From Gonapodya prolifera JEL478 (lineage: Eukaryota; Monoblepharomycota; Monoblepharidomycetes; Monoblepharidales; Gonapodyaceae), in NCBI GenBank assembly GCA_001574975.1, contig KQ965791.1, positions 219,283 through 280,638 of the forward strand: 61,356 nucleotides of DNA. The letters are read 5' to 3'. This document shows positions 1 to 61,356 of the stretch, piece by piece; within the stretch, counting starts at the first letter, position 1; each line of letters begins with the position of its first letter. The position numbers were made by a program, and so were the translations under genes. The notes beneath the pieces are model-generated. The model had not been told where the DNA came from. It did no database searches and worked only from the letters and a program-made list of their open reading frames with translations.

Positions 1-109
1 TACTTGTTAAGGACCGAGACTATTTGACGATCATAGAGATTGTGGAAGGTGACAACGGTTTTATCTATTACCTTCTCGTTGACTGAAACTTAGTCTTTTC
101 TTCATTCAG

Positions 110-944
110 CGTCGCTATCCCTCCCCATCGAGCAGATCAAGTCGTTATCAAATTCCACTTCTGCGATGAGCCCCGCTGGGACAAGACTCGATACACGGAT
201 GTGCGTCAACTCTCATACTCTTCGGTGGCCGGTTTCCTGGATGACCTCGACAACCTCAACGTTCAGTTCCTTCGACACTTACCGATATTGATCACGGGAA
301 GGCAATCAAGAGTGGAATGGACAGATGAGGAGAGAAGCAATGCACAAGTCGTGGTGTCCAGCATCCGTACCCAACTGCAAGAACAGCCAATCACTCACGC
401 AAAGCCTATGAAGATCGTCAGAGCTCTTCGATGGCCTGCGGATCGTTGACGAGGACAAAAGGTCGCCAACCAACCCAATAACAAAAAGAGGACGTATGAA
501 GTCTTACCAAAAGGACCGGCGCCTTCGGACTTGACTATCAACGCTGAGGTTCCAAAAACGCGCGTAAAGCCCAACAGAGACTGTCACTACTACACCACCA
601 ATTTGGAGTGGTCCCAAGCTTCATCTATCGTAAACAAGATCAAAATTTTACTCTCGTCTCCGTGTTACGCCTTCTCCTGGGCCCAGTTGTCCCCGACGAC
701 TTAGTCCCGGGTCTCACGAAAATTCTTCCGACCTCTCAAAACCAGTTGCCGTCTTCGCTTGGACGTCGAAGGAGGCGCACGTGTGAGAGAACTGGGATGG
801 TCCCTGTACATCGCCGACTTGGATCCGCGCACCCTCTCCACATGGCAATTTCGCTCTGTCGCCACCGGCGTTGCCAATATCGCAACGGTCTACCAAGCAC
901 TGGAAGAAATGCTCAAGCAGGTCATTGCAGCCGGTGGTGGCTAG
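110..944 (+). pseudogene. Decayed or multi-exon coding region of unknown function at the left edge
   Basis: One reading frame (codons starting at 111, 114 and so on) gives protein-like sequence across most of this interval but is cut by TGA at 447-449 and TAG at 702-704. Segments that read like real protein include FLDDLDNLNVQFLRHLP near 231, DCHYYTTNLEWSQASS near 565 and WSLYIADLDPRTLSTWQF near 800; the frame closes with TAG at 942-944. Around 420-490 another frame reads LFDGLRIVDEDKRSPTNP, suggesting an indel there. A likely intron precedes it, with GTGACA at 49 and the acceptor TTCATTCAG ending at 109; the exon before it would run off the window. I do not recognise the family. It is either a pseudogene with two stops and a frameshift, or a gene whose introns I failed to place. 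Confidence 0.4.
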
Positions 945-2454
945 GTGCGCGGCCACATTGAACCCCTCGGAATTGCACCACTTTTCGGGTTTGAGGTTGT
1001 GCGACAGCCGAAGGACAGGGAGGTTCTTATTATCGGAAAGAGCATCAACTGGGGCTTTGTGTCCATTCAGAAAAGGACCCGGATACATGTTTTGCATCTT
1101 TTGCGTCACGTTGGTGTGTGTTTTGCGGTCCCACATGGGGTCTCTCGTCTGTGTGTATGCTTGCTTAGTCAGCCAAAGAATGAATCTACCTACCGCCGAC
1201 AAACATCATTTTTTCCAGCTGCGTCAAGCTCTCCGACATCCTCACCTGTCTCACAGACATGTCTGCGACATTCGACCCAAAGCTAGGAGAAGTAAGTGCG
1301 GCGACTCGGGTCCTTTCTTTCGACCACTTCACACCCATGGCTCACATACGCAGATTGCAACGTTGCAGGGAGTACCTCTTCCTGGACCTCTCCACACCGC
1401 GGGGATCGACTCTGATATGACCATCTTATGCGCACTTCAGGCGTTGGGGTTGTTCCTTGAAGGATTACGACGTGACGGTGTGGACGTCGGAGCAGATCTG
1501 ACTGTGCCTGGTGCTCCACGTGAGATGGTAGTACCACCCCCGGATACACATCTGTATCCGCCAATGGTCTTCCGTCGAAACTTCGTCGCAAGTTGACCAC
1601 CCTCAAATAGGGACTGCCAAACAGTTGCAAGTCCAAACGTTCAAATCTGTCGAATGGACGTTCTTTGCATGCAGGAGTTATTACGACAACCTTGTTTTCG
1701 TGTCGGAGCTTTCCACCTGAAAAACTGTTATCTGAAGCGGGCGTCGCTGACTCTGGAGGCATGGTGCCCGCCTTGACTGACTTGAATTCCGGAGCTCTCG
1801 ATACATTGGCAGCTGCAGTTGTCAACTGTACAAATGCTGATTCAATCGCCGACAACATGGATGACACCTATGATAGCGCGGATTCTGATTATGAAACAGC
1901 CACAGAGGAGTACATGGACGTCTTAGCGTCTTGTCTTGCGGACTATGAGAACACTAACGAGGCGCGAACCCCCTACTGCACACCACTCATGATAACGTTC
2001 CCATACGTCCATACGTGAACATGACGGAAAAGAGACCGCGAGGAACACATGTCGAGTTTTTGGAAGCATAGCCCGCTGCTACCGACCAGATTATAGCAGC
2101 TTCACGCCATGCACCAATCTATTCACCAGTGTTGGAGTAACCTCGCCTGGGTTTCGGACGTAATGTGACACACTTTGATCTCACAGCTAGTAATGTGGAC
2201 AGCATCTTCATTTTCTTGTTTCATATCATGCAATCTCAATCGTTGTTCTTCTTTGTAGCCATTTCCTTGTGAATAGATTTTCCATTTGCATTAGTTTATT
2301 GTTGAAGAGAATTATACTCTTTGCAATTGAGCAGCATGGATCGAAGTTTTTTGATATCATTAAACTCATTCGACACTAAGCACACGCTAGCTCCTACGCA
2401 AGCACTGATGTCCCGCATCAAGAGACAGGCTCAAAAGTAAGGCAACCACTGCGC
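945..2454. other. Region without a confident gene
   Basis: I see no spliceable gene here. A short acidic reading frame on + runs from ATG 1761 to 2018 (85 residues, with DSADSDYETATEEYMDV), and another frame reads QTFKSVEWTFFACRSYYDN near 1635. These may be remnants belonging with the decayed frame to the left. The antisense open frame at 1283-1867 has no recognisable content. The last 400 bases before 2454 are AT-rich and look like the 3' flank of the glycosidase gene on the minus strand. Confidence 0.3.
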
Positions 2455-3725
2455 TCAAGGATCGGCCGCAAACGAAATGCCAGCCGCCTTCATCGGGTTA
2501 GCGTACTGCGTCGGATCAGTCACGTCACCAGACACTCCAGTTGGTGGGATGTGGAGGAAGGTGAGCCACGAGATGCCTTGCTGCTCCATGAACTTGGTCA
2601 GTACCGTGTCCTGGCCACCGTTGGGAGAGGTTGGGCTTGTGGCGGCGGCGAACTCCGTGAGCACGACGGAGTATCCGGCTTGGTTGAGAGCCTTGGCAGC
2701 GTCGGAGGCCCCTTGAGCACCCCAGTAGCCTGACGAAACGGGTCGGAAAACGAGTTAGTAAGTGAGAACCGAAGTGAACCTTCGCTTTGTGCATGACGTA
2801 CCGTGAATGGCGATACCTTCGTTAGTCCACTTCTGATTGGGATTCCCAAACACCGTCTTGCTGAACGACTGAGCATCCTGCACGGCACCGGCAGCCGACG
2901 ATCCTCCACCGATTGACGCATAGGTGAAAAGAAGAACCGGAGTCGACGGCGCAGCAGCTCGGATGATCTTGTAGCAGTCGGCCATCATGCTAACAGCGCC
3001 GGGGCTCTGAGTCGACGTGAGGTATGAAGGTCCCCACTGGACGGGCTCGTTGTGGATTTCGTAGATAACGTGGGTCTGTTGTCACGAGGCAGGAAGTTGA
3101 AATTTTCGTGGAGGAATGAAGGAGCGGAGACATCTAGAAGCACCAACCTCAGCTGCGTAACGGCCAGCGTAGAACGTCCAGAAGTCACGAGCGTAAGCGA
3201 GGTTGAACTTTCCATTGTTAGAACCATTGGCTACCACGAAAGCAAAAAAGAAAATTCAGAACTAATGGTGCAACAAAAGACGGCGCGAACGATCGTGAAC
3301 CCACCGAGGACAATAATGAGGTACATGTTTGCAGCCTTGGTGCTCGCCACGATCTTGTCGACCCTGGAAGCGGCATAGCCTGGCTGCTTGCTCCCAGCGG
3401 CAGGGTAGTTGGGGTCGTAAGTCTCGGCGTACTGAACGATAGTTCAAAGCCCAGACGCTGAGACACAGACATGCATACGCGGACTCACCAAGTGGACTGC
3501 GTTGAAACCGTACGTCGCCTTTACGCTGGCAATGTTCGCCGCCGGAACCGCATCCGTCCACTCTGTCGACGTGAATGGGCCACGAAGAGGCACGCCAGTG
3601 TCCGAGACGAAGGTCTTGCCGTTGAGCTTAGGACGGCCACGCGCGGCCAAGGCGGAGGAAGCCGCTGTGAGGGCGAGCACTGAGGCGAGGAGAAGCTTGA
3701 CGAGGGTGTTGCGATGGAACGCCAT
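2455..3725 (-). CDS. Secreted GH5-like (cellulase superfamily) glycoside hydrolase
   Basis: Five exons on the minus strand: 3725-3489, 3431-3305, 3230-3148, 3075-2802 and 2729-2455. All donors are GT, all acceptors AG, and every phase closes, giving 331 residues. The N terminus (MAFHRNTLVKLLLASVLALT) is a signal peptide with an Ala-rich cleavage region, so the enzyme is probably secreted. Two motifs match the clan A retaining glycosidases: HVIYEIHNEPV, in which Glu159 would be the acid/base, and VVLTEFAA near the C terminus, in which Glu266 would be the nucleophile. Length and spacing fit a single GH5-type barrel; no cellulose-binding module is visible. Likely substrate is a beta-glucan (cellulose, glucan or mannan), which sequence alone cannot settle. 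Introns are 56-74 bases. I am confident of the fold and fairly confident of GH5 over neighbouring clan A families. Confidence 0.85.
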
Positions 3726-5681
3726 CAGAGTAAGTCAGAGTGATGGAGATCCCGACGGTCGAGCTTTTATATGTGAGCTTTCTCGGCGATTTTCTGGGAA
3801 AGGGAAGAGGTAATCTCTGTCGCAATGTCCTAGATCTCGTGCAAAACAGTGGTACCTGTCTGACGCTACCTTGCGGTCAAGGCAAGGAAGATTCGCTGCT
3901 TTTCTCTCCCTGCACGGCCATCCCTCCCTCCGTCTGATGATCGGAAACAGTGACACACGGGTTAGTCTATCTTCTGACCCAGCTCTTCGTCTGCCACGCT
4001 TGGAATTTCGTCTTCTCCGAAAGGGTTCTCGACGAGAAGGACACCTAGTCCTTTTGGAGCTAACTCCCGCTTCAAAGCTGTCTATGTATGATAAAATAAC
4101 CAGTGCTCTTTCTTCTTCATGCAACGAGGCACCTGATGATTTGTGGGTGAGCTCGACTTAACGATGGCCGATGAAGTTTGGCCCGTTTTGGCACTGCCAA
4201 GTGCCAAGAGCGAAGCACCTGAGGGTATGTCCCCCTTTGTCCCGAGAGAGAAGCGGGGTATATGGACAGGTAGTTGCTACGTACCACTGAAGGTGTCTGG
4301 GAGGCAGTCGGGGGACGAAGTCCTAGTGGAACCTCGAGACATTCAAGCCCACACGCCGTCAGCCGCGAGCGCTCTCGCTCTCGCCAATGCGCCAGGAGCG
4401 GTCACGTTTTTCTTCAAAGGTAACGCTATCAGTTTAGGAATCGGTCTTACGGGGTCACGCGGGTGCAAATTCGACCCGAAAGTGACCGTCCACCCTTACG
4501 TGACTTCTCCGTTATCCGTCACTCGCGATTGACCTGCCGAGGTTCCTGGTAGTCAGAGTGCACGCAGTGTAATATGTAATCGTGTATTCAATGCGGTATT
4601 TCGAAGTAGCGACGCAGATGTAAGAAGTAGAATTCCCCTGCAAAGTGTGGGGCTCGAAGCAACCAGCACGGCAAAGTACTGCACATGCCACTTTGCTCCC
4701 CAAAATCCATGTTGCTCAATCTACAGGATGCCACATCAACTGAGTGCTGTTTGCGAAATGGTTGAGGGACTTCAAGCTTTGCAACTCACACGAGCGCCTG
4801 CAACGCCAAGCAGGCCTCCATGCTCATCACAAAGGTGGTTGATTCAAGTAAAGCGGCGAAAATACACTGTCACACCGCAAGCACAACTTGTGAATACTCC
4901 TCTGCTGTGATTCCGAGAGGGAAGAGACTGGAACAAGGCATCATGAGATGATGTCATGCAGTTGGCACAGAGCCTTGCACGACCGTCCCTCCGTTCGATA
5001 TTTGAAAGCAGTGACTAAGGAAATAGCAAGTAGTAGATCCTGTGATGTGCATCTGACCGCCGTGCCACGTCCTTTGGACGCAACACTGGTCGCAAAATTG
5101 GCGAAAAAAAACTTGCCATCAAAGCAGCCACTGGCCAGCAATCACTCTACTTCTGTAGGACTAAGCAGGATGCCCTCTCGATGACTACTAAATGCGGTAG
5201 AGAAACATGTGTTCCCGTGAAACTTGCTGATGGGTACCGATATTATTGGGGCGCAGTTGAAGTTGCGAGTTCTTTTGCAGGATAGAAGGGCTGTGGAAGA
5301 TCAAGCCCTACCAAGACCGCAAGTGATAATGTTTGCGCAGTTCGAAGTGGACGGGCAGAGACCGCCAGGCTTATTCTCCAGCACGTCCCGGCAGTCCAAG
5401 AGGGAAACAACAGAAACGGTGCACACTGCTTTGGTTGGCGGGTTCGCGGACAAGGTCATGATTGTGCTCTTAGACTTCAGAGTAACGGTGAAGCGGAGCA
5501 GTGGAGACGCGATCCACACCTGCGAGCAAGGTGCAATTAAAATTAAATTCAATAAATCCAGCAGAAAGTGATTTCGGCTCACAGCTCAAGTATCTCATCG
5601 GTGGCTTTGAAGGTGGCGCAGTCTCGATTTATATCCAACCCCTTCAGGAAACAGAAACACCTAACAGAATCTCGCTCAATC
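3726..5681. other. Intergenic stretch with only doubtful small ORFs
   Basis: No convincing gene. Open frames on + run from ATG 4164 to 4532 (122 residues) and from about 5224 to 5571 (about 115 residues); neither has a recognisable motif, low-complexity bias or clear splice sites. The part next to 3725 is the upstream region of the glycosidase gene, and the part ending at 5681 precedes the F-box/ankyrin gene. I leave both ORFs unannotated as genes. Confidence 0.3.
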
Positions 5682-6634
5682 ATGGAGCGTGCTAAACCTG
5701 CTCGGCTTAAACGCGTGATTCGGATTCGGAAATTCCGCCTTCTCAGCCTCCCGGGCGAAATCATTCACCAAATCGGAATGTACTGCTTCCGCCACCCCCT
5801 CGCTTTTCGCACGGACACGCTCAATCACCGACTGCGTGGCACTTTCTCCAACCCGCGCGGTATTGCGGCCCGTGCGCTGCGACGGTTCCCAACACCAGAG
5901 AGAGCACCTAGCTGAATCATTTCGAGGAAATGTCTGTCTCCTTGCAATTCTGTGCCGACGCGCCGACATCAATCACCCCGGTTTCGGCGCCGATACTCCC
6001 CTAGTACGTGCTGCTGCGGAAGGTCATATTGACTCAGTCCGGTGTCTGCTGGAATCCGATGCGGACACGTCGAACAGCGCTGCGACCAAACAGGCCATAA
6101 AGGAGGCCATCTGGCACAATTGCTGCGATGTAGTTCAACTTCTGCTAGAACGTGGAGCCGTGCACAGTATCAAACAGATTGTGGAGGCAGCTGCCGAGTA
6201 CGGAAAGGTTCCGGTCCTTCGTATCCTCCTCGATCACAGTGGCAGGGTGCCGGATACCACTCTACTGGCCCTCGCAAGTCGTTTTGGGAGAACTGGTGCG
6301 GTTCGGTTTCTGCTGGAGCGAGGTGACAGAGACGACGACAGGAACAGCGCATTGACGATCGCAATGTACCGTGATGCACGAATCGCACGACTCCTGTTGA
6401 AACGTTTAACCTGCGATCTTGCTGCCAAAAATAACGCTCTGGCCTTAGCGGCTGAAGAATTTCGGGCCGATGTTGTGGCTGTCCTCCTGAGACACGGAGC
6501 AGATCTGGGTGAACAACGTGATGTTGAGATTCGACTATATGCTAACCGGGGTAAATCAATACGAGAAAGTGCTTCAGGTGCTCAGAAAACGGGGAGTGGA
6601 TGTGGATGGAATTCTTGCTGCTAAGGGCAATTGA
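5682..6634 (+). pseudogene. F-box/ankyrin-repeat protein gene with two frame breaks
   Basis: ATG at 5682 opens a frame containing an F-box-like start (LLSLPGEIIHQIGMYC) and runs to TGA at 5913-5915. Near 5890 the homologous frame shifts by one, continuing as REHLAESFRGN and then about five ankyrin repeats (DTPLVRAAAEGHIDSVRCLL, DVVQLLLERGAV, KVPVLRILLDHSG, AVRFLLERG, DVVAVLLRHGADL). A second shift near 6520-6545 is suggested because the alternative frame gives a better C-terminal helix pair (YEKVLQVLRKRGVDVDGI) ending at TGA 6632-6634. F-box/ankyrin proteins recruit substrates to SCF ubiquitin ligases, with the ankyrins as the likely substrate arm. A very short intron of about 39 bases at the first break is possible but unlike the other introns here. 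Probably a recently broken gene, or two indel errors. Confidence 0.6.
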
Positions 6635-6969
6635 TGTTGTTTGTTTAATGAAATAGTAGATGTGTTTTTCCTTCCAAGTGAGACTCAAAGAGTACAATAC
6701 ACTACCCTGAAGTCAATGTAGTACAGTAAACGTAGAAATTCACACCTCTCTCTCCTCCCCGGATAAGTTTAATTGGAAAATTGAGTCGCTTTTGCACACC
6801 CAATGCAATTGTGAACCAACGTTGTTCCCTGCTCACAATTGGAAGTGTTCGCACACCTTTATTCAGATGAAGGAAAATCCCAAGTTTACTTATGAAAAGC
6901 TAAAAATGCAAAGCTAAATCCTCCCATCCCTCGCATTCCCCCCTCTTTCACTAAACTCCATCCGGTGCA
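6635..6969. other. Convergent intergenic spacer
   Basis: AT-rich spacer between the 3' ends of the F-box/ankyrin locus (+) and the ankyrin/coiled-coil gene (-). Nothing else is visible; both polyadenylation regions should fall here. Confidence 0.5.
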
Positions 6970-9900
6970 TCACAACCCCAGAGCCTCAACATCCTCCATC
7001 TCGATCCTCTCAAAGCTTCCCTCGCTCAAACTCGCCAGCCCCGCCTCAGACCCTTCCTCCTCCGTCGCCGCCCTCTCATATGGCTGCGTCTCCTCGTCGT
7101 CCACTGCAGAAAGCGCAACTTCAACGTGCAGGTTCAAATCCACCATCCTAGGTTCAGCAGCCACGGGGGAATCTTGCGTGTTGCGGTCCTCCACGGACGC
7201 AGCCGACCCTGCATCATCCGAGTCGGCAATGTGGAGGGGCAAGAGCTGAACCGGTCTCGACGACGATCCCGGAAGCCCACTTGACCTCATGGGAGACAGA
7301 ATCTCTACCGGGTACACCTCTGGCTGGGTCGACTCCTCCGAACCCTGCTTCGAGCTACCCTGCGAGTACTCCTTGCCCCGCTCTCCCACCTCCTTCCTCG
7401 CGTCCTTCTCCTTCGTGACCCCCGCAAGCTCCCTCATTATATCTGTGTACCGCCTCCACAACCTCTCTCCCTCAGCGACCTCCCGATCGAGCTCCTTACC
7501 CTCCACGTCCACCAGCCGCTTGTATCGCGACGCAAGTCCCATGCGGGCAGCTTCCGTCGCGTCGAGCTCCAGCTGGTTCCTCTTGCGGCGAAGTTTGGTC
7601 AAGACTAATTCCGTGAGCGCGGTTAAGTTGGCCAAGTACGAGTGCGCTTGCACTCCAAATGCTTGTAACTTTGTCAACGTCCCCGCCGTCTCCTCGTGCA
7701 GGCCGTGGTGGACTTCGGCAAGCTGTTCCGACGCGAAGTTTGCAGCGTCACACAGGGTCTCGATCGATGTCGCACGTGCCTCGAGTCGCCCAAGTTCGGT
7801 CTCAACGTCGGCCTTGTGCTGCTGGATTGCGGTGCTTGCGCTCGTCTGAGCGGCTTCAAGGATCCGGTCGAACGCTGAAAAGTCGAACGTGGCGGGCATT
7901 CGCGAGGACAGCGATGCTGTGAGTGCTTGGAAGTCCCTATGAACGGGAAAGAGAAATAAAGTCAACACTCAAATCCCCATCAACCGCCATCTACCCCACG
8001 ATCGAAACTGACCTCTCAGCCCCACCCCTCGCCTCCTCCAAATGCTCCTTCTCGCCCCTCTTAGCCTCAGCCGCGACCTCAGTCTCCTCCTTCACCGCCT
8101 CGGCCTCAAACACAAACTTCCTCACAATTGCCTGCACGTCCTCGACCCAGTTTCCCTCATCCTGCACCCGCTCGACCTTTGCGCGGAGAGCCAACACCGT
8201 CTCAAGAAGAGACTCGACGTATTCGGGTACGACGATCTCGGTAGGGTTGGTAGGAGGAACTGCGGGGATGGAAGGGTCGGCCGGAACAACGAACGGGCGG
8301 ATGCAGTAGCTTCGCAGGATCTGCTCCAGGGCCTTGTACTGTGTCTCGACCAAGGCGTCGGTGAGGGCAATCTTCGACTCCTGCAGTCGGTCCACAATCG
8401 CGCTCGGTGGGGCGCCTTCCACTGCCAAATGGGCAAGCAGGGCGTGGAAGCATGGGAACTCGAGCGACTCGATGGTGGCGTCGGCGGCCGTCTCCGAGGT
8501 CTCGGGTGCAGGCTCCAGCGTAGGAGTCTCCACCGTGGGTGTATCTTGTGGAGCTAAAATCTCCACCGCAGGTGCGACGTCGACGTTCCTTTCTGGCGAG
8601 CGCGAACGTCTCTCGAACGCCCCAGGGATGGTTGTTGATGCCTCCATCGAATTAAGCGGCTCGTGCTCCTCGAGCACCGACGGGGTGGTGCTCGCAGCTG
8701 CGCCTCCTTCTTCAGCGGCCCGGATGAGATCCGCACTTGCAACTCTTTTCGTCACCGGGACGGGAACGGGACTGGGTGCTGGAGGCTCTTCCCCAGTGGG
8801 GCTCTCCGCAAGAACGTACACTGCCGGACGTAACGGGGAAGAAGCGGTGCTGGTGTCTACGAAAGATCCTGGAAGAGCCGGTTCTGACTCGTGAAGACTT
8901 GCCGGGGCTGGCGCCGCTGCACTTGCGGCGGGACTTCGGGTAGCACTGGCAGGCTGGCTCTGGGTTCGGCTCTCCCTCTGCTCACCGTCCTCGACAAAAA
9001 ACGACGCTAGCTTCGCCTGGCTGGGCTCACTCCCTTCTGGTACCGCCGGACGAACGTTCTCCGCCGCAAGTGAAGCCCTTGGTGGAACTGGGGTGGGTCC
9101 CTCTGTTGCGGCACGGATGATACCGTCATAGTGGTCTTGGAGGATCTCGACGACTTCGCGGTTGGACCGGGAGCGGGCGAGGTCGAGTGGCGTCGCTCCT
9201 GTTGATCGAAAGGGAGGTGTTGCAGAGACGGTCGTTCATCACAAGAAATGCAACAGCTTACCTCGAACATCCTTTGTTTCGGTGTTGGCGCCCCAGTCCA
9301 GAAGAAGCTGCACGACGCGAGCCTGGGCGTTGGCGCATGCGAGGTGCAGCGCTGTTTGGCCGTGGTGGTCGGGGAGGTCGATCTACACAAGCATGTTGTG
9401 TCAGGATTCTTCCTTCAGACTCTCGACAGATCCACCGTCCCCAACAAACCTTAGCCCCCCTCTCCAACACCGCCCTCGCAGCTCCAATATGTCCGTTCCA
9501 ACTGGCCCTCATAAGTCCAGTCCACCCGGAACTGTCCGTCTCGTCCACAACAGCACCCCCCGAGTCTATGAGGAGCTCCACGACGTCCGTCTTGCCGTTC
9601 CAGCAGGCGCGGAGAAGCGCCGTCCAGGAGTGTGCGTCGCGGGCGGAGAGGACGGGGGCGGATACGTCCCGGGCCTAGAGGAGAGTGAGAAGCGCGATAA
9701 GTATGGATTCGTCCCCATGATGAAGCGAAGTATAGGTGAGAATACGTACGGCGAGAAGAGCGCATACGGCTTTGAGGTTTCCGCGCCGGGCGGCGAGCAT
9801 GAGCGGGGTGCATCCTGGGGTGTGATGGGTGGGTGAGTCGAGGCAGAACAGTCAAAAGAGCGTTTCGGTGGCACAAAGTAAATCAGTGTGCGTCGTCATG

Positions 9901-10619
9901 GGCGTGGGTCCACTGTACCAGGAAACCACAAGTTGCATTTTGTGCTTCGTGAGGCATGCGATGACGACGTCGCAGGGACCGTCACGACATTCGACACTCC
10001 AAACGCACCACAAATTTTGCCACACGAACTGACGTCCGATGATCCTCTGACACCCCTACCCACCTTCAGTAACAGCCCACTTCAACTCCCCATCATACGA
10101 TCTAGCCCACCCCTCCCTCTTGGGCCTCGCATCTGCACCAACACCCAGATCGAGCAAGAGTTGAATCGTCTCTGCGTTGTCCTGATGCGCTGCGTACAGC
10201 ATGGCGAGACCCAATGCGGGCACGTAGTCGGGATCGGTGGGAGAAAAGGCGGGCACGGGGCACCCCGAGGGTGATTGGAAGAGGTGTGTGGTAAGAGTGT
10301 CCAAGTTGTTATGTTCTGGTAGGGGGAGGGGGTGGGGGGGAGGGTAGTGGGATGTGCAGTGGGGTTAGCGAAGAAACGGATGATTGTAGGAAAATAGTCC
10401 GAATGCATTTCAGAGTCGAGTGCGACCCATGCAGCCATTCCCGACGGAACCGCAATCCAGCACACCCTTTCACCGAGTGAGAAACCCACGTGCGGCTTTC
10501 ACTATGTCTTGCGCAAGTTTCTGCTTTGCTGAGGACACCGACGTGGTCGGTTCAGCCGACGTCAGCGACGAGGAGGAAGAGCCGAAAGGGCTCATTGAGT
10601 CGATTGAGAAACGCGGCAT
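6970..10619 (-). CDS. Ankyrin-repeat protein with long C-terminal coiled coil (981 aa)
   Basis: Seven exons: 10619-10490, 10315-10064, 9814-9750, 9674-9450, 9382-9262, 9198-8013 and 7936-6970. All junctions are GT-AG and in phase; introns range from 63 to 249 bases. After a Ser-rich N terminus the protein carries about six ankyrin repeats (residues roughly 35-280), for example GCTPLMLAARRGNLKAVCAL, SGWTGLMRASWNGHIGAARA and HGQTALHLACANAQARVVQL. A Pro/Ser/Glu-rich linker follows (about 290-520), then long amphipathic helices with heptads (about 540-840, such as KADVETELGRLEARATSIE) and an acidic tail ending ERIEMEDVEALGL. This is a scaffold-type layout; binding partners cannot be read from sequence. 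The start at 10619 is the first ATG of the Ser-rich exon. I do not recognise an orthologue by name. Confidence 0.85.
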
Positions 10620-11419
10620 TGGTAAGGTTGAGCGGGTATGCGGTGGAATGCGCGGTGCCGGGCGAGCAGGGAATTGTGCGACTGAACAAAAAGGATGGAG
10701 CGGGACGGTCAATGGAGAGTTCGAGACTTCCTGTTCTCTTCTTGAATGGAGCAGTGATTGAGGGCTGCGCCTTACTCCATTTTTCGGCCGTCCGACTCCT
10801 TCGTCGTCCACCAATCAATCCGACGACCGATTCCCATCCCCTTCCCTTCCTCCACACTTTCACAACGCCAGTCCCCCGCTACCGGAAGTCACACCTCGCC
10901 TCCGCAGATGCTCACCTTATTTGTCGCTCCCGTATTCCTCCCTTCGTCCTCTGAGCACCGAAACCTCTGACTGGCCACAGACAAGGAGCTTGCGTGTGAC
11001 CTCCATGGCTGTGCCACGTTCAGCGATGCCACCTTGCAACAGACATTTCTGTATTCTTCTGTGAACTATACATGCTGCAATATTGTAGTACTTGCCTGTG
11101 CATCTTTTCATTCATTCTGTTTCTTGCTGACAATCCCTTTCGACTGAAAAGATAGAAATGTCTTGAATCACATAGCAGTCTAGGTACTGCGTCGTACTTC
11201 AATATTATCGCTGGGACTGATTTCGCATATGAGAGGTGAGTTGGCCGCAGCCCAGTCACAAACTGAAAATCCATATCAGCTTGCATCGCCTGCAAGCCGT
11301 CAGCAACGGCTCGCAAACAATCCCAGCAGCGGAATGCCTCACGGTAGCACAGGCTCCGCCATCGCTTCCTCCTCCGTCACGCTCCACCGCTACCCTCTAC
11401 GTGGTCAGAGTGCGCCCAA
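10620..11419. other. Spacer between the ankyrin gene and an F-box relic
   Basis: This holds the upstream region of the ankyrin/coiled-coil gene. Short open frames occur on both strands but none shows a domain or splice pattern. The frame at 11229-11459 on + may be the original 5' end of the F-box relic that follows, since it supplies ATG codons that the F-box frame lacks. Confidence 0.35.
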
Positions 11420-12150
11420 ACCACTCCATCTGGATCGCTGGACCACCGTAGCGGCCTGAAGGACCTTCCACTTGAGGTTCTACACCGCATCATCCGTTTT
11501 CTCCCCCCGAAAACCTGGTTGAACGTTCTGCCACTTACGAGAGAAGAGTCGGCGCTGGAAAAGAGTCCGAAGGATGGGATTCGCTTTCTACATTTTTTCC
11601 ATTCGACCCGTATTCGTGAAGATGGAAAATGGACGCATGCTTGGGAATCATGTGAGGTTCGAGTCTCTATTAACTTGGACAATGGTGCATGTTGGCAGCT
11701 TGTGGACTACCATATGTATGTTGGTGCCAGTGATGATTGTGAATGAAAGTTGTGAATCTCCGTCCTCGAGGTCCCGCACTGCGTCATCGCAATCTATTCA
11801 GGGCTGAGGCAGTCAGACTGGTCTATTTTGATGAAAGTTATATGTTACGCAACACTACGGGGGTACTTTGAGATTTGACGCTTTGACTTTGCGAGTTGGT
11901 TGTTTGACCCGCTCCAAATCAACGCATAACTCAGCCCCACTGACCCATGACGCAGACAGGTTCTACTCGGAAGGGACAGTCTTCCGGCCAATGCTCAGTG
12001 GTTCCATGTCTTCTTCCTTTGGCACAACCAGTGTACGCTCCTTGTTCATATGTCGTTGTACCCAGCCTTGGCATTTTCTCCTTTGATGATGTCAGTGATC
12101 GCAGTCGACTTCATCTTTGGTCAAATGACGTCTTCACCTATTCAACATGA
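11420..12150 (+). pseudogene. F-box gene relic
   Basis: The frame containing TTG 11519 reads LKDLPLEVLHRIIRFLPPKT, a good F-box, followed by WLNVLPLTREESALEKSPK and further sequence to a stop at 11746. It resembles the intact F-box gene at 19860-21359 (LPTEILRQIFRLLPPRT). No ATG lies in this frame between the upstream stop near 11345 and the F-box; ATG codons exist only in the frame used by 11229-11459, so the start is frame-shifted away. Further pieces to about 12150 in other frames may be the decayed remainder. I treat it as a relic rather than a gene. Confidence 0.5.
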
Positions 12151-12671
12151 TAAGTGAGTACTGCATGTATGCTACCGCTGTCTACGCGACCTAATTCAAT
12201 TGTATAATGCCGTTTCAAACAGCTCGTCTCAACTCACTAGTTACGACACAGAAGCATTCAGCTACTAGCGCCACTGCTTGAGCTTGAAACTGTTTGACTA
12301 ATTTCTTCTCTTGATCTGAGCACTGTTCCTGACATTAATAATGCGACAGATGGGAGAAGTGAGGTAATCGGTGGGTTAAACGGGTGGGTAAGCAGTTAAG
12401 CGCAACGCATCCGACGTTTGGAAAGTGATCATTTTATCTTCCGGTGTCCTATAATTTGGTCAACTCAGCCTCACGTCAGGACAATTGCTATTGAAGTGTG
12501 TCGACGCAGCGGCATGTCACCGGTCTCCAGTCAACTGCACAGCCACACTCGAATTCTAAACATTTGCAATGTACAGCAACAGAATATAATCTACAACGTC
12601 GTCACATCTCCCGAAACCGAAGCGCTGCCACCTCTCTCCCCACACGCCTCTCCTTTCCCATCACTCAAGTC
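12151..12671. other. Non-coding spacer
   Basis: No supported feature. The region separates the F-box relic from the 3' end of the membrane-protein gene on the minus strand. Confidence 0.4.
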
Positions 12672-13535
12672 TCACGCCCCCTTGACTTTATACCTTCTCG
12701 CCTCAAGCCCTTTCACGCCCGACCACACCGCACGCATCTCCCTCGCGGCATATCCTGCCAGCGCGCACACGACGAGAGGTATGTATTCCAGGAGGAGCGG
12801 GTCAGTGGAGGGGGAAGGTGTGGTGTGGGCGAGGAGCGGGGGGATGAGGGAGGAGATGAAAGGGAGGTAAGGGAGGTAGGCGTGGAGAGTTGGGGAGAGC
12901 AGGAAGGAGGCGGGTCCGAAGGGGAGTGTCACAAGACGAGGCCTGGTGTCCATGTCGCGAGGATTCCAGTCCTCCTCCACGATTTCCTTGCCCGTCTCCC
13001 GCCCCGTCGACACTTCCACAGAGAGTGACAGCACCGCTAGAACCAAAGAAGCCGCAGAGGCAAGGTGGGAGAGGGCTGTGGGGAACGACGATCCAGATGG
13101 TGGAGAGGGGTCGGCCTGGGGTCGAGGCGACGAGAAGACGAGGGAGAGTAGCCGAAGGAGGTAGAGGAGCGCGAGAAGGAGGAGAGTGACGGAGAGGAAA
13201 GTCTGCGTGAGGGAGGGGTGGCGGGTTGTGGGGGACACGAAGTGGAGTATGAAGTGAAGACCACGGTGTTGGGAAGGACACAGCAGGACGGGGAATCACT
13301 CACGCGGAAAGTCCCATCAGCGACTTCGTTGCTCTTTGCCAACATGGCTACGATTTCTTCCTGCTCTGCGCCCCAGAAAACCAAAAAATTCGCGCGAGTT
13401 GAACCACGAGTCAGAACGTTGCTGATTCAGTCCGCGGACTCCGCCACACGCACCGTCCTCATCCAGCACAGTCTTGTCGTCGTCGAGCGTGTCTCCGTCG
13501 GACGCGGAAGTGAACGGACTGCGTTTCGTGGCCAT
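12672..13535 (-). CDS. Small integral membrane protein with about four membrane segments (224 aa)
   Basis: Three exons: 13535-13454, 13365-13304 and 13202-12672, all GT-AG and in phase. The start is the ATG that opens MATKRSPFTSASDGDTLDDD; the acidic N-terminal exon joins smoothly to EQEEIVAMLAKSNEVADGTF. Hydrophobic spans are SVTLLLLALLYLLRLLSLVF, ALSHLASAASLVLAVLSLSV, LLSPTLHAYLPYLPFISSLI and IPLVVCALAGYAAREM. The basic C terminus (EARRYKVKGA) could be cytosolic. The size and four-helix layout recall small fungal endomembrane proteins, but I recognise no specific family. The intron-rich 5' part was placed by phase closure, so a shorter form starting at ATG 13346 is possible. Confidence 0.65.
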
Positions 13536-13744
13536 TTGTTGACGTTGGGAGAGACCACAGCAAAGCTGTTTGAAATTCTGCCCTACATCCAATCATATTT
13601 GACCACGTAGAACGAACTAGTTTGATAATCTGGTAGTTTATCCTTTTCTTTTGTCTTTGGTTCTTGGACAGAATCATATATTGACAGGTGTCGACCAGCT
13701 ACAATTCAAACAGATTAAGAGTCTCGCTACGTCTCCACACTACG

Positions 13745-14165
13745 TCATGTCAACGGATTCAAAGAACCGTCTACCATCTTATCCCTACCAGAATTTAGAC
13801 CCTTCTGTGAAAAGTCTCAACGCCTACCTTTGTTTATCTTCCCCAGCAACTTGGAGTACATTGATGGAATGGAGAAAAAGCCAGTGAAGGCAATTGGAGA
13901 AAGGTAGGAAGATTTCAAGAGAGGCAGAAGGAGTGGTCAATACAGAACAGCAAGGCTTACATGATGCTACAAACCAGTCTCAGCAAAAAAGCCCAGAACC
14001 TGGTTCAGCACCTTCTCAAGGGTTGCCAAAATACTACTCACCTCTTTGCAGCTATCAAAGCCAACTTCCAGCTCAACACAGCAGACTTGATCACCCTGCA
14101 AAGACAGTTGATCAACAGGAAGATGAAACCAGGAGAACCTGTTGCCAATAGCTTTACAAGGGAGC
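13745..14165 (+). mobile_element. Ty1/copia-type gag fragment
   Basis: One frame reads AYMMLQTSLSKKAQNLVQHL, then THLFAAIKANFQLNTADLIT and LINRKMKPGEPVANSF. The pattern of a Leu-rich helix, a short loop and (K)MKPGE-V is that of the UBN2-type gag region of copia retroelements, which packages the element RNA. Upstream pieces (PEFRPFCEKSQRLPLFIF) lie in another frame and are cut by stops, so only a decayed fragment remains. Its partner fragment is the reverse-transcriptase piece at about 17021 in the same orientation. Confidence 0.55.
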
Positions 14166-14178
14166 AAGTAACTTGCTC
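14162..14178. repeat. Short perfect inverted repeat
   Basis: GAGCAAGT, one A, then ACTTGCTC: two 8-base arms able to form a hairpin, immediately 5' of the tandem repeat described next and sharing the ACTTGCTC core with it. Confidence 0.8.
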
Positions 14179-14218
14179 AAAACAGTCCAACTTGCAACTT
14201 GCTCCCTGGGGAGCGAGT

Positions 14219-14334
14219 CAACTCCCAACTTGCTCCCTCGGTTATCAGTCAACTCCCGAACTTGCTCTGTCAACAATTCTCAAACTCCGAACTCACTCCC
14301 TCAGATTGGGGTCAACTCCAAACTCCACAAGTTG
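14219..14334. repeat. 31-base degenerate tandem repeat, about four copies
   Basis: Units start at 14219, 14250 and 14281 with a partial fourth from 14312. The shared core is CAACTCC, two or three bases, then AACTTGCTCCCTC. An extra half unit (CAACTTGCTCCCTGGGG) lies upstream at about 14195. The array sits between the copia gag fragment and the hAT relic, so it may be part of either element or of a former LTR. Confidence 0.75.
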
Positions 14335-14496
14335 ATTTGATTGCAACTTGCAGGTTAAATAGCAGGCTAAATTTAAAAAAAAAAATTGTTTTGGAGTTAC
14401 AAGCGTTAAGTCCCAACTTGATAAATTATTGCTTTGTACACATTAATTCAGGATATTCCTGCTTCCACTTCTTTAATAACATTAAGCTTCTAATCA

Positions 14497-15960
14497 TTAC
14501 AGGTCCAAGACAGGATCTCTGGTCCCCAATAACATTCCTCCCTGTGGAAAAGATCTACTCCAATTCCGCGGAATCCCCAGGTAGTCTTGCACCATCCACT
14601 GGAGTCCCAGAAGGTCTCCTCTTCCCTTCCAGTACTCCAGCAAATTTGTCCTCTGTGGTGTCCTGGTCTCCATCAAGTACTGGTTCAGTTCCCCTTGCAT
14701 ATCCTCATCCTCATCAAAAGTACTGATTGCTCTTGCATCCTCCATGGCTGAAGTCCAATGCCCAAGGCCACCACCCATTGCAACACTTGCATACCTGTTG
14801 TCAAATGTTGCGTGGATGGCGGCCTCTGCCTTGTCCATGTACTTTGTTTCCCATCCTTGTTCCCGCATCCACAATAGCTTGTATGCTGGGTGCAGCACTA
14901 TTGTAAAATTAGTCAAGGTGTCACCAATGTAAAACCGCAATGGAGTAACTCACCTTATGCAGTTCAATAGAGTCTCATGCTATCTGTCTTTGCATAGTAC
15001 TTCCAAAGCACTTCTATGATGGATTCCCAAACCATCAAAAGGACCAGCAGCAAGCCAACGTCTGTGTCCTCAAGCTTGTCCATTACAATGTTGAAGAGGG
15101 GGACAACCGTCACAAGGGTTGGGTACACTGTACTCTCCACCAAGCAGAGTGCTTGTGCTAATGGCTGTATGAAATAGACAGGAGAGGGTTAGGTGAGACC
15201 AGATTGCATTTAATATTTGCACCCACCTCAAGGAGTGTCAAACCCTCTCCAGATAGTTCCAGTCCTTGTCCATCAGTTTCCACTCCCATAGTCCCACATC
15301 TGAAGCAAAGAGCCTCTCCACCACTGCTCTGTCCTGCATGTCACAGGTAATGGCATTGAAATCCAATTTCCATTGGGTTCCAACTGGGGCCACCAACTTG
15401 TGGGCCTTGGATGGTTCCATGAACTGCATTGCGTACATTTTGCGGAGTCTTGGAGAGCATAGAACATTGTAAATGAGCTCATAGAGCTCCAGAACACTGA
15501 GTTGCCAAAGATGCAGCCACATTAAAAAAGACAAAACAGCCACTCACCTTCTTTACAGGTCCATTGTTGCCTCCAACAACATCCTCATCATCAACATTGG
15601 GAAGTTGCAACTTCTTGAGTCCTGCCTGGACAGCCAAGTGGAGGATATGGGCAAAACAGTGAACGTGCAAGTTGACCTTGCTGAAGTCTGCTGCCATCAT
15701 GCCAGAGTTTGTGACTGCTCACATCATGGTGTCATTGTTGCTTGCATTGTCCATTGTGAATGAGATGACCTGTTTTCATGTTTGGAGAATTTGTGAAAGT
15801 GCCAGCACCTGACCAACAAAAATGTAGTGCAACTCACCTTTTTCATAACCCCAGTATTTCCAAGTGCTTCTAGCACAATCCTAGCAATATTTTCTCCTGT
15901 ATGGGGGCCCTTCACCTGTACAAAAGTCCAATAGGACCTTGGTCATGCACCAGTCTGTCC
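14497..15960 (-). mobile_element. hAT-family transposase relic 1
   Basis: Read from right to left on the minus strand, pieces follow the order of a hAT transposase: KGPHTGENIARIVLEAL (about 15910), MDNASNNDTMM (about 15750), VNLHVHCFAHILHLAVQAGL (about 15690-15620, the RNase H-like region), TQWKLDFNAITCDMQDRAV (about 15390-15330), and near the 5' side of the window the hAT dimerisation block, LLEYWKGRGDLLGLQWMVQD then YLGIPRNWSRSF (14640-14560). Several pieces end in GTGAGT-like donors, so the source gene had introns. The BED zinc finger and terminal inverted repeats are not recognised. hAT transposases cut and paste DNA; this copy is fragmentary and surely inactive. Confidence 0.75.
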
Positions 15961-16149
15961 CCACCCAATGTCCTGTCACAGCTGCAAAGCTGTACTACTG
16001 GTCCCACATGTGCTACACAACCTAGGTGAGCTGCACAAGCCTGTAATCTGCAGGAACATGTATATATGATCAGATGGACTGATCATGCAACCACTCACCT
16101 TGAGTAGGTCCACCACATTGCTCAGCAGTTCCCACTCATCCTCTGAGAT

Positions 16150-16740
16150 CCTGAATCACATGAGTCCTGCATCCACACTGACAATACTCTTGAGGGCCCA
16201 GGTCCAGTCAATTTGATGTGTTTGTGTTGAAGAAAAGGAGGCTGTGGTCAGGCTCAACTGCTCATTAAACAACCACCCCAAAACCAAACTCACCTCTTTC
16301 AATTTTAATGCCCTTTCCACCATTGCATATGTTGAATTCCATTGTATCTGCATGTCCCAAATTAATTCCAGGCAAGGAGTCCCCTTAACATCACAGGATC
16401 CTGCAAGGTGTTGGTGGTGCTGCAGAGTGGCTTGGATTGCATTCACAAGACCTCGCAACTGCAAAATGTATTTAGTAGAGCGTACTTGCAATAAAACGCA
16501 GTCAAATCACTTACCTTTGCAATCGCACCAACCCCTGCCATATCCACTCCATCCAAGTCCCCATTGGCTGATTCCCATGTAGACCCACCACCAAATGTTT
16601 TGATTGTTGCTTGTGCTGCATTATTGATGGCGTGGGCAATGCATATGATGTGGTTCTCAATTGCAAACTTGGCAGGTCCCCTACAGTTCCAGCACTAGAC
16701 CCATCAGTGCTAATCCCCACACCTGACAATGGGAGTAAGT
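16150..16740 (-). mobile_element. hAT-family transposase relic 2
   Basis: Two exon-like pieces on the minus strand, separated by an intron with donor GTAAGT, read ENHIICIAHAINNAAQATIK followed by TFGGGSTWESANGDLDGVDM, then VNAIQATLQHHQHLAG and LIWDMQIQWNSTYAMVERAL ending at a GTGAGT donor. CIAHAINNAAQ and W-NSTY-M-ERAL are diagnostic of the catalytic core of hAT transposases. This core repeats parts already present in relic 1, so it is a second, diverged copy inserted or duplicated in tandem in the same orientation. Neither N-terminal BED domain nor dimerisation block is visible for this copy. Confidence 0.7.
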
Positions 16741-17020
16741 CTCAACCATCTCTTGAATCTGCAAACGGCACTAACCAATCAACTTCTCTGCAAATGCCCA
16801 CTTCTTCCACTGCTCTACTGCTTATGATCATATTAAAGATATGCTCTGACAATTGTCTACAATGGCGCAAGTGACGTCAGTGAAGGACACATTTGAGCGT
16901 GCAACCAGCACACACAGCATATCTTACCAGACAACAAGTGATCCCACCACTGGAAGAGTGTGACCAGGATGCAGTCAAGAAGGAATTTCATTCGATCTGG
17001 ACTAATTGTGTTTAAGGAGA

Positions 17021-17283
17021 GTTAAACAGGAAACTCATGCCAGAAGAGATAGCAAATGCAATACCCATGTGGATCATTATGAAGGACAAGGATTTGCCAG
17101 ATGGAGATCTTATGAGGAAAGCCAGATTTGTTGCTAAGGGATATATGCGGCAAATTACTGGAGACACAAGCTCACCTGTTAGACATTCCACATCATTGTC
17201 AGTCCAAATATTGCCTTTCCAGACACGTACGCAGCGTAGATTAAAAGTCAAACGAGGGTTCTGTTTTGCAAGAGATCTACCGT
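17021..17283 (+). mobile_element. Ty1/copia-type reverse transcriptase fragment
   Basis: The frame reads MPEEIANAIPMWIIMKDKDL then PDGDLMRKARFVAKGYMRQI before losing similarity and reaching a stop at 17283. W-I-KDK-PDG-L-RKAR-VAKGY is the start of the copia-type reverse transcriptase (RVT_2) domain. It lies about 2.9 kb downstream of the gag fragment, same strand, with the two hAT relics between, which is what a copia element split by hAT insertions and deletions would look like. Confidence 0.6.
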
Positions 17284-17338
17284 GATGTGTAAAATCTAAT
17301 TATCGCCGTACAATGTCCGAGTGTATCCAAACGCCAAT

Positions 17339-18500
17339 TCATTCTTTGACGTTCCCTTCCCCCCAGTCCCGCCCGCGCCCCCTGCCGACTTCCCCGCCGG
17401 TCACCCCGCGCTCCCTCGTCGCCCACCACACGCTCCTCTCATCGCCATACTGCTCGACCACATTCTGCTTCACGTACCCAACCTCCACTTTACACAGCCC
17501 CCTCTCCATCTCGATCCCCAAACTGGGCACGGCAACAACGTACCGCTCGTCTCCATTGTCCTGCACGATGGCCACACAGGGGATGCTGTCCCGGAGCTGT
17601 ACGGGGACTGTGCCGGCGAAGGTGAACAGGCGGGCGCTGTAGAGCCGCCCGTACGGGGCAAGGGGGTCTCGGGCTTTAGTGTATAACCGCACCCCGCGCT
17701 CGGCGGCCTCCCGCGCCGTCTTTTCGTTCGCGTCCTGGAACCCGGCCGCGATGGACGTGCGGATCTTGTCGTCCCAGCCGGCAGCGAGGCGGCATCGGGC
17801 TAGGAGGCGGCGGTAGTCTTCACCCGTGAACTGCCGCACTACGAGCGTGATGGAGCGTGGGTCTACCCCGTGGAACGTGTAGGTGGAGGCAGCGTTCTCG
17901 GGCCGGCGGATCGTGAGGACGAACCGGTTGTCCCATGCCACGCGGGTGGGAGCGTCGGGGTCGATGGTGGTTGTGACCCGGAGCGGTGGTTGTTGAAGGG
18001 AGTGTGTGGGTGGGGGTTGGCGGCCGACGAGCCAGGACCATTTATCGTCCCGCGCGTGGTGCAGGCGGGGCGGGAGGAGGAGGGCGTTGCGGAGGATGAA
18101 TGCGCGCGCGGATGGGGAGGAGTAGCGAGTGGTAAAGGATGGGCGGTGCGCGGGGGAGTCTGCGTTAGGGGGACTTCTGAACCCGTCCAGTATCGATTTC
18201 CATACACTCTCCGTCTGCGCAGTCCGTGCTACTGTGGCAGCAGGCGACGAGAAGTGCGCGAGTGTTTGCAGCACTGGAATCGCCAGTTCGGGGTTGGCAA
18301 ACCACCAGTCGGACGATGCAGTCGCGGGTGGTCGCAGGTGCAGAGTGGATGTGCCCAGAAGCGGATTCTGGACGGTGTGCTGAGCGAGGATTCGACGGAC
18401 TGCAGGAGCAGCGTGACGTGGCAGCGATGAGAAGAGGGACGGCGTGAGACCGCCATCGCACAGACTCACCTTGCTGCACGGCACGTCTCGACTCCGCCAT
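17339..18500 (-). CDS. Protein of unclear function; C-terminal half faintly TilS-like (363 aa)
   Basis: Two exons, 18500-18470 and 18399-17339, joined by a 70-base GT-AG intron in phase. The first exon gives only MAESRRAVQQ. The main exon is a long Arg/Pro-rich frame with WDNRFVLTIRRPE, a mixed alpha/beta segment (RSITLVVRQFTGEDYRRLLA) and ARLFTFAGTVPVQLRDSIPC, ending in a charged RGRGRDWGEGNVKE tail. The WDNRF pattern plus the later beta-rich segment recalls the C-terminal region of fungal tRNA(Ile)-lysidine synthetases, but the ATP-pyrophosphatase domain with SGGxDS that such enzymes need is not present. It may be a truncated relative or something unrelated. The gene is divergent from the SnoaL-like gene, with only 135 bases between start codons. 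Confidence 0.6.
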
Positions 18501-18635
18501 CGTCCCAGCCACGTTCGATTCCCACCCCTTTGACTTTCTTCACTTGTTCCCAGGTCCTGTGGTTCGCCTGGTCCACCTCAAGTGCCACATACTTTGTATC
18601 GGCTCAAATCTGCCGAGCATTAATCCTCCCAACAC
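18501..18635. promoter_or_regulatory. Bidirectional promoter region
   Basis: These 135 bases lie between two divergent ATG codons (18500 on minus, 18636 on plus), so both promoters must be here or overlap neighbouring coding sequence. No clear TATA box is visible. Confidence 0.45.
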
Positions 18636-19319
18636 ATGTCCTCCGACAAAGTCCTCGCCCTCGCCGAAAAATTCGTTGGCGCCATCGCGAAAGGGGACGT
18701 TCCGGCCGTGAGGGAGTGCTATGCCCCGGATGCAAAGATTTGGTATGTACGTTTCCGTTTCGTCGCTCACCTTGTCCCCCTCACCGTTGTTTGACAAAAA
18801 TGAAAGGCACAACACCGACCTCATATTCCAATCCGTCGACGAAAACATCGTCACCCTCCTTGGGATGATGAAGACGACGTCCTCGCGCGCATACACAGAC
18901 GTCGTCGTGTCCACGTTCCAGAGGAAAGACGGCACAAGAGGGTTCATTCAGGAGCACGTGTTGGTGGCCAAGTCGGTGAGTTTTGCAGAGATGTCGGGTC
19001 GTGGGGCGGTTGGGGCCTGGGGGATGTGGCGACGATCTTCCCCGTTCGGTTTTAGTTGAGATTGCAATCTGAATCCGACTCCCGCAGCTCTCCGGCCCCA
19101 CCCTCCGCCTCCCCGCCTGCGTTATCTGCACCGTAAACGCGGATGCGACCCGCATCACCCAACTCCGCGAGGTGAGTTCAATATGCCCAGATGCATTCAA
19201 CCCGAAACTTTACCCTCATCTGTGCTGCGCAATAGTATATGGACCAAGTCACGATTGATAAATATACCGCGCTGGTCGTGGCGACGCGTAAGGAGTTGAA
19301 GAAGGCGGGGAAGCTGTGA
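18636..19319 (+). CDS. SnoaL-like / NTF2-fold protein, copy 1 (147 aa)
   Basis: Four exons, 18636-18742, 18807-18975, 19088-19171 and 19236-19319, all GT-AG with closing phases. The N terminus (LALAEKFVGAIAKGDVPAVR, then ECYAPDAKIWHNTD) is typical of the small cone-shaped SnoaL-like/DUF4440 members of the NTF2 superfamily, where the pocket binds small hydrophobic molecules; some members are cyclases or isomerases, others have no known reaction. The C terminus is basic (RKELKKAGKL). The first codon is the only ATG before the conserved helix. A paralogue with the same intron positions lies at 27721. The active-site chemistry cannot be assigned from sequence. Confidence 0.85.
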
Positions 19320-19859
19320 ATGGCGATGCTTTGGACGTGGGCAAAGATAGAATATTTAATGCTTTACGTCCCCGGCACATGCAGCTCATCCAAAAAAAAT
19401 ACTGATGTGTCAACGTCATTTAGAGGGAAGTGGCGGATGTGATAATATCCGCTCACTGAAGATAAGGTATAAAAATTCCAGGGCACGAAACTTGGCGACT
19501 TGAATCAGGTTTGCAATAGCGTCCTTCTGAAAGACTGTATCTTGTTTTTCAGATATATCGCACTCGCATACGCCGTACCTGTGAAGGCTTTGCGTGACAT
19601 CTAGTTATCTTTTGAGTGAAATGTCTCAGCAGTTGCCAACGCACGGCTCAAGAAAAAGCGACCAATAACACTTTGATTGAACGATAGCTGGATTAAAAGG
19701 TTTGGCAAGCAATTTTGGGTCTGTTTAACTCCTCTCGAGGAGGTGACGTCAGCGGTTGACGGACCATAATAAAAAGTATCCTGATTCGTGTTTAAGTATG
19801 CAGAGCAGCCCCCTTTGAGAGCGTCTAGAATTTGCGCATTTTGTGGCCACTTCCTATCT
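19320..19859. other. Convergent spacer
   Basis: Between the ends of the SnoaL-like gene (+) and the F-box gene (-). AT-rich, no supported feature. Confidence 0.4.
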
Positions 19860-21359
19860 TCATATTTGACCAAGGTCCAGCCAATCTCCAGAGCGCAAAT
19901 ACGTTGATGTCGCAAGCTTACAACCATGTGCTTTCGCCGCTTTAATAATTCCGTCCGCGACTTTCGGCACTGCCAGTCCAAAAGGATCAGAATAGTCCGG
20001 AAACTTCGCATGGTCCCATTCGGCAAGGTTGTAAGCGTTATTCCAAAAGTGCAGGTGGATCTGGAAAGCACAAGGTATGTGAAGGGATGCCGATACCTTG
20101 AAGAGCTCCGAGGTAAAGTCGATCAGAGCCATCACAAAATGGAGATCTCTGAAATGGTACGCCATGTCTGCAGATATACCTCGAGCTCGTGCCCGTCGAG
20201 GTGCTATGGCAAGCTGTAGCATAAGTAATTCCAGGTGCGGGCAAGTATGGTAAAGACGTGAAATAGTGCTTCGAAAAGAAGACCCCTTTTCCGACATTGC
20301 GTCCAGATCACTAGATGCAAGAAACGTCGAAAGGATCCTCAGCATCCACATAGGCTGAACCGGTCGGGATGATTTTGGATTCACGTTTTGAACCATGGGC
20401 GAAAAGTCCAGCAACGGTATTCTGCCCAGTGCTGAAATATTGGGAAACACTTCTCCGAGCACGAGAAGGTTGCTGTCGTGCTTTCCTAAATCCCGAATCG
20501 GGACGGGTCCATTTGCAGCGATCCAATCGTTTTTGGTTTCCCAGACGTGTGTTACACGTAAACGCCTTTCCAATGAGGTCGATTGGATGATTGAATTGGT
20601 GATTGTGTCAGTTATTGTGAATTCGTCTGCGACAAGGAAGCTTGCGTTTGGGAACTTGAGCAAGAGGAATGACATTGTCCGTGCGACATAGTCGTCATGG
20701 CCTGAAACGACCGACTCAAGATGAAGCTCGACCACTGACGGAAATATTGTCTGTAGAGTGCTTGCACTTCCGTCAAAAATATAGAACTCCTCCAGAAACA
20801 CAAGGCCCGGTAGTTTTACCCGTCGCGGCTCGCACTGGGTCATCAAGGCGGCTGCAAATTTTGCCTGTCGTTGGACCATCCATTCAAATCCATTGCCGCT
20901 CCCGCCGACTACCAAGGCGTCGTGCACGAATACGACGGGGGTGGTGGACATGATTCGAAAACCCTCACATATCCGCTCCCGACACAGCAGGTCCAGCCCA
21001 GAAGGCGAAATGTCCGCCGCTGGACGTCCGTCCCATGTCACGACAGCTCTCGCAGCCGTCCATGTCACGTGTCCGTTCCGTTCGATCGACTCGAATCGAC
21101 GCTCCAACGTGAACCGTTCCGGCTCCCCCTCCTCCAAATCAAGCGCGCTGTCAAACTCATCCACTAATTCGATCCCCTCTTCGTTGGATATGATGAGATT
21201 GTCCCATTTGACGCCGACTTCCCCGTTGGGGCATCCGGGGAGGGCGGATCGCGCGACCTCGCGCATCGTCCGAGAAAGAAGGGGGATTTTCCCGTAGAAA
21301 GTCCGAGGAGGGAGGAGACGAAAGATTTGACGGAGGATTTCGGTTGGCAGGTCGTCCAT
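19860..21359 (-). CDS. F-box protein, intact (499 aa)
   Basis: A single uninterrupted exon. The frame is open further upstream, but the first in-frame ATG is at 21359 and starts right at the F-box: MDDLPTEILRQIFRLLPPRT followed by KIPLLSRTMREVARSALPG. F-box proteins bind Skp1 and present substrates to SCF ubiquitin ligases. The rest has alternating Leu-rich helices and strands (TIFPSVVELHLESVV, FPNISALGRIPLLDF, CPHLELLMLQLAIA) that suggest degenerate leucine-rich repeats as substrate-binding surface. It belongs to the same loose family as the relic at 11420. It is one of only two F-box loci in the window without a frame break. Confidence 0.85.
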   Translation of the reverse strand: MDDLPTEILRQIFRLLPPRTFYGKIPLLSRTMREVARSALPGCPNGEVGVKWDNLIISNEEGIELVDEFDSALDLEEGEPERFTLERRFESIERNGHVTWTAARAVVTWDGRPAADISPSGLDLLCRERICEGFRIMSTTPVVFVHDALVVGGSGNGFEWMVQRQAKFAAALMTQCEPRRVKLPGLVFLEEFYIFDGSASTLQTIFPSVVELHLESVVSGHDDYVARTMSFLLLKFPNASFLVADEFTITDTITNSIIQSTSLERRLRVTHVWETKNDWIAANGPVPIRDLGKHDSNLLVLGEVFPNISALGRIPLLDFSPMVQNVNPKSSRPVQPMWMLRILSTFLASSDLDAMSEKGSSFRSTISRLYHTCPHLELLMLQLAIAPRRARARGISADMAYHFRDLHFVMALIDFTSELFKVSASLHIPCAFQIHLHFWNNAYNLAEWDHAKFPDYSDPFGLAVPKVADGIIKAAKAHGCKLATSTYLRSGDWLDLGQI

Positions 21360-21609
21360 CGTCCGTCGATAACTGAGTGTCGTAGTGAATGGACGGTGCT
21401 GCGGACATGGTCTTTGTGGCGAGGGGGGCAAGAGCTGACGGCGTTGGAAAACTGCCCCAATGGAGGAGAGAAAAGTATATAGCCACAAGGAAGTAGAAGA
21501 TGGTTGGGGTGTTAGAAATTTAAAGAGACCCCCATGTGCAATTCATTCATGCGAAGTACCGGCAACATAAATGAACTCTCCAAGGACCGTCTCTAACTTA
21601 ACACCACGA

Positions 21610-22985
21610 TATTTTGATTACTCCTAAAAAAATTCCCCTAACCATACTTCCTCTTCACCGCGACCAACCTTCCAAAATTTTCCTCACAATACATCAGCCA
21701 CCACACTCCGTCTTCGGTTCAACCTATTCTGACGTCCCACCGCGCCCCCAATCTCATTCACGTACGCCGCGCGCCCTGTATGGCCGTAGAAGCGCGTCAG
21801 TCTTTGTTGCCCAGGTCAGGGCGATGGCGAATTCGTCGTCGTCCGCGACGCCGGAGAGGATGAGGACCTAGAACCCCGTTCAGAGGCGCCATGGGAACGT
21901 GATTGCAATGGTGGTCAAGTCCCCGATCGCACCGCCGATGGGGTGCAGTGCAGCCTTTATGAGCGGAGCGTTGGTGAATCGGGTGACGAGGATGTCTGTG
22001 ATGGCTGGTGACAGGGTTTCGATCCACAACACCTGGAGAGTGCTCGCGCGTGTTGGTAGATTTGGAGGCCACCGATGCACAAGTGGATTTTAACGGTGCG
22101 TAGTGTGAACTGGAGGGTGGGTGGGCGGGGTGCGGAGCGGTGGTGGGGTGACAGGGGAGAACGATGAGGTTTGGAGGAAGAGGAAAGAAGGATAGGATGG
22201 AAAGGACACCGTACCTGTATAATGACGGCGAAGTTGGCGCCGGCGCCTTGGATTGCCCACAAAAGGCCTGAGTTCTGCGTTTCGCTCGCAATCACTGCAA
22301 GAGCGAGACGACGAAACCAAATGAGTTGTAGGCCGGGCCCCGGCTACGAGACGCGAGAGATGAGCGTAAAACGTACCTATATCGCCATTGGCCAAGACAG
22401 CTTCCACTTCAAGCAGGTTATCCACCGTCATCCCCTTGTGCCTCGACAGGTACCCATAGCCCCCTCCCACAGTGTACCCTCCCACGCCCGTATCCGCGTT
22501 CGTCCCCGAGGGCACTGCGACGCCGTACACGGAACACGCCCCTGTCGAGGTCACCGAGCCTGGCGCCTCCTTGAACGTGGGCGACGCTGTTGGAGGGGTC
22601 CACTACGACGGCGGAGAGGAGAGTGGATCTAGCATGACACGGTGGTCTTCGGTGCTGTGGATGGTGTGCCGCCCGCCGGCGATGGTGAGGTCACTAGAGA
22701 GGTTGGTGTTTTGCGCACATGAGTTGGATGGATGTGGGTAACAGCAAACAGTACACTCACATGGAGTGTTTTCCCGCCCACTTGATGGTCTCGGACACGT
22801 CTTTGGCGTCCTTCGGAGCAACCGTCGCGGCAGGGTAGGTTTGGATTTGATAGTTCCACCTGTTTCTGGTTTGTTATGGCGATGCGAGTTATTAAACTCA
22901 AACCTTTCGTCTCTGCAAAGGTGAATCCGCGTCACTCTCGTTGGCTTGCGAAGGTCTTCGCCAGCTTGTATCAGTGACCCACCCG
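21610..22985 (-). pseudogene. BBE-type FAD-linked oxidoreductase pseudogene
   Basis: On the minus strand this interval follows the intact gene at 25522-27467 exon by exon: WNYQIQTYPAATVAPKDAKD, DLTIAGGRHTIHST, NADTGVGGYTVGGGYGYLSR, LHPIGGAIGDL and finally NQNIVV. Lesions visible by comparison: the donor of the second intron is GAGAGT instead of GTGAGT (about 22952); a deletion just after HRVMLD shifts the frame (about 22612); about 370 bases of coding sequence between IGGLQIY and CCGSKP are missing (about 22025); and the C-terminal exon is shifted and stopped. It therefore lacks part of the substrate domain and cannot make enzyme. It is inverted relative to the intact gene and about 2.5 kb away. 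Confidence 0.85.
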
Positions 22986-25521
22986 ATCATCAGAGCACCA
23001 CACACGAGCGTTTTTGCTCCCGAGCAGTCGAGTGTAGATGTTTCAAAATTACCTTCACACGACGCAATTCAAGAGTGTAGCCGCTTGATATTTTGAGTCT
23101 ACGCTGGTACTTGGATGCCACGTCACCCTTTAAGGCGCAAGGTACAAACCATAGATACCCTATTGCGAAAACAATTTTACTTTAACTCTGTCCGACATCT
23201 GTGCGTGCACTGGATGGTGACGGCAGCTTCTCCCGAGGCATGGTTTCATTCTCACAGTCTGTTTAACATCTTCATCGCGCGACCTTCTGGCCGGCTGCCG
23301 AAGCTCCAATTAAGACAGCATGTTCTGGCTCCTGAGCGGATCAAGCACAAATGCTGCTGTGTACGTTCTGGCGGAGCAGGTAAGAGGTATCCTTGATTGG
23401 CACCCATTCATCCGCGTCGTTCGCGCTCCTTGATCACACCATTGCTTCCGATGCTCAGCCCTATCTCCGCGTAATTTGAGGCGCGCTTTACTGTTCGGGC
23501 GCGCGGAAATGAGTTTCACGCGATCCGACTTGTTTGATCCTTGCAGTGCGATGTTGACAATTGCCTGTTTAGCTGTAGGGCGGGCCTTTACAGAGATTTC
23601 GTCATTTCTACCGTTTCCTTTTTACTTTAACTCAAAAGCACGCATTTTTTGTTGCATGAACATATATTTTAGCTCCACTCCGGATCAAGCAGTCAATCTA
23701 CACCCTCCGGCCCTGAGCAGTTTGAGCACAAGCTTTACAAATTCGTCGGTGCTGCACAGCATTTCTCCACGACTACGGTAGCTGACATGGTGCTCTGGCT
23801 CTCCATTTTGATCTTGGTTCCCGCGCACCACGGTTGCTACCATCCTTAATCCAGGTGAAGCGCTGCACAGGACACAGTCCTCAATGTCACATATTACCAA
23901 ACCATTCAGTTGGATGTTGGCCGTGCGGCAGGAGTAAAAGACCTGAAGTCGAACATTTTGACATCATAGCAAGACAATTGACGAGTCAGATTATGCATTT
24001 GGTACACGTCCCCTTGAAAGGATTTTCTTTCTCGTGTTTTTTTTTTTTTTTTTTGTTTGTTTGTTTGTTTGCGTCGAAAAAGCTTAGAACCCCGTCACCT
24101 TTGTGCTCCTTGTTCAGCTGCCAATGAGACAAGAGAATAGAAGCAGCAATCACTGCTAGATACTCAGGAATGTTAGCCAAGTGAGCTGATTCCGGCTTTC
24201 CAATTTCTGTTTGTGAGCTTTCTCTACCTCAAAAAGCTGTGAGTTTTCTTGCGTTAGCGCATCCTGAGAGCGTCAGCAACAGATATGCGGCGACATTTTC
24301 GCCAGGCACATTGGAGCGGACATTGTATGAAATTTGGCTCGACTGCTGGTCAAGGTGCTTTATACTCCAAGAATAGCCACTTTGATCGGTGCGAGTATTC
24401 AATCCAATAGTCTGAGCACCCCCTTCGTCGAGTATTTCGGTGAGGCTTTTGATAGCCATCATTGCTCAAATATTTAGATTTGTGCTCTGCGATGCTCGTG
24501 GCTCGGAATTGAGGGTGATCGAAACAATTCTGTGTGGGACATGGGTTGGGGGCATAAAAATCTGCAAAAGACCTCCACGTCTGACGTCAGCCAGCTAGTG
24601 CAACCTCAGAGAAGCGCCGAGCCACCGAGCAAGCTGTTAATGCTTTTTCAAACTGCTCAGGCGACTTAACTTTGTGTTGAATGTCCCTTGATCAGCATTT
24701 GAGCCAAAATATACGCAAGCTGCGTTCCTTGACTTCATGACCGACATCTGGCGCCAGTGTTCTGTATCCCAAAGGTGTGCTCACCCATAAAAAGTGAGAG
24801 TGCTTGAGATACTGTCAGCATATGAGTGGAAATGCTCAACTTCGAGAGCCGCTACTAAGTAGTCTGGCAACAGCTGACATCGGCAAACTCTCACGACACA
24901 GCCTTCCAAGCTCAAATTAGTCGGAGCTCGCTCACCACATTTAGACATGTCACGAAATCGGGTCTGAAATCACACGGAAGGGAGAGGTGTTGTTGAGGAC
25001 ATGAAGCGGTGAAGTAGCACAAATAAGACGAGGATGACGCGGTAAATGTACGAAATGTACGAGTGACTTGTATTTATAACTGGTGCAACCCGGAAATATA
25101 ATCATCTAACTTACTTCGCGAGAGCGCTAGTTTGCAATATTCATGCAAGCTCTGCGACTGTTAAGATGATCGGGCGGACCACAAGTGCAAGGTGGCAAAA
25201 AGCAGCATGCGGTCTCGCTAAAAATGAAGTACGTTGAAAGATGCCGGTGGTTTGGTGGTTGAGAATGGGCTTGTAAAATGGAGGAGAGTAGTTGACGCAA
25301 TCTAAAGCTCGTAATCTCGATCATAATCCGGTGTGAGATTAACGTTTGATGACATGGCAGTGCAGTTGGGGCTTAGACCGCTTTGGTGTATATTACGGTA
25401 GAAGTAGCGGTGGAGAATAGGGTTGTTCCGCCTCCGCTGCCTGGATAAAAGACGAAGGCAAACTCCGCGTTTCGTCAAACTGTCATTCCGTTCATTGGCA
25501 CTCTCGCTACGAAACAAAAGC
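22986..25521. other. Gene-poor 2.5 kb between the inverted oxidoreductase copies
   Basis: No convincing gene. A small frame on minus, 24462-24229, gives 77 residues (MMAIKSLTEILDEGGAQTIG at the start, AAYLLLTLSGCANARKL near the end) and could be a small protein or an exon. Another on + starts at ATG 23115. Neither has a recognised domain. The stretch next to 25521 should hold the promoter of the oxidase gene. A short T/GTTT repeat is listed separately. Confidence 0.35.
24037..24071. repeat. T tract followed by GTTT microsatellite
   Basis: About 18 consecutive T residues followed by four GTTT units. A simple-sequence repeat, likely length-variable. Confidence 0.9.
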
Positions 25522-27467
25522 ATGGCGCCGTCAGGAGATTACAACGCAAAATCCACTGAAACGCAAGGCAAGTCGCTTGCTGTGGTCCGTCGGTCACCTG
25601 GCGAACTCAACGGCAACTCTCTGCCCAGCAGACGTCCTTCTCAAGCTGCTGACCAGCGATGCACCGAGTTTTGTCCCACTCAGCGTCTTTGACGATCTGA
25701 GAGCGGCCATCAAGGGACGCGTTTACTTCAAACACGACGAAGGGTACGAAGACCTTCGCAAACCGACGTGAGTATCGCGCATCCACGTCCAAAGAGTCAA
25801 AAAATGTTTTCACCAACGCCCATCGCCACCGCAATCGGGAAACAGGTGGAACTTCCAAATCCAAACGTACCCAGGCGCGATTGTTGTTCCGAAGGACGCC
25901 AAAGACGTGTCTGAGACAATCAAGTGGGCGGGAAAACACTCCATGTGAGTGTACTGCTTGCTGTTACCCACATCCATCCAACTCATGTTCGCAAAACACC
26001 AACATCTCCAGTGACCTCACCATCGCCGGCGGGCGGCACACCATCCACAGCACCAAAGACCACCGCGTCACGCTAGACCTCACTCTGCTCTCCGCCGTCG
26101 TAGTGGACCCCTCCAACAGCATCGCCCACGTTCAAGGAGGTGCAAGGCTCGGGGAACTCGACAGGGCGTGTTCCGTGTACGGCGTCGCAGTGCCCTCGGG
26201 GACGAACGCGGATACGGGCGTGGGAGGGTACACTGTGGGAGGGGGCTATGGGTACCTGTCGAGGCAGAAGGGCATGACGGTGGATAATCTGCTCGAAGTG
26301 GAAGCTGTCTTGGCCAGTGGCGAAATCGGTGCGTTGCATCTCTCGTGTCTTTTGGCTGCCGATGACAACTCTTATGGTTTCGACATCCTGCACTGCAGTG
26401 ATCGCGAACCGCACCCAAAACTCGGACCTCTTCTGGGCAATCCAAGGCGCCGGAGCCAACTTCGCCGTCATTACCAGGGTACGTTCACCTTTCTTTGGCT
26501 CCAAACCATGTCTGCCCCTGAAACCCCCCCTCTCCCCCACCCTCCACCATCCAGTTCACATTCCGGACCTTCAAAATCCACTCCTGCGTCGGTGGCCTCC
26601 AGATCTACCCACCCACGCACGCTCGCGCCCTCCTCGAGGTCCTCCAACATACCATGTCCCCCGGCCCACGCCCGCTCTCCACGTCCGTCCTCCTCACATT
26701 CGCTCCGCCACCGGGTGTCGCACCCGAGGAAGCCCGCAAGCCGGCTGCGGTTTTGATGCCGGTGTATGTCGGGCTCGGCGAAGAGGGGGATGCGGGTGAG
26801 CAGGAACGAAAGCAGGCGAGAGCAGTGTTGGAGGAACAAATGGAGGCTGTGCCGGAGGCGGTCATGACGCAGGTCGGTGATATGGACTACTGGAACGGTC
26901 TGCAGAACCTTGCGGAAGTCGCGCAGGCTGCCGGACGGTGGTACGAGAAGGTGAGCTCGGTTGTACTCCTGCATTAGTGTGGCAGGGCGACTCTTCATCG
27001 ATGCTTTCCGTCCCTTCACCCCCCGACTCCAGGCGTTGTGGATCGAAACCCTCTCCTCCGCCGTCATGGACATCCTCGTCTCCCAATTTACCAAAGCCCC
27101 GCTGAAAGGCTGCACGATCGCTCTGCACCCCATCGGTGGTGCGATCGGGGACTTGGCGCCCACATCCACTGCGTTCCCATGGCGTCTCAAAACGGGGTTT
27201 TGGGTCCTCATCCTCTCCCGCGTGGCTGACGACGCCGAGTTCGCCATCGCGCGCACATGGGCGACGGAGACCGACGCACTTCTACGACCGTACAGGGCTG
27301 CAGCGTACGTCAATGAAATTGGGGGCGCGGTCGGAAGCCAGGACGGCGCGAAGGCGAGTGTGGTGGGCGAGGTCTACTATGGGGAGAATTTTGGGCGGCT
27401 GGTGCAGGTGAAGAGGAAGTATGATGAGGGGAATTTCTTTCGGAACAATCATAATATTGTGGTGTAG
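25522..27467 (+). CDS. FAD-linked oxidoreductase, berberine-bridge-enzyme type (502 aa)
   Basis: Seven exons: 25522-25567, 25632-25767, 25846-25944, 26012-26328, 26399-26478, 26555-26950 and 27033-27467. All phases close; intron 1 is of the GC-AG type. The FAD-binding (PCMH) domain is seen in AGGRHTIHST (residues 99-108, where His103 is the likely covalent flavin attachment), NADTGVGGYTVGGGYGYLSR and FWAIQGAGANFAVIT. The C-terminal BBE motif is complete: YYGENFGRLVQVKRKYDEGN followed by FFRNNHNIVV. The second, cysteine attachment site of bicovalent members is absent (Thr-Gly at that place), so the flavin is probably singly linked. Such enzymes oxidise sugars, alcohols or secondary metabolites with oxygen, making peroxide. 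No signal peptide is seen. It is the intact partner of the pseudogene at 21610. Confidence 0.9.
25568..25631 (+). other. GC-AG intron
   Basis: Exon 1 ends AACGCAAG and the intron begins GCAAGT, the classic strong context for GC donors, ending CCCAGCAG. Removing these 64 bases joins a Gln codon to GACGTCCTT in frame (ETQ to DVLLKLL). Reading through gives a stop at 25690-25692. Confidence 0.75.
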
Positions 27468-27720
27468 TTTACACTTTGCATGCTTAGAGGGTGCATACAT
27501 ATTGAAGCTTTAATTTCTAAGAAGTGTCGACAATGCGCTAATGGCGAGTACATCATGAGAATAGCTAGGTATGGACGGAAATATCCACCAACACCTTCAT
27601 GGATTTTCCGGATTGTGGCGCAGCGGTCCTTGGACGGTATGTGCTCTGTGAAAACTGCAGGCAAACGACAGTGCCGGAGGGGTGTCTCTCCAGTCTACCG
27701 AGCGCCCATCCACCCAATTG

Positions 27721-28471
27721 ATGTCCTCTGACCAAATCCTCGCCCTTTCTGAAAGATTCTTCAGTGTCATCGCGGAAGGGGATGTCGAGGCAGCGAGAGA
27801 CTTCAACGCTCCTGATGCAAAGATTTGGTACGTTCCGCTAGCAGCTTACTATTACGTTCCAGTCCTCACCAGCTCTCTACTACTCACACTGCCGGACAAA
27901 ATCAAAGTCACAATACTGACCTCATATTTCAAACCGTTGACGAAAACATCGTCACCCTCCTTGCCTTGGCCAAAACGACATCCTCCCGCTCATGCACGGA
28001 CGTTGTGGTCTCCACGTTCCAAAGGAAAGACGGCACAAAAGGATTCATTCAAGAGTATGTGTTGGTGGCCAAGTCAGTGAGTTGCTTTTGCTCAGACGTC
28101 GTGTCACGGGGCGGTTTGGGGATGTGGCGACGATCTTCCCAATTCAGGGATAGTTGAGATTGCAGTTTGATTCTACTCCTACAGCTTTCCGGCCCCACTC
28201 TCCGCCTCCCCGTCTGTGTTATCTGTACCGTTAACTCGAATGCAACCCGGATCACCCAACTCCGCGAGGTGAGTTGACTTTAGGCATTCAGCCCGAATCT
28301 TTACTTCACCAGTACCCCCCGTCACATGGACCGAGTCGCGATCGGCAAGTATACCTCACTGGTCGTGGCGTCGCGCAAGGAGTTGAAGAAGTCGGGAAAG
28401 CTGTAAATAGTGTACTAATTTGGTGGGCGGCGATACGATTAATAGCTTGGACATTTACGTCCCTGGAGTGA
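27721..28471 (+). CDS. SnoaL-like / NTF2-fold protein, copy 2, with altered C terminus (172 aa)
   Basis: Exons 27721-27827, 27908-28076, 28185-28268 and 28313-28471, with the same three intron positions as copy 1. The N-terminal part is conserved (MSSDQILALSERFFSVIAEG, APDAKI-equivalent APDAKIC in which the Trp of copy 1 becomes Cys at the splice junction, then HNTDLIFQTVDENIVTLL). In the last exon the copy 1 sequence (MDQV-IDKYT-LVVA-RKELKK) is still encoded, but one base out of phase with the acceptor at 28312, so the predicted product ends in an unrelated 53-residue tail. Either this is a frame-damaged copy or another acceptor is used. The gene starts 253 bases after the oxidase and is followed 233 bases later by the nitroreductase. 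Confidence 0.7.
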
Positions 28472-28704
28472 GACACGGAAGTGTTTGGATATGGCGTGGG
28501 CAGTTGACACCTTCTCGCTGACCTAATCCAGACAACTCATAATTACCAAGCGATCTGCGACTCCTGCGACTCACTTTCTTTTGCGTGACAAAATCTTTGC
28601 ACGACCGCTGAAGTGCCGGATAAACCCCTTTCGGCGAAGCGGAAAGGTAAGAGGTTTCCGAAATCACGAAAAATTCTCTTTTCCTTTCTTCAATTTCTTG
28701 ATCG

Positions 28705-29566
28705 ATGGCCTCTGCATCCGCCTCTGGCTCCAACTCCTCCCCATCCTACGACGACGTCGTTCTCGGTCGTCGGTCCATCCGAGGATTTCTCCGTAAACCG
28801 GTACCCCGCGAAGTCGTACAGGAAGTGCTGTCACTCGCTCTCCGGGCGCCATCATCACTAAATACACAGCCGTGGAACTTCTACGTCGTTTCCGGTGCCC
28901 CGCTTGATGCCATTCGAGCTGAAAACACCAGGAGGAACCTCGCAGGTGTCCCGCCCAGCAGGGAGCCCCGAAGCCACGGAGAGTATACTGGCGTACACCG
29001 GGACAGACAAGTGGAGATTGCGAAGCAGCTGTTCGCGGCGATGGACATTCCCAGGAACGATAAAGCCAAGCGAACGGATTGGGTTCTCCGAGGATTCCGA
29101 CAGTTTGACGCCCCTGTTTCGGTGAGTCCGTATGCTATGTTCTGCATCCAAATATTTCAGAAGGGCTCAGCAATGCTCCTCCAACCTGGCGACCTCGCGC
29201 CATCGCTTTTGGGAACCTTAATGGCGCCACCAGATTGTCGTCACATACGACCGCACGATTCTCGGCGGCGACATCGGCCCATTCGACTGCGGCGCCGTCG
29301 TGAACGCACTCGTGAACGCCGCGTGGTCGCGCGGGCTCGGTTGCGTAATTAACTCGCAGGGGATCATGCAGACTCCTGTCGTCCGCGAGTTCGCAAAGAT
29401 CCCTCAAGACCAGGTCGTCATGATTTGTGTCGCCATGGGATGGCCGGACGAAACCTTCCCGGCGAATGCGGTCGTGTCGAAGCGGAAGGGGGTGGATCAG
29501 TGTGTGACGTTTATTGGGTTTGATGATGACGAGGCGGGGAAAGGCGCGGGGAAGAGTAAATTATAA
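28705..29566 (+). CDS. Nitroreductase-family FMN enzyme (249 aa)
   Basis: Two exons, 28705-29121 and 29234-29566, joined in phase across a 112-base intron. Family marks are the N-terminal VVLGRRSIRGFLRKPVP, where the Arg-Arg-Ser-x-Arg residues contact the FMN phosphate, LRAPSSLNTQPWNFYVVSG, and the C-terminal VVMICVAMGWPDETFPAN. These proteins are FMN-dependent NAD(P)H reductases acting on nitroaromatics, quinones or enones, usually as dimers. Length is normal for the family; no targeting signal is clear, so cytosolic is likely. Same strand and immediately downstream of the oxidase and the SnoaL-like gene, which suggests a shared pathway, although fungi do not usually form operons. Confidence 0.88.
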
Positions 29567-29893
29567 ACTATAGATTCTACATTATTATTTGAGTCTAGGA
29601 TGTAAAGAGGAGAATGGTGTTCGTGGTGTTCTCCTGTCTGCTAGTGCCAGGAATTTTGTGCGCAATTCCCACTCAGTCAAACCGTCGACGATCGCATACG
29701 GATGGCGATGGAGTGCTGATTCAGCCCAAAGGTGATACTTCCAATACTCAGGGCTCGGGAGGACCCCACTGTCACGTTCTGGTCTACCCTCACCGACCTC
29801 GTGAACATCAATCACTTGCTTCGACGGCGTCAAAGTCCACTGGTGTCTCGTACATAACCCTAGAGAACTCAGAACACGCTCTTGACTCCAGAG
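29567..29893. other. Intergenic spacer
   Basis: Separates the nitroreductase from the ankyrin gene on the same strand. No feature recognised. Confidence 0.4.
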
Positions 29894-32800
29894 ATGACGG
29901 CTGTTGCGAATGAAGCGAAGCAGACAGGCATCGCGGTCTCAACACCTTGGAACGCGACAACGAAGGCCCCCCGGCATGGAGGCGGTGTCGACGAATACCG
30001 AGACCAGGGTCTGTATGAAGAAGGCGATATAGATGATCGAACACTGCTACCACCTCTTCCAGGAGTCGCTGCAGGATCCCGCAAAGCGACACCCCCACTC
30101 TCTGCATTTCCAACACCCTCGTTTCACTTCCGGGATCTCTCGCTGTCGTCGACGGACTCAGACTCGCTTGAGGCTGCGACGCTTCCGTTACGTAGTGCTG
30201 AACCGCCTGATTTGGATTACGAAGATGCAGACTTGGAGGACCTGGCGAACCCTGGGAACCTCGCTCGCGCTCTCTTCTCCGCAGTCGACGCGGGAGACCC
30301 GGACGTATTGTCTTCGCTGCTCTCTCGAGCGCCTTCCCATACTCTGGTCCTTCAGGTCCTTCTGACAACAACGTACGCAAATTTACCTCAACCACTCCCC
30401 GATTCCCCTTCGACCGCGTCTCCTCGCTACCCGCACGATCCTTCCGACACTCTCGCTTCAACACTGCTGGGACCATCAGTATCCCATCTCAACGCACTTC
30501 ACATTGCGTGCATGCAAGGTGAAGAGGACACAGCCATCGTGCTCCTCCGATACGTTCGCCGGGCGTCTCAAGAACTTCGATCTCGGAAAGTACTCGGTGA
30601 ATTTGTTGGCCGTGTTTGGGGAGACGGAAACTCCACACTTCATCTGGCGTCGTACTACGGCATGTCTCGATTGGTGGAGGAGTTGATTGAGTGTGGAGCG
30701 AACATGGGGAAGAAGAATGGACAGGGATATAGGGCGGTGGACTGCGCTGCTGATGGAGAGACGAGAATGGCGTTCATGACTCGCGAAGTGGCGGAGGGTG
30801 TTCTTGAGAGTGAGTACGCGATGTCCCACGCGATATTCAATGAACCTTAACTTTGACCAACTGCACGCAACTCTTTTATCAGATCCCCCAAGTATTCCGC
30901 CCCCTCTACCGTCCATTTCGGACATAGCACCAGATGCAACCTTGCCGACCCCTCCACAACGACACAGTCCTGTAGGGACCGCCTTACCCATCTCCCCCCA
31001 GGATACGTCGACCGAGCGAAAGGTGTCGTCGCCAACGTCTGCCTCGAAGTCACTAACGGACGGAGCACAAGATAATGAAGCGCTTGCAGGGGGTTCCATG
31101 ATATCAACGAAAACTGCAAATGAAAGCGCAAACGAAAGTGGAGCCCCGAGAGCTCATACATCCGGCAGAGTTCGTTTTCCACCAATCCCTTTACTTTTAC
31201 ATCTCTGCGGACAGCCGGACAGTTGTGACCCGCCGTGCACTGCCGAATCCGTCTGCCCTACTATCTCCTCAATCCTTTCATCATCCGTATTCCCTTCTCC
31301 CTCTGTGGCAACTTCTTCCCGAACGCCGGGGAAATCATTCACACCACTCCACCTTGCCTGCACGTCTGGAAACCTGCCCGCCCTCCACGCTCTCCTCGCT
31401 GCAGGGCCAGACTTGAACGCGCGGGACGTCGAAGGATGGACGGCCTTGCATTGCGGTGCAGCAGAGGGATGGGCGGAAATCGTTCGCGAGGTGGCAAGCT
31501 GGGGGAGGGATGGGAGCTTGGAGGAAGAGGCGAGAGCGGATCTGTGGGCACGGACATGGGAGGGCGAAACTATTGGGGATATCGCGGAAGGTTCAGCAGG
31601 GGATGTGTGGCGAGGTGAGTAATTGTGCTGCTCGAGCTCGACGTTTCAAACGTAATCCTATTTCATTTGAAGAACTTGTGGCTGAGTACGACCCCTCGGA
31701 CCCTTACAGCAATCCGGTTGAATCTTTAGATGAGGCGGAACGGAGGTCTGATGAAGCCAGCTCGCCGTATGGTACTTCTCCTTCCACGGCCGAATCCAGC
31801 TCCGCGTCACCACGAGAACCTTCGAGCAAGGAAGCTAGAGATGGTGACGTCGATAACCCTCGTCGACAACCTCTCCCAAGCAACGCTGTTCCGCGGAGAT
31901 CAGCGATGCGGAAAAGCAAAAAAGTAGGACACCAAATCGCGGAAACAAGGGGAGATGAAAAGGCGGAACTGTCCGCTTCGACACACTCTACAAGCCCGAC
32001 CACCCCAGCTCAAGTCGTGGCTCCGCCCCAAGAATCCGGCGTTACACATTCCACAGGAACTGCCACCGCGACCATCAGTGTGGAATTGGAGTTACTGGCT
32101 CCTCGACCATCGACCCCGACAAAGAGCGAGACAGCTCTTTCCAGTACTGCCAAAATGTCTCACGTTACGCCAGCGGAAACACCTCGTGTCCCTGTAGCTT
32201 CTGCACCCGCCTTAACGCCAATTCCAACTCTTCGTATTCCTGATACGTTGTTAGTGAGAACCATTTCTCCTGTTGTCGACGCAAAGGGACCGTCTGGTAA
32301 TGAAGAAATCACCAGCCCTGTCGGGAAAGTTTCTCATACTCGCGATCGTACGCATGTTAACGAGAAGCGAAGCGATCTTTCTTCCGGTCCTCGAATGACT
32401 TCAGAAGGGTCAGATGCGAACGCGGACGTTACTGCCACCGTGGACAAGGGTAAGGTGGGGGAACACCCAACAGAGAAGCCGACTCCTCCACCACGTGCAA
32501 TCATCACGTCGGAGCCGAAAGCGACACCGGCGTCTACCTCACCACGAACTGTCACTGCACCTGTTCTACCCGCAACTCCGTCATCTCTCCATGTCACCTC
32601 TCCTAGGCAAATTCCTCCCTCCGCAAGCACTCAAGGAGCAAGCGGCAGCGGAAAGCCTCCTTCACCATCTCAAATTTCAAAGATACCCCGCGCCAGACAG
32701 TCGCCGCCATCTCCACGACGGGAGAGTGCCGTGACTGACGGATCAACGACGCCGTCTTCGACGACCGCGCAAGGGAAAGTGGGCTCTCCAGCCACAACAC

Positions 32801-33759
32801 CACCTACACCGCCACGCTCTGTTCGCGAGAGAGTGTCAGACGTGGAGCAAAATGTGCGAGCGAACTCTCCAATGTCGGGATCTCCCGCTTCTGGAATCTC
32901 TCCATCAACATCGCCGCTTCCGATCCCGCGCCAGCTTCCCAGCGGTGCAGGACGAATTTCCCCACCTTCGCCAACACCTCAAACATCATTTCGTGCCCGA
33001 TCGGCCTCCTCGACAGCATCAGGGGCGGGTCAGTGGAATCAACTGTCGCGCATGCGAAGTACAAGCGCACACGCAGGTGCTGGCGGTGATCGACGAAGGA
33101 AGTCTGGTACGGGAACGCCAATGCCAGGCACCAGTACAGCAGGGGTCCGGGGAAGTCCCGATATTGATATCCAGGAGGAGACTTCAGAGGAATTAAGCCA
33201 AGCGGCCAACGGTCGGCGCACATCAACCGGCGGAGAATTTGTGGCTGGACGGTTGCCGTATCCTAAGCCGGCCCCACCAACTCGGACAGATTCACCCCGA
33301 CCCCCCTCCTTACCTCCCCCCGTCGCTCGACCTCCCCTGCGACACGCGGTCGGAAGGACGTCCGGAGGATACTTGGATTCGGTGGGATCACGACCTCCAA
33401 GCGTGGCTCCTATTCGATGGCCCGCCCTGCAAAGCTCAGTGTCATTTCCCATTCCCGAGTCTCCGACTGGAAGTTTGACGGACTCGCCCGTTGCGTCGCT
33501 GAATTCGAGTTTCAACGGTCCAACTCCCCCTGCCGGACCCCCGACGACTTCTCAAGCAGCGAAAAGGAGGGAGCGCCGATCGAGTCAAAACCAGGAAACT
33601 GTGTCGGTCGATATGGGCTTTATCGTAGGCAGTGGCTCTGGAGAACTGAGCAATGGGCTTGCTGGTCGCGTTCCCAGCCGAGGGCCGAGGGGCAAGAACG
33701 TCGGGAGCTTGGCGGGCCGATGGGAATCGATAAAATCCGGTTGTTCTACTCATAGTTGA
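29894..33759 (+). CDS. Ankyrin-repeat protein with very long disordered C terminus (1244 aa)
   Basis: Three exons, 29894-30809, 30883-31614 and 31673-33759, phases closing at both GT-AG introns. The start is the first ATG of the frame. Ankyrin repeats occur in two blocks: residues about 195-290 (NALHIACMQGEEDTAIVLLR, GNSTLHLASYYGMSRLVEEL) and about 455-530 (FTPLHLACTSGNLPALHALL, WTALHCGAAEGWAEIVREV), separated by a Ser/Pro-rich linker. Residues about 550-1244 are almost entirely Ser, Thr, Pro, Arg and Glu with many SP/TP sites and PPxPPR-type stretches that could bind SH3 domains or be kinase targets. This fits a signalling or cytoskeletal scaffold. No transmembrane segment. I recognise no named orthologue. 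Confidence 0.85.
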
Positions 33760-34025
33760 ATGCATTCCGGTGTATGAGCGTGTGGGGGCCGGGGAGGAGA
33801 GGCGGAAATTCGAGAGTATCACGGTCTTGTCCTTGCTTTTATTCACTTTCAATGTAGATCGAAACAATATTGCAGTTTAGGTTTCGGATTTCTTCGTCGT
33901 CCAGGACAGTGGATAAGATTTGTGCAAGCTGGGTTTGATCTGCGGAACGGAATATCAACCAGGTACGTGGCACAAACGTGGCATGGGAATTCCACATCAT
34001 CGAATATTAGCCGTTCCGTTCAAGC

Positions 34026-34033
34026 TATATAAG
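34026..34033 (+). promoter_or_regulatory. Candidate TATA box
   Basis: TATATAAG lies 71 bases before the ATG at 34104, a normal fungal distance, and the spacer between the ankyrin gene end and this point shows nothing else. Confidence 0.5.
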
Positions 34034-34103
34034 ATAGAGAATACGTCACACTCATACCGAAAGAGCTGTCCCTGTTCTGAAGTCAAAAGTTGAAGCTCTC
34101 GCC

Positions 34104-34313
34104 ATGTTCCACGCATTCATTCGGCAATCACTTCCCATTCATTCCTCTATCCCTGCAAAGGTAGCAACGGGGCGTCGCTTCTCATCGTCTACCGCTTCAG
34201 TTCAAATGCCTTGGTATCGTACCTCGCGAGGAAAATGGATCATCGGCCTTCTCGTCGCGACAGATGTCGCTCTTTTCGACGCATGGTACTACTTTAAACA
34301 CAGTGAGGTTTGA
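34104..34313 (+). CDS. Small single-span protein, probably mitochondrial (69 aa)
   Basis: Intronless frame. The N terminus is rich in Arg, Ser and His with no acidic residue (MFHAFIRQSLPIHSSIPAKV then ATGRRFSSSTASVQ), a typical mitochondrial presequence with a possible cleavage near RRFSSS. After MPWYRTSRGKW comes one hydrophobic segment (IIGLLVATDVALFDAWYYF) and a short KHSEV tail. This layout is shared by small subunits and assembly factors of the respiratory chain in the inner membrane, but I cannot name one. A TATA-like box precedes it. Confidence 0.6.
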   Translation: MFHAFIRQSLPIHSSIPAKVATGRRFSSSTASVQMPWYRTSRGKWIIGLLVATDVALFDAWYYFKHSEV

Positions 34314-34582
34314 GCAGCAGTATTAAAATAACGGGATTTCTCATGTGTGTGATTTTCAATTCGACTAGTTTCCCCCGTCAAGCCCCAAGTCAACCAGTGA
34401 TGTGGAGAAGTGGGGGTTTGACGACAATAGATATGGAGTACCAATGGCAACGTGGCAACGCTCTGGAACGAAGCTATTGGTTGCAGCAGTTGTATGAGAG
34501 ATTTTATTAGAGATGAAGGGTTTGAAGATGGATGTCGCTTCAAACAGAGTTGAGCTAAAATAGCATCTAGCTCATTTGCACC

Positions 34583-35715
34583 GTGAAGCTCTCTCCTGAG
34601 CTTGTACGATCCGTCCTCCGCCATCTTCCGCGACGGTTTCTTTACTTCACTGCTTGTCGCGTTTCCCGGAGCTGGATTGCTTCTGTCCGAAGGCTCGAAA
34701 GATGAGACCATCGGATCGTTTTCAACGTGGACGTTTCAAAGTCTTCCGTCCGTCTTCACAGCTACAGATCATTTTGGCTAAGCGAGGAGAATCCCGGGGT
34801 TGAAATCGTATGGTCAACCCTGCCGGCACCTCGCGATACCTGTGTCGGAGCACTCCGACTCAATGCCACGTTTGGGTACTTTCGGGACCACACTGCCGAA
34901 GAAATCATCAGTGACCTCGAGCACGCATTCGCCGCGAGCGCTGGTGGAGGCCTCAGACCCGATCGGGTGTTTTTGTTTCGCTGGTTTCGACCAGGGACAT
35001 TCCCCTCGAGTATGTTGAATGAAGAAGATGACGGAGCACCATTCCGCCAGACGCTTAAAGATGTTGTTTCGTCACTGGCGCCCTCTTGTTTCGAGGTCAA
35101 CTGGCATCGTGGGGAGTGTTACTGTGACGGATCAGTACCGGAGGAAACACCGTTGCGGCTGGAATCTGTTCTGGTTCTGAGAGTGTCGTGCCTCCACCCG
35201 AACAAGCTTGAAGTTCAACGTGAGCCGCTATGACAAGTGTCACCGTTTGAATGCTTCCCAACACCACAGTCCTCATTCTCGAGGACGCTGTCGGGTCCCT
35301 GCCAACGGTTTTGCAGATGATCCCAGAGAGCACAACGTCCAATATCACGTCGTTGAAGGTGTTGCAGAGTGACGTCGCCGTGGAGTTGGGAACAATGGGA
35401 AGGTTACCAACCCACATTTCACTTGTCAGACACGCTTTTGTGGAGAGCACTTCAAGGGCACGTGTTTAGTTCGCTTACTTCACTGTCGGTGACGATCCCG
35501 CTCTTGGAGAGGCGTTGCGATTTGTGTGCGCCCAGCAGGGCAAATCGTTTCGAATAGATCGGGGAGTAACTGCTTCAGTTGATGAGTTAGTTACAGTTAG
35601 ATTATACGAAGTGGACAGTCTCAGGGTGCTTTCGGAAATTGTCTTTGATCATCATGTCACTCTCGCAAACAAAATGATATCGCCTCAGTTACACACAATC
35701 AGCAAATTGTCCTGA
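34583..35715 (+). pseudogene. F-box gene relic, paralogue of the locus at 40856
   Basis: The first frame reads KLSPELVRSVLRHLPRRFLY then FTACRVSRSWIASVRRLER and hits TGA near 34700. The homologous sequence continues in the next frame (DHRIVFNVDVSKSSVRLHSY, NPGVEIVWSTLP, then FRQTLKDVVSSLAPSCFEVN) to a stop at 35233, with further shifted pieces to 35715. It matches the locus at 40856 along its length (for example SLAPSCFEVNWHRG against KLAPAGFAVNWNLG). No ATG lies in the F-box frame at the expected place. Several disruptions make it a pseudogene. Confidence 0.65.
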
Positions 35716-35841
35716 AGCAAATACTCCGTGCAGTCGATGTACAACTATGCAGATTGGGCTACTTACGCCTCCCAGCGCCATTGCACCCCGTTCGGTGCAT
35801 GAGAAACAGTGTCACGAATCACGCACATCCACATCCTTCTT

Positions 35842-36747
35842 CTACACCCTTTCCACATTCCAAAAGTCCTCCCTGCATACCGCTTTGTGCTTCTTCCAAT
35901 GCGCTTTCTGACAAGCTGTGTCGGAGTACATTGCCATGTGGCAGCAAACGCATATCTTCTTTGGGAATAGGTTCATGCAGCCCACAGCTGCGCAAACAGA
36001 CTCGACGTCAACTTTTCTGAACACCTTTTGATTTTCTGCGCTGAAAGAAGTGTCGCAAGGGTATTGAGAAAGTTCCACAGAAACTGTAAGTTCGAATCCA
36101 AATTGGGATTCAAAAGTCTGGGCTGTGACGAAATAATGTATGATCGCAGAAAAGCCGTCATTGTACTCCCAGCGTGAGAGGTCGGGAATGCTCTCCCAAG
36201 CTAACCGTAGCGCAGCACAGAATAATTCGTCATTCTTGAAAACCGTTGCAAGATAGCGGGCAGAAGAAGCACTTATGTCAGGTGACATTAGCTTTGATAG
36301 AAGGAGAAACCAATGGCAAAGTTTGATTTCAATGTTGTCCTGCTCCTCTTGAGAAGCATTTTCATTGATTGTCATAAATAAAAGCAATATTTCGCAAGAT
36401 GTGGACGCAACAAATGAGGGAAGAACCTCGAAGGATGGTTACAGTATTATCTGTTAGGAGGCTTGAGACAAAAGGGCATAATTTGCGAGATGGCGAAAAT
36501 TGCTGATTGTAGATTCTTCTAGCGTAGTGGGAAGATGAAGATGAAGAACCAGATTCCTCCCAAAGTAGCTTGCTAGAGACGCAAGTAGACCTTCCATGAG
36601 ACAGTGGTGCCTCTTGGAGATAATAAGCGCCCAAAGGCGGCAGCAACACTTGAGGGAGCTGAAGCATAATAAGGAAAGTGTTTTCAACTCGGTAACGGAG
36701 TTTTTCACTCTAGGAAGAACGGCGGGGTAGTTTCTAAATGAAACCAA
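35842..36747 (-). pseudogene. MYND zinc-finger family gene, frame-broken, with one zinc ligand lost
   Basis: The 3' frame (36387-35842) ends in a MYND finger: VCAAVGCMNLFPKKICVCCH, MAMYSDTACQKAHWKKHK, AVCREDF. In sister copies the fifth zinc-binding Cys lies in MYCDAACQ; here it is MYSDTACQ, so one ligand is missing. Upstream (about 36747-36470) another frame gives SYFGRNLVLHLHLPTTLEES, matching SSFGRNLVVYCTTTPS of the copy at 38869. The two frames are not joined by a plausible intron. MYND domains bind proline-rich peptides in other proteins. No good ATG heads the upstream part. Most likely a decaying paralogue. Confidence 0.6.
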
Positions 36748-36891
36748 ATGGTCGAGAAGGACCTAACAAGATGGTGGGTGTCCCAGTTACAAATTTCACC
36801 TCCCCGTCTCTCCCTCGTCGTCGTCGGGAAAATTAATTTTACCTGACGCAAAATTTTTTGAACTCAAACGTACCAAAACTACACCATAATT

Positions 36892-37503
36892 TCATTTTGA
36901 GGACATGGATAAAGCTTCACTACCAATATTGAATACCATGGATCCCAATATGGGAAGGATATTTTCAATCTGGTGAGATTCCCATCTATTTGAAATGTTT
37001 TACATGAAGTACTTCAGTTACACTTGGCAAACTGATGGGAACGTACCTCCCAGACCTACAAAAGCACGCAGAATGCTCGCAATTCGCGAGAATGGCATTG
37101 TACTTGGGTTTCTTGGTTGCTTCGTAGAGTCTCAGTGCAAACCAATTTTCGTCACCTCTTCTGTATCATTTTCAAAATTAACAACCCTGATAGTGCCTCC
37201 GCCTCGCTTGGCATAGCTTCCCATAGCATCGCCATATGACTGCAATTTCCAACACGACCCGTCCTTGTTATCTCCACTCATATACCACACCAGTTGTTGT
37301 TTACACTGATCATCGATGCCAGCATGGAGCATGCAGTGCCAAGCACCAAGTTCACCATTGCCTCGGATAGGGTAAGCAAGAAGGTCTCCTTCTTGGAATA
37401 TGGAATATATGTCAAACTCATTGCTGTCCTTTGGTGTGAGCGAGACCTTTAATCCACGACAGATATGTTCGATTGCTTACCAAGTGTTATCTTGCTGCTC
37501 CAT
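36892..37503 (-). pseudogene. Unknown gene with two apparent lesions
   Basis: ATG at 37503 gives MEQQDNTW and then TAA, but the same frame continues as clean protein: AIEHICRGLKVSLTPKDSNE, FDIYSIFQEGDLLAYPIRGN, then MSGDNKDGSCWKLQSYGDAM and IRVVNFENDTEEVTKIG. Near 37140 the frame shifts by one base and goes on as FALRLYEATKKPKYNAILAN then CEHSACFCRSG. A good donor GTACGT and an acceptor AAATAG join this in phase to a last exon WESHQIENILPILGSMVFNI ending SMSSK and TGA at 36892-36894. I do not recognise the family. With one stop and one frameshift it is either a young pseudogene or affected by two sequence errors. Confidence 0.5.
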
Positions 37504-37645
37504 TGTCTAGAATATCTGATTGGAAAAATGATTGGTGGAATTTGACGACAAGGGAATCTTCGCAACCATATTCTGGTTTCACGTGGAACTACATAATGTC
37601 TCCCTGTGTCCTTACTTTGGCCAAACACAGCCCAACCCCAACGAA

Positions 37646-38255
37646 ATGCTTGGTACTGCCCCAGGACCGTGTCTTCTTGGCAAAGTGGTCGCGAAAATCA
37701 CCCGAAATAACTCTGTAGAGCGTGTTCATGGCAGGAATGCCGTGACAATGCCGCTCAATCGGTGTGCTTACCCAAATTCAGACCTCGAACTTTTGTGGAG
37801 TCGCGGCGAAGAAGTACAGTTGGCCACGATTCCAGAGACGTGGGAGATTGATATCAAAGATGTGGAATGTTTGTGGGATGACAACTGTCTCATTGGAAAG
37901 GATGGATTTACAACGGTGTATCGCGGGAGCTGGCGGAACTTTCCAGTTGCTCTGAAAGTGGTTGAAGCCAAACCTGGGCGTTATAACTTCTTGGTGAGTT
38001 TCTCAAGTGTTTTGCGGCGTTTTGAAACTATTTTCAATAAAGGTGTCACGTAGACTTGTTAGTGCACAGTTCAATCTTGGAATTTTCTACGAAGATGGAG
38101 AAGGAGTGGAGAAGGACACTAAAATGGCAGCGTTTTGGTGGAGAAAGGCTGCGGAGCAAGGGGATGTCGATGCACGATTTCAGCTACAACGACTTCACAA
38201 GAAATTCAAAGCTCATGAGAAGGAATCTGGGAAATTGCGCTGTGCTATTTCATGA
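37646..38255 (+). CDS. Kinase N-lobe fragment fused to a Sel1 repeat (186 aa)
   Basis: Exons 37646-37993 and 38043-38255, phase 0 across a 49-base intron. The first exon ends in the N lobe of a tyrosine-kinase-like domain: LIGKDGFTTVYRGSWRNFPV then ALKVVEAKPGR, with the Gly-rich loop (third Gly replaced) and the VALK lysine. The second exon holds one full Sel1 repeat (AQFNLGIFYEDGEGVEKDTK then MAAFWWRKAAEQGDVDARFQ). Kinase-Sel1 fusions are known in fungi, but here everything from helix C through the catalytic HRD and DFG motifs is missing, so no kinase activity is possible. The start is uncertain because the frame is open to just after a TGA near 37530. It may be a deletion relic that still splices, or a pseudogene. 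Confidence 0.5.
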
Positions 38256-38525
38256 TAGTTTCACGTGAGACTCCTACGATCACATTGAAATTTCGGACAA
38301 TCCAAATAATCACCGACCATAACCTCCTTGTTTTGTTTGAGCTCAACACAATAATTGGATGCATTTCTTGATGATCAAGTAAACAATCTTTTTGATAATG
38401 AAGTAACGTTTTCGGAAAAGTAAAGACGGCGATGGTAAAACAATTATTGAAATTTATTACATATCTACGAGAATAAAATCGCCTGGCGCTTTGGTCATTT
38501 AGAAAGACGTCGTTTTTAAAATCTA

Positions 38526-38673
38526 ACTGACACACCTTAGCCCGGTGCGTTCGGTCAAGATCCCCGGCAGCCAAGGTAGACTCCGACAGTGAGAGGTTGA
38601 GCTCTGCGATGGTTTTTCTGAGGCCATCATCCCTGTCCTTGATCAGAGACAGGAGGTCGTTTACTATCTCCAC
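38526..38673 (-). pseudogene. N-terminal fragment of the MYND family
   Basis: Reads VNDLLSLIKDRDDGLRKTIA then ELNLSLSESTLAAGDLDR, matching the N terminus of the copy at 38869 (LARIESRDDSYRKTIGELNR and SLSETTAVAGDPER). It has no ATG and no downstream continuation. It is head-to-head with the 38869 copy, about 240 bases apart. Confidence 0.55.
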
Positions 38674-38868
38674 CTCGTCAGTTCACTCGAGACGGGATGG
38701 CATGATTTTTGGCGCGGGATTGTACGAGAACACAAATTTTTTCTCGATCTGTCACCCCTCAACGAACATTTCCCTGAACTAACTACTTAATTTACTTGGA
38801 GACGTCTGTTACCAGAATTCACGTACAGTGGTGGTCGAGACAGAAGACGAACGATACAACTTCTCGCC

Positions 38869-40083
38869 ATGCACTCTGCTCAGGACGAGAGAGAGCAATG
38901 TGGTCAGCGGACGTCGGCGCAGGGCAAGTTGCGGAAAGGAGACGAGTTCCTCGCTCGGATAGAGAGCAGGGACGATAGCTACCGGAAAACAATCGGGGAG
39001 CTGAACCGTTCACTGTCGGAGACAACGGCCGTTGCCGGTGACCCTGAACGAGTTGAAGAAGCTCTCCTTCCCGTAATGAAGTTCTTTGATATTGCGAGGT
39101 CAAATGGTCCTTCCAACACGTTCTCTACTCGCGATACCGCTGTCGCTCGGAAAGTTCACTCATGTCTCTTGACGAGCTCCTTTGGAAGGAACCTGGTTGT
39201 TTACTGCACAACTACTCCCTCTACTCCACCACATAAACCCATTGGTTTCCTGGATTTGGCAGAGATTGCATTTACATCTCGAGCTTGCCGACAGATGATA
39301 CAGGAGTCCACTGTGGGGATCTTCCAAAATTCATTGAAACCCTCACTTCCTTTCTATTGATCGCATGTTTGAAGAAGATCACCAGAGACGATCATCCCCA
39401 GCAGGAGGAGGAGGACGGCAATCCTTACAGTGTATACCGGCCGCAATTTTGGTTCATGTTTTTAGCAAAGCTCATTGCACCGGCTGCCATGAGTACTTTG
39501 ACCGCAGCCTATCTCTCAAATGTCACAAAGAAGGACGACACATCATGTAGTGTGATAGAGATTTTTCCAGACATTGTCCTGGAGCTCCAAATGGAGAAAC
39601 GTCACGATGCCGGTCTCTTTGATACAGTCGCCCGATATTACATTGTCGCACAGCAGTTTCGATCCCAGTTTGGACTCGAAGTTCCTCTTTCAAAGCCTCG
39701 GATTCCCTTTGACGTGCCGTCGGAACACATCGCGCGAGAAAATGCATCACACTACCGGGACTTTCGCAAAACTTCCAAAGAGCAACGATCTTGAGTCCAT
39801 ATGCGCCGCCAGTGGCTGGATGAACCTCTTGCCAAAGAAAAAATGTGTACGGTGCCACATGGCAATGTACTGTGACGCAGCGTGCCAGAAAGCTCGTTGG
39901 AAGCGGCACAAAGCGGTGTGCAGGGAGGATTTTGGGAATGCGGAAGGAGTGGAGATGAGACACATAGGAATACAGTATGACGTTGGTGACTTAGTGACGA
40001 TTGAAGAGGTCAGGTGCGGTGTGCCTGCAGTTGTAGATTTTGATGTTGATAGAACTTGTTGCTTGGTCTATGTAAAATCATGA
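38869..40083 (+). pseudogene. MYND zinc-finger family gene with two frame breaks
   Basis: ATG 38869 opens a frame with an amphipathic helix (DSYRKTIGELNRSLSETTAV) and SSFGRNLVVYCTTTPS. Near 39300 the frame changes to one reading DLPKFIETLTSFLLIACLKK through to the helical middle part (RYYIVAQQFRSQFGLEVPL). Near 39770 it changes again to KSNDLESICAASGWMNLLPK then KKCVRCHMAMYCDAACQKAR and WKRHKAVCREDFGN, a complete MYND finger with all eight ligands, ending at 40083 after another 40 residues. Neither change sits at a usable splice pair. Apart from these two breaks it is the best preserved copy and shows what the family looked like: a coiled-coil N terminus, a helical middle and a C-terminal MYND. 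Confidence 0.65.
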
Positions 40084-40135
40084 TTTTTCAACAAGTCCTG
40101 GACAACATTTTCGTGAAGTTGGAGGGAAGTAGTGA

Positions 40136-40240
40136 ATTTACATATGAAATCATATTAACACATACGTGTAAACGAGGAGCACCAAGGTCTCATATGTAAA
40201 CATATGAATATGAGAACATATGCGTGCATATGAGGGGAAT
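40136..40240. repeat. Cluster of CATATG palindromes
   Basis: Five CATATG hexamers occur within about 100 bases (after TTTA, CTC, AAA, GAA and GTG), with further ATATGAG variants, in the 3' flank of the MYND copy. Two more lie at about 40444 and 40700. Spacing is irregular (about 10-50 bases). Confidence 0.75.
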
Positions 40241-40855
40241 GGTTAGCTGTGAGTTTATTTTTGTGCGGAGTATCGACCACATCAGGGGTCTTTAATTTGT
40301 ACCCTCGCACTTCAGATGTACGGGACATTGCACAGCATGGCCCGCACCTGAATGGGAGATACGTTATTTTTGCGCAGTTGCGGGTGTATTGTGTGATTAT
40401 TGGAGTTTGGAGCTGTGGGTGACTAATCTGACTTTATTCTGATCATATGTTTGCATAAAAAATAAGTACACATGTTTTTCATCGGAGGTAAATGTAACTG
40501 AAGCAAGGTATTGTGCGAGTGCACAATTAATGGCTCTCAGTAACATTCAGCAGCATTCCAAGGTGTGAAGTACTGGGCGAGGCTATGGACGTGACCAAGA
40601 ATAGGCCCGGTCACTGTGTGTGTATGTCAACCGTCTAGGTCACCGTGTGGTGCACACTGGCGGTGCGACCAGAACCCCACGGGGGTTCCGCCCGCCGCCC
40701 ATATGACCTGGGTGACGATGCTAGCTAGCGTGTACGAGTAGCGTAGTAAGAGCCAAAAGCACTCGATGGTATTCCAGACTTCTGCCTTCCGCTGTGACAC
40801 GAAGGAGAAACGATTGTTTGCCACTCGTCCCAGTTTCAATCTCGACCACGCTATT
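40241..40855. other. Spacer, no gene seen
   Basis: Non-coding by inspection. It leads into the F-box locus, and its last 90 bases are open in the F-box frame but lack an ATG. Confidence 0.4.
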
Positions 40856-42194
40856 ATGGCGTCGCGCCTTCCCGCGGAACTGCTCGTCTCCATCTTGGGC
40901 AATCTTCCGCGCCGATTCATGTACTCAACTGCACGTCGTGTGTCGCGCGACTGGAATACCTCCGTTCGCGTCCCGGAAAGTTGCGACGGTGTCCACTTCA
41001 AGGTCGATATTGTTGATGCGCCATGGGTTCTTTCCTTCATGTCTCGACGATCCCTTCGGACAATTGACGATGGGGATGTGGAATTGAATTGGACCTCATT
41101 GCCTTCCATCCGAGAATCCGCTGTCGGTGTCTTTACTTTGTCCGCAAGCAGCGCTTATTTACGGGAAAATAAGACAGAGGACATCATCCGCGATTTGAAG
41201 TCCCTCATATCCTCCAAAATCAGCGAAGTACTGACTCGTGAGCGAGTCCAGACAACCTTGCGATGTTTGGCAGTTGGCTTTTCTGGCAAGCGTGGGCAAG
41301 CATGTGGGGGACAACAGATTCTACCAGGAATTGCTTTCTCGTGTGGTCAGTCGCAAATTGGCGCCTGCAGGGTTCGCCGTAAACTGGAACCTCGGAATAT
41401 CGCACGGAATACCAGCAAGAACGGACGCTCCACATCACTTGCAATCCACAACGGGGCCTACAAAGGCGAGGTTTTTAACATCCTACTATATTTTGAGGCC
41501 TTCCCCAACTTAAGGACGCTTATTTTTGAGAGGGACATGTATGGCTGGAGACACTTCAAACTTCATGGACCACAATTCCCACCTTCACATATGAGCATTA
41601 GCAGTGGGGCCAAACGCCGAATTTGACATGAGTGTACTGGAACTCTTCCCAAACCTCCCCGTTCTTGGAGACGTGGACTTCGGAACAGTAGAGTCCTGGA
41701 AGAACATTTCTGACGACAGTGTGCGAACATCTGTCGTGTCCATGCACCTGCGAATTGCCCGACATTCGTTGGATGACTTCTACGAATTGGAAAAGCAGCT
41801 TCAGAATGCTGCGCACCATATTTCTCGACTTGTCCCGCATCTTCGGCGACTCTGTTTGCAGGCTGTACGGATATTTGATTCTCATTCCATGTTTGGGCAA
41901 CGAAACCCAGCCTCAGAGCGGCTGCGGAACACGTCATTTCTCGAGCTTGAAACGTTTTCCTCTGCATGGATTGACTTTATTCGAAACCTTCCCGCATTGA
42001 ATATTGGAATATGTCCACCCCAGACAGAGGCTGCTGGCCCTTTTATACCGCGGGAGGGTGAGAAACGCGAACGCTTTTACGCCCAGATCTGCGAAGGTTT
42101 CGCACGTGTAATCGAAGCCGCGTATAAACACCATGGAAGGAAGTTTAGCAAAGTGCCGGGGATATTGGACAATCGGGACATTGAATGTTTGTGA
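40856..42194 (+). pseudogene. F-box gene with several frame breaks
   Basis: ATG 40856 starts a good F-box: MASRLPAELLVSILGNLPRR then FMYSTARRVSRDWNTSVRV. The frame runs on to about 41260 (DDGDVELNWTSLPSIRESAV). There the paralogous sequence moves to the next frame (NRFYQELLSRVVSRKLAPAG, FAVNWNLGISHG), returns at about 41440 (YKGEVFNILLYFEAFPNLRT) and shifts again near 41600 into a long final frame (LELFPNLPVLGDVDFGTVES through VPGILDNRDIECL, stop 42194). F-box proteins select substrates for SCF ligases. Three frame changes without splice sites argue for a pseudogene, though the long final part is strikingly clean. Confidence 0.6.
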
Positions 42195-42825
42195 CTTTAG
42201 ACGTTCTGTTTTTGTCGAGGGGGACCAGATTTGAATCAGTGGGAATCACAGACGCTTGTTTGCAACTTGCAAGGATCCGTAGACTTTTCTCAATTAACCC
42301 TTCTTCGAGCCGACTGCACAGATGTTCGACTCTCACATAATCCCATTCACATGGTACAGTTCAAACACCTTTGGTCTTACATACAAATACCTCCCTCAGC
42401 GTGTACATGAGAGGTCGCCGAGCAAGGTGGGTTGACCGCAAACAAACAACAGCTTACAGATCCTGAGCGTTACCTGTATTTACAAAAGGCCGAAAGAAAG
42501 GAAATCAACAAATCGAGTGAGGTGAGATCGAGTGAAAATATGATTTGGTGTCGTTGTGGAGGGAGGGGGGAGATGCGGATTGAAGAGCGGCGAGTTGTGT
42601 CGATCGTTGAAAGGAAGGTTTGCGACCGTGTCAGTGCCGATCCTGCGGTACCGTTACGCCATACCAAAGTGAGGAGGGGTAAAGAAGAGTTGTGGAGTCC
42701 ATAAGGAGAATGATCCCACGCCGAAAAAATGTCTGATGTGTTCGTAAGACTGGTTGTTGCAGTCCTCGAATTGTCCATCCCAAAGAGCCCCAATTGTCCG
42801 TCAATCTATTTCCCTCCGACCGCCG
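42195..42825. other. Convergent spacer
   Basis: Between the F-box locus (+) and the kinase gene (-). No supported gene. Confidence 0.4.
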
Positions 42826-45800
42826 TCACGCCACCCTCCGTGCCTCCTTCTTTCCCACCTTCTCTCCCTTCCCCTTCACTCCCTTCACCTCCTTTTCGAC
42901 TCCAACGTCTTGCGCCACCTTACTCCTTCCTCGCGTGTCCTCTTTATCCACACTAACGGTCTTGGGTGCTTTCACGTCACCCAGGGTGTTGCCGATGGCG
43001 GGACTGGTTGCAGGAGCTCCACTTCCGATGGCCACATCGTCCGCCAAGGTCGACTTTGCCTTTCGCATTTTCTCCTTGGGCTTTGTCTCTGGCGCAGGAG
43101 TGTCTGTTTTGCCCACATTGACTGCTCCCTTGGTCTCGACCTTCACCTCCGCCGCCACGGCAACAGCCTTCTCCTTATCCTGTTCCTCCCGTGTCTTCTC
43201 TGACTTGTCTTTCTTCTTCTTCTTCTTCTTGTCTTTGCCCTCCTTTGCCTGATCTTTCGCTTCCTCCTCCTTCCCTGCCTCCTTTCCAGCCGCCTCAGTC
43301 GTGTCCACATCAAACGCACCATCAGCGCCCCGCGAAACACTCTTGGACCTGCTCCGCTTCTTCTTCTTCTTCTTCTTTTTCTCCTTCTCGGGTGACGCTG
43401 GCGTTGCTGGAACTTCGCTGTCCTCATCAACGTTTACATTGCCCAGAGCTGGAGCTGGGCCCTCGGCGCGTTTGCTCACCCTCCGTACGACACCAGGGCC
43501 GTCCCTAAGCGGCACGAAGTACCCCGAACCGTCCAACCCCACCGCCGTCGTGGTCACGGCAGCCCCCACAGGTGTAGCACCGGTATTCGCAGACTTGTCA
43601 AAGACTTCTTCATCCTCTTCATCGAACGCGAACATCCCCTGACTTGCACTGTTCCTCCTTCCCAACAATCCACCCTTCGGCACCACCCCACTGGCCTTCT
43701 TTTCATCTGAGCCCCTTCTCCCACCCCTCGAACCTCCCCGAGTCTCACTCTCCTCGCCCTCATCCTCGCTCCCGCTTCCAAACACCGGCACGGCGCCCCA
43801 ATCCACCTCGTCCATTTCGCCGTCGCTGTCCAAATCGCCCCACGAGACCCCGCTCAGCCCGCGGTCTGCGACCCAGGACCGAGCCGTCACGTATGATCTG
43901 GGCGTAAGGGGCGTGCGAGATGCGGCAGGTGGCGAGAGGTGAGTCGGGGAGTGGGACAGGAAGGATAAGGGGTGCAAGTGTCCCCCAGAGAGCTTTTGGG
44001 AGCCGCTCGGGATCGAGAGTGAAGGTCGAATGGCGGGTGTCGAGGGGAGCCAACCGCCCACAGTCCGCGACGTCATAGCCGACCCCCACACTTCATGTTC
44101 CAACTCCTCTTCCACTCCATCTCCGCCGTCCCTCCACCCCCTCACACGAGTAAGCCCGGCAAGCATATTCGCAACGCCCCACCGCGCATCCGGGTCCGGA
44201 TCCAACCCTCTTGCCACCCACGTCGCCGCCGAGTCGGACACGTCAAACTCCTCCTTTATCCACGCCGCCCTTCCCTCCAGACCTGCCTCCTCGTCGGCGG
44301 CAAGGTACAGCGAGTACGACGCCGACGAGCGCGGGTCGGCTTTTTCCCAGGGGCACCGGGCCGCGACGAGTGTGATGGCCACGATTGCGAGGGACCAGGC
44401 GTCAACTTTGGCACAGTCGTAGGCGTCCGCGAATGAGCTGAATGAGCGGTTAGGGTGCGGTGGGAGAGATTCAGGGGGAAGGTATCGCTCGGACCCGGTG
44501 CCGAATGTGCGAGAGTATGAGTCCCCCCGGGTTGGAGTGGGATGCGGACTGAGGTGGGCGAGGCCGAAGTCAGCGAGGCGAGGAAGGCCGTCTGATGTTT
44601 GTTAGGTGTGTACGGAGGGTTGTTAGAGGGGTTAAAAGAAACCTCGCGACTTCCATGGGTCTGCCGCCCTCGTTCACTCCNACAAACACCACTCACCATT
44701 TCCAACAAGCACATTCTCCGGCTTCAAATCCCTATGCCACACGCCCCTCTCATGCGAGTCCCTCAATGCGCTCGTGAGGACCTTGAGCACCTGCGATATC
44801 CGCGCCGAGTCCAACCCTGATCCCGACAGTGCGACGTTGGACGCGCGGTCGACTTCGTCGTACAGGTCCGAGGGGCAGTATTCCATGACGACACAGAACA
44901 CGGAGCGGAAGCGTGCGGTTGTGGCAGAGGTCGGTGTAGTGGGCGAGAGCATGGATGCGCGTGATGAGATCCGGAGAAGCGGTGTACCGGGAGTTGATAC
45001 TGGTAAACCGACAGAGCGGTATGCGCGCACGACGCCCGGCGTGTGTCGCAGCCTGCGCAGCGCTTCGAGCTCGACGCGGAGAGCGGGGTCTGACGGGAGT
45101 GACGACCATCCCCCAGCCGAGGGTGGGGAGTCGTCAGAGTCCTCGGTGTATTCCGCAGAGGTGTCGGGGCAAAAGAGGATCTTGACGGCGAGGTTTCCGG
45201 CAGTGGGCGTCGCGGCGGAGTGGGCGAGGTAGACGGCTGCGAATGAGCCGGAGCCGAGGAGCTTCGAGAGGGTGAGTGGGTGCGACCAAAGGGGTGAGAG
45301 GTGAGGTGTGGAAGAGATGAAAGAGGGGTGTGCGGGGATGCGGAGGTTGATCTGGGGGAGTGACAAGGAGGGAGAAAAGTGGTGTGAGGGACTCGGAAAA
45401 TGGGCCACACTGGTTTTCTACTCACGAGGCTATCCAGATCCTCCTGTCGCAGACCTTGCGTCATCCCATCACCCGCACCGACGCTCATGATGGATTCGGC
45501 GAGAGACTCGGTGTCGTCGTCACCACTCAGCAAAAACGACCTGTCGGGGACCGACCGCGGGAAGGGCACGGGGACGTTGGTCCAGGGGTCCATGTACTCC
45601 CCGTCGTATCCAGACACCCAATCATCTGGCACGTCATCGCCGCCGTCCATGTTCAGCGTGGCCAACGAACCCCGTTTGGTACCCGAGCCGCGGCCGCCCA
45701 TCAGATCCATCCGGCTCAATTCGAGCGCCTGGTCGGTTGCACCGTATCCATAATCAAACACACTGTCGTCGAGTCCGAGGGTCAGGTTGCTCTGGACGGA

Positions 45801-45905
45801 GCTTGTCGTTCGTGGTGGGTGTTTCGAACCGTTGAGTCGATGCACATCCACATCCTCGCCGGCGGCATCCACCGCATCCGCACGCCGTCCACGTATGGCC
45901 TGCAT
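42826..45905 (-). CDS. Serine/threonine protein kinase with long charged C-terminal tail (966 aa)
   Basis: Exons 45905-45426, 45351-44697 and 44591-42826; phases close. The kinase domain has the Gly-rich loop LLGSGSFAAVYLAH (residues 191-204), the ATP lysine in LAVKIL (Lys217), VVMEYCPSDLYDEVD, the catalytic loop WHRDLKPENVLV (near 366), LADFGLAH (DFG at 386-388), a PPE in place of APE (SERYLPPES) and DAWSLAIVAITLVAARCPW. The layout resembles the fungal Ran1/Ksp1-like group, which is inference. Residues about 500-966 are disordered, with acidic patches (EDEGEESE) and two poly-lysine runs (EKKKKKKKKRSRSK, DKKKKKKKDK), suggesting nuclear or nucleolar targeting. The single N at 44681 falls in intron 2. 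The reading frame is open about 170 bases upstream of 45905 without an ATG, so an extra 5' exon is possible. Confidence 0.88.
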
Positions 45906-46399
45906 CGCTTGCAGTGTATAGTCCGCCTGTACGTTCGCTCCCTTTGCTGCGCCCTCTGCTGCCCCCCTCGCCCTGTCGCTCTCCTCGCCCGCCCGTTGCG
46001 TCCGTACCGCTCCTTCCCGCGCAGGGGGAGTGTGCGGCTGAGCCCGAGTGTTTCGGGGTGTGACCCGGGGGAATCGTCGAGGTTACGATGACAGCAAGTT
46101 TTGGGGTGATTTTGTGGCGGGGTGGTAAGGGCGACTCGGCCCAAATGGAAGGCGCCAGAATTGCCGGGAAATTTTACCCAAACGCTGTGGCACGTCGACA
46201 ACTTTGGCACTCAGCGATACGTCAAGCTGAGTGCGGGACCCAACTACAGCTTCCTTCTTTACTGAACTGATCACATATGATGGATTTCAAGGCTCTACAC
46301 CAAGTGACGACGCATTCAATCAGAGCACATCCATCAACTCGACACCGGATATCCATTTTCAAATGATGTCCACGACACACCCATCATTCATGTAGACTT

Positions 46400-46860
46400 T
46401 GCTGTCATTCTTTCACCGGGTGGTCCGTCTGGCGGGACCCCTTCCACATTCCAAAAGTCCTCCCGGCATAGGGGCGTGTGCCGCTTCCAGTGCCCCTTCT
46501 AGCAAACAGTATCACAGTACATGGCCAGCTGGCACCGAGCACATGTCTTTTTCGGCACCAAATTGGTGCACACAATCGCCGCGCAAACATATTCCGTGTC
46601 CGTCCTTTTGAGCATTTTCCAATACAAATGAGTGGCTTTCTGAGTTTCCCCCTCAACGGCGTTGGGACGACCAGTGAGAGGCAATTTTAAATCAAACTGA
46701 GTGTGAAGATAGATCTCTCGCGTGGCATAAAGTGTCAGTGCAGTTACGATTTGTGTGCCAACCCCGGGAACTTGATTATTTTTGGCAGTAAAAACATTGG
46801 AGAGAGCCGTCGCAGCAAGTTCCGTGTTTGTATTCACGGTGGCCGCGTAGTAAGTGGCTG
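46400..46860 (-). pseudogene. MYND zinc-finger relic with a stop inside the finger
   Basis: Reads TNTELAATALSNVFTAKNNQ, then YVCAAIVCTNLVPKKTCARC, QLAMYCDTVC, then TAG where sister copies have CAG (Gln), and continues in frame as KGHWKRHTPLCREDFWNVEG. The nonsense codon removes the last two zinc ligands. It aligns with the copies at 35842 and 38869. Confidence 0.7.
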
Positions 46861-47700
46861 ATTCGCGGCTTATCTCAGACGAGATGAGACTGCTAATGTT
46901 ACCAGGAACGTGTGAAGAAATTTGGGCCGACCTGGAGATTCCCGGTCAACGCGTCCATTCAAGATAGTCCCCATGGCACTGCCAATAAAATCTGAGCGCG
47001 CCCCTGATGAATTGGGGAAGCAATCCAAAGGAAGGCTGCAGAAGGATTCGTCTGAAGGCGCGAGACTGCTGGGTGACAAACGATGCTCAATTTGAACGCC
47101 AGGTAGACGGAGTCATGGTCGGCGATAAGGCGCGGGTGGCTAGATCATTGCCGAACGAACTGGCTGTATACAATAAACCTCAAAACCTCAACGCACCACA
47201 CCTGAAGACCGGAGGTACTTGAGGGGGACCCCTATTCTACGCCACTCGTCCAAAAAGCACTACATAATCTTTAGTACTCCGATGAATTTCGGTCGGGATG
47301 AGTGCATGAGAAGCCAATGATGTTTTCGACCAACTGGTGAGCCTAGGGTCTTTTGGGAATGGCTGGCTCCGACACCCCGAGCCTCTGCTAGCGTTATGAA
47401 CGACAAGAGCGCAATGTATTGCTAAATAGAAGCAATACATGGGGTCCGGCAGTCGCTTCACGAGAACTGGAGGAAAAACCTGTGATGTTCATTTCGCCCC
47501 GTACGATTGACGATGGAGCTGGAAAGTATCCGAAATCTCTAAATTCAGTGTATTTGATACGCTAGCGCCTAAATCGTAGCGTAGTGGCTTCAAATCAACT
47601 AGAAAAGTGCCCGGGAGGGGTCCAAATGGGTTGGCTTCGACCAACTGCCAGCTCCTCCCCCAAGTGAAACCGCCCGTCGCTAAAAAATCGTTCGACGTCA
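46861..47700. other. Decayed region between two MYND-family pieces
   Basis: This would hold the middle of the MYND relic if 46400-48060 was once one gene, but I see only short non-matching frames. A frame on minus down to 47489 reads FLATGGFTWGRSWQLVEANP without known similarity. Confidence 0.3.
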
Positions 47701-48060
47701 CTAGAAAAAGCGTTTTGGGTGAGGTGGCGTGGAATTTGGGACAAAGGTCCTGTACTTCCGGTCTTGAGGTCTCTGAGGTCTTTGAGGTTTCTTGAATGCT
47801 CCGGAACGAACTCGGCAAGAGATGCTCAGAACCATCCGCTGGACTGCCTCGTTTTGTGTGGTGGAATCCACGGCGGAGAAAATTTGCGCGAAATGGTTCG
47901 TAGTGCGAGCGATTGTCTTCTCGTACAGGAAAGGGTCGATTCTGACAAGGCCGGCTTCTGCCCACGGTCGTTCACGACGCTCCCAGATGGTTTTGCGGTA
48001 TCCGTCCTCCCGACTCTCCGTCAGCACGAGTATCTCCTCGGCGCTCATCGTCGATACCAT
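47701..48060 (-). pseudogene. N-terminal MYND-family relic
   Basis: Starts MSAEEILVLTESREDGYRKT then IWERRERPWAEAGLVRIDP, matching the N-terminal helix of the 38869 copy (LARIESRDDSYRKTIGEL). Later residues become a short Lys-Pro-Gln-Arg repeat (KKPQRPQRPQDRK) made by a 10-base repetition, and similarity ends. Same strand as the finger relic at 46400, so both may come from one gene broken by insertion. Confidence 0.5.
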
Positions 48061-48389
48061 CCCGGATCGGATTCACGGGCAGCTGGCAGAGGAAACTTGA
48101 GTGGGAAGGGAACTGTGGCCCGCAATGCCACCAACCCGACACAAAAGTTCTTCGGTCTTTCACGAATGTGCCTGGGTTTCGGGAATTTAGTTGGGAAAGC
48201 TGGTGTACTTAAAGTCTTCGTCCTGTTTGATTTCAAAAGGCAGGTGGGATCTTCCATCCCGCAAAAGCCATCCCCTGCAGTTATCCGCTGCATTGAACGT
48301 AAGTCTTGAGAAAAGAAAAGCGTGGAAGGCGTTGTGGGTTTTGTGGGTGGGCAAGAGATCTGGCCGCAGGCACCCAATAAGTTGGTCCC

Positions 48390-48620
48390 CACTAATGCGA
48401 CTACCTCTATCAACGCTCATCGCGGTATTACCGCTCCTCCCGCTACTGGGGCCACCTCGCGCGGGAGCCCGTCCTCATGGAGGCGCTGAGTACTGGCAAC
48501 GGTGGACATCTGGATCCGGCCGCAGCCTGGAATCACCGAGTGCGACGGATTGTATCGGGGACTGTGTGTGCTCGGGGACACGTCTTCTTCTGCTGGCGCC
48601 CGGCCTGTCCCCATATTCCC
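48390..48620 (+). pseudogene. F-box relic
   Basis: One frame gives LPLSTLIAVLPLLPLLG, and the adjacent frame continues RYWGHLAREPVLMEALSTGN then WNHRVRRIVSGTVCARG. Joined, this resembles the F-box second half of the intact neighbour (LPPSTLISVLPLVSRQWGLL). One frameshift and no first helix; ends near a GTAAGT. Confidence 0.45.
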
Positions 48621-48783
48621 GTAAGTATCGTCAATCCGCCCCAGTCCTGTCTCCCCTTGCAGTCATCGGTGAATAACACAACTCTTGCATACATGTGGAG
48701 AAAATAACGTTAACTTGTTTGATGTCGAGCGTCTCATGTCTGGCTCCTCGGCCGCTGATTGCAGCCCACCCGCCCCAGGGCAA

Positions 48784-50472
48784 TTAATGCCCACCCTCGT
48801 CCACGACAACCTTGACGCCAACCTCTTTGCATTCTCTCTTCAGCTCCACCGTGAACTGCACCAACTCCCTTTCCTCCTCCTGCTTCTCGCTCGGTTCCTT
48901 CCGTGCCCATTCCCCGCTTCCATCCCGGCTTCCGTCCCCACTCGGCCAGCCAACCAACACAACCCTCCTTAGACCCTTCCCAGCCACCGCGCGAGCCCAC
49001 TCGCCCGCAACGCTCGCTGTGAACATGCCCGAGGACCTGACGGCCCGCGCGCCGACCAGGATCAGTTCAAGGATGTCAAGTTGGGGGAACAGGGCATGCA
49101 GGGTGTCGACAAATGCGGGAATGAGACTGGTAGAGAACCCAACGGGTACCTCGTTGCGTTCTGAGAAGCCCCACGCACCGAGATTGAGCACCAGTGTTCG
49201 CAGTTTTGGGAACTGCGGGTGATCCGGCACGTGGGTCAGGTTAAGTGGAAGGAAGGGCCACATGCCGTCAAAGAAGTCAAGCGCACCCAGAGTAAAGAGG
49301 TTTGGGAATGTAGCAAAGATTGCGGAAAGGAGCGTGAGGAATGACACCGATGTGAATGTTCCGATTCCGGTCGTGACGGTGAAAGAAGTTACGCCAGGGT
49401 ACGGCTGAGCGGGCAGCGGGGGAACCGCAAACTGGTCTGGAAAGAGCCGCGTGCATCCGCTGGCGTTGGGGATCCCGACACGCAGGTCGCGGACGTTGGG
49501 GAAAACGGATGCGAGGTCGGCGAGGATGGATTCGTTCGGCTGGCGGCGGTGGACCACGAGGTCGATGTGTGTTGGTGTGGTGTGCGGCGTGGGTACGCGA
49601 GGAGGTGCGATCGCCGCTATTCCTGTCCCGCCTCCAGCGGCACCAGCCCCGGTCTCAGGAAACGGGTGCGCCCACATCTGTACCAGTGCATACGTGGCGC
49701 TAACACATTGTGTGGTGAATACGTTCAGCGCCTCGTGGGCAATGAGCGGGTCCTGCACGATTCCAATGAAGTTGAGCGTCGTCAGGACCGGTACGAACGT
49801 GGGAATGGGTCCCGGCGGCAAATCGAATGCCACGGGCGCGAGTGTGCCGACGGCTGACGAGAGGTCCGAGGCGTGGGTGAGTGCGTTGGAGGGGGATTGC
49901 AGGCGGACGAAGCCGATGGCGGGCCGGGGTGGTGTGGTAGGTGGTTTTGAGGATGAGGAAGGGGAGGGATGGGGAACATTCTTGAGCCTTGAGTAGAGCT
50001 TCCGTTTGGCGACCCACACTATGTTGTCCCATGGCTGGCCACGTTGGTCCTCTCTGACCAGTTTCGGTGACAGGACAAGCTCGACTTCCACCGTCAACAT
50101 CGCCCCGCGCATGCCATTAGGTACCACAGGATCTTCCTCGCTCTCTCTGGCTCTAGCGTCGCCAGAGTCACCGGAGTGCAGACCTCCCGAGACAACCGTT
50201 CGAGCGAGAAGGCCCCACTGGCGAGATACGAGGGGAAGGACTGAGATAAGGGTTGATGGCGGGAGGCGGGCGAAAATGAGCAGAAGGAGTTCTGATGGCA
50301 GATGGGGCATGGAGTTGGATGTGGTGGACTGGATGCATTGGGGTGGGGGAAGGGAATCCGGTATGAGTGGGTGGGTAGAAAGGGCAACATGGCGACAACG
50401 CACCGCAGAAAACGACGCCACGTATGCGTACAAAGAGGACAGCGATGGTAGCGTCGACAGCATGGACATCAT
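48784..50472 (-). CDS. F-box protein, intact, type member of the local family (562 aa)
   Basis: A single exon; the first in-frame ATG is at 50472 (MMSMLSTLPSLSS). The F-box is MPHLPSELLLLIFARLPPST then LISVLPLVSRQWGLLARTVV. The remainder carries motifs that recur in the broken copies around it: LTVEVELVLSP, VFPNVRDLRVGIP, GVTSFTVTTGIGTF, LLSAIFATFPNLFTLGALDF, FDGMWPFLPLN, FVDTLHALFPQLDILELIL, RSSGMFTASVAGEWARAV, LRRVVLVGW and KRECKEVGVKVVV. The repeated strand-helix pattern suggests a leucine-rich-repeat-like substrate arm. Role in SCF ubiquitin ligase is inferred from the F-box. Head-to-head with a truncated copy beginning 168 bases away. Confidence 0.85.
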   Translation of the reverse strand: MMSMLSTLPSLSSLYAYVASFSAVRCRHVALSTHPLIPDSLPPPQCIQSTTSNSMPHLPSELLLLIFARLPPSTLISVLPLVSRQWGLLARTVVSGGLHSGDSGDARARESEEDPVVPNGMRGAMLTVEVELVLSPKLVREDQRGQPWDNIVWVAKRKLYSRLKNVPHPSPSSSSKPPTTPPRPAIGFVRLQSPSNALTHASDLSSAVGTLAPVAFDLPPGPIPTFVPVLTTLNFIGIVQDPLIAHEALNVFTTQCVSATYALVQMWAHPFPETGAGAAGGGTGIAAIAPPRVPTPHTTPTHIDLVVHRRQPNESILADLASVFPNVRDLRVGIPNASGCTRLFPDQFAVPPLPAQPYPGVTSFTVTTGIGTFTSVSFLTLLSAIFATFPNLFTLGALDFFDGMWPFLPLNLTHVPDHPQFPKLRTLVLNLGAWGFSERNEVPVGFSTSLIPAFVDTLHALFPQLDILELILVGARAVRSSGMFTASVAGEWARAVAGKGLRRVVLVGWPSGDGSRDGSGEWARKEPSEKQEEERELVQFTVELKRECKEVGVKVVVDEGGH

Positions 50473-50640
50473 CGCTGTGTTGGCGGAGTGCTGTGGGCTG
50501 CTTGGCTGAGGGCGATGCCGCGGTCTCCGTTGTATTGCTTTTATTTCCCGGCTACAATGGCAATACAAACCGACAGTGTGATTCAAAGGTGAACTGAAGG
50601 CACCCCCACGCGCCCGCCATCCCCATGTGGACACCGCTCA

Positions 50641-51370
50641 ATCCCAATCTTTGATCAGATCTTTCCCAACACCTACGAGCTGTTCGTGGGGTTCCCCAAC
50701 ACTTCTAGGGATTGTGTTGCTCTCTTTCCATACACGTCCTCTCTCGACAGCACGCTCGTTCCGCCGCCCAACGTAGTGCTGCCCGCAGTAACAACCATCA
50801 TGGTAACCACAGGCATTGGAACACTCCAACCAACAAACTTTCTCACCCTCCTCTCCACTATCTTTGCAACCTTCCCTGCCCTTGACACACTCGGCACTCT
50901 TAACTTCTTCGATGGCGTGTGGGTTCTTCTGCCGCACCATCTTTCCTCTGCGTACACCCTGGCACCCCCATTCCCGTCACTGCGAACGCTCACAAGTCAC
51001 AATCGATCTCGGCTCATCGGGAGTCCTGGTAGACAACAATGCCGTACCCCAATCCTTCTCGACGGGACACATTCCACTGTTCCTCACTTCCCTGCACAAA
51101 CTCTACCGAGATTTGCACACATTAGAGCTTGTATTCGTGAGTTGCACGGTCGTCAGGAAATCGGGCATGTTTACCCCATCAACGGCACCTGTATGGGCAC
51201 GCGCAGTACATGAGGCAGGGCTGCGGAGCGTGAGGTTGGTTCTGTGACTTGAAGGGGCGCAAGAGTACCACGGGATGGAATGCAGGCCCGCGCAACCGGA
51301 AGTGGTGGAAGTGGTGATGTTTGCGTTTGCGTTGATGAAGGAGTGTAGCGAATCAGGCGTCAAGGTTTAG
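50641..51370 (+). pseudogene. 5'-truncated F-box family copy with frameshift and nonsense codon
   Basis: Matches only the C-terminal half of the 48784 gene: FPNTYELFVGFPN, AVTTIMVTTGIGTLQPTNFL, LLSTIFATFPALDTLGTLNF, FDGVWVLLP. Near 50990 the frame shifts to GHIPLFLTSLHKLYRDLHTL, KSGMFTPSTAPVWARAVHEA and LRSVRLVL, then TGA at 51245-51247, exactly where other members have the Trp codon of the LVGW motif. Past the stop the frame still reads ALMKECSESGVKV before TAG at 51368-51370. There is no F-box. A clear pseudogene. Confidence 0.8.
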
Positions 51371-52498
51371 ATGGTTAAACGTGGAGTGGAGTAAGTAAAA
51401 CTGAGGTGGACTGCATCTCACCCTTTTTGAGTGAGAGCTATGAAATTTTGTGTTTTTTTTTTACCGGTAAAGCTTTTGGTAGGGCTCCCCGCTGCAAACA
51501 AGTTGTGAGAATGATGTTTCGGCTGTCGTTACCAGGTGTTCCAGTGCACCCGTACAGGCCCTTGCCCATTAGGGGTAAAAGAGTTTTCGCAGTGGCGCAC
51601 AGGTAGCTCCTTTGAAAAGGAGGAGCAGTCACGGTGACATGTCGCGAAATTGGTGCTGGCTGGCACTTATTCAACGATGTGAAAAGCGGAGATCGGGGGA
51701 GCGGTTAGGGCCTCCGGTTTTGGCAGCCACAGACTTACCTGGGGGATATGACGTCGTCAGTGCCGCATGTGGGCGTGGCGTCCGGGAAAGGGAAGAGCTC
51801 ATTTGTTCGTCAAATCTCCTCCGTTCCCACCACATAACCGCTACTCCGAATGCATGTATTTGCAACGTAAGTGCAGCAGGCAAAAGTATACCTGAGTATG
51901 TAACTTGCGCAGAACTTCAATCCAAAAAGGTGAATCAGGTGGCTAAATTACGCGGGAATGTTACCCTGGGTGAGCGGACTCGAAGAGCCCTCGCGCCAGG
52001 GCTCAAATCGCGCTAAGTCGATCTCGTGGCGCCCGGAAACCTGGAGGTCGGTCCCGCGTGGCTGCATCCCTGCAGGTCAGCATCTTGGCAGGCACGTTAC
52101 AGGACGTGTACCTGAACGAAGTTTTCATTCGCATTGTCATCCCGCTCTCACCATCGTTGTCTTCGTTCAAGCCGATGGGAATAAGAAACGTGGTGCAAAA
52201 TCACTTCAAGTGAGTCAGGAGTGGTGCCCCCGAGTTCCGGGGTTCTGGTGTGACCTTGGTGCTACAAATCAAGGGTCCCCACAACGAGCCGCTCCCCCGA
52301 CGCCATCGAGCGAGACAGATGGCTCGAGTTCCCTCCGCCCGTAAATTTTTTTGGACAATTTGTCATTCCCGGCGGCTGGATCGTTCGAATTGGGTGAGTG
52401 GCGAGAGAATGGTGCAGTAGGAGACCCTCGAAAGGATCCCCTGACACAGAGGAACGATCCACAAACCATTCATCCTCGCGTTTCCCCTGTCATGACAG
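51371..52498. other. 1.1 kb without a confident gene, upstream of the transporter
   Basis: An open frame on + at about 51612-52016 (134 residues) has no recognised domain. The first exon of the transporter should lie somewhere in the right part (a frame ending IPGGWIVRIG before GTGAGT at about 52393 is one candidate, but its phase does not close). Confidence 0.3.
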
Positions 52499-54773
52499 AT
52501 TCAGTCGATGGCTCCTCCTCCCGGCTGCGTTCATCATTCAAATGACCACCGGGAGTGTTTACGCATGTGAGCACGGTCGAGCGCCACTCAGCAGAAGTGG
52601 CGGTTGTCGAACTCATCATCACTGTATCATCCGCAGGGTCCGGCTACAACGTTGCCGTTGACACAGCGATAAGCGGTGATCCTGTCGCCGGACAGGCTCC
52701 AATTGCGTTCTACATCGCCATCGCATTCCTCGGCCCCTGCGCAGGTGGGTCTTTTCCTGAAGTAGCTCATACACCGTCCGTTTCGCTGACTATGCGTGAA
52801 CAAAGCCTTGTTCGGTCCATGGCTCGAACACGTCGGTCCCAGATCCGGGGCACTTGTCGGCGGTCTGTTGTATTTCGTGGCAAACATGACCGCCGCCTTG
52901 GCATGTCATTTCAGGGTTATTTGGCTCCTCTACGTCGGGTACGGAATGATTGGAGGGATGGGGTTGGGAATAACGTAAGTTGCCGCATGATTGCTGGTAT
53001 TGTGCCGCGGTTCTGACCTTGTTCCTCTTTAAGTTATATCTCCCCTGTCGGACCTTTACAAAAATGGTTCCCCGATTGGCGTGGCCTCGCTTCTGGATTC
53101 TCAATCGCAGGATTCGGCCTAGGTTCTCTCACTGCATCGTTTGCGCAGAATGTAAGTCGTCCACCAGAAACCTCATTTCCAGCGAGAAGTTTCAGAAAAA
53201 GTTATACCATGTTTTGTTTTCTTCTTTTCGCTTTAGTCCCTTCTCAGTACCTTTTCAGTCGAGCAAACCTTCATCATCCTCGGTACATGCTACTTCGGGG
53301 CAACCCTCCTCCTCGTATCCATTCTTCGAGTCCCCGCTTCAAACTACTCCGTCGGCGGTGTCACTTTCGATACCATTCGCGGGACGGAAAATTTGGTCAA
53401 GCGCCAAACACCAGGCGAATCCGGCATGGGTCCAGGCGGGGGCTCAATGCCCGCGCCGGCGCCGGCGCCCCAATATCCAATCTCCGTTCCTTTAGCGCCA
53501 AGATACGAAACTTTGAAGAGTTACCAATCGTCGACACTGTACCCGCACTCGCACTACAAAACGCTTGGCCCTACATCGACCCAAAATGGCGCGTCTGCGA
53601 GCTACCACAGCATTTCGAACGAACCGGCGTTGGTGGATGCACCGGCAAAGAACCCGTTGAAGCTGTTCTACGCTATTAATTTGGTTGATGCTTTGTCGTC
53701 GGTGAGTATCGTTTGTTTTCTGTCAGGCCACTGAGTTTTGATCGACCTGCCCGCCGCCCCACTTTTTATGGATTTTGGCGAACCGCAGTGGGAATTTGGG
53801 TTGATGTTCATCATGCTGTTTTCGAATATCTTGTTGGGACTCACCACGTTGTCCAAGCTGCAAGACATGGTGGGTGCGATGCGTTATATTTCTACGATTG
53901 TGCTTGCGCGTCTCACGAGAGTTCCGAACCAGGTCAAATTCCAGTTTGGCAGACCTCCCGCCCACGCGTCGCTCATCGTGAGTACCTTATCCACTTCCCA
54001 TTCCGCTACCGTCGTTCACGCGAGCCGGAAACACCAGAACGCCATCGCAGCAATCTGCTCCACATGCGGCCGCATTCTCATCCCTTCCATCTCCGACAAG
54101 ACGGGCCGCAAGGCCGTGTACATGTTCTCCCTCGCTTTACAAATCGCCATCTGCGTCCTGCTCCCGATCGCATTCGACATGGAGATGTACCCGGCGTTCC
54201 TCGCGTGTGTGTTTACCCTGCAGGTTGTATATGGGGCGGGGTTTGGAGCCATTCCGGCGTTTCTGTCGGATTTGTTTGGGAGTCGGAATGTGGGGCCGCT
54301 TCATGGGTGAGCAATCGATTGCTGACTGGCCCCACATGATAAGCGTTGCTGATGAATGCAACCTTGGCGATCCCCCGTGCAGCGTTATTTTATGTGCTTG
54401 GTCGATCGCTGGCTGTGTCGGCATCGCCTACAACAACATATTGAACGAAGAAGTCCTCGCACTAGGACGAGCCTCCCCGTTCATATACAACAAGAACTTG
54501 CACTGGATCCTTCCCGTGGACTGCGTCGGGCTTGCCGTCACACTGCTTATTCGATCCAACATTCGTGATCGCGTCATGCCACGTGAACGGGGTGAATTCG
54601 CCCGATTTCGGGTGAGAGCGAGGCAGCCTTGTTTCGTTTTGGCACTCAGCTGATGTCTTCGCGATCAGATTTTTGGCACGCTCATTATTTTCACAGTTTA
54701 TGGTGTTCGCATTGTCTCACAGGACCGCGAGAACAGGATGTGGACGCAATTTTTGGAGCAAAATGGCTACTGA
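52499..54773 (+). CDS. MFS transporter of the oxalate/formate antiporter type
   Basis: Ten recognised exons: 52499-52566, 52637-52744, 52806-52974, 53034-53151, 53237-53701, 53789-53869, 53945-53977, 54038-54306, 54383-54611 and 54669-54773; internal phases all close. It starts inside TM1 (SRWLLLPAAFIIQMTTGSVY then AWSGYNVAV), so a short 5' exon with the ATG is missing from my model. Family marks are the WFPDWRGLASGFSIAGFGLG motif, SDKTGRKAVYMFSLALQ after TM8, and VVYGAGFGAIPAFLSDLFGS followed by RNVGPLHG. About 12 membrane spans with a long cytosolic loop (Pro/Ala and Ser rich) in the middle. Such proteins carry small carboxylates across the plasma membrane. Exon seven is only 33 bases. The stop lies inside a 45-base tandem repeat. 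Confidence 0.85.
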
Positions 54774-54856
54774 CAAGCGGTTTTTTGGACTCAATCTTTG
54801 GAGCAAAAATGGTCACCGACGCGCGCTTTTTGGACTCAATTTTGGAGCAGCAAATC
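54747..54856. repeat. 45-base tandem repeat across the transporter stop codon
   Basis: Two full units (54747-54791 and 54792-54836) beginning CAATTTTTGGAGCAAAATGG and CAATCTTTGGAGCAAAAATGG-like and ending TTTTTTGGACT or CTTTTTGGACT, plus a partial third (CAATTTTGGAGCAGC). The first unit encodes the last residues (QFLEQNGY) and the TGA. Confidence 0.8.
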
Positions 54857-55002
54857 ACGACAAGCATTTTACATCTAGATTAGCAATAATAAGCTGTTTT
54901 GAAGACTCGGTAGCTTTCCCAACTATCATTACCGATCATGACCGTCCAGGCTAAATAGTTCTTTCCCAGTCCCAGCATTAACCCCCACGCCCCCCCGCCT
55001 CG

Positions 55003-56600
55003 ATGTTGCCACTGTCTCACAGCATGGCGTCACAGATGCGTGCTAGCGTTAGTGGGCTACCGCTGCCCGCTCACCCAGCTCGTCTCCCGTCCGAGCTTTT
55101 CCTGTCGATTTTCGCTCACCTCATTCCATCCACGCTCATCTTCGTGATCCCGCTCGTGTCGCGCCACTGGAGTCGCCTTGAAGATGCGGTGCTTTCTGGC
55201 GATATACATTCGCAAGATGTGACACTGGGACACGTGGGCCGTGACAAGGGGGCAACCAAGGAAACAGAAGATTGCCGGTCGAAGTTGAACTACAGTTCTC
55301 CGGTACACTCCTCCAAGTCTCTTAACGTCGAGAACGCTGCGACCGCGTTGCTTGGATTCTGGAACCACGCCTCTACCCGAGACTCAAACGCATCCGTGTC
55401 AACACCCCTCGGGACCTGGCGGACCCTTTTGGCAAGCGCTCTATCAGCTGCACGAGAGCTGCGATTGGTTTCGTGCGGCTGTATTCCTCCATCAATGCCT
55501 TCACGCACCCATCCGACCTCTGCTCAGCCGTGACCACACTCGCACCGTCCGCATTCAAATGCCCACGCGAGAGTGTCCCCACGTTTGTCCCCATACTCTC
55601 GTGCCTCGATTTTCAGTTGTCACGTCGACAGAGGCCGCCAACAAGGCCCGGGATGCACTTGTCCTCCACGAGCCCCGCGCCATCCGCGTGACCCATGAAC
55701 TGCTGCACATGTGGTACCACTCTTACTCTGGGACCTTTCCTCATCCCTCAGTGACAAACATCAACCTCCAAGTCTATGAGAGCGATGTTGTGCAATAACT
55801 ATCCATCCTACCCAGTATTGGCTCCCTCTTCCCACAAATACGCTCTCTGCGCGTGGAGATCCCTTCAACGGTCGAGTTCGCACGCCTCTTTCCCCACATC
55901 GACACTCGCCTTATACACTCAAGCACTCTGCCTCTCCCCGTCGTGCTACTGAACGTGACAACATTCACAGTGGTTGGAGGAATCGGAAAAACTTACCTGG
56001 AATCTTCGTCTCCCTCTCTGCGGTCTTCGCAGCCTTCCCATCCCTCCACACGCTCGGCGCTCTCGACTTTTTTGACACGTGTGGGCACTTCTTCCCCACT
56101 ACTTTTCCACGAGAGTCTCACTTCCACCGGCACTTGCAACGCTTGGAACACTTACAATGAATCTTGGCACGCCGAAATCCTTCTATGTCAACGTCGCCGA
56201 CGTACTTGCAGAATTCTCGCCCGAGCTCATACCCTCGTTCCTCACCACCCTACACGTCCTCTTCCCGAACTTGCACACATTGGAGCTCGTACTCGTGAGC
56301 GGCAGACGCGAGGCCGTCAGGACGTCGCATATCTTTACGCCCGCGACCGCATCCATCTGGGAGCGCGCCGTGTTTGAGGCGGGATTGCGGGGCGTGACGC
56401 TGGTGCGGTGGTTTGATGCTAATTCAGGGTTGTTCAGCGGTGGTGGTGCGGTGGGAGATGATCATGGAGTTGAAGAAAAGGCGTTGAGGGAAGTGATGGC
56501 GTTCCCGGCGGCGTTGAAGAGGGAGTGTAACAGGTTTGGCGTCAAAGTTAATGTGATTGAGGGACAATGCGGGGCTGATGGGTGGTTCAGTGCTCTATAA
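55003..56600 (+). pseudogene. F-box family gene with multiple frame breaks
   Basis: The first frame has ATG at 55003 and an F-box (ARLPSELFLSIFAHLIPSTL then IFVIPLVSRHWSRLEDAVL), ending at 55533. Family motifs continue in other frames: SVPTFVPILSCLDF (about 55580), TNINLQVYESDVV then TAA and SLFPQIRSLRVEIPSTVEFA (about 55830), VTTFTVVGGIGKT (about 55960), LHVLFPNLHTLELVLVSGRR (about 56250) and RGVTLVRWFDANSG to LKRECNRFGVKVNV (stop 56600). At least four frame changes plus one in-frame stop: a pseudogene of the 48784 family that keeps its whole length. Confidence 0.75.
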
Positions 56601-57040
56601 TTGGGATGTAGTTTCTGCGCCGTAATCGATCCTTGTCGTCGAGATAACGTGGACAGCGTTCACCTCCCCACTCTCTTTTATAATTCTTGCGCGTGTAGTG
56701 TAAATGTGCTAGTATGGCTGCGTATGTGTCTATGTCTGGCAAATGTTCCAAGACTCGCGTTCTTCTGAACCACAAGTGACAATGCCCAATATCTTGTGAT
56801 AGAGAAGCACAATTGCTCGTGTCTTTGCCGTCTGCAGTCTGGAGCCATTGCGATCTCGGGGCTGTGTGGCACATAATAAAAAAGGCCACAGAACTTTTTT
56901 TTCTCATCTTAGCTAAACGTCATGTAGCTAAAATTTAGCTAAACGGTCTGAACAACTTTACATAAAAGCCTCGCTTGAGCGTACGTTAATAATCTTTCTT
57001 CTTTTTGTCAGACCTCAATCGAAATCAAAACCACGTCCAC
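56601..57040. other. Spacer with a doubtful small antisense frame
   Basis: A minus-strand frame 56907-56587 gives 106 residues starting MRKKSSVAFFIMC, without known motif. The region before 57041 is the upstream flank of the zinc-knuckle gene. Confidence 0.3.
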
Positions 57041-58084
57041 ATGTCACCCAACAAACGCGCCCCTGTTTCACCATCGGAACGAGGCCAGCAAGTCAATTCG
57101 GACGCGATCTCTACGGCAAGTTCCGCGGCGGACTCGGACTCGGACTACGAGCACATGTCGAGCTCGGTCTCGGATACTCGAAGGAACCAATCGTCGCCCC
57201 AAAGTCGGTATCTACCACGGTCTCAATTCCTTTCCGTCCTTTGACGCCTGTCTTTGCACCTCGCCGAAACCTCGTTTAGACCTGGACGTTGGGACAACGA
57301 CTCTCGCTCAACCTAACACCGCCCTTGAAATCTCAGGCTCCGCAAATCCAAGCACGTCGTCTGCTCGCAAGGTGAGCCTCGTTTTTCAGCATCGAGGAAA
57401 TCGACCATAACGCTCCATCTCATCTCCTGAACCATCCCTCTCCGCTCTGCGGGCCTGTAAATCAAACCACTCTCGTTCATCACCCGGCTTATCTCGCTTG
57501 CCGTGAACTCGGAACAGGGCAAAGCTCGCACGAATGCCGCCAGCGAAAACAACGACGGGAACATTCCTATCGTGCCCTCGGCGACATCATCACCCAAGGC
57601 TGCCGGCGGGACTGAGGACACTCGCAAGGGGTTAAAGAAGGGATACGAGCCGGCAGTTTCTCCGCCACCGAAGACTCCTCGCAAGTCACCGCCAACTGGC
57701 AAAGAAGTGGAATCAGCGCCAACGGCGACTGGCAAGGTGAGAAAGGACCAGTGTTCGATGAATGACAAACTCTCCTCTGATAAATGCAAATCGATTCCTG
57801 CCCAGGGCTCCCCGAAGACGCCAGTGCTCCAGAGCTCTTCGCAAGTCAACTTCGACAACATGCTCGACGCCTTCGGCCAGATGAGCATCTCGCGTTCGAC
57901 TTTCCGCAGGTCCGCAGTCGACGGTTCTCCCGTAGCCGTGGGTCCCGGGTTCAGTCCTGACGGCGACAAGTATAGATCCACCAAAGGCAACGTCTTCGAC
58001 ACCAGCGACGCTCCACCTCAGCCATGCTTCAACTGCGGGGGAAGGCACTGGCGCAAGGACTGTCCGTGGGGTCGTCGCTACTGA
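57041..58084 (+). CDS. Disordered protein with a C-terminal CCHC zinc knuckle
   Basis: ATG 57041 begins MSPNKRAPVSPSERGQQ, Ser/Asp-rich. A middle exon (about 57289-57361) reads LDVGTTTLAQPNTALEISGS then ANPSTSSARK up to a GTGAGC donor, and the last exon starts after GGAACAG with GKARTNAASENNDG, in phase. The junction between the first and middle exons is not settled because no donor gives the right phase. The C terminus has PCFNCGGRHWRKDCPWGRRY, a Cys-x2-Cys-x3-His-x4-Cys knuckle of the kind that binds single-stranded nucleic acid in RNA-processing factors and retroelement gag proteins. The body is rich in Ser, Pro and Lys. Host RNA-binding protein is more likely than gag because no capsid-like part is seen. 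Confidence 0.65.
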
Positions 58085-58639
58085 CAGTATGGGGTTGTGA
58101 AGTTTTTGGATCTTTGGAGTTGGTATCGGCCGAAGATGAAATCAGTTACAACAAGTAGCTTAGTGGGCGGAATCTTCAATAAACCTTGTCTCTGTTTTGT
58201 AAAAACTCCTGCCAATGTCGTATCACTCACCGGTGAGAGCTTGACTGTGTTCGTACAACGGACCGGATCGTGAACGACTCCACATCGATTCCCACATCGT
58301 ATCTGTGAAAGCAGCACTCGACTTGCAGGCGAATGGTGCGTCACTGAACTCGAAGTCGGTGATGGACGTCGAAAGAAGAAGGTATCCGGCTGAACCAATG
58401 CCGTTGAATTCTGCAATCAACTCGCAAAACGCAACACCGCAGCGAAACAGCAGTTTCGGTCGACAGCATTCAATCGAAGCGGCTGGAACGTGGATTGGAT
58501 CATACATAGACATGGTATCGACATCGACGACTGGGGTACGCTACATCCATTCGTTCTCTCGCTCGCGCTGGCAACCCACACCCGCGCTCTTTCCCTGTTC
58601 CATGCACCATCCGCGCTCGCCGCCGGTCATCACTCTCCC
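58085..58639. other. Spacer with no confident gene
   Basis: A frame on + at about 58305-58676 is open but has no motif and overlaps the F-box of the next locus in another frame. Possibly the old 5' end of that locus. Confidence 0.3.
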
Positions 58640-60178
58640 TCCTTCCCGCCCATCCCCGACCACACCTCCCGCCTGAACTCCTTCTAACCATACTCGCCCA
58701 CCTCTCTCCATCAACGCTCCTCAGAGTCATCCAACTCGTATCACAACAGTGGAAAGATCTCGCGCGGTCTGCTTTGACTGGGGCTGCAGTTGGCGTGAGC
58801 GGCACTGGTGGTGAGACACTCGTCCTACACTGTGGAAGTGGAAATTGCCCTCCGTGGCGACGGCCTTCCCCGCAACGCCAACCACAAACGCGCCCTGGGC
58901 CGGAAGGCGACAAGAGTGATAGCACACTCGGTTTACAAGAAGCTCAAGCTCCTCGACCCCACGGCACCTGCAGCTTCATGTGACTCTCCAGATGCCTCCC
59001 CTACCAAACAACCAACTCGCCTCCGTCGCCCCGCGGTAGGCCTATTACAAATGGAAATCTCCACCAGATGCTTTGACTATCCATTCGATCTGGGTGCTTC
59101 CATCGCTATACATGTTCGCAAGGCCTTCAAGTGCCAGCAGAACCACGCCGTGGACTTTGAGCCTGTGCTCACGAGACTCAGCCTCTTCGACATCGAGGGG
59201 ATAGAACAGGGCGTGGCTCGCGCCGCGCTCGTGTTGTCCCAACCACAAAGAGTCACGGTCACACGGACGCTCGTGCGGTCGTTAATTTCGGGGGTCCTTC
59301 CAACCATGGCGGGGAACGGGAGTGCTCACTTAATGGGAGCAAATGCAGTAGCTGGGCTAGTGGCGGAGAGTGTGAGTGTGTCGAGTGCGCTTGCCGCAGG
59401 ACACTCAGCTTCCAAAGTCAGACTCGTCATCAACTACAATCGTCTGGAGCACCCCAATGAACGCATCGTCTCTCACTTGAACGCAGTATTTCCCAACGTC
59501 CGCTCTATTGTTGTACAATGCAACTTCGGTGCTGGCTACCTCTCCAAGCTCTTTCCATCGGCCGCTGCCGGTCGATATACTATTGAGCCTCCTGAGCTGC
59601 CAGTTATCCTACCAAACGTGACATCATTCACCGTAACAATGGGTATCGGATCTGTGAACATGTTGGCCTTCCTCGCCCTCCTGTCGTCCATCTTCACCTC
59701 CTTCCCGTCGCTACATACACTTAGCGCTGACAATCTGTTTGACGATCTGTGGGCCGTTCTTCCCAACATGCTTTCGGACTGGGCTGACCATCCCACGTTC
59801 CCATCGCTCCGAACCCTCACGATGAACCTCAACACAAGGGGAGGTGCTGACGCGGGCATGAACGTCATGCCCAGCGCCTTGTCGCAGATCGTCTCATCAA
59901 GAAGCTGGTGTCCGCCTCAAAAGCCATGTTCCCGGGTCTGGAAACCCTGGAGTAAAAAGTCAACATCTTGGAATCCAACCATGGTTGGGCTGCGAGGAAG
60001 TCTGGAATGCTCACGCCCGCGATAGCGTCCCTGTGGGCCAGGGTGGTGAGTGATGCTGGAATAGCGAGGCTGGCTCTAGTGGGGTGGCTTGATGAGCGGT
60101 CTGGTTGGAGTGGTGGCGGCGAGGACCTGGTGCCCGTGTTGAACATAGCGAGTGAAGGGAAGAGCAGAACCAAAAAAA
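58640..60178 (+). pseudogene. F-box family gene with at least two frame breaks
   Basis: The F-box is in one frame (HLPPELLLTILAHLSPSTLL then RVIQLVSQQWKDLARSAL, about 58661-58780). Near 58815 the frame changes, and a long part follows (YTVEVEIALRGDG through HLNAVFPNVRSIVVQCNFGA, VTSFTVTMGIGSVNMLAFLA, SLRTLTMNLN) to about 59880. A further change leads to RKSGMLTPAIASLWARVVSD then LALVGWLDERSG, ending near an A tract at 60170-60182. It retains nearly the full length of the 48784-type protein but lacks the KREC-GVKV end. Either a young pseudogene or two indel errors; of the broken family copies this is the cleanest. Confidence 0.7.
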
Positions 60179-61192
60179 AAATGTGCAGTGACTATACTGT
60201 AATCAGTGTATTGAAATTTATTTCATACCCATCCGCTCAGTGGTGTATTCCCCTCTCAGTCAGCGCTGTCGCGCTTTGGCATCGCGACTCACTCCGCGCA
60301 TATCAATGCATAGTCTCGAATATTTACTATTTTCACGAATACAAAGCACGTAGTCATTCCCACATCGTCGTGTCTCACTCTGGAGACGAAAACAGGTAAA
60401 ATCAGGTCACCCACCAGGGCAACAGGGCAAAGGGATTGTCTGTTTAGACTTCGGCAGTCCAAGGCCGAGACCGCAGAGGGATCGAGTGTGTTAGATCGAA
60501 TAACACCTGCGCCACCTGTCAAAAATGACAAAGGGTGATCTTTGATCGATCGCGTGAACGAGATGGTGTGGAGTGCACTTGCGAATCGGGTTGTTGGCAG
60601 GAGATTGGTTGGGGCGATTTGCAAGGAGGTGACGGTTTTGGGGAATTGTGATCGAGCTGTCAAAAACGAAAAACGAACTCTGATTCACAACACGAAGAAA
60701 ATTATTTTTCCATACTCCCTTCTGAGCCTCAACATCAACTGGGAAGAGGAGGGTTTTTATTCACCACCAAACCCCACCCGTGCCACACTCCAGAATCACA
60801 CTCCCCCTAAAAACGCAAAAAAGGTCCTAGATAGCGATCGGCCGCCTGCCGCCCGCGATCGAGGCGCGACGCGGTAAAGCGACTCCGTACCCTCCGGCCC
60901 ACGACCTGCCACCTGCAATCCCCGTCCTGATTTGGGTCAGCGGAACTCAGGCAGCGTGGCGCCTACCCTTGTGGCAATTCACACGCTGCTCGGTCTGTGG
61001 CAGAGAGGGGAAGAAGACGGGCGGAGTGCCGTATGTCCAGATCTGGTAAAAGTGGTCTGTTTTGTCCGGGCCACTCTACGCTCGCACTGGCGGCCCAGTC
61101 ATGTCCCTGTCCCCTGGGTTTCTGTCAGACTCACAGACAAACCCCAATCCGGGTCTGCCTCGGCCTAACACGCGACCAGCAGAACACAGAGA
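60179..61192. other. About 1 kb without a confident gene
   Basis: Small frames only. The part before 61193 is GC-rich and should include the promoter of the gene starting at the right edge. Confidence 0.4.
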
Positions 61193-61356
61193 ATGGATTC
61201 CCTTCTCCCCTTGTACGCCGACGACACCGACCGCGTGCTGGCAGAGCTGTGGAGTGTGACGCCGCACACCGCCGGCGACTTCTACGTCGCTTGTTCCTCG
61301 CCCTCTGGCGCCAGCGCGCAGCAGGGACACGACGCGCGCAGGGGTGTGCTGTGGGC
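61193..61356 (+). CDS. 5' end of an unknown gene, cut by the window edge
   Basis: ATG 61193 gives MDSLLPLYADDTDRVLAELW then SVTPHTAGDFYVACSSPSGA, open to the last base (54 complete codons). Codon use looks coding (C/G-rich third positions). No domain can be named from so short a piece. Confidence 0.5.
   Translation, partial: MDSLLPLYADDTDRVLAELWSVTPHTAGDFYVACSSPSGASAQQGHDARRGVLW

Follow-up and report, generated by a model that had tools for sequence, protein, structure and literature searches.

The closest described relatives of the oxidase considered here are EncM, of enterocin biosynthesis, and 6-hydroxy-D-nicotine oxidase (6-HDNO), both of which have its combination of FAD_binding_4 and BBE domains. 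A second, cysteinyl link to FAD is typical of BBE-like oxidases without being universal. In EncM, according to PMC7662398, the flavin is held covalently by His78; L144, L116, H138, and L117 lie beside a suspected dioxygen pocket, where changing them impedes catalysis, and T139V results in oxidase activity. PMC11375781 states that BBE-like members with a single FAD link exist, and that, as of 2024, use of the N5-oxide state of the cofactor was known from no BBE-like enzyme other than EncM. For gene transfer, PMC11291939, on bacterial genes in early-diverging fungi, describes most transferred genes of Chytridiomycota as bacterial, from Alpha- and Gammaproteobacteria for example, and as tending to have several introns.

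The window, a stretch of 61,356 nucleotides from Gonapodya prolifera JEL478, carries an oxidase, a SnoaL-like gene, and a nitroreductase on its forward strand, at about 25.5 to 29.57 kb. The first-pass annotation described them as a trio with an intact oxidase, spaced by 230–250 bases. The spacing was borne out, with gaps in our gene models of 253 bp (27468–27720) and, taking the out-of-frame end of the SnoaL-like gene, 233 bp (28472–28704); all three genes are present on that strand, but the middle one is degenerate. We consider it fairly probable that the locus holds a former oxidase–SnoaL pair, duplicated once, with reciprocal loss and later conversion, beside a separate, bacterial-derived nitroreductase, and not a three-part system.

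Features of the locus (window coordinates; SnoaL1 and SnoaL2 are the two SnoaL-like copies)
Feature	Position	Strand	Exons	Basis
SnoaL1, intact NTF2-fold/SnoaL-like, 147 aa	18636..19319	+	18636–18742, 18807–18975, 19088–19171, 19236–19319	GT-AG introns, open frame; gene model
F-box gene (unrelated)	19860..21359	−		PF00646 match exactly at its cutoff (20.5 bits, E 4e-4); ORF
Dead oxidase copy, inverted	21601..22960	−		blastn, alignments, lesion counts
BBE-like FAD oxidase	25522..27467	+	25846–25944, 26012–26328, 26399–26478, 26555–26950, 27033–27467	PF01565, PF08031; EncM and 6-HDNO structure matches; gene models
Tract near-identical between oxidase copies	25846..26328	+		intron identity, dS
SnoaL2, degenerate copy	27721..28471	+	27721–27827, 27908–28076, 28185–28268, last from 28313	
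FMN nitroreductase, 249 aa	28705..29566	+	28705–29121, 29234–29566	

The BBE-like oxidase and its relation to EncM

Both domains of the oxidase are recognized well above their cutoffs: FAD_binding_4 (PF01565) with 96.6 bits against 26.4 (E 1.3e-27), and BBE (PF08031) with 49.8 bits against 20.6 (E 3.3e-13). Its best match among solved structures is EncM (PDB 4xlo and 6fyg, E 1e-51 to 5e-51), and 6-HDNO (2bvf) is matched at E 2e-34, the aligned query residues being 39–501 and 42–501, respectively. The best identity to bacterial proteins is 36% across most of the oxidase length. The gene has at least five introns, with a further exon upstream of those tabulated, whose 3′ end is at 25767; the start exon is uncertain, as no convincing GT-AG intron links the nearest ATG, and the GC-AG intron used for the start was picked by eye and is absent from the enumerated introns.

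The histidine for covalent FAD is present, with GGRH in the oxidase aligning with GGGH in EncM, and a single such histidine is common to the oxidase, EncM, and 6-HDNO. The loop PSGTNADTGVGG, which we take to be the position of the second (cysteinyl) link in many BBE enzymes, contains no Cys to form one, and at this presumed position Cys is absent from EncM and 6-HDNO as well. The structural match, the histidine, and a conserved T139 would all suit an EncM-like oxygenase using flavin-N5-oxide. The dioxygen site argues otherwise: EncM L116, L117, H138, T139, and L144 correspond, in the same order, to R, L, D, T, and Y in the oxidase, so that L116, H138, and L144 are all replaced and the EncM-type residues are mostly changed. 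With EncM standing alone among the BBE-like enzymes known by 2024 in its N5-oxide, such chemistry is extremely improbable here, and we rejected it on the basis of the unconserved site.

Paired copies of the oxidase and the SnoaL-like gene

A dead, inverted copy of the oxidase had been proposed and is confirmed, by blastn (81.8% and 77.9% identity to the intact oxidase in two blocks) and by its lesions: it lacks exon 1, a deletion has removed 401 bp from exon 6 and intron 6, and small frame-breaking indels occur together with three stops. The second SnoaL-like gene that had been placed at 18636 is also there, except that this copy, SnoaL1, is the good one and the copy within the trio, SnoaL2, the degenerate one. 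The two are 75.4% identical over 743 aligned positions. With a standard acceptor, the last exon of SnoaL2 is out of frame relative to SnoaL1; an alternative downstream acceptor at 28349 leaves the protein without nine residues. W36, Y65, and H86 are kept in SnoaL1 and lost in SnoaL2, W36 and H86 being present in all 11 bacterial relatives compared and Y65 in 10 of them (the closest 11 of 19 bacterial loci, 17 of the 19 being aligned). The codon of W36 spans the junction of exons 1 and 2, and whether this residue is lost therefore hinges on how the gene is spliced. Where SnoaL2 resembles the bacterial proteins more than SnoaL1 does, the residue is kept in at most 7 of the 11 relatives. Over all differing positions, 13 favour SnoaL1, 7 favour SnoaL2, and 5 tie; SnoaL2 is thus not clearly the more derived. 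Judged from its sequence, SnoaL2 (27.7 kb, inside the trio) is a decaying copy and SnoaL1 (18.6 kb) an intact one.

SnoaL1 reaches 22.8 bits against PF12680 (SnoaL_2), below the cutoff of 27, and SnoaL2 has no SnoaL match in the Pfam search. The SnoaL-like/NTF2 label comes from SnoaL1, which is 39% identical to a protein that is plasmid-encoded and annotated “nuclear transport factor 2 family”, and up to 48% identical to bacterial relatives that carry no annotation. With bacterial proteins of that family SnoaL1 shares the IWHN motif and the EYxD end, and it differs from them in its three introns and longer C-terminal tail; from SnoaL2, some conserved residues are gone.

Synonymous divergence is equal within error in the two paralogue pairs, with dS of 0.67 ± 0.10 for the oxidases (188 codons, exons 5–7) and 0.62 ± 0.12 for the SnoaL-like genes (120 codons, exons 1–3), which points to a probable joint duplication of the two genes, with reciprocal loss afterward. 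A two-gene unit of BBE-like oxidase and SnoaL/NTF2-fold protein would have been duplicated once, after which one copy of the unit lost its oxidase and the other its SnoaL gene; this would leave a single good oxidase and a single good SnoaL gene, about 6 kb from each other and separated by the F-box gene and the dead oxidase. Since dN/dS is low in both pairs (0.17 for SnoaL, and 0.21 for the oxidase outside the conversion tract), both lost copies appear to have been constrained for long, their decay being recent or partial. Because SnoaL1 lies on the forward strand and the dead oxidase on the reverse, with the F-box gene between, a single tandem or inverted duplication needs a further rearrangement to explain the layout.

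Within the oxidase pair, one tract of 0.5 kb stands apart. Intron 3 is identical at 63/67 positions, compared with 155/224 in introns 2, 4, and 5 (Fisher p 1e-5), and dS inside the tract is 0.16 against the value given above for the remainder. Gene conversion between the oxidase copies is the probable cause, by which they would have exchanged sequence after the duplication; here it would have acted between inverted copies, one of them now dead.

The nitroreductase and its bacterial relatives

The nitroreductase is a full-length domain match to PF00881 (93.9 bits, cutoff 23.5, E 1.6e-26, residues 20–209), as are the NfnB-type nitroreductases (2wzv) and their kin (3gr3, 7dp0); a plasmid protein with the annotation NfnB is 36% identical to it. 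At least 576 relatives are encoded in the genome scan, the best 80 of these at 66–79% identity, and among the matches listed the highest value, 79% over 223 aa, is to alphaproteobacterial enzymes, in a clade that is mostly alphaproteobacterial. The N-terminus is 12 residues longer than in three aligned plasmid proteins, although a few of the listed matches do extend to residue 1. Unlike its NfnB-type and proteobacterial relatives, the gene has an intron, of 112 nt (GTGAGT...CAG), whose length is not divisible by 3 and which interrupts the conserved DAPVS/IVVT. In a tree of 70 rows, from which 19 with a stop in the translated slice were left out (presumably because the match extends beyond the end of the gene), the row from the window is the only eukaryotic one; it belongs to no starred set, and the length of the outgroup branches makes them unreliable.

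This identity, coupled with the intron, makes acquisition from bacteria likely, the source being alphaproteobacteria or near kin and the intron a later gain. The nitroreductase may instead be old in fungi. That it is bacterial contamination of the assembly, as identity of this height could suggest, is barely credible: the reading frame is preserved only when the intron is spliced out, third-position GC is 0.66, within the 0.55–0.78 of four other genes measured, and the gene directly adjoins intron-bearing genes upstream. Alphaproteobacterial affinity and intron gain are both features of the transferred genes in PMC11291939, although the stem “nitro” is absent from the main text of that article. 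Among the papers listed for nitroreductase transfer to fungi, no title or abstract opening names such an event, and the main text of PMC5005798, on transfers into a chytrid, contains none of “nitroreductase”, “oxidase”, and “SnoaL”.

One system or separate genes

The first-pass annotation saw in the trio a small metabolic module, duplicated once and partly lost, and the best candidate in this DNA for an undescribed system. Duplication and loss hold for the oxidase and SnoaL, with equal dS and decay in opposite copies, and fail for the nitroreductase, of which the window contains no second copy; its best identity of 79%, against 48% for SnoaL and 36% for the oxidase, likewise does not fit a joint duplication. 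The three families are not adjacent in any of the bacterial loci inspected: an oxidase or SnoaL relative occurs in 0 of 83 nitroreductase loci in the DNA fetched, and partners are absent, apart from three weak hits, from the 11 of 19 SnoaL loci and 20 of 40 oxidase loci for which wider flanks were used. A pathway of exactly these three genes is therefore not supported. A conserved neighbour of the bacterial nitroreductases, as a clue to substrate, was also rejected, since no family is common to more than 6 loci (82 examined of 83 with a hit, one having given no ORF).

A single module for metabolism or detoxification, which the nitroreductase would have joined last, would agree with the shared strand, the short gaps, and the probable joint duplication, and has a parallel of sorts in Fusarium verticillioides, where xenobiotic-induced genes include SnoaL-like, FAD-binding, BBE-like, and nitroreductase genes, at different loci (PMC10512309). 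We nevertheless hold it to be unlikely, with a degenerate SnoaL gene in its middle, a single, bacterial-looking nitroreductase, and no co-location in the bacterial loci inspected; and three genes fall on one strand one time in four if orientation is random, which makes the arrangement alone weak evidence. More doubtful still is a true two-step unit of oxidase and SnoaL-fold protein, which selection would have maintained as exactly one functional copy of each through duplication and reciprocal loss, with the bacterial nitroreductase recruited beside the surviving oxidase to supply a third step in a fungal pathway not yet described. Joint arrival of all three as a bacterial operon is very improbable: bacterial relatives exist for each, but the identities are far apart, no locus searched has all three side by side, and intron numbers differ (one in the nitroreductase, three in SnoaL, at least five in the oxidase). 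The trio may be conserved in relatives. Apart from the genes discussed here, 30 ORFs of the window (137 frames listed) were scanned, and none encodes a backbone synthase. The window yielded no Rfam families (at gathering scores) and no tRNAs.

The former pair beside an acquired nitroreductase is read as an instructive example of ordinary genome evolution and not as a new enzyme system, and it is a warning that the apparent trio includes a failing gene. Its interest lies in how compactly the locus would unite three processes: two genes duplicated jointly and decayed reciprocally, conversion between the oxidase copies, and the gain of an intron by a gene of bacterial type. From their families, the oxidase would hold FAD on one histidine, oxidise an alcohol, amine, or phenol by removing a hydride, and pass the electrons to O2, yielding H2O2; the NTF2-fold protein may act on a small hydrophobic molecule, perhaps the product of the oxidase, by isomerising, cyclising, or hydrating it; and the nitroreductase, with NAD(P)H and FMN, would work independently, its substrates being nitroaromatics, quinones, or xenobiotics like them, which it would reduce.

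An oxidase gene and a SnoaL-like gene, each in two copies

The window is eukaryotic, with GT-AG introns and matches to F-box, ankyrin and MYND-finger domains, and agrees with the fungal host assumed in the first-pass annotation; the comparisons beyond it covered bacteria, plasmids and solved structures. The oxidase translation start is unsure because the nearest ATG, at 25522, is joined convincingly by none of the enumerated GT-AG introns, and the protein model uses a GC-AG intron picked by eye.

Features of the window (SnoaL1 and SnoaL2, the two SnoaL-like genes; dead oxidase, the inverted, damaged oxidase copy; tract, the stretch unusually alike in both oxidase copies)
Feature	Position	Strand	Remarks
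SnoaL1	18636–19319	+	four exons, GT-AG introns, 147 aa
F-box gene	19.9–21.4 kb	−	score exactly at F-box cutoff
Dead oxidase	21601–22960	−	matches working copy in two blocks, 22046–22960 and 21601–22038
Oxidase (BBE-like, FAD)	25846–27467, plus exon ending 25767	+	exons well defined in 25846–27467; start uncertain
Tract	25846–26328; inverted partner about 22370–22890		intron included
SnoaL2	27721–28471	+	intron positions shared with SnoaL1
FMN nitroreductase	28705–29566	+	two exons, 249 aa
Ankyrin-repeat frames	5719–6621; 29864–30847	+	second directly downstream of nitroreductase
Other F-box frames	11348–11743; 40742–41623; 48787–50637; 54982–55530		two under Pfam cutoffs
Related stretches	35838–36003; 39793–39958; 46437–46589		73–80% identity
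Old direct duplicate	50850–51252; 56013–56416		66% identity
Glycoside hydrolase family 5 (cellulase) match	2758–3081	−	weak, E 9e-4, below cutoff
Frames without Pfam match	14500–14949; 16159–16506	−	

In the dead oxidase the first exon is missing, as are 401 bases comprising most of exon 6 and most of intron 6; its exons carry small indels, several of them frame-breaking, and the aligned codons include three in-frame stops. SnoaL1 and SnoaL2 are 75% identical over 743 aligned positions, and dS, computed by the Nei–Gojobori method, is 0.62 ± 0.12 for this pair (120 codons) and 0.67 ± 0.10 for the oxidase pair (exons 5–7, 188 codons), an agreement that fits one joint duplication. The layout, with the F-box gene between SnoaL1 and the oppositely oriented dead oxidase, requires an additional rearrangement, so that a single event is probable, not proven. 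The view of the first-pass annotation, a module duplicated once and partly lost, fits these two pairs, given their equal dS and the oxidase lesions, with the joint event probable only. Both pairs have a low dN/dS, 0.17 in SnoaL and, outside the tract, 0.21 in the oxidase; the two lost copies were thus long constrained, their decay being recent or partial.

The SnoaL gene that the annotation groups with the oxidase and nitroreductase is SnoaL2, the failing copy; SnoaL1 is the good one. W36 and H86 are kept in SnoaL1 and present in 11/11 close bacterial relatives, as is Y65 (10/11), while SnoaL2 has C, Y and C at W36, H86 and Y65, respectively. H86 and Y65 lie within exon 2; W36 sits at the exon 1/2 junction, so its loss hinges on the splice model. 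Spliced at the standard acceptor, 28312, the last exon of SnoaL2 loses the frame, which an alternative acceptor at 28349 would restore at the price of nine residues. These lost near-invariant residues and the lost frame are the stronger sign of decay; by itself, the tally over 25 differing positions in exons 1–3, where the relatives side with SnoaL1 at 13, SnoaL2 at 7 and neither at 5, is a weak one.

Probable exchange between the oxidase copies

Identity between the oxidase copies is 90–96% from exon 3 through exon 4, intron 3 included, 79–81% in exons 5 and 7 and the retained start of exon 6, and 65–74% in introns 2, 4 and 5. The excess holds for intron 3 against the other introns (63/67 vs. 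155/224, Fisher p 1e-5) and for exons 3–4 against the later exons (388/415 vs. 450/568, p 2e-10), and the tract has a dS of 0.16 ± 0.04. The simplest reading is a later exchange, probably gene conversion, between the inverted copies.

Bacterial relatives and the origin of the nitroreductase

The proposal that oxidase, SnoaL2 and nitroreductase form one three-gene system finds no counterpart in the bacterial loci examined, where, three weak matches apart, the families are not co-located. Of the loci fetched, 83 were for the nitroreductase and two for SnoaL, 85 in all; 48 exceed 20 kb and the rest are shorter. An oxidase relative turned up in none of them at E 0.01, and SnoaL relatives in just the two SnoaL loci. 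Of 31 wider neighborhoods (one of 3.7 kb, the others about 10.5–17.5 kb), the 11 around SnoaL relatives held no nitroreductase match and, in one case, a weak oxidase match (27% identity, E 1e-5); the 20 around oxidase relatives held no SnoaL relative, and in two of them some 60–70 residues weakly matched the nitroreductase family, at about 36% identity (E 3e-6 and 8e-6). SnoaL relatives (E 0.001) are sparse in the genomes searched: 4 of the 16 holding a nitroreductase relative and, in wider searches from two of these, 8/385 in the class of Caulobacter ginsengisoli and 9/296 in the phylum of Nocardioides insulae. With a threshold of E 1e-40, oxidase relatives occurred in 77/296 and 24/398 genomes, the best identity among listed matches spanning most of the length being 36%.

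The nitroreductase has far closer relatives. At least 576 stretches of the genome collection encode one, the best 80 at 66–79% identity and, by their titles, mainly from alphaproteobacteria, the remainder being some from gamma- and betaproteobacteria and a few from other groups; among 303 matching plasmid records, three reach 60–66%, the next 12 listed 34–37%. A 70-row tree, whose only eukaryotic row is the window's and whose outgroup branches are of untrustworthy length, places it inside the clade of these close relatives, apart from distant paralogues, with no sister that is well supported. Its 112-nt intron lies within a stretch conserved in bacteria. Transfer from bacteria with the intron gained afterwards is the likeliest origin on these comparisons, a pattern that PMC11291939 describes in Chytridiomycota.

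On balance, we lean toward a locus ordinary in kind: a former two-gene unit, reciprocally decayed, adjoining a bacterial-type nitroreductase. What tells most here is the duplication, probably joint, together with the probable conversion tract.

Predicted chemistry and further features

Pfam assigns the oxidase to PF01565 and PF08031 and the nitroreductase to PF00881; SnoaL1 matches PF12680 under the cutoff, and SnoaL2 matched no SnoaL family. The closest solved structure to the oxidase is EncM, the enterocin biosynthesis flavoenzyme (E about 1e-51), followed by 9p1o, an FAD-binding oxidoreductase whose alignment lies chiefly in the FAD domain (E 9e-37), and by 6-hydroxy-D-nicotine oxidase, aligned along the whole length (E 2e-34). 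The FAD-bearing histidine of EncM is conserved in the oxidase, and the loop which we take to be the site of the second FAD link in many BBE enzymes is free of cysteine; one covalent link is therefore predicted. Three of the five named dioxygen-site residues of EncM differ (L116, H138 and L144 are R, D and Y), so flavin-N5-oxide chemistry is not predicted; the enzyme would be an ordinary hydride-transfer oxidase producing H2O2. The nitroreductase is closest to 3gr3, 7dp0–7dp2 and NfnB (2wzv), and SnoaL1 found nothing better than E 0.3 among solved structures; for both, the putative chemistry is taken from family alone.

Elsewhere in the window, the additional F-box frames perhaps represent an expanded family. 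The three related stretches, of which the first overlaps a frame whose MYND-finger match narrowly misses the Pfam cutoff, look like a dispersed paralogue family or a repeat, and the two frames without a Pfam match may be pieces of a hAT-type transposase.
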